A stretch of DNA of 34,936 nucleotides, taken from a virus. Positions 1 to 34,936 of this stretch are shown here, piece by piece. The stretch lies in IMG/VR virus record IMGVR_UViG_3300031521_000217, positions 1 to 34,936 of that record. One strand, 5' to 3'. The first letter of the stretch is position 1. The number at the start of each line of letters is the position of its first letter. The notes beneath the pieces were generated by a model, which was not told where the DNA came from, did not search any database, and saw only the letters and a list, made by a program, of their open reading frames with translations. Position numbers and translations under genes: made by a program.

Positions 1-341
1 AGTGGTATATCTTTAGATTTATCTATACTTGAATCATAAATTGTATCACCATTTAAATTTAAAGAAAAATATTTTAATTCTTTAACATAAGATTCATATA
101 ACTCCTTATTTGATTTAATTGTAACTTTTTTTTCTATTTTAATATCAGTTATTGTTTCAGAAAAATTTAAGTCTTTTTTTTTACTTTCTTTTTTTATAAC
201 AAGTGGCTCAGAAGGTTTATCCATTATTAATTTCTCACCTTCAACTGCTTTATATTGATATTTCTCTATCAAATCAGCTTCTTTCTTCTTTGATATAGTC
301 TTTTTTTTAATTTCTTGACTATTATCCAATTCTTCTGACAT
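1..341 (-). CDS. Partial lysine-rich protein, runs off left edge
   Basis: The reading frame opens with ATG at 339-341 on the minus strand (MSEELDNSQEIKKK...) and stays open to position 1, so at least 113 residues are coded and the C-terminus lies outside the window. The visible part is rich in Lys, Glu and Ser and looks low-complexity or disordered, with a more ordered stretch near the edge (ELYESYVKELKYFSLNLNG). No family is recognised. It is divergent from the endonuclease gene at 431, and two AT-rich promoter-like motifs (361-372 and 388-399) precede it. Confidence 0.75.
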   Translation of the reverse strand, partial: MSEELDNSQEIKKKTISKKKEADLIEKYQYKAVEGEKLIMDKPSEPLVIKKESKKKDLNFSETITDIKIEKKVTIKSNKELYESYVKELKYFSLNLNGDTIYDSSIDKSKDIP

Positions 342-360
342 ATCTATAAACTTTTTTTTC

Positions 361-372
361 TTTATATATAAA
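361..372 (-). promoter_or_regulatory. Candidate phage promoter element for the gene ending at 341
   Basis: On the minus strand this reads TTTATATATAAA, a variant of the TTTATATATACT motif found before several transcription units here, 19 bases before the ATG. A second variant, TTTATATATATT, lies at 388-399. Inference from recurrence and position only. Confidence 0.35.
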
Positions 373-416
373 AATTATATACCTCAGAATATATATAAAA
401 AAAAAGAAATCAAAAA

Positions 417-428
417 TTTATATATACT
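417..428 (+). promoter_or_regulatory. Candidate phage promoter element TTTATATATACT
   Basis: An exact 12-base match to elements at 11495-11506 and 21475-21486. Only two bases separate it from the ATG at 431. If it works like a T4-type late promoter, transcription would begin at or next to the start codon, giving a nearly leaderless mRNA. Confidence 0.45.
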
Positions 429-430
429 GT

Positions 431-1321
431 ATGGGTAAAAAATTAACAACAGATGAATTTATACATAAAGCAAAAGATGTTCACGGCAACAAATTTGATT
501 ATCATTTAACGAATTATATAAATTATGACACAAAAGTTAAAATTATTTGTCCAGAACACGGTATAATTGAACAAACACCTAGAACACATTTAGAAAATGA
601 TTGTAAAAAATGCTGTATGCAAAAAAGAGCTAAAACAACAGAAGATTTTATAAATGAATCTAAAATTGTTCATGGTGACTTATATGAATATTCATTAGTT
701 AACTATATAAATAGAGTAAAAAAAGTAAAAATAATTTGCAAAGAACATGGAATATTTGAACAAATTCCATATTTACATTTAAAAGGTTGTATATGCTATA
801 AGTGTTTCGCAAAAAACAAATGTGAGTCAACAGAAGATTTTATTGAAAAATCAAAGATTATACATGGTGATAAATATGAATATTTCTTAGTAAAATATGA
901 AAATGTTACAACTAAAATAAAAATAACATGTAAAACTCATGGTGTTTTTGAACAATCACCAAGTTCACATTTACGTGGTTTTGGTTGTCAAATTTGTAAA
1001 AATTCTAAAGGTGAAGAAAAAATATCAGAATTTTTAAAATCAAAAGATATAAAATTTGAAAGAGAAAAAAGATTTTTAAATTGTAGAAATATATTACCAT
1101 TACCATTTGATTTCTATATTCCAGAACATAATACTTGTATTGAATTTGATGGTGAACAACATTTTGTTGAAAAACCAGAATGGAATAATAATTTAGTAAA
1201 TATACAAAAACGAGACGAAATAAAGAATATATACTGTAAAGAAAACAATATTCTTCTATATAGATTTAATTATAAAGAAATTGACGATATAGATAAAAAA
1301 TTAGATAAAATATTCATATGA
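431..1321 (+). CDS. Free-standing homing endonuclease: DUF723-like repeats plus Vsr-like nuclease
   Basis: The 296-residue protein has three tandem copies of a roughly 60-residue module (about residues 7-65, 70-128, 132-190) of the pattern T-x-E-x-F-I-x-K-S/A-K-x-V/I-H-G-D-K-Y-E-Y, then C-x-x-H-G-x-F-E-Q-x-P-x-x-H-L and a C-x-x-C pair. This is the DUF723 type, probably zinc-stabilised and DNA-binding. The C-terminal part (about 195-296) has DFYIPEHNTCIEFDGEQHF, typical of the Vsr/PD-(D/E)XK-like fold in homing endonucleases. It is expected to cut phage DNA and promote its own spread. Its stop overlaps the ATG of the next gene (ATGA, 1318-1321). The family call is strong; the target site is unknown. 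Confidence 0.85.
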   Translation: MGKKLTTDEFIHKAKDVHGNKFDYHLTNYINYDTKVKIICPEHGIIEQTPRTHLENDCKKCCMQKRAKTTEDFINESKIVHGDLYEYSLVNYINRVKKVKIICKEHGIFEQIPYLHLKGCICYKCFAKNKCESTEDFIEKSKIIHGDKYEYFLVKYENVTTKIKITCKTHGVFEQSPSSHLRGFGCQICKNSKGEEKISEFLKSKDIKFEREKRFLNCRNILPLPFDFYIPEHNTCIEFDGEQHFVEKPEWNNNLVNIQKRDEIKNIYCKENNILLYRFNYKEIDDIDKKLDKIFI

Positions 1322-2094
1322 AAGTTTTAAAATATAGTAGATATTCATTTTTTAATGATATGAACATTATCAATGAGGGGTCGGAGTTTCAGAATTTTCA
1401 ATTTGGAATTGAGCCGATGGGTACACAAGGAGGCGGGGGAAATTACGCCTTTGCTCAGGATCCATCTTCATCATATTATAACTACCAGGATAGTCCATAC
1501 ACTGACTTCTATGCTCGTCAATCTGGTTTAGTAGCGAATCTTAACTTGATGATGAAAAATATGCGTGGTCAAAACGGCATGATATATAGAGAAGAAAATC
1601 CATTCTTAGAAGATATAAATTTATATAAAAATTTAAAAATACTTAGAATATACGAAAATAACAATCTAAAATTAGATTTATTTATATCCTTTGAATATAA
1701 TGATGGTGAATATTTTGGCGCATATAGAAATTTTAATGGATTAGCTAAACCTAAATTTGAATCTGAAGTCTTTTATGAACCAGAATATCAATATAGATTT
1801 GATGCTGAATATAAAATAAAATTGAGCAATTATTTCTACAAAAAATTAGAAAAATGGTTTATACCCGATAAAGGATTCTATAAAAACCTTAAACCAGATA
1901 CAAAAATCAAAAACAACTTAGGCGAACTATATGAAATGAACGCAGAACAAGTTGTTGAAGTTCTTGGTTATAACTTAAGTAGTGATGGAAAACCTTTTGT
2001 TATGATAAAAGTTAAAGATAAAACATACCATATTGAAAATAATGATTTCTACTACTTCAAATATAGATTTGAAAAATTGAATCAAAATTTATAA
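1318..2094 (+). CDS. Hypothetical protein with compositionally distinct N-terminal third
   Basis: The 258-residue product is not recognised. It starts MKVLKYSRYSFFNDMNIINE, loosely like the tagged family. It then has a Gly/Ser/Tyr/Gln-rich segment (about residues 20-85, including MGTQGGGGNYAFAQDP) whose DNA (about 1370-1580) is clearly richer in G and C than its surroundings. From about residue 88 the composition returns to the Lys/Asn/Tyr-rich local style, and the C-terminal 70 residues (NLGELYEMNAEQVVEVLGY...) could be a small beta domain. The start overlaps the endonuclease stop by ATGA. The N-terminal part may derive from a structural or low-complexity gene carried with the endonuclease; this is inference. 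Confidence 0.7.
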   Translation: MKVLKYSRYSFFNDMNIINEGSEFQNFQFGIEPMGTQGGGGNYAFAQDPSSSYYNYQDSPYTDFYARQSGLVANLNLMMKNMRGQNGMIYREENPFLEDINLYKNLKILRIYENNNLKLDLFISFEYNDGEYFGAYRNFNGLAKPKFESEVFYEPEYQYRFDAEYKIKLSNYFYKKLEKWFIPDKGFYKNLKPDTKIKNNLGELYEMNAEQVVEVLGYNLSSDGKPFVMIKVKDKTYHIENNDFYYFKYRFEKLNQNL

Positions 2095-2096
2095 AA

Positions 2097-2654
2097 ATGA
2101 AATACATAAAATCTTTCGAATCATACAAAATAGAAATACTACCACCATTTTATAGTCATCGCTCATATTATGAACTTCCAGATTATTTTAATGATGGTGA
2201 TTTATTTGAATATTTTAAGTTAACATATATAGATGAGCATCATTATGATGATTATGAATATGATGAGTATGATGATTCTCACTATAACACTGAATATAAA
2301 GATAAAGATAGAAAAAGTTGGAGAGATATAGATTATTGTAATTATAAACTTGATAGTGTAAAAAGATTAAGAGTATTAAGAAGTGATATTTTAAGTTATA
2401 TCAATGACTTTTATAGATTTGATGATAACTACAAAAAATATGGATTTGATTACACACCAAACATTACAGATTTTAATTTTATTTGGGATTTTAATTCAAA
2501 AAATGAAGATAAAGAACAAATAAGAACTCTAAGATGTTTATCTATAAAAACATATTCTGGTACATATAAAACAAAACCAGATGAATCAGAAGAACTAATT
2601 AAATATTTATCTGATCCTGAACTTTATTTAAATACGAAAAAGTACAATTTATGA
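2097..2654 (+). CDS. End-tagged family protein, acidic Tyr/Asp-rich core
   Basis: A 185-residue protein with the shared N-terminal tag MKYIKSFESY and C-terminal NTKKYNL. The core is unusually rich in Asp, Tyr and His (HHYDDYEYDEYDDSHY at about residues 48-63), followed by a more regular part with FNFIWDFNSKN. No domain is recognised. The stop codon overlaps the ATG of the next tagged gene (2651-2654), so translation is probably coupled. Only two bases separate it from the gene before. Confidence 0.8.
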   Translation: MKYIKSFESYKIEILPPFYSHRSYYELPDYFNDGDLFEYFKLTYIDEHHYDDYEYDEYDDSHYNTEYKDKDRKSWRDIDYCNYKLDSVKRLRVLRSDILSYINDFYRFDDNYKKYGFDYTPNITDFNFIWDFNSKNEDKEQIRTLRCLSIKTYSGTYKTKPDESEELIKYLSDPELYLNTKKYNL

Positions 2655-2953
2655 AATATCTAAAATCTTTTGAATCAGAAAAAAAATTTAATATTGGCGA
2701 TATCGTAGTTGCTAAAGATGTAAGACAAGCGACAGATATCAATTCTAAAGGTGAATGGAATTGGCAAAATCCAAAATTTATAGGTAAGATTATAAAATAT
2801 AGTAATTGGGCAATGCAATATGTAATACTAGTTGAAACATCTAAATATGAAGATGAAAGATATGTTCCAAAATCAAGAATAATGAGATTAGCAAATCCAA
2901 AAGAATTAGAAGAATATAATTTAACAATATCAACAAAAAAATACAATTTATAA
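2651..2953 (+). CDS. End-tagged family protein with SH3-like GDIV core
   Basis: 100 residues: tag MKYLKSFESEKK, then FNIGDIVVAKD, a pattern typical of small SH3/KOW-like beta barrels, continuing with GKIIKYSNWAMQYVILVE, and a C-terminal module MRLANPKELEEYNL...STKKYNL. It is the last plus-strand gene before a terminator, with stop TAA and no downstream start, yet it keeps KYNL. That argues the terminal peptide is selected as protein rather than as an initiation site for a next gene. Confidence 0.82.
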   Translation: MKYLKSFESEKKFNIGDIVVAKDVRQATDINSKGEWNWQNPKFIGKIIKYSNWAMQYVILVETSKYEDERYVPKSRIMRLANPKELEEYNLTISTKKYNL

Positions 2954-2983
2954 AAAAGTCAAACATAATTGTTTGACTTTTTT
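2952..2983. terminator. Bidirectional terminator between convergent genes
   Basis: A perfect 14-bp stem (AAAAAAGTCAAACA with TGTTTGACTTTTTT) around a TAAT loop, with A and T runs on the two flanks, placed exactly between the convergent genes ending at 2953 and 2988. Confidence 0.9.
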
Positions 2984-2987
2984 GTTT

Positions 2988-3632
2988 TTAAGCTATCATA
3001 GAATTTTTATGATTTGAATATATTTTAAATAATAGTTCTTTAAGATTTTCAGTTTTTCCATCTGTAAAATTCATATTTTTTAATTGAATAATAATCTCAC
3101 AAATTTTAGTCTTATCAAATTCTAGATATTTGTTTGTTTTAAAATTGTGCTCAATTTTAAATAATTCTTTTTCTGAATTACCAGGAATACACATATCTGA
3201 AATCACCTTTGTATCTTCTACAATTCTAGTTCTAGATGTAGCATCATAATTAGAATCATCTATATCATCAGTAACAATTTCTTTTATTTGCTTAGCTAAG
3301 CTATTAGCCAAAAATATTTCAGATTTTTTAAAGAAATCTTCTGGATCAATTCCATTAATTTCTTTAAAATTATGCAGAAATAAAATTTTCTGAATTTTAC
3401 TACCATCATCTAACATATAATATGTAGAATCTTCTGTTAACACTTTCACCACATTAGTAGGATCAAATTTTGACTCATATACTTTATCTATAAAATCCAT
3501 ATCATTATCTTTTAAATATTTTTTAATAAGGTCTTCAATAAATGAACTTTTATTGATGTTTCTTTCTGTTGCTAATAAATCAAATGCCGAATATAATGAA
3601 TCGTCAATTGAATAGGTTTTTGTTGTTTTCAT
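2988..3632 (-). CDS. Ribbon-helix-helix N-terminal DNA-binding protein
   Basis: The 214-residue protein starts MKTTKTYSIDDSLYSAFDLL and continues ERNINKSSFIEDLIKKYLKDN, a good match to a CopG/Arc-type ribbon-helix-helix domain in residues 1-43. The remaining 170 residues are not recognised; they may form an effector or oligomerisation domain. A transcription regulator is the natural reading. It is divergent from gp46, and the 137-base intergenic region holds three 13-bp direct repeats, a plausible operator. The sequence gives no direct evidence of its targets. Confidence 0.75.
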   Translation of the reverse strand: MKTTKTYSIDDSLYSAFDLLATERNINKSSFIEDLIKKYLKDNDMDFIDKVYESKFDPTNVVKVLTEDSTYYMLDDGSKIQKILFLHNFKEINGIDPEDFFKKSEIFLANSLAKQIKEIVTDDIDDSNYDATSRTRIVEDTKVISDMCIPGNSEKELFKIEHNFKTNKYLEFDKTKICEIIIQLKNMNFTDGKTENLKELLFKIYSNHKNSMIA

Positions 3633-3682
3633 ATAACTTTGATTGTTTTTTATTATATATTTAATTATTTAAGTCCAAAATG

Positions 3683-3721
3683 TTATTTTTAACATTTATT
3701 TTTAACATTTATTTTTAAAAT
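3683..3721 (+). repeat. Three tandem 13-bp repeats, possible operator
   Basis: TTATTTTTAACAT occurs at 3683-3695 and 3696-3708, then TTATTTTTAAAAT at 3709-3721. They lie between the RHH gene (start 3632, minus) and gp46 (start 3769, plus). RHH proteins often bind tandem short repeats, so autoregulation and control of gp46 is inferred. Confidence 0.55.
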
Positions 3722-3768
3722 AAAATAATTTTTATAACTTTTTCAAATTATTCATATATAATGTGTAT

Positions 3769-3990
3769 ATGATAATTAAATCCATTTCACTTAGAAACTT
3801 TAAATCTTTCGGAAACAACACACAATCCTTAGATTTTAATACCACTACAGGTGACTTAATACTTTTTTCAGGTAGTAATGGTGCTGGCAAGTGCCTTTCT
3901 CCTGATACTGAAATAGAAATCATTGTTGAAGATGATGAAACAATGTTATTGTTGCTTAATTTTATTAAAAACAGAAATAAACCATTATAA
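3769..3990 (+). CDS. 46: gp46-like recombination ATPase, N-terminal extein plus IntN of split intein
   Basis: Start chosen at ATG 3769 (MIIKSISLRNFKSFGNN); an in-frame GTG at 3763 adds only two residues. Residues 1-41 are the N-terminus of an SbcC/T4 gp46-type ATPase, ending in the Walker A sequence FSGSNGAGK. Residue 42 is the first of an intein, CLSPDTEIEIIVEDD, matching intein block A with catalytic Cys1. The fragment ends after 32 intein residues at TAA 3988-3990. It lacks block B and the rest of the ATPase, which are coded at 5225-7207. The product should act only after trans-splicing, giving a roughly 580-residue protein, close to T4 gp46 in length. Confidence 0.85.
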   Translation: MIIKSISLRNFKSFGNNTQSLDFNTTTGDLILFSGSNGAGKCLSPDTEIEIIVEDDETMLLLLNFIKNRNKPL

Positions 3991-5587
3991 GCGATTAATA
4001 TATACAATAAAAACACTATGAGACTAAATAATGATAAATTTTTCAAACATTTTAAAGAAGATTATCTTTTATACTTAAATGATTCTTTTAAAAACAAATC
4101 TATTACTTATATTAAATTAGATATTAAAAAACAATTTAAAAAATTACAAATTAAAAACAATTTAAAAAGATTAACAATAAGAAATATTGATTATTGGTTA
4201 ATAAGAGGTTGGAGTTTAGATGAGACATTAATAAAAATAAAAAGTTTTAAAGATAATTGGAAAACAATTAAATATTCTATATTGAATATAGAATACTGGA
4301 TAAATAAAGGATACTCTTATGAAGATGCAAAATTAAAAAAAACAGAAATACATAAAGACAGAGGTGCTAAAGCGGCAAAAACTAGATTATCTGATCCGAA
4401 TCACAAAAAAATGATATCACCATTTACAGAAGAATATTGGATAAATAAAGGTTTCACAGATAAAGATGAAATAAAAATAAAAATAAATTCACAGCGAAAA
4501 AATAATATAAATTACTGGTTAAATAAAGGTTTTAGCGAGAGCGAATCTAAAATAAAAGTTTCTGATTATCAAAAAGAAAATAGTCAAAAATCAATAAAAA
4601 ATTGGCAATCTAAAAAAGGGACACCAGAATATAACAAAAAACAAGTAACAAATATAGAATATTATATTGATAAAGGTTTTTCTATTGAAGAATCTGAAAA
4701 ATTATTAAAAGAAAGACAAACAACTTTCACATTAGAAAAATGTATTATTAAAAATGGTATAGAAAAAGGAACCGAAATATTCAATAATAGACAAGATAAA
4801 TGGATTAAAAAAATGTTTAATGAAAATACTTGTATGTCAACAGGTAGAAGTTTGATGTCAGATAAATTTATTGATAAAATAATAGAAGCTATAAATGATA
4901 ATAATATAACAAAAAATTTTTTATATGGTATAGACGAAAGATTTATATATGATAAAATATCAAAAAAGGCAAATAGATATGATTTGTGCTATAATAATAA
5001 AATAATAGAATTTAATGGTGATTTTTGGCATAGTAATCCTAAAATTTTTAAGGCGGATGATATACACAGAATAAAAAAAATAAAATGTTCAGATATTTGG
5101 AAATCAGATAATAGAAAAATAGAATCAGCAAAAGAGCACAATTATGAAGTTTTAATTATATGGGAATCAGAATATATAAATAATGAAACTGAAATAATAA
5201 ATAAATGTAAAAAATTTTTAATAGATGAAAATTAGTTTAAAAGATTTATATGACTTCAACAATGAAACTGGATTAGTAAACAGTGGAAATATAAAAGTTG
5301 AAACTATATCAGGCTTCAAAAAAATTGAAGCTGTAGACATTACAGCAAAAAATTCAAAAAAAATTATAATAAAAACTGAAAGTTTTCAAATTTCAACTTC
5401 ACCAGAACATCTATTATATAAAAAAGATTGGGAAAAATCTAAAAATTTAAATATTGGCGATTATATAGACACTATAAATGGATATGAAAAAATAATAGAT
5501 ATAAAAAACGATAATACTAAGCAAGACTTATTTGATATTCAAGTAGAAGGATCCGAATTTATTGCTAATGGTATAAGAAGCCATAAT
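3892..5587 (+). mobile_element. Atypically split intein with embedded homing endonuclease gene
   Basis: The element runs from the Cys1 codon (3892-3894) to the last Asn codon (5585-5587). IntN is 32 residues, IntC is 121 residues, and an independent Vsr-like endonuclease ORF (4018-5235) separates them. The insertion lies between the Lys and Ser of Walker A (GSNGAGK | SS), a conserved site of the kind inteins favour. Block A (CLSPDTEIEI), block B-like (TSPEHLLY), NIGDYI and blocks F/G (LFDIQVEG...ANGIRSHN followed by Ser) are visible. The architecture matches published fractured genes, and the short IntN matches atypically split inteins such as AceL-TerL. Confidence 0.85.
4018..5235 (+). CDS. 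Vsr-like homing endonuclease inside the split intein locus
   Basis: 405 residues. The N-terminal two thirds carry at least five imperfect repeats of YW-x-N-K-G-F/W/Y-S-x-E-x-A/S with basic spacers (for example EYWINKGYSYEDAK, EYWINKGFTDKDE, NYWLNKGFSESES, EYYIDKGFSIEES), probably DNA-contacting modules. The C-terminal part holds RYDLCYNNKIIEFNGDFWHS (ending near residue 337) and later EHNYEVLIIWESEY, the Vsr/EDxHD nuclease pattern. It would cut intein-less gp46 alleles. It is 27 bases downstream of the IntN stop in the same frame, and its end overlaps the IntC start by 11 bases, so the three ORFs appear translationally linked. Confidence 0.85.
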   Translation: MRLNNDKFFKHFKEDYLLYLNDSFKNKSITYIKLDIKKQFKKLQIKNNLKRLTIRNIDYWLIRGWSLDETLIKIKSFKDNWKTIKYSILNIEYWINKGYSYEDAKLKKTEIHKDRGAKAAKTRLSDPNHKKMISPFTEEYWINKGFTDKDEIKIKINSQRKNNINYWLNKGFSESESKIKVSDYQKENSQKSIKNWQSKKGTPEYNKKQVTNIEYYIDKGFSIEESEKLLKERQTTFTLEKCIIKNGIEKGTEIFNNRQDKWIKKMFNENTCMSTGRSLMSDKFIDKIIEAINDNNITKNFLYGIDERFIYDKISKKANRYDLCYNNKIIEFNGDFWHSNPKIFKADDIHRIKKIKCSDIWKSDNRKIESAKEHNYEVLIIWESEYINNETEIINKCKKFLIDEN

Positions 5588-7207
5588 TCATCTTTTCAAC
5601 AATCATTTGACTTTTCATTATTTGGTATAGTGAGAGGTAAAAATGGTAAAAGAGTTCCGCAAACAATACTTCCTAATAGAATAAACAAAAATCTTGAAGC
5701 AGAAATAGAATTTATCAATAATACATCAGATGTTATAAAAATTTCAAGAGGTTTAGAACCAAACTATGCTAAAATTGTCATAAATGATTTAGATGAAACT
5801 AAAAAATTTAAAAATTTTAAAAAAGAAGATAGAGACAGTGTTATAGGTTTTGATTTTGAAACATATAAAAGTTTCATTTCAATGTCAGTATCTGATTTTG
5901 CAAATTTTATAGATTTATCACCTGAAGATAAAAGAAATATAATAAATAAGCTATTCAATATTCAAGATTTAGATAACTATCTATCATTAAGCAATGGATT
6001 GATTAAACAAGCGAATGATGAAAAATTAAAATATGAAACTATTGTTGAAGCAAACAACACAAACATTACAGCACTAAATCAAAATATAATTAACATTAAA
6101 AGGAATGGTGTTATTGATAAAGATAAAGAAATAATAAAACTTGAAGCTGAAAAAAATTCCAAAAGAGATCCATTTATACAGTTAAAAAAAGATATTTCTG
6201 ATTTTGATGAAAAATTAAATTCTTTGGAGAAAAAAAGACAAGATTTGGAGAATCAAAGAAATATTATTTATAATGATATACTTGAAATTAAAGTTGATGT
6301 TAAAAATTCAAATAATAAATTAAACATTTATAATTCTGGCTCTTGTCCTGTATGTGGAACAGAATTAAATGATGAAAAGCATTTACATGATTTAAGTGAT
6401 ATTAAATCCGAATGCGAATCTTTTGGAGAAAAACTTCAAATCTTGGAGAATAATAAAAACACTTTAACACTAACTTTAACACAAATTTCTAATCAAAAAG
6501 AATCATTATATAAACAAAAAAGTAATACAACTATCAAATTAAACAATTTAATTTTTGAATTAAAAACAATCACTAAAAAAATATCAGAATTAAAAGAAAC
6601 ATCAAATGATATATCTATATCTGAACTAGAAAAAAACATAAACGATATTAAAAATAAAAATATCGAAAATATAAAAATAATAACTGAAGCTGAGAAACAA
6701 ATTGAGATTTATAATGAGTTAAAAACTGTTTTCTCTAACAATGGAATAAGAAAAAGTATTATTAAAAATATTGTTAAGCCAATAAATGTATATTTAAAAG
6801 ATATCTTAGATGAAATGAAATCAGAATATAGTGTTAAGATCGATGATGAGTTCAATGTCAATATATATGAGAGAATGATAAATGAAGTGCATGCAGAGAG
6901 TTTATCTATGGGAGAGTCTAAAAAAATAAACATATCCATAGCACTTTCATATTTGAAATTAATATTAAAATTTAGAAAATTAAACATTTTATTTTTAGAT
7001 GAGGTTTTTTCAAGTATGGAACCAGATAGTGTAGAATATGCATTAAATGTACTTAAACAATTCTCAAAAGAATTTAATTTAAATATTATCATACTTGATC
7101 CTAAGGTTTATTTTAAAGATGATTCGCCTGGATATTCAATGTTTGATAGAGTTATTAAAATTAACAAAAAATTAAAATTCTCAATCTTAAATGAAGAAAA
7201 AATATAA
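5225..7207 (+). CDS. 46: gp46-like recombination ATPase, IntC plus C-terminal extein
   Basis: Residues 1-121 are the C-terminal intein part (MKISLKDLYDFNN... to GIRSHN); Ser122 is the +1 extein residue. The rest continues the SbcC/gp46 ATPase: SSFQQSFDFSLFG completing Walker A, a long coiled-coil region with a zinc-hook-like CPVCG at about 374-378, ABC signature LSMGESKK near 560 and Walker B ILFLDEVFSS near 590. With its gp47 nuclease partner (not in this window) it would process DNA ends for recombination-dependent replication. Start ATG 5225 overlaps the endonuclease end. There is no functional ATPase without splicing. Confidence 0.9.
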   Translation: MKISLKDLYDFNNETGLVNSGNIKVETISGFKKIEAVDITAKNSKKIIIKTESFQISTSPEHLLYKKDWEKSKNLNIGDYIDTINGYEKIIDIKNDNTKQDLFDIQVEGSEFIANGIRSHNSSFQQSFDFSLFGIVRGKNGKRVPQTILPNRINKNLEAEIEFINNTSDVIKISRGLEPNYAKIVINDLDETKKFKNFKKEDRDSVIGFDFETYKSFISMSVSDFANFIDLSPEDKRNIINKLFNIQDLDNYLSLSNGLIKQANDEKLKYETIVEANNTNITALNQNIINIKRNGVIDKDKEIIKLEAEKNSKRDPFIQLKKDISDFDEKLNSLEKKRQDLENQRNIIYNDILEIKVDVKNSNNKLNIYNSGSCPVCGTELNDEKHLHDLSDIKSECESFGEKLQILENNKNTLTLTLTQISNQKESLYKQKSNTTIKLNNLIFELKTITKKISELKETSNDISISELEKNINDIKNKNIENIKIITEAEKQIEIYNELKTVFSNNGIRKSIIKNIVKPINVYLKDILDEMKSEYSVKIDDEFNVNIYERMINEVHAESLSMGESKKINISIALSYLKLILKFRKLNILFLDEVFSSMEPDSVEYALNVLKQFSKEFNLNIIILDPKVYFKDDSPGYSMFDRVIKINKKLKFSILNEEKI

Positions 7208-7565
7208 ATCAATAGAAAACGGTATAGAATATACCGTTATTGAAGACACTAGTTGTGCAGATTTAGTCAAGTGTGAAAGTGGTACAAGTGAAATACCTGG
7301 CTATATAAAAATAATTATAGTTGATGGAAGAGATGAAACATTCTATTTTTACAATGATATAGATTATAAAATTTTATATGAAAATAAAGAGTATAATTTC
7401 TGTGTAATGCACAATGTGTATGGACCATCTTGGAGTAGATTCATGTGCAAAGATAAATATTATATTTTGGGTAGAGAATATGAATATAAAGATTGGCTCA
7501 TTAAAAGTAAAAAATTTATTAGAAGATATAAACTTTCTAAAATTAAAAAAGCATCAGAACTATGA
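7191..7565 (+). CDS. Hypothetical 124-residue protein after gp46
   Basis: The protein (MKKKYKSIENGIEYTVIED...) is not recognised. It looks like a small alpha/beta protein with beta-rich stretches (IPGYIKIIIVDGRDETFYFY) and a Lys-rich C-terminal end. It overlaps the gp46 end by 17 bases, suggesting translational coupling in the same operon. Its last codons form the left arm of a terminator hairpin. A second, shorter frame at 7414-7623 in this area is a shadow. Confidence 0.7.
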   Translation: MKKKYKSIENGIEYTVIEDTSCADLVKCESGTSEIPGYIKIIIVDGRDETFYFYNDIDYKILYENKEYNFCVMHNVYGPSWSRFMCKDKYYILGREYEYKDWLIKSKKFIRRYKLSKIKKASEL

Positions 7566-7574
7566 TGCTTTTTT
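7545..7574. terminator. Bidirectional terminator
   Basis: 12-bp stem AAAAAAGCATCA / TGATGCTTTTTT with a 6-base loop, between convergent genes ending at 7565 and 7573; it overlaps the last codons of both. Confidence 0.88.
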
Positions 7575-7845
7575 AATTTTGTTTTTTAATCCAAACAATG
7601 TAGTTTCTAAGTTTTTCAGATGATAATAGTTTTTCTTTTGTATTATAACTTTTACCTAACTCTTTCTCAGTAAAAAACTCATGAACAGTTTTATGGCAAT
7701 CTTTACATAAATCTAAACCAGTATTTTTTAAATAACTACTCACATAAGTTTTCTTATAATATTTGTTGCTGTGTAGAGTTCTAGGAATAAGATGATGAAA
7801 AGATAATTCTTTCACTCTATCACACAATTCACAATTTGATTTCAT
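7573..7845 (-). CDS. Small HNH endonuclease-like protein
   Basis: 90 residues with the HNH/McrA zinc-finger nuclease pattern: CELC (C5, C8), FHHLIPR (His17, His18), LDLCKDCHKTVH (C47, C50, H51, H55). Residues 56-90 include FTEKELGKSYNTKEKL, a tail I associate with a widespread group of stand-alone HNH proteins. It could be a homing-type or packaging-associated nuclease. Its start overlaps the end of the terminase-like ATPase gene by 17 bases, so both are probably cotranscribed. Which substrate it cuts cannot be read from the sequence. Confidence 0.8.
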   Translation of the reverse strand: MKSNCELCDRVKELSFHHLIPRTLHSNKYYKKTYVSSYLKNTGLDLCKDCHKTVHEFFTEKELGKSYNTKEKLLSSEKLRNYIVWIKKQN

Positions 7846-8482
7846 CTTCTACTTCATTTAATTTTTGCAATTTTCTTTTTCTTTGAAAGCTCTTATTCAT
7901 ATAATCGAACATTTCTTTCTTTTTATATTTGAAATAATTAACAATATCTTTATTTATTTTAAAATCAGCATTTAAAGCGTCAGGGTTTGCACATATCATA
8001 ACATTAACATAAAAATTATCATTTGAATCAATAACATCCATCATTTTAGTACTAATCTGCCAGGATGCAAATATACATTTACAACCAGTGCTATATATGA
8101 AATTTTTTAATAATCCAAAATTTCGTTCTCTGTATGCATCATTATAAATGATAATTTTTGTATTTAATCCTCTTGTTAGTTCAAAAAAATCATCATCAAT
8201 AGAACAAAATATCAAACGATTATTTTTTATAAATTTGATTTCAAATTCTGATGAGCGTCTTACACAATTGTGAATATTATTTATAAGTTTATCTCTATAC
8301 CAATGTATGTGATTTTTATAATCACAAATATATAATATAGCAGAATCACTATTATCATTCACAAATTGTTCTAAAAATTTAGAAATAATATAATCTTTAC
8401 CTGTTTGACGGGGCCAAAATAAGAAAGATCTATCATTCTCTATAATCTTTTTTAAAGCATATGATTGATAATCTCTAAGCAT
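7829..8482 (-). CDS. Terminase-like P-loop ATPase domain, stand-alone
   Basis: 217 residues. MLRDYQSYALKKII resembles a Q-motif-like start, followed by Walker A FWPRQTGKDYI (about residues 22-32), of the RQxGK type seen in large terminase subunits. LTRGLNTKIIIYNDAYRER resembles the RG...Walker B region of T4 gp17, and CIFASWQIS could be the coupling motif. The usual Asp-Glu of Walker B is Asp-Ala here, and there is no C-terminal nuclease domain, so it may be a degenerate paralogue or a helicase-like ATPase. It overlaps the HNH gene downstream by 17 bases and the membrane-protein gene upstream by one base. Confidence 0.6.
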   Translation of the reverse strand: MLRDYQSYALKKIIENDRSFLFWPRQTGKDYIISKFLEQFVNDNSDSAILYICDYKNHIHWYRDKLINNIHNCVRRSSEFEIKFIKNNRLIFCSIDDDFFELTRGLNTKIIIYNDAYRERNFGLLKNFIYSTGCKCIFASWQISTKMMDVIDSNDNFYVNVMICANPDALNADFKINKDIVNYFKYKKKEMFDYMNKSFQRKRKLQKLNEVEDEIKL

Positions 8483-8682
8483 TATATTATAATTTTTCTT
8501 TTAGCACTAGCATATACGGATTTAGTTAATGGTGGTTTCTTTTTTATAGATGATATAATTAACTGTGATACTATTGAACTTGCAGCAAAAACTACAAACA
8601 TTTCAAATCCAAAATTAACATAGATAGAATAAAATATTGCAAATAATATTAAGTGTACTAAAATTTGTTTCCAAGTTGACAT
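8482..8682 (-). CDS. Small membrane protein, two transmembrane segments
   Basis: 66 residues with two hydrophobic stretches (about 8-22 LVHLILFAIFYSIYV and 26-45 FEMFVVFAASSIVSQLIIS) and a basic C-terminal tail (KKKPPLTKSVYASAKRKIII). No family is recognised; the size would fit a small phage inner-membrane protein or holin-like protein, but nothing specific supports the latter. Its ATG follows the T-run of a hairpin by only a base or two, so expression may depend on readthrough from the upstream DUF6011 gene. Confidence 0.65.
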   Translation of the reverse strand: MSTWKQILVHLILFAIFYSIYVNFGFEMFVVFAASSIVSQLIISSIKKKPPLTKSVYASAKRKIII

Positions 8683-8684
8683 AA

Positions 8685-8725
8685 AAAAAGTTGTTTTTCT
8701 TTATTTAGAAGAAAAACAACTTTTT
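8685..8725 (-). terminator. Terminator/attenuator hairpin abutting a start codon
   Basis: 16-bp stem AAAAAGTTGTTTTTCT / AGAAAAACAACTTTTT with a 9-base loop. On the minus strand it follows the DUF6011 gene and its T-run leads straight into the ATG at 8682. Confidence 0.8.
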
Positions 8726-8747
8726 GTTTATTTTTTATTTTTTAAAA

Positions 8748-9239
8748 TTATGCGTATTTTAATTTTGATTTTTTATTTTTTGAAGTATTATTAGAATTGC
8801 CGCAAAACGGCCCTATTCCATTTATTAAGCTTTCTGGAACGGTAAGTTTTCGCCCGCAACGTCCACAAACACCAAGATGATAAACATTCATATCAGCATG
8901 CACTTTATTTACTTGTAACAAGTTAAAAAAGATTTCAAATGCTTTGTAGGACATCGCAGTTTCACCAATTTTAGAATTCTTGGTCAATTTAAAAATCATC
9001 TTACCTTTATTTAAAATGACACCCATATAAGTATAAGATGCTTCATTGTCTGATGCTGTTAAAACTGACACAAAAAATGTAGAATTTTCTTCGTCATTTT
9101 TCAATTTTTTAATACGGTATGTGAACCATCTACCAGTTTTTTCACTTTCAAGTGTCAAAGTAGCATTACCACCGACAATGAATTTTTTAATATCTTCGAC
9201 ATTTTCAAACTTATAAGTACCTCTTTTTTCCAGTGACAT
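8748..9239 (-). CDS. DUF6011-domain phage protein
   Basis: 163 residues. The C-terminal part has CGRCGRKLTVPESLINGIG followed by PFCG (about 125-147), the zinc-binding DUF6011 signature common in phage proteins of unknown role. The N-terminal 110 residues (TYKFENVEDIKKFIVGGNAT...) form a beta-rich domain usually found in front of this motif. The tail is basic (NKKSKLKYA). A TATCTTTG promoter element lies 25 bases upstream of the ATG, suggesting transcription by the host polymerase. Confidence 0.8.
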   Translation of the reverse strand: MSLEKRGTYKFENVEDIKKFIVGGNATLTLESEKTGRWFTYRIKKLKNDEENSTFFVSVLTASDNEASYTYMGVILNKGKMIFKLTKNSKIGETAMSYKAFEIFFNLLQVNKVHADMNVYHLGVCGRCGRKLTVPESLINGIGPFCGNSNNTSKNKKSKLKYA

Positions 9240-9264
9240 AATATAGTTGTTTTAAATTGTAGTA

Positions 9265-9272
9265 CAAAGATA
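9265..9272 (-). promoter_or_regulatory. Bacteroidetes-type -7 element TATCTTTG
   Basis: Minus-strand TATCTTTG matches the TAnnTTTG -7 box of the Bacteroidetes primary sigma factor. It lies 25 bases before the ATG at 9239. No clear -33 TTG at the usual distance. Confidence 0.6.
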
Positions 9273-9290
9273 ATCAACATTTTTCAAATA

Positions 9291-9322
9291 AAAAAACCTT
9301 AATCAATTAATTAAGGTTTTTT
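9291..9322 (-). terminator. Terminator after ankyrin gene
   Basis: 13-bp stem AAAAAACCTTAAT / ATTAAGGTTTTTT with a 6-base loop, just downstream of the minus-strand gene ending at 9321. Confidence 0.88.
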
Positions 9323-9983
9323 ATATATTATATTTATTTGATGTCTGAAGTATATCATAATCATCTAATAATTTTTTACAGATGTTATCTCTATCAATAT
9401 GTGAAAATTCTACTGGATATCTATTAAATAGTTCTTTTTGAAATTCTAAATTTTTACCTTTAAGCCAAGTATTAATAGTATATTGTTTGGTAGATACATT
9501 AGAGCCAGATTTTAATAATAATATTGCACTTTCGAAATTTTTAGCGTATAATGCACTATGTATAGGTAAAACACCAGAAGAATTTGCTATATTAACATCC
9601 GCACCAGCATCTATTAAAATTTTTAAAATTAAACTGTTAAAACTTGCTGAAATGTATAATGCTGTTACTATAACACTATTTGTTTTATTGATATCAGCGC
9701 CATGTTCTATTAAAAATTTTATAGCATCAACATCTTGTCTATATACTGCCATAGATAAAATAGAACCATAATTGTTTATACCATCTTTCACATCTATATC
9801 AGCGCCATTGTCCAATAAATATTTAACTTCTTTTAAATCTACAGGTTTATAATTAAAATGATAATAGTCAAAGTCTTTATCTTTTTGATGTTTATCAAAA
9901 TAATCATCTATATCAGCTAAAAACAAATTTAAAAGTTTATTAGTAAAATTATACATAGTAAATTTTTCGTATGTTCTTAACAT
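9321..9983 (-). CDS. Ankyrin-repeat protein with KYNI end
   Basis: 220 residues. After an N-terminal part MLRTYEKFTMYN, about four ankyrin repeats are visible: DLKEVKYLLDNGADIDVKD, DVDAIKFLIEHGADINKTN, SLILKILIDAGADVNIANS and NFESAILLLKSGSNVSTK. The C-terminal part contains FNRYPVEFSHI and ends SNKYNI, clearly related to the YPEKYxxYL...KYNL ends of the ankyrin genes at 13481 and 14355. It is probably a protein-binding scaffold; the partner is unknown. It lies two bases after the GAF-like gene, last in an operon with two membrane proteins. Confidence 0.82.
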   Translation of the reverse strand: MLRTYEKFTMYNFTNKLLNLFLADIDDYFDKHQKDKDFDYYHFNYKPVDLKEVKYLLDNGADIDVKDGINNYGSILSMAVYRQDVDAIKFLIEHGADINKTNSVIVTALYISASFNSLILKILIDAGADVNIANSSGVLPIHSALYAKNFESAILLLKSGSNVSTKQYTINTWLKGKNLEFQKELFNRYPVEFSHIDRDNICKKLLDDYDILQTSNKYNI

Positions 9984-9984
9984 A

Positions 9985-10611
9985 TCAAATATAATTTTTC
10001 ATTTTTTCTATAATATTCAATATATCTTCTTTATCATATTCGGGAATAACAAAATCTTTATTTTTGTATGCAAATATAATAAATCCTGTAGGCATATCAC
10101 AATCTACAAAAATATTTTGATAATACAATTTACTTATTTCTTTACTATTATAGGCATTATAAATGATATTATCATCACAATCAGATTTTATATCTTCAAC
10201 ATATTTATAACATAAATCCTTATCATCGCTCCTTATTATATCCAAAGTTAGCAAATTTGAAGAAGCTGGTATATTATCTAATTCAGATTTCTGTATGGCA
10301 TGTCCTTTTTTATCTACAGTAACTATAAAATTGATTGGTAAAAATTTTTTAGAATAATCGTATTTGAAAAAGCTAACATAGTCAGCATTAGCAATTTTTA
10401 ACACTATTTGAAAAAGAGAATATAATTGAATACTATTTTTTAATTGTTTAATATCATGTTTTCTTTCAAAATGAACTAAAAGTTCCATATTTTTATTTAA
10501 AACATAAGCTAAATCATTAGAATTTTTTCTTCTTTTTTTATGCACATTATTATAATACCACAACAAAAGAACTAAGACAATAAAAGACATAGTATTAAAA
10601 ATTAGATGCAT
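9985..10611 (-). CDS. Membrane-anchored GAF-like protein 2
   Basis: 208 residues: one N-terminal transmembrane segment (about 3-21, IFNTMSFIVLVLLLWYY), a basic stretch (KKRRKN), a helical linker, then a domain with ADYVSFFKYDYSKKFLPINF and MPTGFIIFAYKNKDF, the same layout as the upstream protein at 10619 (YHNG...PIGFITMEY). It is probably a diverged tandem paralogue with a GAF-type fold facing one side of the membrane. The ligand-binding features of GAF signalling domains cannot be confirmed. Seven bases separate the two genes. Confidence 0.68.
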   Translation of the reverse strand: MHLIFNTMSFIVLVLLLWYYNNVHKKRRKNSNDLAYVLNKNMELLVHFERKHDIKQLKNSIQLYSLFQIVLKIANADYVSFFKYDYSKKFLPINFIVTVDKKGHAIQKSELDNIPASSNLLTLDIIRSDDKDLCYKYVEDIKSDCDDNIIYNAYNSKEISKLYYQNIFVDCDMPTGFIIFAYKNKDFVIPEYDKEDILNIIEKMKNYI

Positions 10612-10618
10612 AAAATTC

Positions 10619-11323
10619 TTATTTTATATTTATTAAAACTGATGACTTTATTGCAATTTCATTAAATTCCTCTAACTCATCAGAGTTCAAATCTCTACTA
10701 TTATGATAATATTCCATTGTAATGAAACCAATAGGTGTATTATCATAATCTTGCAATATAGTAGCATAATATGTTTTAATTGATTGTGATTCTAAATATG
10801 TTTTTAAAAATGTATCTTCCAAATGTTCAACAGATGGTACAATAATATCATCACGTGTTGATAGAATTTTATTCCATATTGGATTAATACTCAATGGTAA
10901 ATTTTGCATTTCTTTTATAATAGGTTTAGTTTCTAATGATACAGCTTCATAAGTGTTACTACACTTCTTAAACTCAACTCCTGCTAAATTTTTACCACCA
11001 TTATGATACTCAAATATAGAAACTCTCTCAGCACCAAAATTTTGCAACAAATGATAAAGTTGTATTTGAATCTTTGTAGCATTTTCGGCATAATTTACAA
11101 ATTTACCCACCAATTCTGTGTTATCTTCTGATGAAAACTTATTCATCAATTTATCTATTCTACCATATAAAGAATCAATTTTTTGCTCTTGTTCACGTAT
11201 TCTCTTTGAGGAATTTGTTAACATCATATATGCTATCAAAATAAAAATCAATAAGACTGTAATCAACACACCATAATCTTCAAGTAGTTTTAGAAAATTC
11301 ACCATTAAAATATTATTCACCAT
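10619..11323 (-). CDS. Membrane-anchored GAF-like protein 1
   Basis: 234 residues: an N-terminal transmembrane helix (about 17-35, GVLITVLLIFILIAYMMLT), a coiled-coil-like linker (RIREQEQKIDSLYGRIDKL) and a C-terminal domain with VSIFEYHNGGKNLAGVEFKK, PIIKEMQNLPLSINPIW and DYDNTPIGFITMEYYH. This pattern suggests a GAF-like sensor domain, as in a group of phage and bacterial membrane proteins with an xYHNG motif. ATG 11323 is used; ATG at 11305 (MVNFLKLLEDYG) is an equally good start, as the short sequence ATGGTGAAT is repeated there. Its role in the phage is unknown; signalling, superinfection or lysis control are guesses. Confidence 0.7.
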   Translation of the reverse strand: MVNNILMVNFLKLLEDYGVLITVLLIFILIAYMMLTNSSKRIREQEQKIDSLYGRIDKLMNKFSSEDNTELVGKFVNYAENATKIQIQLYHLLQNFGAERVSIFEYHNGGKNLAGVEFKKCSNTYEAVSLETKPIIKEMQNLPLSINPIWNKILSTRDDIIVPSVEHLEDTFLKTYLESQSIKTYYATILQDYDNTPIGFITMEYYHNSRDLNSDELEEFNEIAIKSSVLINIK

Positions 11324-11456
11324 GTACTATATTTTTTTTTATTATATATTTATATTTAAAACTGATTTTTTTGCCTAGTTTCACTACATTCTATGCAATA
11401 TTTAAATTAAAAACATCATATTTCATGTTATATATAAAAAATCAAAATCACTTTTC

Positions 11457-11492
11457 AAAAAATATCAAAAATGACTTTTTTTGATATTTTTT
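11457..11492. terminator. Strong AT-rich hairpin in divergent intergenic region
   Basis: 15-bp stem AAAAAATATCAAAAA / TTTTTGATATTTTTT with a 6-base loop, immediately upstream of a promoter-like TTTATATATACT. No gene is known to read into it from the left, so it may insulate the following promoter or be an operator. The rest of 11324-11456 holds no gene that I can see. Confidence 0.55.
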
Positions 11493-11494
11493 AA

Positions 11495-11506
11495 TTTATA
11501 TATACT
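11495..11506 (+). promoter_or_regulatory. Candidate phage promoter element TTTATATATACT
   Basis: Exact 12-base match to the elements at 417-428 and 21475-21486; 16 bases before the RHH gene start at 11523. Confidence 0.5.
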
Positions 11507-11522
11507 AATAAAAAACACAGCT

Positions 11523-11675
11523 ATGAAAACTCTACACATTGATGATAATATTCACATAATTTTTAAAAAATATTGTAAAGATAATGGATATCAAATAAAT
11601 AAATTGACTGAAATAATAATTGAAGAATTTATAAAAAATAAAAACACTAAAAATGATAATAACAAAAGAAATTGA
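11523..11675 (+). CDS. Small ribbon-helix-helix protein
   Basis: The start at ATG 11523 is preferred over an upstream in-frame ATG at 11481, which falls inside the hairpin and promoter region. The 50-residue product MKTLHIDDNIHIIFKKYC continues DNGYQINKLTEIIIEEF, a complete CopG/Arc-type ribbon-helix-helix domain with a short Asn/Lys-rich tail. Its 3' end overlaps the next gene by 23 bases. It probably regulates its own operon, including the HNH endonuclease. Confidence 0.75.
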   Translation: MKTLHIDDNIHIIFKKYCKDNGYQINKLTEIIIEEFIKNKNTKNDNNKRN

Positions 11676-12501
11676 AATAACTCTAAACCCAGCAAATATA
11701 CAACACTTTAAAAACTTAGGATACGAAAATCTTAAAAGAGGAAATAAACTAACAATTACAGTAGAACATTTAAATAATGGTAGTCATTCTATCGTTAGAG
11801 TTAAATGTGATGTCTGCGGGACTGAAAAAGAATTAACGTATAGATTTTATGTAAAAAGTATGAAAAAATATGGTACATATGCATGCTCTTCAAAATGTGG
11901 ACAAGATAAAGTTAAAAAAACTTGCTTAGAGAAATATGGTGATAAAAATTATCGAAATGAAGACAAATATAAAGAGACTTGTTTTAAAAAATATGGTGTT
12001 GAAAATGTTTCTCAACTTAAAGAAATTCAAGTGAAAAGAAAAGAAACTATGGTTGAGAGATATGGTGTGGAATATTATGTTTTATCTGAAGATTTTTTAG
12101 AAAAATATGAACAGACAAGTTTAATAAATTATGGTACAATACATCCTATGTCATCAGATAAAATGAAAGATATTATGAAAGAATATTATATTAATAACGG
12201 TTTTATTGTTGAAACAGATGAATTTCAATTATACAAAAATAAAGTCTACAATTTAACAAAAAAAGTAAAAAATGAATTACTCAATTCTTGGGACGGATAT
12301 GATTATTATGATTATGAATATATTAAAGATAATTTTAATTTGAACGGTGGACATAGAGAATATCCAACAATTGATCATAAGTATACTATATCAGAAGGTT
12401 TTAAAAATAACATACCAGCAGAAGAATTAGCAAATATAAATAATTTATGTTTCACTAAAAGAAGCATAATCTCAAAAAAATACAATAGATTAGATTTTTA
12501 A
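11653..12501 (+). CDS. HNH-like homing endonuclease with zinc and YGV-repeat DNA-binding region
   Basis: 282 residues. The N-terminal part (about 1-75) has VKCDVCGTEKELTYRFY and ACSSKCGQ, a zinc-binding module like those in the endonucleases at 15361 and 31247. Next come several short repeats of K-x-T-C-x-x-K-Y-G-V/D-x-N-Y (residues 85-170), typical of DNA-contacting segments in phage homing endonucleases. The C-terminal end has YPTIDHKYTISEGFKNNIP and INNLCFTKRSIISKK, an HNH-type arrangement (Asp-His...Asn...). It overlaps the RHH gene. The family call is good; the recognition site is unknown. Confidence 0.78.
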   Translation: MIITKEIEITLNPANIQHFKNLGYENLKRGNKLTITVEHLNNGSHSIVRVKCDVCGTEKELTYRFYVKSMKKYGTYACSSKCGQDKVKKTCLEKYGDKNYRNEDKYKETCFKKYGVENVSQLKEIQVKRKETMVERYGVEYYVLSEDFLEKYEQTSLINYGTIHPMSSDKMKDIMKEYYINNGFIVETDEFQLYKNKVYNLTKKVKNELLNSWDGYDYYDYEYIKDNFNLNGGHREYPTIDHKYTISEGFKNNIPAEELANINNLCFTKRSIISKKYNRLDF

Positions 12502-12504
12502 AAA

Positions 12505-13149
12505 TTATTTTAACTTTGGATCGCCAGTTTCTGCGCTATAAATATATTGATGATTATAAACTGGAGTAACATTAAATGATTTTAATGAAATGAACACATC
12601 ACTTAAGCACTCGTTGGATGCACCACCGCATACTATAACCTTCTTTCCTCTCAATTTTTTAAATAATTCAACCAATTCACTATTCACGTAAAACCATTTG
12701 TGAGCATTACCAATATATACTATAAATTCCTCTTTATCTTTCAATTTGAAAGCATCACCCTCAGCAAATTTATTATGTCTTGAATTAAACTGATTAAGAG
12801 TATTTTCATCAAATATCGTAGTTATCCATTCATTAAATCCGCCTTTATATTTAGCATAAAACTTTTTTATGCCAAATTTTTTCTCCAAAAAGTCTACCTG
12901 ATTTTTAAATATGTAAGTTGGCTTAGATCCACGATTAGAATCCCATATTTGGTATACTCCACTCAATTCTGTCTTTCCAGAAGGAAATTCTTCACAGTAC
13001 TTGTCTAATTTTTTAAGGTAACTATCTGGATCGGTAGGAAAATATTTTTTAAAATTTGATTGAACATCAACTATTAGTAAAATTCCGTCATGATCAATTA
13101 AAGATATATTCTCATTCAACATAAAACTTGTAAATCTTAGTATTTCCAT
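12505..13149 (-). CDS. Isochorismatase-like cysteine hydrolase
   Basis: 214 residues. GILLIVDVQSNF (Asp28) and KKVIVCGGASNECLSDVF (Cys181) match the Asp and Cys positions of the isochorismatase/nicotinamidase fold. The catalytic Lys is not certain; Lys97-Lys102 are candidates. The family hydrolyses amides or vinyl ethers, for example nicotinamide, so a role in NAD metabolism is possible but unproven. The N-terminus MEILRFTSFMLNEN resembles the F-x-x-F/I-x-x-E tags on neighbouring proteins and T4 capsid-targeting peptides. A TATATATAGA motif lies just upstream at 13154-13165. Confidence 0.72.
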   Translation of the reverse strand: MEILRFTSFMLNENISLIDHDGILLIVDVQSNFKKYFPTDPDSYLKKLDKYCEEFPSGKTELSGVYQIWDSNRGSKPTYIFKNQVDFLEKKFGIKKFYAKYKGGFNEWITTIFDENTLNQFNSRHNKFAEGDAFKLKDKEEFIVYIGNAHKWFYVNSELVELFKKLRGKKVIVCGGASNECLSDVFISLKSFNVTPVYNHQYIYSAETGDPKLK

Positions 13150-13153
13150 ATGC

Positions 13154-13165
13154 TCTATATATAAT
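13154..13165 (-). promoter_or_regulatory. Candidate phage promoter element ATTATATATAGA
   Basis: Minus-strand variant of TTTATATATACT, four bases before the ATG at 13149. It is divergent from the similar element at 13182. Confidence 0.35.
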
Positions 13166-13181
13166 TTTTCAACTTTGCTTT

Positions 13182-13193
13182 TTTATATATATT
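13182..13193 (+). promoter_or_regulatory. Candidate phage promoter element TTTATATATATT
   Basis: Plus-strand variant just three bases before the ATG at 13197 that opens the six-gene tagged array; again nearly leaderless if real. Confidence 0.38.
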
Positions 13194-13196
13194 ATT

Positions 13197-13484
13197 ATGA
13201 AAATCAAAAAATTTAATCAAATATTAGAAAATTCGGATTTTGATACATCGGAAGAAGTCTTATGGGTTTTTTATGGTAAATATTCTACATATTATGAAAA
13301 AATTGAAACATGTTATTCATTAGACGAATGTATAGAATGGTATGATAGTACTACTCGTGATGATACATCAAGATTTTTTATTGGAAGTAAAATTTATACT
13401 AAAATTGTATTAGTTGAAGAAACAATAAATTCTAAAATTCTAGATATAAATGATATTGTTGCAGCAAAAAAATACAATTTATGA
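13197..13484 (+). CDS. End-tagged family protein, first of a six-gene array
   Basis: 95 residues: MKIKKFNQILENSD at the N-terminus, an unrecognised core with VLWVFYGKYSTYYEKIETCY and RFFIGSKIYTKIVLVEET, and ILDINDIVAAKKYNL at the end. The Leu-Glu-Asn after Phe gives it an F-x-x-I-L-E-N pattern shared with the products at 18422 and 19321. The stop overlaps the next ATG (13481-13484). No domain assignment is possible. Confidence 0.78.
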   Translation: MKIKKFNQILENSDFDTSEEVLWVFYGKYSTYYEKIETCYSLDECIEWYDSTTRDDTSRFFIGSKIYTKIVLVEETINSKILDINDIVAAKKYNL

Positions 13485-14122
13485 TAACCACATTTAAAAT
13501 ATTTGAGAAAGTTGAAAGAACATTTAATGTTGGTGATATTGTCATATATACAAGACGGGAACCAGTAACATCATATAAAACCAGAAGATCATATCTACCT
13601 AAAACATATGATGCAAAATATGGTGATGAGTGTGAAATAACTGAAGTTAAAGGTGAAAAAGGTGCACTATATGTAAAAGCAAAAAACACAAAAACAGGTA
13701 AATATATAAATAAAGTTTTAAACGAAGGTGGATTCATATCAATTAGAAATCAATATGGACATTGGCTTGAAGCTAAATATTTTTTTAAAAAACCTGAAGT
13801 TTTTTCTTGGGATATATTTTCAGCAATTCAGTATGAAAACATTGAGGCAGTATCTGAAATATTAAGAGAAGATAATGCAATAATATATACTCACAACATA
13901 CAATCACATTCATCACCTTTGATTTGTGCTGGATATTCTAATAATTATGATATTATAAAATTATTAGTAGACGCTGGTTCAGATTGGACAGCAAAAAACG
14001 ATCAAAATAATGATTTTATGCATTATATAAGTGATGACATTAAAGAAAAACTAATACAAGATTATCCAGAAAAATATGAAAATTATTTGACAGAAAAAGA
14101 AGCAGAAAAATACAATTTATGA
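13481..14122 (+). CDS. End-tagged protein, SH3-like domain fused to ankyrin repeats
   Basis: 213 residues combining two core types of the family. After MITTFKIFEKVERT comes FNVGDIVIYTRREP...GDECEITEVKG (about 18-95), an SH3/KOW-like barrel. Then come ankyrin-type repeats from about 105 (IFSAIQYENIEAVSEILRED, SPLICAGYSNNYDIIKLLV, DAGSDWTAKNDQNNDFMHYI). The end is LIQDYPEKYENYLTEKEAEKYNL in two parts, closely matching the ankyrin gene at 14355. It appears to be a fusion of neighbouring modules. ATGA overlaps exist at both ends. Confidence 0.8.
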   Translation: MITTFKIFEKVERTFNVGDIVIYTRREPVTSYKTRRSYLPKTYDAKYGDECEITEVKGEKGALYVKAKNTKTGKYINKVLNEGGFISIRNQYGHWLEAKYFFKKPEVFSWDIFSAIQYENIEAVSEILREDNAIIYTHNIQSHSSPLICAGYSNNYDIIKLLVDAGSDWTAKNDQNNDFMHYISDDIKEKLIQDYPEKYENYLTEKEAEKYNL

Positions 14123-14358
14123 AATATTTAAAAAGATTTGAAACATATGAAAGATATCTTTTAGCGGATTATGTTATGGGTAAAACTAAATTTTCTAAAA
14201 ATGAGATATTTTGTAAAATTATAGAAACAGAACCTTATCTTGTTGAAACGATATATGGTAAAACATATTTAGAATCACAAGATATTTTAAGAGAACTGAC
14301 ACCAGACGAAATAGAAGACTTTAAAATTCAACTAACATCAAATAAATATAATTTATGA
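14119..14358 (+). CDS. End-tagged family protein, 79 residues
   Basis: Tag MKYLKRFETYERY, a short core (YVMGKTKFSKNEIFCKIIET, YLVETIYGKTYLESQDI) that could be a reduced SH3-like barrel, and the C-terminal module LTPDEIEDFKIQLTSNKYNL. It is the smallest member in this array and shows clearly how little lies between the two conserved ends. ATGA overlaps join it to both neighbours. Confidence 0.78.
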   Translation: MKYLKRFETYERYLLADYVMGKTKFSKNEIFCKIIETEPYLVETIYGKTYLESQDILRELTPDEIEDFKIQLTSNKYNL

Positions 14359-14717
14359 AACACTTAAAAACTTTTGAAAACACTAATGTACAAAGCAGAC
14401 TATTTGATTATATTAGAATTTATGGAAAAAGAAATATTAATAAAATTAAAAATTTACTTTTTAAAAATAAAAATATGGATTTAAACTGTTTTGATCGTGA
14501 CGGAATGACACCATTAATGTGGGCATCATATGGTGACAATTTAGAGATTTTAGAAATGTTGATAGATGCTGGTGCTGATTGGAATGTAAAAGACAGTGAA
14601 GGTGATGATTTTTTAACATATACTCTAGGAGGAACAGAAAGAGATATAATAAAAAAATATCCAGAAAAATATAAAGAATATCTATTTAAAAAAGAAGTAG
14701 AAAAATATAACTTATGA
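14355..14717 (+). CDS. End-tagged ankyrin-repeat protein
   Basis: 120 residues: MKHLKTFENTNVQSR, then ankyrin-type units (NINKIKNLLFKNKNMDLNCF, DGMTPLMWASYGDNLEILEM, LIDAGADWNVKDSEGDDFLT), then IIKKYPEKYKEYLFKKEVEK and KYNL. The codon for Asn in KYNL is AAC and not AAT, a silent change against its neighbours. It probably binds a protein partner. The C-terminal 40 residues are close to those of the preceding-but-one gene at 13481, supporting duplication. Confidence 0.82.
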   Translation: MKHLKTFENTNVQSRLFDYIRIYGKRNINKIKNLLFKNKNMDLNCFDRDGMTPLMWASYGDNLEILEMLIDAGADWNVKDSEGDDFLTYTLGGTERDIIKKYPEKYKEYLFKKEVEKYNL

Positions 14718-14980
14718 TATATATTAAAAAATTTGAAAGTTTAGATATTGAAAAATCGAGATACAAAGAAGGTAATATTGTAAAAATCATAGATACTGAT
14801 ACTGATGATATTGGAATGATTGATTATTGTGGCTACATTAATGATAAATATATTTATACTATTAAAACAATACAAGGAAGTCGTATGAGATTCTATTATG
14901 ATGATGATTTACAATTAGCATCAAAAGATGAAATTAATCTATTCCTAGCAGCAAATGCAGCAAAAAAATATAATTTATGA
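14714..14980 (+). CDS. End-tagged family protein with SH3-like core
   Basis: 88 residues: MIYIKKFESLDIEKSR, then YKEGNIVKIIDTDTDDIGMI and DYCGYINDKYIYTIKTIQGS, consistent with a small SH3-like beta barrel, then LASKDEINLFLAANAAKKYNL. The Ala-rich run just before KYNL is shared with the gene at 13197. It overlaps both neighbours by ATGA. Confidence 0.8.
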   Translation: MIYIKKFESLDIEKSRYKEGNIVKIIDTDTDDIGMIDYCGYINDKYIYTIKTIQGSRMRFYYDDDLQLASKDEINLFLAANAAKKYNL

Positions 14981-15288
14981 AAAATTTAAAAAGTAAGTCA
15001 GAATTCATTTTAGAAAACATGAAACATATACTATTATGCGTCAAGTCAACTGATCCAGACTTCTATTGGAAATTTACAAAAGGTAAAAAATATACAATAT
15101 ATTTGTCAAAATTTGGAACTAGATTAAAAGATGACAATAATAAATTTTGTTGTATTGATGGTTGGAGAGACTTTAATTATTTAAATACAAATGTTGATGT
15201 GTTTGAATATGCAGATGGAATATTCACAACAGATAATACATTAGAAGATTATGAGTTAAGAATACAATCTGAAAAATATAATTTATGA
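14977..15288 (+). CDS. End-tagged family protein, last of array 1
   Basis: 103 residues: MKNLKSKSEFILENMKH, a core with ILLCVKSTDPDFYWKFTKGK and KYTIYLSKFGTRLKDDNNKF (possibly a small beta barrel), and DYELRIQSEKYNL. The N-terminus has F-I-L-E-N, the strongest likeness in this array to a T4 capsid-targeting peptide. It ends the array: although ATGA occurs at its stop, the frame that follows codes only about ten residues, so KYNL is kept without a downstream gene. Confidence 0.78.
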   Translation: MKNLKSKSEFILENMKHILLCVKSTDPDFYWKFTKGKKYTIYLSKFGTRLKDDNNKFCCIDGWRDFNYLNTNVDVFEYADGIFTTDNTLEDYELRIQSEKYNL

Positions 15289-15335
15289 GAATAAATTATT
15301 TTTTTATTCAAACTTAATCATGAGTACTCACTATA

Positions 15336-15347
15336 TTTATATATAGA
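15336..15347 (+). promoter_or_regulatory. Candidate phage promoter element TTTATATATAGA
   Basis: Variant of TTTATATATACT, 13 bases before the endonuclease ATG at 15361, in a 72-base gap between genes. Confidence 0.42.
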
Positions 15348-15360
15348 AACAAAAAAACAT

Positions 15361-17184
15361 ATGAAAGAATTAAAAAATATAATAACAGATAAAGCAAATA
15401 ATATAGGTTCATTATGTTTATTTATAAATAAAAGAGATAACTATGTAAAAGAAATAAACAATTATATTGATAATGAACTAATTGAAAAAACTGATGTGAA
15501 AAAATTATCGTTATCTCAAAAAATATACATATATTTTAATGATGATTCTAACATATTTTGTGATTGTGGAAAGTTAAAAAATTGGAAATCATTCAAATAT
15601 GGTTGGACAAAAACTTGCGGAAATAGAGAATGTATTAATAAAAGTACAATAAATACTAATATTCATTTATATGGTGTTGACAATCCCATGAAAAATGAAA
15701 AAATAAAAAAATTATCACAAGAGAGAACATTTGAAAAATATGGTTTCACATCAGCATCTAAAAATGATGAAATTAAACAAAAAATTAGCATAAAGTTAAA
15801 TAGTAGAACAAAAGAAGAAAAATTAGAAACAATAAAAAAGAGAATAGAAAAATGGGAAAATAAAGATGATGTAGAGAGAAATAAAATAAGTGAGAAAAGA
15901 AAAGAAACAATAAATAACACATCTCTTGAAGATAAAAATAAAACTACAGAAAAGCGAAAGGAAACTTGTTTAAAAAAATATAATAGCGAATATGCTATAA
16001 CATCAAAAGATGTAAGAGAAAAAATATTAAACACTTTTAACGATAAATTTAATGGCAATTCGCCATTTTGTGACAGTAAAGTCAAAAACAAAGCATTAGA
16101 TTCATATAAAAAACAACATATAGAATATATAAAGAATAATGTCAAAAAATCAAATTGTGAATACGTTTCACATATAGATAAAGGAAACGCAAATATTGAA
16201 TATGTTTTATTATGTCTAAGAACAAATAATACTTTTACAATCGGATATTCAAATCTAAGAATTAGAATATTAGGTAGTTTAGAAATATCTCCTTATTTCA
16301 GACAAACACACGGAAAATCTGAGATGGAAGAAAAATTATATCTCTTTATAAAAAAAAATTACAATGGAGAAATATTGATAAATAGTAGAAACATAATATC
16401 ACCAGTAGAGTTAGATATTTACTTACCAGAATTAAAATTAGCATTAGAATTTAATGGATTATATTGGCATAGTGAAGCATATAAAAATAACAACTATCAT
16501 TTAACTAAAACTGAAGAATGTGAAAAGTATGGAATACAATTAATTCAAATTTATGAAGATGATTGGATTTATAAGCAAGATATAATTAAATCTATGATAT
16601 TAAATAAATTAAATAAAAGTGAAAATAAAATATATGCAAGAAAATGTAAAATAAAAGAAATAGCTGACAATAAATTAGTCAGAGATTTTTTAAACAAAAA
16701 CCACATTCAAGGATTTATTGGATCTAAAATTAAACTAGGTTTATTTTATAATAATGAATTAGTAAGTCTAATGACTTTTGGTAATCTTAGAATCGCTATG
16801 GGTAAAAAAGAAACGGTAGAAGGAGAATATGAACTTTTAAGATTCTGCAATAAAATAGATACTAACGTAATTGGTGGTGCTAGCAAATTATTTAAATATT
16901 TTATTAATAATTACAATTCAATTGAAATAATATCATATGCCGATAGAAGTATTAGCCAAGGTAAATTATATGAAACTTTAGGATTTAAATATCAAGGTAA
17001 AACAACACCAAATTATTATTATATTGTTGACGATATTAAACGACATAGATTTAATTTTAGGAAAGATGTATTAGTTAAACAAGGATATGATAAAAATAAA
17101 ACTGAACACGAAATAATGTTAGAAAGAAAAATACTTAGAATTTACGATTCTGGAAATTTAAAATTTATATATACTAAAAAATAA
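15361..17184 (+). CDS. Large homing endonuclease: zinc module, Vsr-like nuclease, Mom-like GNAT domain
   Basis: 607 residues. N-terminal zinc-type module with C67, C69, C86, C91 (CDCG...CGNREC). Then come YGVDNP/KYGF-type DNA-binding repeats and long Lys/Glu helices (100-270). A Vsr-like nuclease carries LDIYLPELKLALEFNGLYWH near 350-370 and IQLIQIYEDDW. The C-terminal domain (about 425-600) has KNHIQGFIGSKIKLGLFYNN, ELVSLMTFG, YELLRFCNK, GGASKLFKYFI, EIISYADRS and GKLYETLGFKYQGKT, which I read as a GNAT fold like that of phage Mom proteins. It closely parallels the protein at 31247. It sits just before a probable structural gene, a common homing position. Confidence 0.82.
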   Translation: MKELKNIITDKANNIGSLCLFINKRDNYVKEINNYIDNELIEKTDVKKLSLSQKIYIYFNDDSNIFCDCGKLKNWKSFKYGWTKTCGNRECINKSTINTNIHLYGVDNPMKNEKIKKLSQERTFEKYGFTSASKNDEIKQKISIKLNSRTKEEKLETIKKRIEKWENKDDVERNKISEKRKETINNTSLEDKNKTTEKRKETCLKKYNSEYAITSKDVREKILNTFNDKFNGNSPFCDSKVKNKALDSYKKQHIEYIKNNVKKSNCEYVSHIDKGNANIEYVLLCLRTNNTFTIGYSNLRIRILGSLEISPYFRQTHGKSEMEEKLYLFIKKNYNGEILINSRNIISPVELDIYLPELKLALEFNGLYWHSEAYKNNNYHLTKTEECEKYGIQLIQIYEDDWIYKQDIIKSMILNKLNKSENKIYARKCKIKEIADNKLVRDFLNKNHIQGFIGSKIKLGLFYNNELVSLMTFGNLRIAMGKKETVEGEYELLRFCNKIDTNVIGGASKLFKYFINNYNSIEIISYADRSISQGKLYETLGFKYQGKTTPNYYYIVDDIKRHRFNFRKDVLVKQGYDKNKTEHEIMLERKILRIYDSGNLKFIYTKK

Positions 17185-17194
17185 TATAATTAAC

Positions 17195-17947
17195 ATGTCA
17201 ATGACCATTGATCAATTAGTAGATATCATACAAGCGGATTTAACAATTTCAGGACTTTTTGATAAAATAATACCTGATATGGAAATAATTAGAATTGTAA
17301 GAGAAGAAGCATTAGAATGGTTTTATAAAAATTATCAATTCTCTAAAATAAAAATGTTTTACTACTTAGAAAAGAGTTTTATACAAACTGAAGAATATAA
17401 TAGAAATCAAACTATTGTGATGCCACCTGAAGTTGAAGATATAGTTAGAATAGTTAAAATTGACAATCCCACTATGTTTCGTCTTGGAATACAAGCTCCT
17501 AACCTATCCATAAATCTGGGAGTTACTAATCAGCCATTTTTAACATCTTTTGTTACAACAGCAGGTGAACTTGGAGTATATCGTTCAGTTATTAGTAATT
17601 TCTCAGATCAGATTAATAAAATGACTGCGAACACTCTTAGATTCAATTTTAACCACATAAACAAGCATCTTAATTTTTTAACTATGATAAATACTGACAT
17701 GATGTTAGAAGTTTATACAAGAATTGAAGAGGAAGAACTTTTTGATAATGTTTATTTCAAACAATATGCTATTGGCTACGCCCAAATGCGTATGGGTCAA
17801 GCACTTGGAAGATTAAATTTTAATATGCCAGGTAATTTTCAATATAACTCAGCCGACATCATTGCACAAGGTAAAGAAAAAATGGATTTGGTTATTGAAA
17901 AAGTTAGAGCAGAGACCAACACTGCTTGGTTTATTATGGATAGATAA
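17195..17947 (+). CDS. Probable virion structural protein (neck/connector-like)
   Basis: 250 residues, beginning MSMTIDQLVDIIQADLTISG, with EEALEWFYKNYQFSKIKMFY and VMPPEVEDIVRIVKIDNPT, a helical N-terminus followed by a beta-rich part, and a helical C-terminus (QYAIGYAQMRMGQALGRLNF). This layout and its more balanced codon use resemble conserved structural genes of large myoviruses, possibly a neck or head-completion protein. It has no zinc or enzyme motif. I cannot name the T4 equivalent with confidence. A terminator follows it directly. Confidence 0.55.
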   Translation: MSMTIDQLVDIIQADLTISGLFDKIIPDMEIIRIVREEALEWFYKNYQFSKIKMFYYLEKSFIQTEEYNRNQTIVMPPEVEDIVRIVKIDNPTMFRLGIQAPNLSINLGVTNQPFLTSFVTTAGELGVYRSVISNFSDQINKMTANTLRFNFNHINKHLNFLTMINTDMMLEVYTRIEEEELFDNVYFKQYAIGYAQMRMGQALGRLNFNMPGNFQYNSADIIAQGKEKMDLVIEKVRAETNTAWFIMDR

Positions 17948-17949
17948 TA

Positions 17950-17975
17950 AAAAACCATCAGAAATGATGGTTTTT
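17950..17975. terminator. Bidirectional terminator with GAAA loop
   Basis: 11-bp stem AAAAACCATCA / TGATGGTTTTT closed by GAAA, between convergent genes ending at 17947 and 17981. Confidence 0.9.
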
Positions 17976-17980
17976 ATTTT

Positions 17981-18406
17981 TTAATCTTTTCTTCCTGAAA
18001 CATATCTATCTTTATATGTTTTATTAAAATTTGAAAACTTTATATGCTTATCATCAATATCTATATCAAAGCTATACAATTTGCTATCGGTATTCAACAA
18101 TTCTCTTATTTTCTCAACTTTAATGTGTGATCTGTTTTCAAAGTCTGAAATTTCAAATTTTAAAAGATCATTTTCATCAATATGAGCTTTAAAATCTGGT
18201 AATCTTAAAAACTCCATAATTCTATTGACTAATTTTCCGAACTTCTCAGAACCTTTTCTATACTCACCGAAGTATTCTTTAAAGTTCTTTATTCTATTCT
18301 CACCACCAGCATTTGTTGCAGCCATAGGTATCTTACCCTCAGGTCCCGCTGCTGTTGGAACATGAAAATTATTATCTGATGATTTAGCACTAAAATTAGT
18401 TATCAT
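17981..18406 (-). CDS. Hypothetical 141-residue protein
   Basis: The N-terminal 35 residues (MITNFSAKSSDNNFHVPTAA, GPEGKIPMAATNAGG) are Ala/Gly/Pro/Ser-rich and probably flexible, unlike the Lys/Asn style of nearby genes. They are followed by RIKNFKEYFGEYRKGSEKFG and a possible small alpha/beta domain (FKAHIDENDLLKFEISDFEN, YSFDIDIDDKHIKFSNFNKT). An internal ATG (MAATNAGG) could also start it. No family is recognised. It is the last gene of the minus-strand unit that begins at 21428. Confidence 0.65.
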   Translation of the reverse strand: MITNFSAKSSDNNFHVPTAAGPEGKIPMAATNAGGENRIKNFKEYFGEYRKGSEKFGKLVNRIMEFLRLPDFKAHIDENDLLKFEISDFENRSHIKVEKIRELLNTDSKLYSFDIDIDDKHIKFSNFNKTYKDRYVSGRKD

Positions 18407-18421
18407 ACTCTTTTTATTTTT

Positions 18422-18721
18422 TTACATTTTATTTATAAAATCTTCAAGATTATATATTTTTACACTTAAAAGATTATTCAAAAAATTAAACACACAATCA
18501 GTTGTATCAAATATATCAAGTAGTTTGTTAAACAAATATACAGTTTCATTTTTAATTGGTGCATTTATATCACAATAAAATTGATAATAGCCATCTTCTC
18601 TCTCTTCCAATTTAAGATTTGATACTAATAAATCATCAAACATAAAATTAAATTTATCTTTAAATTCTTGTATTAAAATATCCGAGTTTTCTGATATATT
18701 TTCAAATTTTTTTATTTTCAT
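18422..18721 (-). CDS. N-tagged family protein lacking the KYNL end
   Basis: 99 residues: MKIKKFENISENSD, very close to the N-terminus of the gene at 13197, then an unrecognised alpha/beta core (LQFMFDDLLV-like stretch, LEEREDGYYQFYCDINAPI). It ends LEDFINKM and not KYNL, so the two tags can be uncoupled. Its core may be related to that of the protein at 19691 (both have a TVYLFNKLLDIFD/NYTIFKQFFDIFYD-like helix). It lies one base after the preceding tagged gene. Confidence 0.72.
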   Translation of the reverse strand: MKIKKFENISENSDILIQEFKDKFNFMFDDLLVSNLKLEEREDGYYQFYCDINAPIKNETVYLFNKLLDIFDTTDCVFNFLNNLLSVKIYNLEDFINKM

Positions 18722-18722
18722 T

Positions 18723-19010
18723 TTATAAATTATATTTTTTTGCAGATAATTCTTCTGGTGTTAAAGGTATCAATTTATTTTTTTCTATTGTTATTCTACC
18801 ATATTTTTCATCATCTATCACACATATCGCTTGTCCACCTAAAAGTCCACCCAATAAACTCATTTCGCCTTTAACAACATCATCTCTTACAAATTTACAA
18901 TATCTAGTTTCACCAGAATTATCTATATATTTAAATTCGTCACCAGATTTTAAAAAATTAGGTTTTGATAATAACCAATCTTTAAAACTTTCAAATTTTT
19001 GGATTTTCAT
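18723..19010 (-). CDS. End-tagged family protein, SH3-like
   Basis: 95 residues: MKIQKFESFKDWLLSKPNFL, then KSGDEFKYIDNSGETRYCKF and VVKGEMSLLGGLLGGQAICV with a Gly/Leu-rich turn, consistent with a small beta barrel, and IPLTPEELSAKKYNL. The next gene's ATG is one base past the TAA stop, so here there is no ATGA overlap although the codons of KYNL are the same. Confidence 0.78.
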   Translation of the reverse strand: MKIQKFESFKDWLLSKPNFLKSGDEFKYIDNSGETRYCKFVRDDVVKGEMSLLGGLLGGQAICVIDDEKYGRITIEKNKLIPLTPEELSAKKYNL

Positions 19011-19340
19011 AAATTATATTTTTTTATATTCATTTTTATCTCTAATTCTTCTTTTGATGAAGAAAAGTATACAATCTCATTTCTATCAAATCCCATATTA
19101 TTTTGACTTCTTTGGCTTCTTTGATATGGTACTATATCATCAAATTCTACAGTATATGGCAATGATGCTCTATAATTTATATCTATAACCTTTCCAATAT
19201 GAGTATCAATAAAATTTACAAAAATAAAATCTGTAGACTCTGTTGGTTTAACATCCAATATAACATAATCACCAACCACTGGACTTTCGCCTTTTAGATT
19301 TTCAAATCGTTTGATATATATCATAAATTATATTTTTTTG
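18995..19340 (-). repeat. Recurrent gene-junction sequence, array 2
   Basis: The minus-strand junctions near 19007-19010 and 19321-19324 read AAATATAATTTATGA, as in arrays 1 and 3. The two outer junctions of this array (18723 and 19691) keep KYNL coding but use TAA and a one-base gap. Confidence 0.65.
19007..19324 (-). CDS. End-tagged family protein with SH3-like GDYV core
   Basis: 105 residues: MIYIKRFENLKGE, then PVVGDYVILDVKPTESTDFI, FVNFIDTHIGKVIDINYRAS and LPYTVEFDDIVPY, an SH3-like barrel with the same layout as the protein at 33759 (FENFINSNVGRISDI), then EIVYFSSSKEELEIKMNIKK and YNL. The two form a recognisable subfamily in separate arrays, pointing to duplication and transfer between arrays. 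ATGA overlaps lie on both sides. Confidence 0.82.
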   Translation of the reverse strand: MIYIKRFENLKGESPVVGDYVILDVKPTESTDFIFVNFIDTHIGKVIDINYRASLPYTVEFDDIVPYQRSQRSQNNMGFDRNEIVYFSSSKEELEIKMNIKKYNL

Positions 19341-19689
19341 CATCAGCTTTAAGTATATTCTGTTCTATTTGAAGTTTATATTGTTCTATTTCTTCAGGTG
19401 ACATAAATATATAATATTCGTATCCATATCCTTCAACTTTAAAATTAACTCCATTTTTCCAAATTGAAACATCTGTAACTGACAATTTATTTCTTTTAAC
19501 TGTATATGGATGAGGACCAATTTCTGGTATATAAGAATCATCTTTAGATAATTTTATATATTTTTCTATCACAAATTCTGAAAGCAATTTTATAAATTCT
19601 TTACATTTTTGATGTTCAATAATCATAGTTTTAATTGACTTATCAATATCACTATTTTTTTCTAATATTTTAAATCTATCTATCTTCAT
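19321..19689 (-). CDS. End-tagged family protein, unknown core
   Basis: 122 residues: MKIDRFKILEKNSDIDKSIK, a helical segment (MIIEHQKCKEFIKLLSEFVI), a possible beta sheet (TVKRNKLSVTDVSIWKNGVN, FKVEGYGYEYYIF), and MSPEEIEQYKLQIEQNILKA followed by DAKKYNL. The C-terminal helix is longer than in other members. No domain is recognised. Confidence 0.77.
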   Translation of the reverse strand: MKIDRFKILEKNSDIDKSIKTMIIEHQKCKEFIKLLSEFVIEKYIKLSKDDSYIPEIGPHPYTVKRNKLSVTDVSIWKNGVNFKVEGYGYEYYIFMSPEEIEQYKLQIEQNILKADAKKYNL

Positions 19690-19690
19690 A

Positions 19691-20008
19691 TTATAAATTG
19701 TAATTTTTTGTATTTTTTATCAATTCTAAATCATCAATAATTGAAGTAATATTATCATGAACATTAGCAACAAATGATTTATCATGAAACCTAAACTCTA
19801 TTTTATTATCATAAAAAATATCAAAGAACTGTTTAAAAATAGTATAATTTTCAAGTTTTAAAAGTATATTTATTGTAATTGTTATATTATAAAATATTTT
19901 ATGAGTACCACTATCACGAAAAGCCTGTACTCCTAATTTACCAATAAACAATTCATTATCATCTAAATCTAATGTTATATGTTTCTCAAATGTTTTTAAA
20001 TATTTCAT
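19691..20008 (-). CDS. End-tagged family protein, unknown core
   Basis: 105 residues: MKYLKTFEKHITLDLDDNEL, then FIGKLGVQAFRDSGTHKIFY and NITITINILLKLENYTIFKQ, an alpha/beta core not recognised, and IIDDLELIKNTKNYNL, a KNYNL variant of the end. It begins one base after the stop of the amidoligase-like gene, so it is probably cotranscribed with it. Confidence 0.76.
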   Translation of the reverse strand: MKYLKTFEKHITLDLDDNELFIGKLGVQAFRDSGTHKIFYNITITINILLKLENYTIFKQFFDIFYDNKIEFRFHDKSFVANVHDNITSIIDDLELIKNTKNYNL

Positions 20009-20009
20009 A

Positions 20010-21428
20010 TCACCATTTTTTTCCTTTTATATCAGGTATTTTCATATTTTTCAAATCTTGAACACCAGTTTCCTTTTTATCATCACCAACAGATTTAGTA
20101 TTAAAATAATTATTCATATCAGTTGCAATTTTAACTGAATCTTCTATAATAGCATTTGGTCCAATTTTACACATTCTTAATACTGTATTACCTTTAACAG
20201 CACAGTCAACATAACACTGATATAAATAGCAATCACTTACTTCAGAATCAACATCAATTTTAGCATTTTCTATCTTAGAGTTAAAGATATCACTATCCAT
20301 AACATCACCACCATGTATAGTACCATTAACTAATTCAGATGATATAAAGTTACAACTGGTATATCTTCCACTATTCATAGAGCACTCAATAAAATCAATA
20401 TTATCAATATCAAAAATAGTTTTGAATGTAGCATCTACCAATTCTATTCTATTAACTTGTGTATCTAAATTTATAATACAATCTTTAAGATTATAAATAT
20501 TTCTCATCATCTCATACACTTCATTAAAAATCGTATCATAATATGCCTTAATTATACCATATTCGCTTATTTTATCTACTTGAAAATCAATTGTAGGAAA
20601 CTCAGCAATAAAATCATCATAGTTATTAAAAGATTTGAAAATATTAATATTTTCAAACAAATAATCTTGTAATTTTTTCAAATCATCTTCATCAAGTTTT
20701 GCATCACAACAATTCCAAGCTAACGCAATAAAATAATCCATCAAAGATAAAATATCAGCAGTCTTTTTATGATAATCTAAGCCACCAATATATCTACATT
20801 CTAAACGTTGACCAACCGTATCAATATTTTCAATTGGTTTAAAATTTACACCAAAATACTTGGTGTCAGGAAGTTGAACATTTGTTTGTAGCAAATCAAC
20901 AGCATTTGTAGAATAATCATATCCTTTAAATGGTATCAACGTCTTTATGCTCTTGGCATAAATATTATTTTTTCTTTCTGGAAAAAAGTTATAAATATAG
21001 TCTTCATCAACTTCTAATATCATCTTTAACTTATTCAGATTATTTAAAACTTTTCCATCTCCTATATCTTCAAAAGATATATTTATATGTAGTGAACATT
21101 TTTCATCAGTTCTAGCATATTTATCTAAAATCTTTAAAATTTTCAGTAAAATGAGTTTAGCATTTGTATATGGTATTGGTCCAGTTATTAATTCTACTAA
21201 ATTTGCACCACCACTTAAATCTGGTTCCAACTTAAAATTATTTTCATCTGGTTTAAAATCAGAGTGATACTTACGAAAACCACTTGTTTTGATTGGTGCT
21301 AGTTCATTGTTTAATAACTCAAGTAATTTGTAATATGATCTGTCAGTATAAAACTCAAATTCAAAGCCAATTACTGAATTTTTTAGTTTATCAAAATCTT
21401 TTATATATTCATTAGAATAAATTTTCAT
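20010..21428 (-). CDS. Amidoligase-like protein with C-terminal beta-helix
   Basis: 472 residues. SVIGFEFEFYTD (Glu23, Glu25), then KLEPDLSGGANLVELITGP (about 66-84), then EKCSLHINISFED (about 109-120) follow the motif order of the putative amidoligase family in the glutamine synthetase-like ATP-grasp-like COOH-NH2 ligase group. These would form amide bonds on a peptide, lipid or DNA-linked substrate. The last 130 residues (SMNSGRYTSCNFISSELVNG, IENAKIDVDSEVSDCYLYQC) look like a pentapeptide/beta-helix fold. The N-terminus MKIYSNEYIKDFD resembles the local tags. It leads the minus-strand unit down to 17981. The substrate is unknown. Confidence 0.65.
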   Translation of the reverse strand: MKIYSNEYIKDFDKLKNSVIGFEFEFYTDRSYYKLLELLNNELAPIKTSGFRKYHSDFKPDENNFKLEPDLSGGANLVELITGPIPYTNAKLILLKILKILDKYARTDEKCSLHINISFEDIGDGKVLNNLNKLKMILEVDEDYIYNFFPERKNNIYAKSIKTLIPFKGYDYSTNAVDLLQTNVQLPDTKYFGVNFKPIENIDTVGQRLECRYIGGLDYHKKTADILSLMDYFIALAWNCCDAKLDEDDLKKLQDYLFENINIFKSFNNYDDFIAEFPTIDFQVDKISEYGIIKAYYDTIFNEVYEMMRNIYNLKDCIINLDTQVNRIELVDATFKTIFDIDNIDFIECSMNSGRYTSCNFISSELVNGTIHGGDVMDSDIFNSKIENAKIDVDSEVSDCYLYQCYVDCAVKGNTVLRMCKIGPNAIIEDSVKIATDMNNYFNTKSVGDDKKETGVQDLKNMKIPDIKGKKW

Positions 21429-21447
21429 TCTTATTATTATATTTTAC

Positions 21448-21459
21448 GGTATATATAAA
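21448..21459 (-). promoter_or_regulatory. Candidate phage promoter element TTTATATATACC
   Basis: Eleven of twelve bases match TTTATATATACT; 19 bases before the ATG at 21428. It is divergent from the exact match at 21475-21486. Confidence 0.48.
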
Positions 21460-21474
21460 AATTCTAATGTTATT

Positions 21475-21486
21475 TTTATATATACT
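21475..21486 (+). promoter_or_regulatory. Candidate phage promoter element TTTATATATACT
   Basis: Exact 12-base match to 417-428 and 11495-11506, 22 bases before the ATG at 21509, head of a five-gene operon. Confidence 0.52.
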
Positions 21487-21508
21487 CAAAAATAATTAGT
21501 ATCTTTGT

Positions 21509-22222
21509 ATGAGAGTAAATAAATTTAATGAAGAAATGAAAACTGTAAATTATTCAGACTTAAAAAATTGGAATGTTGATAAACTATCACAACCAAAAAT
21601 TATAATAGGTAACAAAGAGCTAAATATAAAATTAGGTTCTGAGGTTTCAAAATTATTAGAAGAATATGGATTATTTATAGATGTGAATGAAGGTGATTGG
21701 ATGAAAAAATATCAATTATTATTACCAGATGAAACAAATCTAATAGAATATAGAGTTAGTATAGGAGAAAAAGAAACTTGGGAAGACTTTCTGGATTATA
21801 ATGGATATGAATATGATGAGTTATCAAAAAAAGAAAAAAAAGAAATAGACAAAGAGTTTGAAAAACGTGAAGTTATTTCTGATCCACCAATTGAGTTTTC
21901 TGTATTTTTACCAAATAATGTAGAAAATTTAGAATATGCGGCATTAGCAGATGCTTCTGTATATTTGAAGTTGCTATCAGATAGTAATTTGAAAGGTATA
22001 ATGCACGGACATTGTGATCGTAATGTTTTTGGTGATGAAACATATGGAGTTAAAGCATTTCTAAAACTAAAAAAAATTAAAATAAATAACGATAATATAG
22101 AAGATTTACTAATAGTCGAAAGCAGACTTTATAAAGACAGCAAAGCGTTTACTTTATTTGAAGATGTTTTAGAAGGAAATTTTAAACCTTTTTTTAATGA
22201 TTGGCTAAACTTAATTAAATGA
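21509..22222 (+). CDS. Hypothetical 237-residue protein, operon head
   Basis: MRVNKFNEEMKTVNYSDLKN at the start resembles the local N-terminal tags. The rest is not recognised: an acidic alpha/beta protein with EYGLFIDVNEGDWMKKYQLL, IEFSVFLPNNVENLEYAALA and GIMHGHCDRNVFGDETYGVK. The His/Cys/Asp cluster in HGHCDRN could be a metal or active site, but this is speculation. The stop overlaps the Dam-like gene start (ATGA, 22219-22222). Confidence 0.7.
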   Translation: MRVNKFNEEMKTVNYSDLKNWNVDKLSQPKIIIGNKELNIKLGSEVSKLLEEYGLFIDVNEGDWMKKYQLLLPDETNLIEYRVSIGEKETWEDFLDYNGYEYDELSKKEKKEIDKEFEKREVISDPPIEFSVFLPNNVENLEYAALADASVYLKLLSDSNLKGIMHGHCDRNVFGDETYGVKAFLKLKKIKINNDNIEDLLIVESRLYKDSKAFTLFEDVLEGNFKPFFNDWLNLIK

Positions 22223-22695
22223 TATTAGGATATAAAAAGAAAGAATTATTTGATACTTTTATAAGTAAATTCATACCAAAAAATATTGAAACATACTGTG
22301 AACCATTCGGTGGAGATTTCTGCGTTCACACCTACCTAAAAAATAAGCCAGTCTTATCAATTTATAATGATATCAACACATATGATACTATCATAGATGC
22401 TGATATTATACTACATACTGATTATAAAGAAATCTTCAAGAAATATGATTCTGAAAACACCGTATGGTATCTGGATCCACCATATTATAAGAAAGAATTT
22501 CTATATGATAATTGTGAAAAATATACCGAAGATTTCCACACAGAATTAAAGAATGAAATAGATAAACTTAAAGGTAAAATTATACTATCATATGAAGATA
22601 AACCTTTTATAAGACGCTTATATAAAGATTATTCTATCAATAAATATGAGGGCGAAAATCGTATTTTTAAATATGAGTTAATAATTACAAAATGA
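22219..22695 (+). CDS. Short Dam-like DNA adenine methyltransferase
   Basis: 158 residues with CEPFGGDFC (residues 27-35, S-adenosylmethionine-binding motif like PFxGG) and WYLDPPYYKKEF (DPPY at 86-89, catalytic motif for N6-adenine methylation), in the order of class D12 enzymes such as T4 Dam. T4 Dam is about 260 residues; this one lacks much of the target-recognition region between the motifs, so specificity or activity is doubtful. If active it would modify phage DNA against restriction. It is translationally coupled on both sides. Confidence 0.8.
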   Translation: MILGYKKKELFDTFISKFIPKNIETYCEPFGGDFCVHTYLKNKPVLSIYNDINTYDTIIDADIILHTDYKEIFKKYDSENTVWYLDPPYYKKEFLYDNCEKYTEDFHTELKNEIDKLKGKIILSYEDKPFIRRLYKDYSINKYEGENRIFKYELIITK

Positions 22696-23135
22696 CAATT
22701 GTAGAAATCAAAGAAGTAATAGATAGCAAAAAATACAAATCGTATAAATTAGGCTATCGGGAATATTATATAATGTATCATAAAAATTATAGCACATATG
22801 TATCATATATTGGAATATTTGAAACTATAACATATAAAATTAATAAATTTTTCAAAGATTTTAGAATAGGAATATTTTATAATGATAAGACTTATGTTGA
22901 AGAAATATCAAATTTTCATCGAAATGATTACTTATCTAATAGTATTGGTATTAATCCTCAAGACTTATATGAAATTGTTTCTGGTGAAAAAATAGAAATA
23001 TTCTTTAAAAAAAACGAAAAAGAAAATAATAATTATAAAGTTAATGAACAATTATTTTATATAGATTTGAAATCTAATATCAGAAAAAATAAATTATTAA
23101 AAATAGCAAATGACAACAGAAGAAATATTAAATAA
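22692..23135 (+). CDS. Hypothetical protein, tandem paralogue A
   Basis: 147 residues: MTIVEIKEVIDSKKYKSYKL, GYREYYIMYHKNYSTYVSYI and NPQDLYEIVSGEKIEIFFKK. Its opening (MTxxEI...I....YR-Y) and the D-L/V-Y-E-x-V/I-S/T-G segment reappear in the following protein, so the two look like diverged duplicates. No family is recognised. The end overlaps the next gene by 26 bases in another frame. Confidence 0.7.
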   Translation: MTIVEIKEVIDSKKYKSYKLGYREYYIMYHKNYSTYVSYIGIFETITYKINKFFKDFRIGIFYNDKTYVEEISNFHRNDYLSNSIGINPQDLYEIVSGEKIEIFFKKNEKENNNYKVNEQLFYIDLKSNIRKNKLLKIANDNRRNIK

Positions 23136-23535
23136 AATTCATGATATAAAATTTTATAATGTATCATATCGTGATTACTTTGGTATGATAGAAAATTATG
23201 TGATTTGTATACATCCATTTGTAATTAAAATAATCGAAATATATAAGCCAATTGAAAAATTTGTAGAAACAATGTCATATTTATTTCTTGATAAAAGTCG
23301 CAGTAAAGAAATTATGTCAGTTGCACATTATAATTATTATAGAGGTGAGTGTAATTTTGATCCGTGTGTATTATATGAGGAAATTACAGGTGATTTTATA
23401 CACACACATAAAGGAAATATAATAGAGCCACATACATATGATGAGAAACATTATAAACAAATATCAGAAGAGTTTAATAATAAAATACCACAACACTTTA
23501 GAAAAGAAAAACTTAAAAAATTAAATACATTATGA
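23110..23535 (+). CDS. Hypothetical protein, tandem paralogue B
   Basis: 141 residues: MTTEEILNKIHDIKFYNVSY, RDYFGMIENYVICIHPFVIK and DPCVLYEEITGDFIHTHKGN, sharing the opening and the C/D-L-Y-E-E-I-x-G region with the preceding protein. It ends in a Lys-rich helix (RKEKLKKLNTL). The function is unknown. The stop overlaps the start of the SLOG gene (ATGA, 23532-23535). Confidence 0.7.
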   Translation: MTTEEILNKIHDIKFYNVSYRDYFGMIENYVICIHPFVIKIIEIYKPIEKFVETMSYLFLDKSRSKEIMSVAHYNYYRGECNFDPCVLYEEITGDFIHTHKGNIIEPHTYDEKHYKQISEEFNNKIPQHFRKEKLKKLNTL

Positions 23536-24071
23536 ATTATATATGCTTTAGTGGTGGAGCTACGGGCTCAGATTTTTTATGGAGTTTTGAAAGTCTTAAA
23601 AAAGGATTTAAAGTTGTTGACTTTTCTTTTGAATGTCACACAACAAAGTCAGAGAATAGGTACATTCTATCAGATAAGCAATTAAAGGAAGGATTTGAGC
23701 ATATAAAAATTGCAAATGTAAGGTTAGGTAGAAACATAAAAAACATTCAGCCATACATAAGAAATTTAATATCTAGGGATTGGTTTCAAGTGAAGAATTC
23801 TGATGCGATATTTGCTATTGGATTGTTACAAGGTGAAGATTGTGTTGCAGGAGGAACAGGTTGGGCAATACAAACAGCTATAGATAATAATAAACCAATA
23901 TATTTATTTGAACAAAATGATAATCAATGGTATTATTTTGATTATGAATCTAATCGGTTTGAAGTATATGAAAAAGTACCTACACTTACAAATAGATTTG
24001 CAGGTATAGGTACTCGTAATATCAATGATAATGGAATTAAAGCTATTGTGAGTCTTTTTAAATCCATATAG
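23532..24071 (+). CDS. SLOG/DprA-like Rossmann-fold protein
   Basis: 179 residues. ICFSGGATGSDFLW (motif at 8-14) is the nucleotide-binding turn of the SLOG superfamily, and AIGLLQGEDCVAGGTGWAIQ near 96-115 fits the second loop of LOG/YspA-type proteins. FAGIGTRNINDNGIKAIVSL at the end is a repeated SLOG-type signature (GxGTR) seen in phage versions. These may bind or process nucleotides. It ends the operon with Dam-like methyltransferase and converges on a small minus-strand gene, overlapping it by 14 bases. Confidence 0.75.
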   Translation: MNYICFSGGATGSDFLWSFESLKKGFKVVDFSFECHTTKSENRYILSDKQLKEGFEHIKIANVRLGRNIKNIQPYIRNLISRDWFQVKNSDAIFAIGLLQGEDCVAGGTGWAIQTAIDNNKPIYLFEQNDNQWYYFDYESNRFEVYEKVPTLTNRFAGIGTRNINDNGIKAIVSLFKSI

Positions 24072-24228
24072 AAGAGTTTCCTTCTTTTATCAATTCGGTG
24101 CGATGTACACTAAAAAAAACCTCAACAATGAGTTTTTCGGTTGGCTCAACTGTTTCTAAATCATAATAACCGCCTTCCCAGGTTCTTGTGATTTTACAAA
24201 CATATCCTTTATAAATTACTGTTTTCAT
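24058..24228 (-). CDS. Small hypothetical protein (56 residues)
   Basis: ATG at 24226-24228 opens MKTVIYKGYVCKITRTWEGG, continues YYDLETVEPTEKLIVEVFFS and ends NSSIWI with TAA at 24058-24060. Its end overlaps the convergent SLOG gene by 14 bases and its start abuts the stop of the membrane-protein gene. The beta-strand pattern with Gly-Gly suggests a tiny folded protein. No family is recognised. Confidence 0.6.
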   Translation of the reverse strand: MKTVIYKGYVCKITRTWEGGYYDLETVEPTEKLIVEVFFSVHRTELIKEGNSSIWI

Positions 24229-24229
24229 A

Positions 24230-25405
24230 TTAATAGTAATAATTGTTGTTATTATTATTTTTCACTTTACCATCTTCATCATACTCAATATCATTCAGAA
24301 CAATCCATATTGATAAGCCAAGATTTATAATCATCACAATGATAAATAACCACAGTAACTGTTTATCTGACAATTTGACATCAATATAATCAAAATCTTT
24401 AAATTGTTTTCTGCTCCAATATTTAGGTATAGAATTCTGAGTCCATATTGACAATTCATCTAAATTAACTTTATCTTTACCAGTATAGAAACTTCTAAAA
24501 TTAACTTCCATTGCTGGTTTATCGCTCCAAGAAAATGCATCAACCCACTGTATTTTTTTAGACACTGAATCTAAACCAAAACAATATACTAATTCATTTT
24601 TATTTCCACCTATCCAATAACTTCGTTGTTGCTGAACAATTGAGAGCGGTTTATTATAAAAAAAGACTAAAAATATTCTAATCTGGGAAATTGGTCCAAA
24701 TGTACCGTTTATATATTGCCATTCAATAAGTTGATTTTTTGTTGGTTTATAACCAAGAAATGGTGATTGGTTATCAGAGCCATCATTATCATACAATTTT
24801 GGATAATCATATAAGCCTAATTTTTTTGCTTCTTTTTCATCAATTTTATTAAAACCAAATATAGAATACGAATTTTTTATTTTATTGGTATAATTATGAG
24901 ATTTTGTAACAGTTTTTGATGTTAAAACATTATTATCAAAAGTCTTACAATACATATCACCGTCTCTGGTATAATAATCTCTATACATATCAACAAAATT
25001 TATAGGTGTTGACCAAATTTTAGTCAATCTATCAAATTCTTCATGTGAAATATCATAATATTTACCTGTAGATGTAATCTGAACCCATCTTGAACTATGA
25101 CTAACACTATGTGAGCAATCATAATAAGTTGTATGAGAATTACCTTTTGAATCAGTTGTTGTACTTGAGCAAGTTTCTGTGATCCACTCGTTCCAAGGTT
25201 CATAATATCTTACTTCAGATACTATATCTCCAAGATATTCAGTTGCCGATGTTGAGCTACTAATCATACCGAATTGAATAAGTCCAGTAATTATCATTGA
25301 TGGACCAATCAGAATTAAATATTCCCACCAAACAACTTTTGTGCGGAAAAAAATGAAAAGAATAACAGCGAAAATAATTGGAATTAAATAAATAAATGGT
25401 GTCAT
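24230..25405 (-). CDS. Phage membrane protein with large soluble domain
   Basis: 391 residues. Two N-terminal transmembrane segments (about 4-19 and 29-47), a roughly 300-residue Tyr/Trp/Ser-rich soluble part (RYYEPWNEWITETCSSTTTD, paired cysteines CSS...DCSH), and a C-terminal transmembrane segment (LLWLFIIVMIINLGLSIWIV, about 350-369) with the tail GKVKNNNNNNYYY. The layout resembles conserved membrane proteins seen in large phages, of unknown role. The soluble part is probably exported, given its Cys-Ser-Thr content, but topology is inferred. The Asn/Tyr tail is coded by simple AAT/TAT runs. Confidence 0.72.
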   Translation of the reverse strand: MTPFIYLIPIIFAVILFIFFRTKVVWWEYLILIGPSMIITGLIQFGMISSSTSATEYLGDIVSEVRYYEPWNEWITETCSSTTTDSKGNSHTTYYDCSHSVSHSSRWVQITSTGKYYDISHEEFDRLTKIWSTPINFVDMYRDYYTRDGDMYCKTFDNNVLTSKTVTKSHNYTNKIKNSYSIFGFNKIDEKEAKKLGLYDYPKLYDNDGSDNQSPFLGYKPTKNQLIEWQYINGTFGPISQIRIFLVFFYNKPLSIVQQQRSYWIGGNKNELVYCFGLDSVSKKIQWVDAFSWSDKPAMEVNFRSFYTGKDKVNLDELSIWTQNSIPKYWSRKQFKDFDYIDVKLSDKQLLWLFIIVMIINLGLSIWIVLNDIEYDEDGKVKNNNNNNYYY

Positions 25406-25453
25406 AATTTTTTATTTTTAAATTTATAATATTTTTAAGTATAATAATTAAAG

Positions 25454-25765
25454 TTATTCGCCTACACAACCAAGATTTGGAAAGTGCTCTCCAAATTTAG
25501 TTATAAAGTCTTTTTGTGTGATTTTAGTTAAGGTAGATTCCATTTTTTCAGGTAATTCTGCATAGGCGATAACATTTATCTTATTTTCAGTAGTCCAATG
25601 TTTCCAACCATCACCACTACCATCACCATAATCATTAGGGTTATCATAATATCCAATTGCAAACTCAACACTCCATCCACCCCATGCTGGTTCTAAGTAT
25701 TGAACTAAAACCTGACCTTCTGGTGCAGTATCATTTGTCATTTCTTTTGTTGATATAAACTCCAT
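25454..25765 (-). CDS. DUF551-like small protein
   Basis: 103 residues. VLVQYLEPAWGGWSVEFAIG, YYDNPNDYGDGSGDGWKHWT and VIAYAELPEKME follow the order of the DUF551 type (a phage-frequent domain with conserved Trp and a W/Y-x-x-L-P end). It is acidic with Gly/Trp-rich loops. A host-type promoter element lies 24 bases before the ATG. Function unknown. Confidence 0.65.
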   Translation of the reverse strand: MEFISTKEMTNDTAPEGQVLVQYLEPAWGGWSVEFAIGYYDNPNDYGDGSGDGWKHWTTENKINVIAYAELPEKMESTLTKITQKDFITKFGEHFPNLGCVGE

Positions 25766-25789
25766 GATTTAATTTTTTAAATTAGATAA

Positions 25790-25797
25790 CAAAGATA
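25790..25797 (-). promoter_or_regulatory. Bacteroidetes-type promoter, TTG-N19-TATCTTTG
   Basis: Minus-strand TATCTTTG, 24 bases before ATG 25765, with TTG 19 bases further upstream: the consensus spacing for the Bacteroidetes primary sigma factor. The best promoter match in this window. Confidence 0.7.
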
Positions 25798-25817
25798 GTA
25801 ATATCTTCTTATATAAC

Positions 25818-25876
25818 AAAATGAATGATAAAATATAAACATTATTTAGAAATATTTATATTTTATCATTCATTTT
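25818..25876 (-). terminator. Long 22-bp hairpin after frameshifted gene
   Basis: Perfect 22-bp arms (25818-25839 and 25855-25876) around a 15-base loop. On the minus strand it follows the gene ending at 25896 and precedes the promoter at 25790, fitting a terminator. Confidence 0.78.
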
Positions 25877-25895
25877 TAATACATTTTATAAGAAT

Positions 25896-26260
25896 TTATC
25901 TTTTAAAATTAAAAGTAGTATATCCTTCTCTTTCACTCGGATTAGATACAACTTCATAACCATTTTCTTTAGCAACATTAAAGAATTTCTTAATAAACTC
26001 TTCTTCTAACTGTACGTTTGGTAAAGTGAAAGGTGGTGACAATTTACCAGGTTGCAAATTATAACCATTATCAATTTAAATGCATCATAAATAACATTAT
26101 CATATTCTTCTGGAGAATATTTTTCTTTCCAATTCCTTAACAATTTAACGAGTTTGTAAAAGTCATACACATCAGATATACCTTTTTTGATACTGGAAAA
26201 TAAGCCTTCATTAAAAGCTTGCCAATTTTTAATTTTTTTCATATTTATTTTATTTTTCAT
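25896..26260 (-). pseudogene. Frameshifted small gene with CTS-like N-terminus
   Basis: The frame from ATG 26260 reads MKNKINMKKIKNWQAFNEGL and DVYDFYKLVKLLRNWKEKYS up to NVIYDAFKL, then continues with an unnatural-looking tail ending at 26006. A one-base shift near 26071-26080 gives a well-formed continuation, DNGYNLQPGKLSPPFTLPNV then EEEFIKKFFNVAKENGYEVV and FNFKR, ending in TAA at 25896-25898 just before the hairpin. So the intact gene would be about 121 residues. A true frameshift mutation, assembly error or ribosomal shift are all possible; no classic slippery heptamer in frame is seen. Confidence 0.65.
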
Positions 26261-26262
26261 AA

Positions 26263-26502
26263 TTAATCACAAAATGATTTGATTTTTAATTCCCATTCTT
26301 TTATTACAAGTATAAACTCAGATGTGTCAGGGAAGTCATAACCAATAACATAAAAAATAGAATCAAGCATACTCTTTTCTTCACGAATAGACACTCTTCC
26401 ACCAAACCGATATTCTAATTTTTCTTTACTTCTATTCAATTGATTTCTAACATCAGATCGAAGTAAAATACCAGCTGTCAATTCAAATTTAAATTTTGCC
26501 AC
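26263..26502 (-). CDS. Hypothetical 79-residue protein
   Basis: MAKFKFELTAGILLRSDVRN, QLNRSKEKLEYRFGGRVSIR and MLDSIFYVIGYDFPDTSEFI suggest a ferredoxin-like alpha/beta fold (beta-alpha-beta with FGGR turn), as in many small phage proteins. No family is recognised. It ends two bases before the start of the frameshifted gene and belongs to the same minus-strand run. Confidence 0.68.
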   Translation of the reverse strand: MAKFKFELTAGILLRSDVRNQLNRSKEKLEYRFGGRVSIREEKSMLDSIFYVIGYDFPDTSEFILVIKEWELKIKSFCD

Positions 26503-26514
26503 GATTTTTTATTT

Positions 26515-26901
26515 TCAAAATTTGTAATATTTTTTTAATGCTTCAATAGTATTGATACCAATTTTATCCAAATTTTCTTCAAAATTCAAATATTCGTAAC
26601 ATTCATGCTCATAAGAGATTTTAATGTCTCCTTTCACTTCACATATGAACATATGCATCTCATAGTTAGTAGTTTCATTACTAAATTCATGATATCCGAT
26701 ATATTCATCACTAATAACATCTAAATCAGTTTCTTCTTTAACTTCTCTATAAAGAGCAGTTTTTATTTCTTCACCACCATCTACTTTACCACCAGGTAAG
26801 CAATAGATATTAGGAAAACTTCTATCGTAAGAAAACCTTTTTAGAAAAAGGATTTTATTATCTTTTTTGATAATAGCTACTGCAGAAATTCTTTCTTTCA
26901 T
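26515..26901 (-). CDS. Nudix hydrolase
   Basis: 128 residues with a complete Nudix box at about 38-60: G-K-V-D-G-G-E-E, seven residues, then R-E-V-K-E-E-T-D-L, matching G-x5-E-x7-R-E-U-x-E-E-x-G-U except for Asp in place of the last Gly. The N-terminus (ISAVAIIKKDNKILFLKRFS) is the usual first strand. It would hydrolyse a nucleoside diphosphate linked to another group; T4 has NudE-type hydrolases, but the substrate here cannot be read off. Confidence 0.88.
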   Translation of the reverse strand: MKERISAVAIIKKDNKILFLKRFSYDRSFPNIYCLPGGKVDGGEEIKTALYREVKEETDLDVISDEYIGYHEFSNETTNYEMHMFICEVKGDIKISYEHECYEYLNFEENLDKIGINTIEALKKYYKF

Positions 26902-26929
26902 CTCTTATTTTATTTTAATAATATATAAA

Positions 26930-27109
26930 TTATGGATAGCTATCATTATATTCATTTTGATACCCACATTTTCTACACTTTTGAGTAACGGTATTATACC
27001 TATCAACAGTTTCATTTAAAACTAATCTTTTACAATTTGGACACATTGGTCGCCAATACAATTTAAATTTATTGTATAAAATTTTTAAAATTCTAATTTT
27101 TCTTTTCAT
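26930..27109 (-). CDS. Small zinc-ribbon protein (59 residues)
   Basis: ATG at 27107-27109 opens MKRKIRILKILYNKFKLYWR, then PMCPNCKRLV and QKCRKCGYQNEYNDSYP, stop TAA at 26930-26932. Two Cys-x-x-Cys pairs about 20 residues apart form a zinc-ribbon pattern. The N-terminal part is strongly basic, suitable for nucleic-acid binding. Its start overlaps the end of the gene at 27093 by 17 bases. It is probably real given this coupling. Confidence 0.68.
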   Translation of the reverse strand: MKRKIRILKILYNKFKLYWRPMCPNCKRLVLNETVDRYNTVTQKCRKCGYQNEYNDSYP

Positions 27110-27518
27110 ATTTAGATTTATTTTTAATATAATAATCTGACAACTCTTTAAAAGATTTCATATCCTTACGAATAACACAAGTCATATGACGTTTCATTTC
27201 ACCTAATGACATATTATCTAATTCTTCAGATGTATAAAAATCATAATACTCATCATTAATGAGTTTAAGATACTTTTCACAATAATCCTCAGAATCCATA
27301 AACCAATGATCAACAGAAGATGAACAACCAATTGATACTATACCTTCTTCTTTTGCTTCACCTTGATAAACAAATTTGCAGTAGTTATACCAATCAATTA
27401 ATGGATCACCTGTTGCAAAAAATTTAACTTTCTCACCATAGGAAACTTCAATAGCTTCAAATGTTGGTGTTCCATCTTCATACTTAACTGTCATAAATGC
27501 AGTATACTCTTTTTTCAT
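27093..27518 (-). CDS. Hypothetical 141-residue protein
   Basis: Start chosen at ATG 27518 (MKKEYTAFMTVKYEDGTPTF); an upstream in-frame ATG at 27572 adds 18 residues that overlap the preceding gene and look like noise. The protein has VSYGEKVKFFATGDPLIDWY, FVYQGEAKEEGIVSIGCSSS and a C-terminal helical part MKRHMTCVIRKDMKSFKELS. No family is recognised. It is coupled to the zinc-ribbon gene downstream. Confidence 0.7.
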   Translation of the reverse strand: MKKEYTAFMTVKYEDGTPTFEAIEVSYGEKVKFFATGDPLIDWYNYCKFVYQGEAKEEGIVSIGCSSSVDHWFMDSEDYCEKYLKLINDEYYDFYTSEELDNMSLGEMKRHMTCVIRKDMKSFKELSDYYIKNKSKYEKKN

Positions 27519-27529
27519 AATAATAAATT

Positions 27530-27829
27530 TTAAATTTCTCTTAGAACTTTCATTTTTTGAGCTAAAACCCAAGTTCCACCTTGTGATTCAGGTCTGTTAT
27601 AATATTCAAAATCTTCTATTACAACTTCAACCCAAACTCTATCTTTAGTTGAAAGATGTGGAGCAACTGGAACTAATGTACAATGCCAACCTTTTCTGTA
27701 AGCAAACCCAGTAGTTGGATGTGATTCAGCATCCAGCCAAACACCGATAGGAATTCTACTTTTTTGATTTATAAAAAGAGGTGACAAAGAATCATCTTTC
27801 ATTTTGCGAATTAGTTTATATGCTATCAT
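27530..27829 (-). CDS. Conserved phage protein (GWHCTL/APHLS type)
   Basis: 99 residues: LFINQKSRIPIGVWLDAESH, TTGFAYRKGWHCTLVPVAPH, LSTKDRVWVEVVIEDFEYYN and RPESQGGTWVLAQKMKV. I recognise this motif order (GVWLxAE, R-x-GWH, APHLS, RVW, RPESQGG-W-LA) from a widespread family of small phage proteins of unknown function. It seems complete. It overlaps the upstream membrane-protein gene by four bases. Confidence 0.8.
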   Translation of the reverse strand: MIAYKLIRKMKDDSLSPLFINQKSRIPIGVWLDAESHPTTGFAYRKGWHCTLVPVAPHLSTKDRVWVEVVIEDFEYYNRPESQGGTWVLAQKMKVLREI

Positions 27830-28113
27830 TTTTCTATATAATATTTTGTTCCTTTAAACTGGCAATCACCATCACAATCAAAATTACAAATTGTAAATTT
27901 TTTTTCATTCAATTGAAATGGTTGATATTGTGTACAAATTTTAATTATTTTTTCTTGTTCAATGATTATTGGTTTCTTTTTACTTTCTTCTTTCATAAAT
28001 TTTCTATATTCTTTATTGAAAAGAATTGTCCAATTACTACCAGTAAGTATAAATGGACTTAAAAATATAAAAATAAGAAACGCAAGTCCTAATAATTCTC
28101 CAAATAGACTCAT
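27826..28113 (-). CDS. Small membrane protein with Cys-rich C-terminus
   Basis: 95 residues: one N-terminal transmembrane segment (about 6-24, ELLGLAFLIFIFLSPFILT), a basic stretch (KEESKKKPIIIEQEK), then a Cys-containing C-terminal end (CTQYQPFQLNEKKFTICNFD, CDGDCQFKGTKYY) that could bind a metal. No family is recognised. A host-type TATCTTTG element stands 17 bases before the ATG. Confidence 0.7.
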   Translation of the reverse strand: MSLFGELLGLAFLIFIFLSPFILTGSNWTILFNKEYRKFMKEESKKKPIIIEQEKIIKICTQYQPFQLNEKKFTICNFDCDGDCQFKGTKYYIEK

Positions 28114-28130
28114 AATATTTATTTTATGTA

Positions 28131-28138
28131 CAAAGATA
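28131..28138 (-). promoter_or_regulatory. Bacteroidetes-type -7 element TATCTTTG
   Basis: 17 bases before ATG 28113 on the minus strand, immediately after the terminator at 28142-28179, an arrangement expected for a new transcription unit. A TTG lies 22 bases upstream, slightly beyond the usual spacing. Confidence 0.58.
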
Positions 28139-28141
28139 ACA

Positions 28142-28179
28142 AAAAAAAGTCACTCATAATCAAATGAGTGACTTTTTTT
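28142..28179 (-). terminator. Terminator after LemA-like gene
   Basis: 16-bp stem (AAAAAAAGTCACTCAT / ATGAGTGACTTTTTTT) with loop AATCAA, downstream of the minus-strand gene ending at 28201. Confidence 0.88.
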
Positions 28180-28200
28180 AATAATTTTTAATATTTTTTG

Positions 28201-28746
28201 TTAGATTTTAATTTCGTTGTCATCGACTCGTGTCTCAATCACCTTTTTAGTTTCAGATGAAGAAATAACAACGTATTCAATCGGCTTACTATTTTCTTTT
28301 GATATAAACCATTTATTCGGCATAGTATTAATATATGTTTCATATTCTCGTTTCTTATCAATGACGGACTTCTGTGTATTCGAAAAGTATGTGCGCTGAA
28401 TCTCAATATCATTCATTAATTTTTCGTATAATTTACTATCAAAGTTAGGATTGGATTCTGTAATCCATTTCATTAAAGTACCATCACCCTTTGAATAACG
28501 ACCAGCAATCATATCTGTATAAATTTTATCAAACTTATCTGCATAGCTTGCAGGAACTTTAGCTTCATCTCGTAAGATAGACCACATTTGGTTGTGTACG
28601 TTTTCAACATTAGCAATTTCTGCTGTAGTTGTTTTGTACTTGGACATTGCTCCGTTGTTATACGAAACATACATACTGAAAATTGAAATAGCTGCGATAA
28701 TTACAATACCTACAATAGTAAGTGTCAAAATTTTACTTAAACTCAT
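28201..28746 (-). CDS. LemA-like membrane-anchored protein
   Basis: 181 residues: an N-terminal transmembrane helix (about 9-27, TIVGIVIIAAISIFSMYVS), then SYNNGAMSKYKTTTAEIANV and ENVHNQMW, matching the S-Y-N-x...A-x-x-N-V-E pattern of LemA proteins, then helical PASYADKFDKIYTDMIAGRY and VIDKKREYETYINTMPNKWF. LemA family members are membrane-anchored helical bundles of uncertain role. Its codon use and G/C content are visibly higher than neighbours, suggesting more recent acquisition or higher expression. Confidence 0.75.
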   Translation of the reverse strand: MSLSKILTLTIVGIVIIAAISIFSMYVSYNNGAMSKYKTTTAEIANVENVHNQMWSILRDEAKVPASYADKFDKIYTDMIAGRYSKGDGTLMKWITESNPNFDSKLYEKLMNDIEIQRTYFSNTQKSVIDKKREYETYINTMPNKWFISKENSKPIEYVVISSSETKKVIETRVDDNEIKI

Positions 28747-28802
28747 AATTTTTTTAAATTTTTAATTTGTTGATAATAATTTTTAATTTTTACTTTTAAT
28801 TT

Positions 28803-28946
28803 TTACTTTTCAGATAAGTATTTTTCACCCATCTTCACCATAAGAACACAATCTGTGTTAGTTACTCCGTTTTTTACTGCATGTTCAGATACGTTAGAAC
28901 CTGTTGCTACATACTCCTTGTAGAAGTCAATCAATTTTTGTTTCAT
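28803..28946 (-). CDS. Very small phage protein (47 residues)
   Basis: ATG at 28944-28946 gives MKQKLIDFYKEYVATGSNVS, EHAVKNGVTNTDCVLMVKMG and EKYLSEK, stop TAA at 28803. This is a neat amphipathic helix-turn-helix-like sequence with natural codon use and an A-rich leader as expected for Bacteroidetes initiation. I have an impression of similar small phage proteins but cannot name a family. Confidence 0.66.
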   Translation of the reverse strand: MKQKLIDFYKEYVATGSNVSEHAVKNGVTNTDCVLMVKMGEKYLSEK

Positions 28947-28990
28947 TTTGTTTTTTTGTTTTTAATTAATAATTTGTTTGTTGTTTTTAT

Positions 28991-29443
28991 TTATTTTATT
29001 AAACTTTGTTTCATTTCAATCATTCCTTTTAATCTAATCACTTCGGTATAATGTGGTGGAGCTTGCGCCAAAGTTCTAAGTTCATTATATCTCGGATGCA
29101 AATCTATAACATCTTGCTTAGTAACTGCTGAAATTAAATCTTCGTCTAATTTTTTAGCTGCTTCCCAAAATTTTTCTGCTTTTCTCATTTGATACCTCAT
29201 AAGCAAACCCATAAGAGATATAATTACAGAAAAAGTAAAACTTAATTTAATATACAAATTTGTATTAAATATAGTGTAAAATTTTGGATCATTTACATTT
29301 GTTGCCATCGACTCAAACATAAATTTGTTTACGATAAAACAAATTACAAACCAAAACGGAACACTAAAAACAAAGAAAGTAAACCAATCAAGTTCTTTAA
29401 TGCGTTTATCAAATCTATCAGACAATTCTTTAAATTTTTTCAT
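28991..29443 (-). CDS. Membrane protein, two transmembrane segments
   Basis: Start at ATG 29443 (MKKFKELSDRFDKRIKELDW); the in-frame ATG at 29482 lies upstream of the promoter element at 29469 and is rejected. 150 residues with two hydrophobic segments (about 21-40 FTFFVFSVPFWFVICFIVNK and 63-83 KLSFTFSVIISLMGLLMRYQ) and a C-terminal helical cytoplasmic-type tail (KAEKFWEAAKKLDEDLISAV). No family is recognised. Confidence 0.72.
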   Translation of the reverse strand: MKKFKELSDRFDKRIKELDWFTFFVFSVPFWFVICFIVNKFMFESMATNVNDPKFYTIFNTNLYIKLSFTFSVIISLMGLLMRYQMRKAEKFWEAAKKLDEDLISAVTKQDVIDLHPRYNELRTLAQAPPHYTEVIRLKGMIEMKQSLIK

Positions 29444-29468
29444 ATCTTTATGTTTTATAATTACACTA

Positions 29469-29476
29469 CAAAGATA
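29469..29476 (-). promoter_or_regulatory. Bacteroidetes-type -7 element TATCTTTG
   Basis: Minus-strand TATCTTTG 25 bases before ATG 29443, the same distance as at 9265 and 25790. No clear -33 TTG. Confidence 0.58.
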
Positions 29477-29520
29477 CTGCATATGTTTTATAAAAAAAAA
29501 TATTTTAATGTTTTTTAATA

Positions 29521-29556
29521 AAAAATGCTCATAAACCGAAATTTATGAGCATTTTT
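29521..29556 (-). terminator. Terminator after the 29573 gene
   Basis: 15-bp stem AAAAATGCTCATAAA / TTTATGAGCATTTTT with a 6-base loop, downstream of the minus-strand gene ending at 29573. Confidence 0.88.
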
Positions 29557-29572
29557 ATCAAATATTAACCAT

Positions 29573-29794
29573 TTATAATATTTCTCTATAATTTATACCT
29601 CTTGCTTCTACATTATCTGCAACGCCGACTCTACGTAATCTTCTATAAATTACACCTTTTTTATATAATGTAAGAATATAATCCTCAGAATCACCATTTT
29701 TAATCTTACCAACATATTTAACTAAGTCATTAGTATCTTCAAATGTTAATTCTACAACTCTCTTTTTTTCCTCTTTTTCTTTTAATCTTGGCAT
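29573..29794 (-). CDS. Small basic hypothetical protein after polymerase
   Basis: 73 residues: MPRLKEKEEKKRVVELTFED, TNDLVKYVGKIKNGDSEDYI, LTLYKKGVIYRRLRRVGVAD. A charged N-terminus precedes a small beta-rich part. No family is recognised. It follows the polymerase fragment by 61 bases in the same direction and ends at a terminator, so it is probably the last gene of that unit. Confidence 0.65.
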   Translation of the reverse strand: MPRLKEKEEKKRVVELTFEDTNDLVKYVGKIKNGDSEDYILTLYKKGVIYRRLRRVGVADNVEARGINYREIL

Positions 29795-29855
29795 AAATAT
29801 TAATTATTTTTTATATTTTAGTTTAAAATATCAATAAGGTTTATTTTTTCAGTAT

Positions 29856-31217
29856 TTATAACGAAAATATTGAATTTAAAACACTCAAACGTTTATTAAT
29901 TGTTGGTAAACCAATAGGTTCTATGAATCTATTTATAACTGTTAGCATAGTGACATCAAATTGTTCATCATAATCAATTTTTACACCTTCCTTATCAACA
30001 ACTTCATAAGGATGCATTCCTCTCATATATGCAAAAACATTATTCTTTGGATGATTACAATAATAATATTTAATTCTACCACCTCGTATATTATCATACT
30101 TAGTTTTATATGCAGAATTTTTGTTTAACAGATAATTATGCAATGCTGCAGCTTTAACACCAAAATGAGCACCCTTTACAGTTACAACATCAGTCACATC
30201 ATCAATAACCTTAGTTTGATAATTAGAACAACTAGTAGTCATAGATATATCTTCAATATCAGCCATCATAAATTGCTTTTTCAAATCTTTCACCAAAGTT
30301 AATATCTTTCTAATATTAAGATTATTAGGATTCGCAAATATATACCTTAAAAACTCATAAATGTTCTCTCTAACAAATGGTGGAGTTGATGATTTCACAA
30401 TCTCTACACCTTTTGGATAGAAATAACTCAAGTTTTCATAAAAAATACCATCTTCGTAAACAACATTATTAATATAATTCTTTTTTTGTATATGTAAAGC
30501 AGAACGATTAATAGTTTCAAGTTCAAAATTATGTAAACTCTTAACACCAAATCTAGCGGCATATTCATCTAACCAAACATTATACATTCTTTCGATAAAC
30601 ACTTTATCCATATGAAGAATAAAAGACAAATCATCTCCAACAAAGCCAGAAGACTTAATCATTGGCGCAAAAGATATATAAAGTGAATCAGTATCACCAT
30701 AAATTGTTATAGGCACATCCTTAGGTATAGGTTGAACATTAGAAAAATCATGAACATCTCTACGATATAAAACACTATATCCAGATAACTCATGTTTATC
30801 TTCAACTAAATCAATAAAACTATAATTAAGTTTTTCAACCAAATCTTTTAAAGTTGGGTGTGGATAATGAATATTTTCACCATTTCTATCTAATAAATAA
30901 AAACTACCAGCTTTTTCAGCAATATACTCAACTCCAAGTAAAGCATGCGTTTTTATATCCAAATGCCACTCTTTATAAAAATAATGCTCAATTTTTTTAA
31001 GCATATAATTAATTACATCACGCCCCATTGCGGTAATCGCATTAGCAATATGTGAATTAGATAATACAAATTTAGGATGTGCGAAGGCACCGTAAGTTCC
31101 ATTAATTACGAGCTTTAAAGCTAACTGCATAGCTTTTGCTCTATCATAATCGGCTTTCGTCTCATCAATTTTTTTCTTTAATTCAGATATTTTTTGTCTT
31201 TTTTCTGCAGCAGTCAT
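29856..31217 (-). CDS. 43: Family B DNA polymerase, C-terminal half (gp43-like)
   Basis: 453 residues. After a 30-residue charged helical start come motif B KLVINGTYGAF (residues 35-45) and motif C IYGDTDSLY (Asp175, Asp177). Next are the thumb region with KSSTPPFV, and a T4 gp43-like end (INRFIEPIGLP...VLNSIFSL, a possible clamp-binding tail). The exonuclease domain and motif A are absent here, and no matching N-terminal half exists in the window. Between motifs B and C there are about 130 residues, roughly 70 more than in T4 gp43. It follows a homing endonuclease gene, as in other split phage polymerases. Activity would need association with the missing half. Confidence 0.85.
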   Translation of the reverse strand: MTAAEKRQKISELKKKIDETKADYDRAKAMQLALKLVINGTYGAFAHPKFVLSNSHIANAITAMGRDVINYMLKKIEHYFYKEWHLDIKTHALLGVEYIAEKAGSFYLLDRNGENIHYPHPTLKDLVEKLNYSFIDLVEDKHELSGYSVLYRRDVHDFSNVQPIPKDVPITIYGDTDSLYISFAPMIKSSGFVGDDLSFILHMDKVFIERMYNVWLDEYAARFGVKSLHNFELETINRSALHIQKKNYINNVVYEDGIFYENLSYFYPKGVEIVKSSTPPFVRENIYEFLRYIFANPNNLNIRKILTLVKDLKKQFMMADIEDISMTTSCSNYQTKVIDDVTDVVTVKGAHFGVKAAALHNYLLNKNSAYKTKYDNIRGGRIKYYYCNHPKNNVFAYMRGMHPYEVVDKEGVKIDYDEQFDVTMLTVINRFIEPIGLPTINKRLSVLNSIFSL

Positions 31218-31246
31218 AAATATAATTCTTTTTATAATTATATAAT

Positions 31247-32623
31247 TTATTTTATATTTTGTTTAAATAAAAATTTCAAACTACCAGAATCATAAACTCT
31301 ATAATAAGGTAACTCATTCATTATCTCAAATTCTGTTTTATTTTCATCATAACCCATACTAATCAAAACATCTTTTCTAAAATTAAATCTATTATATTTA
31401 TGACATTTTCTATCAAAATAATTATAATTTGGAACTGTTTTTTTAACAAGTGAAAAGCCTAAATTTTCATACATTTTACCAACACTCCAACATCTATTAG
31501 CATAACTAACAACTTCAATTGGTTTATATTTTTCTATAAAAAACTTAAATAATTTACTAGCACCACCAACAATTATAGTATTTAATTTATTACAGAATCT
31601 TAAAAGTTCATAACTATCTTGTGAACTTATGTTTCCCATATTTTTCCTTTGATTTCCAAATGTCATAAGACTCACTAATTCATCGTTATAAAATAGTCCA
31701 AATTTAAATTTTGAACCAACAAATCCCTGTATATGGTTATCTATCAAAAATTTTTTAATAATTTTATTATCATAAATTTCTTTAATTGAACATTTTCTTG
31801 CATATATTTTATTTTTAATTACACCTAATTTATTTAATATCATAGATTCTACTATATTCTTTCTATACATCCAATCGTCTTCCCATATTTGAATTAGTTG
31901 TGTATTATTTTTTTCACACAAATCAGATTTTATAACATGTGCATCTTTATTTTTATATCTATCAGAATGCCAATATATACCATTAAATTCAAATGCAATT
32001 TTTAATTCTGGTATATAAATATCTAATTCTTTATTTATTAAACTATTATCATTTTTAAAAACATCATATTTGCAATTATTGTTTATAAAATCATAAATTT
32101 CAATTTCTTTACCACTTGTTCTATAATAATTGTTACCATATTTATCTAACATAGTTTTTCTACCTTTTTCAATAACATCCTTAGAAGATAGTATTTCGGA
32201 TACTCCATATCTATCTAAAATAGTCTTATCTATTTTACCTTTTGTATCTTTATCTAAAAGTGTAGTTTTAACACCATATTTTTTCATATTACTTTTTGAA
32301 ATTTTATCTTTACATTCTTCAGTTTTTGCATAATTTGTAACACCAAATCTATCCATTGATGTTATTTCTCTTTTATCGTTTGAGCATTTTTTACAGCCAT
32401 AATAGCCACATCTATTTTCATTATCTAAATACTTATAATATGCTATCACAATTTCTTTGCCACACTTGTCACACACTGCTGTTATTTTTTGATGAGAAAC
32501 GTTTGATAAATCTCTTGGATTCACTAATATATTTTGATGTAAAACTGCATCATATCCCATTTTTTTATAATGTGTAATATTTCTATATGAAATATGTACA
32601 TCTATTTTTTCTTCTTTTATCAT
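31247..32623 (-). CDS. Homing endonuclease: zinc module, Vsr-like nuclease, Mom-like GNAT domain
   Basis: 458 residues, a shorter relative of the protein at 15361. VCDKCGKEIVIAYYKYLD-like zinc module (CDKCG, YGCKKC) lies near 50-80. YGVTNY/KYGVK/RYGVSE/KYGNNY repeats lie near 92-165. Vsr-like nuclease LDIYIPELKIAFEFNGIYWH falls at about 200-219. The GNAT-like end has NHIQGFVGSKFKFGLFYNDE, LVSLMTFGNQR, YELLRFCNK, GGASKLFKFFI and VVSYANRC. It lies 29 bases upstream of the polymerase fragment in the same unit, consistent with a role in creating or maintaining the polymerase split. Confidence 0.85.
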   Translation of the reverse strand: MIKEEKIDVHISYRNITHYKKMGYDAVLHQNILVNPRDLSNVSHQKITAVCDKCGKEIVIAYYKYLDNENRCGYYGCKKCSNDKREITSMDRFGVTNYAKTEECKDKISKSNMKKYGVKTTLLDKDTKGKIDKTILDRYGVSEILSSKDVIEKGRKTMLDKYGNNYYRTSGKEIEIYDFINNNCKYDVFKNDNSLINKELDIYIPELKIAFEFNGIYWHSDRYKNKDAHVIKSDLCEKNNTQLIQIWEDDWMYRKNIVESMILNKLGVIKNKIYARKCSIKEIYDNKIIKKFLIDNHIQGFVGSKFKFGLFYNDELVSLMTFGNQRKNMGNISSQDSYELLRFCNKLNTIIVGGASKLFKFFIEKYKPIEVVSYANRCWSVGKMYENLGFSLVKKTVPNYNYFDRKCHKYNRFNFRKDVLISMGYDENKTEFEIMNELPYYRVYDSGSLKFLFKQNIK

Positions 32624-32655
32624 TATATTTTATTTTATTTTTCAAAAGCCCTATA

Positions 32656-32668
32656 AGTATATATTAAA
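32656..32668 (-). promoter_or_regulatory. Candidate phage promoter element TTTAATATATACT
   Basis: The same 13 bases occur on the opposite strand at 32691-32703, giving a divergent pair between the endonuclease/polymerase unit and the gene at 32721. Confidence 0.48.
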
Positions 32669-32690
32669 ATAAAAAACATTAGTTTGAAAT

Positions 32691-32703
32691 TTTAATATAT
32701 ACT
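32691..32703 (+). promoter_or_regulatory. Candidate phage promoter element TTTAATATATACT
   Basis: Seventeen bases before ATG 32721; partner of the divergent copy at 32656-32668. Confidence 0.48.
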
Positions 32704-32720
32704 TAAAAAAGAATTGTAGT

Positions 32721-33047
32721 ATGAAATTAAGTAAAGAAGAATATGAATTATTATATAAAAAACTAGAATACAAATTTAAAAATTCTGGTAATGAACTTGT
32801 ATCAAAAATAAAAAATCAGGATGATTTAACAGAAGATGATATTAAACTTTTATTAAAAAAGTTAGAATACACTTTCAGAAAAAGTGGCAATTCTATTATA
32901 AGCAAATTACAGAAGATGATAGATTTAGAAGATGAATCAACTATAAAATATTCAAATATTAAAGCTAAGCAAAAGAGAGATGTTAGAGAAAAAGAAAAAG
33001 AAGAAGCTAAAAAGCTAAAGCACATAAAAGAGTTCAAAAACTTTTAA
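32721..33047 (+). CDS. Helical protein with an internal 35-residue duplication
   Basis: 108 residues. Two copies of L-x-x-E/D-D/E-x-x-L-L-x-K-K-L-E-Y-x-F-K/R-x-S-G-N-x-x-x-S-K-x occur at about residues 3-35 and 38-70 (YKKLEYKFKNSGNELVSKIK and LKKLEYTFRKSGNSIISKLQ). They are followed by a charged helix (KQKRDVREKEKEEAKKLKHI) and an end EFKNF. It is probably an all-helical protein. It stands alone between divergent promoters and a bidirectional terminator. Confidence 0.75.
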   Translation: MKLSKEEYELLYKKLEYKFKNSGNELVSKIKNQDDLTEDDIKLLLKKLEYTFRKSGNSIISKLQKMIDLEDESTIKYSNIKAKQKRDVREKEKEEAKKLKHIKEFKNF

Positions 33048-33051
33048 ATAA

Positions 33052-33079
33052 AAAACGACTTAAATATTTAAGTCGTTTT
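33052..33079. terminator. Bidirectional terminator, perfect palindrome
   Basis: A perfect 28-base palindrome with arm AAAACGACTTAAAT, between convergent genes ending at 33047 and 33080. Confidence 0.88.
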
Positions 33080-33472
33080 CTATAAATTATATTTAGTTGA
33101 GTTTATAATAACATCAAATTCATCTTTACTCATATGAATCCACCCATCGCCACTAATAGCATATTCTTTTACTTGATCAATATCTTTAATTTTTCTTGTA
33201 AAATTAGTAACAGATTCATCTAACAAAAAATATTCACCATCAAGCAAAATTCTTTTATAAAATTCATTAGAATTTATAAACGCATACACTAGATATCTAG
33301 TTGTTTTATATATATATTCCTGTAAGCTATAGCATATTTCATAATCTATGTTACTTTCTTTAAGAAAATTAACAATAGATATCATACCAGAATAATTTTC
33401 ATTTCTAACATGTGATCTTCTATATAATGTTATAAATCTATCTACATTTTCAAATGTTTTTATATGTTTCAT
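33080..33472 (-). CDS. End-tagged family protein, last of array 3
   Basis: 130 residues: MKHIKTFENVDRFITLYRRS, a core with MISIVNFLKESNIDYEICYS and LVYAFINSNEFYKRILLDGE (alpha/beta, not recognised), and HMSKDEFDVIINSTKYNL. It ends with TAG and runs straight into the terminator, so KYNL is kept although no gene follows. Confidence 0.8.
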   Translation of the reverse strand: MKHIKTFENVDRFITLYRRSHVRNENYSGMISIVNFLKESNIDYEICYSLQEYIYKTTRYLVYAFINSNEFYKRILLDGEYFLLDESVTNFTRKIKDIDQVKEYAISGDGWIHMSKDEFDVIINSTKYNL

Positions 33473-33762
33473 AAATTATATTTTTTTGCATTAACTAATA
33501 GTTCAAATTCATCAATAGTTAAAATTTTAAATACTAGGTTTTTAAATTTATTCATTAACATTCTTAATTGTTTTCTTGCTTCTATTTGTGTATAATATCT
33601 TATCATATAATTATCTTCTTCTAAAGTTTCAATATTACTAAAAGAAAAAGGTACCCATTCTTCTGATTCTATACTCACACTAATATCATTAACATCAGTT
33701 GGATCACTATATATTATAACACATTTTTCATCATTATTTTCAAAAGTTTTTATATATCTCAT
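33469..33762 (-). CDS. End-tagged family protein, unknown core
   Basis: 97 residues: MRYIKTFENNDEKCVIIYSD, an alpha/beta core with SVSIESEEWVPFSFSNIETL and a helix YTQIEARKQLRMLMNKFKNL, and ILTIDEFELLVNAKKYNL. The acidic helix before the end matches the L/M-[TS]-x-D/E-E module of other members. No domain is recognised; ATGA overlaps at both ends. Confidence 0.8.
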   Translation of the reverse strand: MRYIKTFENNDEKCVIIYSDPTDVNDISVSIESEEWVPFSFSNIETLEEDNYMIRYYTQIEARKQLRMLMNKFKNLVFKILTIDEFELLVNAKKYNL

Positions 33763-34118
33763 AAATTATATTTTTTTGAATTTAAAAAAGCTTCAACATC
33801 TTCTTTAATATTGGAGAAGAATATCACATCTTCAGGAAACCAAGTAGTTGTTAAGCCTGTTAATATTCCATTATTTTTTACTACACTTTGAAACATATGC
33901 ATAATGTCAGTTGGAATATTTAAATATGTTATATCATACACCATATCTCTATTCATTGTGTCCTTTCGAATATCAGAAATACGTCCGACATTACTATTTA
34001 TAAAATTTTCAAAATTAACACCTGATACTGTATCAGATTTCATATCATCGCACATCACAACATAATCACCAATTCCTGGTGAGTCATTTAAATTTTCGAA
34101 TGTTTTTATATATCTCAT
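33759..34118 (-). CDS. End-tagged family protein with SH3-like GDYV core
   Basis: 119 residues: MRYIKTFENLNDSPGIGDYV, then VMCDDMKSDTVSGVNFENFI, NSNVGRISDIRKDTMNRDMV, YDITYLN, which resembles an SH3-like barrel and aligns with the product at 19007 (NFIDTHIGKVIDI). It ends FFSNIKEDVEAFLNSKKYNL, again like that protein's FSSSKEELEIKMNIKKYNL. This is the clearest between-array paralogue pair. Confidence 0.83.
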   Translation of the reverse strand: MRYIKTFENLNDSPGIGDYVVMCDDMKSDTVSGVNFENFINSNVGRISDIRKDTMNRDMVYDITYLNIPTDIMHMFQSVVKNNGILTGLTTTWFPEDVIFFSNIKEDVEAFLNSKKYNL

Positions 34119-34119
34119 A

Positions 34120-34443
34120 TTATAGATTATATTTATATGCAGTGTGTCTTATTTTATACTCTTCAATTTCTTCATCTGTAAGAAATTCTATTCCAGAATC
34201 ATTTGCTAATATCACAGAATCACAATTTTCATCATCTATTGGTAATAATATATATTGATCTTCCATCTCACTCATATTATCACCAGTATCAATTATTTTA
34301 AAAATTTGATTGTTAGAAAATTCTCTATCATCGGATATCCAAACATAATTCATATCTATTATTCTGACATAATCTCCGATTTTAAACTTCCAATTCGCAG
34401 ATTCTCCTCTTGAAAATATCTCAAATTTTTTTAAATTTTTCAT
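34120..34443 (-). CDS. End-tagged family protein with SH3-like GDYV core
   Basis: 107 residues: MKNLKKFEIFSRGESANWKF, KIGDYVRIIDMNYVWISDDR and IFKIIDTGDNMSEMEDQYIL, consistent with an SH3-like barrel, then FLTDEEIEEYKIRHTAYKYNL in two parts. Leu of KYNL uses CTA here and the stop is TAA with a one-base gap to the next ATG, so the peptide is kept while the nucleotide junction has drifted. Confidence 0.82.
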   Translation of the reverse strand: MKNLKKFEIFSRGESANWKFKIGDYVRIIDMNYVWISDDREFSNNQIFKIIDTGDNMSEMEDQYILLPIDDENCDSVILANDSGIEFLTDEEIEEYKIRHTAYKYNL

Positions 34444-34706
34444 AAATTATATTTATTTATATTTTTTTCTAATTCATATTGTTTAATTTCGTCTGTTGTC
34501 AATTCTCTATCTATATAACTCACATGATTTCTTACAAATTTATTTGTAATATCAATAAATTCAACCAAATACCAACCAAGAGTATCAACATCTATAATTT
34601 TACCTGCTCTTGATTTATCATCTTGAAAAGTAATACCGTTAACATAAATATAATCACCAATGTTATAATGAGTATATAAACTTTCAAAATTTTTCAAGTA
34701 TTTCAT
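34440..34706 (-). CDS. End-tagged family protein with SH3-like GDYI core
   Basis: 88 residues: MKYLKNFESLYTHYNIGDYI, YVNGITFQDDKSRAGKIIDV and DTLGWYLVEFIDITNKFVRN, a compact SH3-like barrel, and ELTTDEIKQYELEKNINKYNL. It is among the shortest members with all three parts (tag, barrel, end module) clear. Confidence 0.82.
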   Translation of the reverse strand: MKYLKNFESLYTHYNIGDYIYVNGITFQDDKSRAGKIIDVDTLGWYLVEFIDITNKFVRNHVSYIDRELTTDEIKQYELEKNINKYNL

Positions 34707-34933
34707 AAATTATAATTTTTTGTACCAGTTTTAATTTTATCAACAATTATTATATCATCTTCATATACACTATAATATTTATTATCACCTTCTATTTTAA
34801 TAAAAAACATATTATTATCGAATTGAACATTTTCCAAAAATCCGCTAATATCACTACGATTTGTTGTTCCACCTTGATAGGCTAGGTGTATATAATGAAC
34901 ATAATCACCAATTAAAGTCTCATTTTTTTTCAT
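34703..34933 (-). CDS. End-tagged family protein without the usual N-terminal tag
   Basis: 76 residues: MKKNETLIGDYVHYIHLAYQ, then GGTTNRSDISGFLENVQFDN, an SH3-like core beginning almost at residue 1, and IIIVDKIKTGTKNYNL. The codon before the ATG is TAA, so no longer N-terminus is possible in this frame; it lacks MKYLKxFE. An upstream gene probably ends at or near the window edge. Confidence 0.72.
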   Translation of the reverse strand: MKKNETLIGDYVHYIHLAYQGGTTNRSDISGFLENVQFDNNMFFIKIEGDNKYYSVYEDDIIIVDKIKTGTKNYNL

Positions 34934-34936
34934 TTA

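What the first reader, a model, noticed from the sequence alone, without database searches (positions are those of the whole stretch)
3769..7207. gp46 recombination ATPase interrupted in its Walker A motif by an atypically split intein
Seen: FSGSNGAGK is followed by an intein-type CLSPDTEIEI and a stop after 32 intein residues. A separate ORF at 5225 begins with the rest of an intein, including block B-like TSPEHLLY and a C-terminal GIRSHN, then resumes with SSFQQSF of the ATPase. Known: such fractured genes with an endonuclease between the halves have been described for other phage-type proteins, and atypically split inteins with about 25-residue IntN occur in terminases (AceL-TerL). Inferred: the ATP-binding site forms only after trans-splicing, so gp46 activity may be delayed or conditional. 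I know of no such case in gp46, though I could not search.
Basis: partly seen in the sequence, partly recalled or inferred. Interest (0 to 1): 0.92.

Follow-up and report, generated by a model that had tools for sequence, protein, structure and literature searches.

The report
Split intein in phage gp46's ATP-binding loop
A phage recombination ATPase gene is broken exactly in its ATP-binding loop into two separate genes with a selfish DNA-cutting-enzyme gene between them, and the two protein pieces carry the halves of a self-splicing element that should stitch them into one working enzyme; the same arrangement recurs in many uncultured phages.

Summary
ORF 3769-3990 encodes 41 residues of a gp46/SbcC ATPase up to the Walker A Lys, then a 32-aa intein N-fragment. 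ORF 5225-7207 encodes a 121-aa intein C-fragment ending SHN, then the remaining 539 ATPase residues from Ser+1. Between them lies a 405-aa Vsr/EDxHD-type homing endonuclease ORF. Joining the exteins gives 580 aa that align gap-free across the junction with an uninterrupted relative (582 aa). The C-fragment matches atypically split inteins by sequence (Cat, VidaL) and predicted fold (VidaL, TM 0.85).

It is not unique. I found 37 further IMG/VR contigs (21 distinct sequences on the tree) with gp46/SbcC fractured at the same Lys|Ser/Thr site, scattered among empty alleles (at least 7 changes). One filled/empty pair shows an exact insertion between flanks 82-85% identical. Window against its closest filled relative shows purifying selection on all parts.

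Most likely it is a mobile fractured-gene element whose host protein is restored by protein trans-splicing: a known kind (Dassa 2009). I found no earlier report for gp46, but could not read the founding paper. Conditional or delayed gp46 activity is untested. Splicing itself needs the bench.

The parts
3769..3891 (+). N-extein: first 41 residues of gp46, ending in Walker A SGSNGAGK
   Evidence: phrog_77 E=3.2e-6 and Pfam AAA_23 1.8e-5 for this short ORF; 73% aa identity to L001
3892..3990 (+). IntN: 32-residue N-terminal intein fragment (Cys1, block A, helix-like tail xLLxFLKNRxxPL) plus stop codon
   Evidence: Block A sequence; homologous fragments at the same site in L093, L099, L101, L103, L105, L169; dN/dS 0.16 vs L093
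4018..5235 (+). Vsr/EDxHD-type homing endonuclease ORF, 405 aa
   Evidence: phrog_22677 9.5e-17; invariant D322, E331, G334, H338, N340, D364 over 15 relatives; two best fold matches Vsr 1cw0 and I-Bth0305I 3r3p, but E 0.05-0.08 only
4930..5205 (+). Nuclease domain of the endonuclease (YDLCYNNKIIEFNGDFWHSNP...IWKSDNRK...VLIIWESE)
   Evidence: Conserved block in alignments A5/A6
5225..5587 (+). IntC: 121-residue C-terminal intein fragment (block B SPEH, block F FDIQV, block G IRSHN); start codon overlaps the end of the endonuclease ORF by 11 nt
   Evidence: PDB sequence match CatC; profile matches VidaL, gp41-1, CatC; AF2 model pLDDT 95.6, best fold VidaL TM 0.85; Pfam Intein_splicing
5588..7207 (+). 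C-extein: remaining 539 residues of gp46 from Ser+1 of Walker A, plus stop
   Evidence: phrog_77 E=3.2e-45 for the ORF; 72% identity to L001 over residues 122-660
6344..6355 (+). Zinc-hook motif CPVC of gp46/Rad50
   Evidence: Invariant C253 and C256 in alignment A1; Rad50_zn_hook E=0.0037
6980..7015 (+). Walker B / D-loop LNILFLDEVFSS
   Evidence: Invariant columns N466, L468, F469, D471, E472 in A1

Best explanation
A mobile 'fractured gene' element (IntN - endonuclease gene - IntC) has inserted between the Walker A Lys and Ser codons of a phage gp46 (Rad50/SbcC-type) gene. Shown by sequence: precise position, both intein halves with the class 1 catalytic residues, a homing-endonuclease ORF with its catalytic residues, empty relatives, purifying selection. 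Inferred: the 73-aa N-precursor and the 660-aa C-precursor associate through the intein halves; Cys1 starts the N-S shift, the chain is passed to Ser+1, Asn121 cyclises next to His120, and a scarless 580-aa gp46 with an intact P-loop results. The endonuclease cuts empty gp46 alleles of co-infecting phages, and repair from the filled allele copies the whole unit; exact restoration by splicing at an invariant motif keeps the element tolerated and hard to lose.
For: Exact empty allele: gap-free 580 vs 582 aa alignment across the junction; uninterrupted Walker A in essentially all of 80 gp46 relatives. Second filled/empty pair L103/L050: exact 1630-nt insertion between Lys and Ser codons, flanks 82-85% identical DNA. 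Intein homology. Same unit in L093 (HEG 65%, IntC 72%) and L099/L100. Window vs L093 dN/dS: N-extein 0.06, IntN 0.16, HEG 0.28, IntC 0.14, C-extein 0.16 (dS 0.8-1.9, so rough). Mobility: against L099, IntC 59% and HEG 50% identical but C-extein only 36%; the filled label needs at least 7 changes on the gp46 tree. In six large contigs with fractured gp46 no intact second gp46 was found: separate N and C parts in five, only the C part in L100, which starts inside the HEG. 72 of 83 HEG-family loci have an IntC ORF starting within about 100 nt of the endonuclease ORF's end.
Against: No splicing or cleavage was measured. Block B has Ser instead of Thr in TxxH. The HEG fold match has weak E-values and the model a low pTM (0.37). 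The window is a 34.9-kb fragment, so an intact gp46 elsewhere in that genome cannot be excluded. Saturated dS limits the dN/dS values.
Confidence: 0.9

Rival explanations
1. RNA-level splicing: the 1.7-kb insert is a group I or II intron carrying a homing endonuclease, and the intein-like sequence is incidental or vestigial.
For: Precise insertion, and the same EDxHD/Vsr endonuclease class occurs in phage introns (PMC3943268; PMC12350094).
Against: No Rfam intron match at the gathering score in the window or up to E=1 in 3700-5700. Both insert ends are coding intein halves under purifying selection with intein fold and catalytic residues.
Confidence: 0.03
2. Broken gene: the insertion killed gp46 (or gp46 is replaced by another nuclease system) and the halves are decaying.
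For: The window is a fragment; the rest of the genome is unknown.
Against: All five segments have dN/dS well below 1 against L093; no frameshifts or stops in either half; no second intact gp46 found in six large contigs with the same fracture.
Confidence: 0.04
3. Domesticated switch: slow or conditional trans-splicing (redox, temperature, late expression) regulates when gp46 becomes active. It could hold on top of the best explanation.
For: The ATP site forms only after splicing; the C-precursor start overlaps the endonuclease ORF, and close HEG/IntC spacing is common, so C-precursor translation may be coupled to it; some other inteins respond to stress (PMC6195587, mycobacterial DnaB).
Against: Scattered presence with many empty alleles, including close relatives, argues against a conserved regulatory need. 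No regulatory signal was identified (promoter scan near chance).
Confidence: 0.1
4. Assembly artefact: two phage populations wrongly joined at a conserved P-loop sequence.
For: Single metagenomic contig.
Against: Same order and junctions in independent contigs from other samples (L093, L099, L100).
Confidence: 0.01

Closest known systems
Fractured genes with split inteins and Vsr-related homing endonucleases (Dassa et al. 2009, doi 10.1093/nar/gkp095; paper not held, known from memory and from its citations)
   Same: Conserved enzyme gene broken in two by a split intein with a free-standing Vsr-type endonuclease gene between the halves; in phages.
   Different: Host gene here is gp46/SbcC; I could not check whether that paper's list of host genes includes it.
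Atypically split inteins VidaL (16-aa IntN), PolB16 OarG (15 aa), AceL-TerL (25 aa), Cat (30 aa) (PMC13014065, PMC10189870)
   Same: Short IntN, long IntC; IntC matches VidaL by fold (TM 0.85) and Cat/VidaL by sequence.
   Different: IntN is 32 aa: a VidaL-like short core plus a conserved tail of about 15 residues; the block N2-like segment (KISLKDLYDF) sits on IntC.
EDxHD homing endonuclease I-Bth0305I (PDB 3r3p) and Vsr (1cw0)
   Same: Nuclease-domain folds ranking second and first; conserved D/E/H/D residues.
   Different: Long helical DNA-binding part of its own; weak E-values; target untested.
P-loop inteins of phage terminases, e.g. mycobacteriophage TerL1-a (PMC5050341) and Ackermannviridae TerL
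   Same: Insertion between the invariant Lys and the Ser/Thr of Walker A.
   Different: Those are contiguous cis-inteins in TerL; this one is split and in gp46.
LR756500 PhoH locus and Tenacibaculum phage PTm1 split PolB
   Same: Same endonuclease family between intein halves.
   Different: Other host genes; PTm1 has the canonical long-IntN split.

Membership tests
Class 1 intein (Hint domain) | Nucleophile at position 1 and block A | tested here: met
   Cys1 in CLSPDTEIEI; Cys in L093, L099, L101, L103, L105, L169, Ser in L106
Class 1 intein (Hint domain) | Block B TxxH, block F Asp, block G His-Asn and +1 Ser/Thr/Cys | tested here: met
   His62, Asp104, His120, Asn121 invariant in 30 IntC sequences; +1 is Ser. 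Block B is SxxH here.
Class 1 intein (Hint domain) | Hint fold | tested here: met
   AF2 pLDDT 95.6; nearly all listed PDB matches with E<1e-3 are inteins or related Hint domains, VidaL first
Class 1 intein (Hint domain) | Splicing activity | not testable with these tools
   Needs expression
Atypically split intein | IntN of about 15-37 aa on a separate ORF | tested here: met
   32 aa, own stop codon; range from PMC13014065
Fractured gene (Dassa 2009 type) | Enzyme gene broken by split intein with a free-standing endonuclease gene between the halves | tested here: met
   repeated in L093, L099 and many others
Fractured gene (Dassa 2009 type) | Endonuclease related to Vsr (EDxHD) | tested here: met
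   Catalytic residues invariant; Foldseek ranks 1 and 2 are Vsr and I-Bth0305I with prob 1.00 but E 0.05-0.08; no sequence-level PDB match
Fractured gene (Dassa 2009 type) | Endonuclease cuts the empty allele and drives homing | not testable with these tools
   Only indirect: element more conserved than host gene, scattered distribution
gp46 / SbcC / Rad50 (phrog_77) | Walker A, zinc hook, signature motif, Walker B; profile match | tested here: met
   phrog_77 3.2e-45; CPVC hook, LSMGESKK, LFLDE; spliced 580 aa vs L001 582 aa
Group I/II intron | Conserved intron RNA structure | tested here: not met
   No Rfam match

The most novel reading that the evidence does not exclude
The gp46/SbcC Walker A is a recurrent homing site for a distinct lineage of atypically split inteins (split before block N2, IntN with a conserved helical tail), carried with a P-loop-associated EDxHD endonuclease family; because gp46/gp47 may itself serve the recombination used in homing, the element sits in a gene that may be part of the machinery for its own spread, and splicing could time gp46 activity.
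Probability: 0.3. Interest if true: 0.7.

Novelty: new member of a known kind. Interest (0 to 1): 0.52.

Why it matters
It adds the phage Rad50 homologue to the hosts of fractured split inteins and shows that the same P-loop site has been invaded repeatedly by intein types with different split points. It offers many natural, very asymmetric split-intein pairs for protein chemistry, including a cysteine-free candidate (L106), and filled/empty allele pairs suited to testing homing by the poorly characterised EDxHD endonucleases.

Tried and rejected
Intron explanation: Rfam at gathering score and up to E=1 gave nothing. Uniqueness: the window-only gp46 search and gp46 relatives showed only empty alleles; the endonuclease searches revealed the filled ones, so the first impression of a unique case was wrong. 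L072 looked interrupted, but its match only starts at residue 28 and I did not resolve it. The IntC of L101 had no match in phage isolates; the IntC of the window and of L117 matched mostly terminase genes there, so I saw no isolate with a fractured gp46. HEG profile against PDB sequences: no match. GTDB scan: only four loci, all in metagenome-assembled genomes. The founding paper (Dassa 2009) is not held.

Full report
Observation. The N ORF (ATG 3769) encodes MIIKSISLRNFKSFG...LILFSGSNGAGK, continues with CLSPDTEIEIIVEDDETMLLLLNFIKNRNKPL and stops at 3988-3990. ORF 4018-5235 encodes a 405-aa protein. ORF 5225-7207 starts with 121 residues ending GIRSHN and continues with SSFQQSFDFSLFGIV. The interval from Cys1 to Ser+1 is 1696 nt, so the halves lie in different frames. 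The joined exteins make 580 aa, aligning gap-free across the junction with the 582-aa uninterrupted gp46 of L001 (IMGVR_UViG_3300020048_000026). L001 is the empty allele, at 72-73% amino acid identity; its 154.9-kb contig has no match to the IntC or endonuclease profile.

Identity of the parts. The C ORF is a gp46/SbcC ATPase (phrog_77, E=3.2e-45; the N piece 3.2e-6) with zinc hook CPVC, signature motif LSMGESKK and Walker B LFLDE. The IntC alone finds the consensus atypically split intein CatC in the PDB (E=3.4e-4) and Pfam Intein_splicing (1.3e-7, slightly below the curated cut-off). A profile of 30 related IntC sequences finds VidaL and gp41-1 (2.4e-18 each) and CatC. Its AlphaFold model has mean pLDDT 95.6 and its best structural match is the VidaL intein (TM 0.85). 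His62, Asp104, His120 and Asn121 are invariant in the alignment. The middle ORF has the invariant D, E, H, D residues of an EDxHD/Vsr nuclease, and its two best structural matches are Vsr and the homing endonuclease I-Bth0305I. Those E-values are weak (0.046, 0.078) and the model's pTM is 0.37, so this part rests mainly on the motif and on the family's context.

Relatives. Searching with the ATPase found only empty alleles: 80 gp46 relatives with essentially uninterrupted Walker A (one, L072, unresolved). Searching with the endonuclease found filled ones. L093 (3300009502) has the same gp46, IntN CLSPDTEIEIFIEDEKTRNLLLEFLKNRKKPF, endonuclease 65% and IntC 72% identical. L099 and L100 (two contigs of about 345 kb) carry a more divergent gp46 with IntN CVSPDTILEIEVDDDIKLQLIEFLEKRNLPL in L099. 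The IntN tail (LLxFLKNR) is thus conserved, and also appears in L101, L103, L105 and L169. Of 83 loci of the endonuclease family, 72 have an IntC ORF starting within about 100 nt of its end. The exteins tested are gp46/SbcC (seven assigned to phrog_77), DnaB-like helicase, an ATP-dependent protease and TerL; LR756500 has the unit in PhoH, and a Pseudomonas jumbo phage annotates the following gene as UvsX-like. Wherever the N half was seen, the break lies in or next to the Walker A motif.

Two intein types use the gp46 site. The window's type splits before the block N2-like segment (KISLKDLYDF is on IntC). The L117/L157 type carries it on IntN (CVGINTLVKVRNTETGEVMELTIGELYN...), the split after helix 1 known from AceL-TerL (PMC13014065). 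So this site was fractured more than once.

Selection and mobility. Window against L093 gives dN/dS of 0.06 (N-extein), 0.16 (IntN), 0.28 (endonuclease), 0.14 (IntC) and 0.16 (C-extein), with high dS. Window against L099 gives amino acid identities of 59% for IntC and 50% for the endonuclease but 36% for the C-extein, which points to horizontal transfer of the unit. On a gp46 tree of 59 sequences the filled state needs at least 7 changes; some filled rows have long branches. The pair L103 (filled) and L050 (empty) has flanks 82-85% identical in DNA and an exact 1630-nt insertion between the Lys and Ser codons. In six large contigs with fractured gp46 no intact second gp46 was found (L100 starts inside the endonuclease, so its N part is missing).

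Mechanism. The best-supported account is protein trans-splicing by a class 1 intein, with the endonuclease driving homing. Position, parts, conservation and empty alleles are shown; assembly, splicing and cutting are inferred. Overlap of the IntC start with the endonuclease stop (11 nt in the window and L093, 4 nt in L099) suggests coupled translation. No evidence bears on delayed or conditional splicing.

Known or new. P-loop insertion between Lys and Ser/Thr is classic for inteins (PMC5050341). Fractured genes with Vsr-type endonucleases and atypically split inteins with 15-37-aa IntN are established (Dassa 2009 as cited; PMC13014065). Full-text searches combining intein with gp46, SbcC or Rad50 returned no such case in titles, abstracts or the papers opened, but the founding paper is not held. 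I therefore rate it a new member of a known kind, with an unreported host gene as far as I could check.

Noticed in passing
window 2097-2953, 13197-15288, 18723-20008, 33080-34933: Eighteen small ORFs end in ...YNL and mostly begin MKxxKxFE; their ends carry the DNA motif AAATATAATTTATGA (22 hits with up to 2 mismatches, 4.6 expected), which often contains the next gene's ATG. It may be a shared translation-start or transcription element rather than a protein motif.
   Followed up: partly
L106:3900-5340: A fractured gp46 whose intein appears cysteine-free (Ser1 IntN SVTPSTEIDVDIP..., Ser+1, no Cys in IntC). PMC13014065 calls PolB16 the only natural cysteine-less atypically split intein; L106 could be another, though its IntN ORF runs to 56 aa.
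   Followed up: no
L101, L103, L105 (about 700-1340 and 3500-7000): Two IntC fragments per contig: besides gp46, a second one a few kb upstream whose extein start resembles that of DnaB-like helicases, so two fractured genes may lie side by side. L101's 42.9-kb contig gives nine IntC-profile matches, five with internal stops.
   Followed up: partly
window 29856-32623 (-): The DNA polymerase B ORF is only a C-terminal part (starts before motif B), with a homing endonuclease ORF (phrog_3339/559) directly upstream and no N-terminal part nearby: a second split gene, with no IntC match.
   Followed up: partly
window 431-1321, 15361-17184, 31247-32623: Three more endonuclease ORFs (phrog_559, phrog_3339), so this 35-kb fragment carries four homing-type endonucleases.
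   Followed up: no
L013:1798 and L014:5001: Two of the closest empty gp46 relatives have unusual Walker A sequences (SGRNAAGKTS, SSENGGGKSS), which could alter the endonuclease target.
   Followed up: no
window 3880-3895: A terminator-like hairpin (GGTGCTGGCAAGTGCC then TTTCTCC) spans the Walker A / IntN junction (1 found, 0.2 expected). Possibly chance.
   Followed up: no
L010:6486-7085, L099:2691-3620: Proteins ending in what looks like a type IX secretion sorting domain (YPNPTTD...), hinting at Bacteroidota hosts for these gp46-bearing phages; judged by eye only.
   Followed up: no
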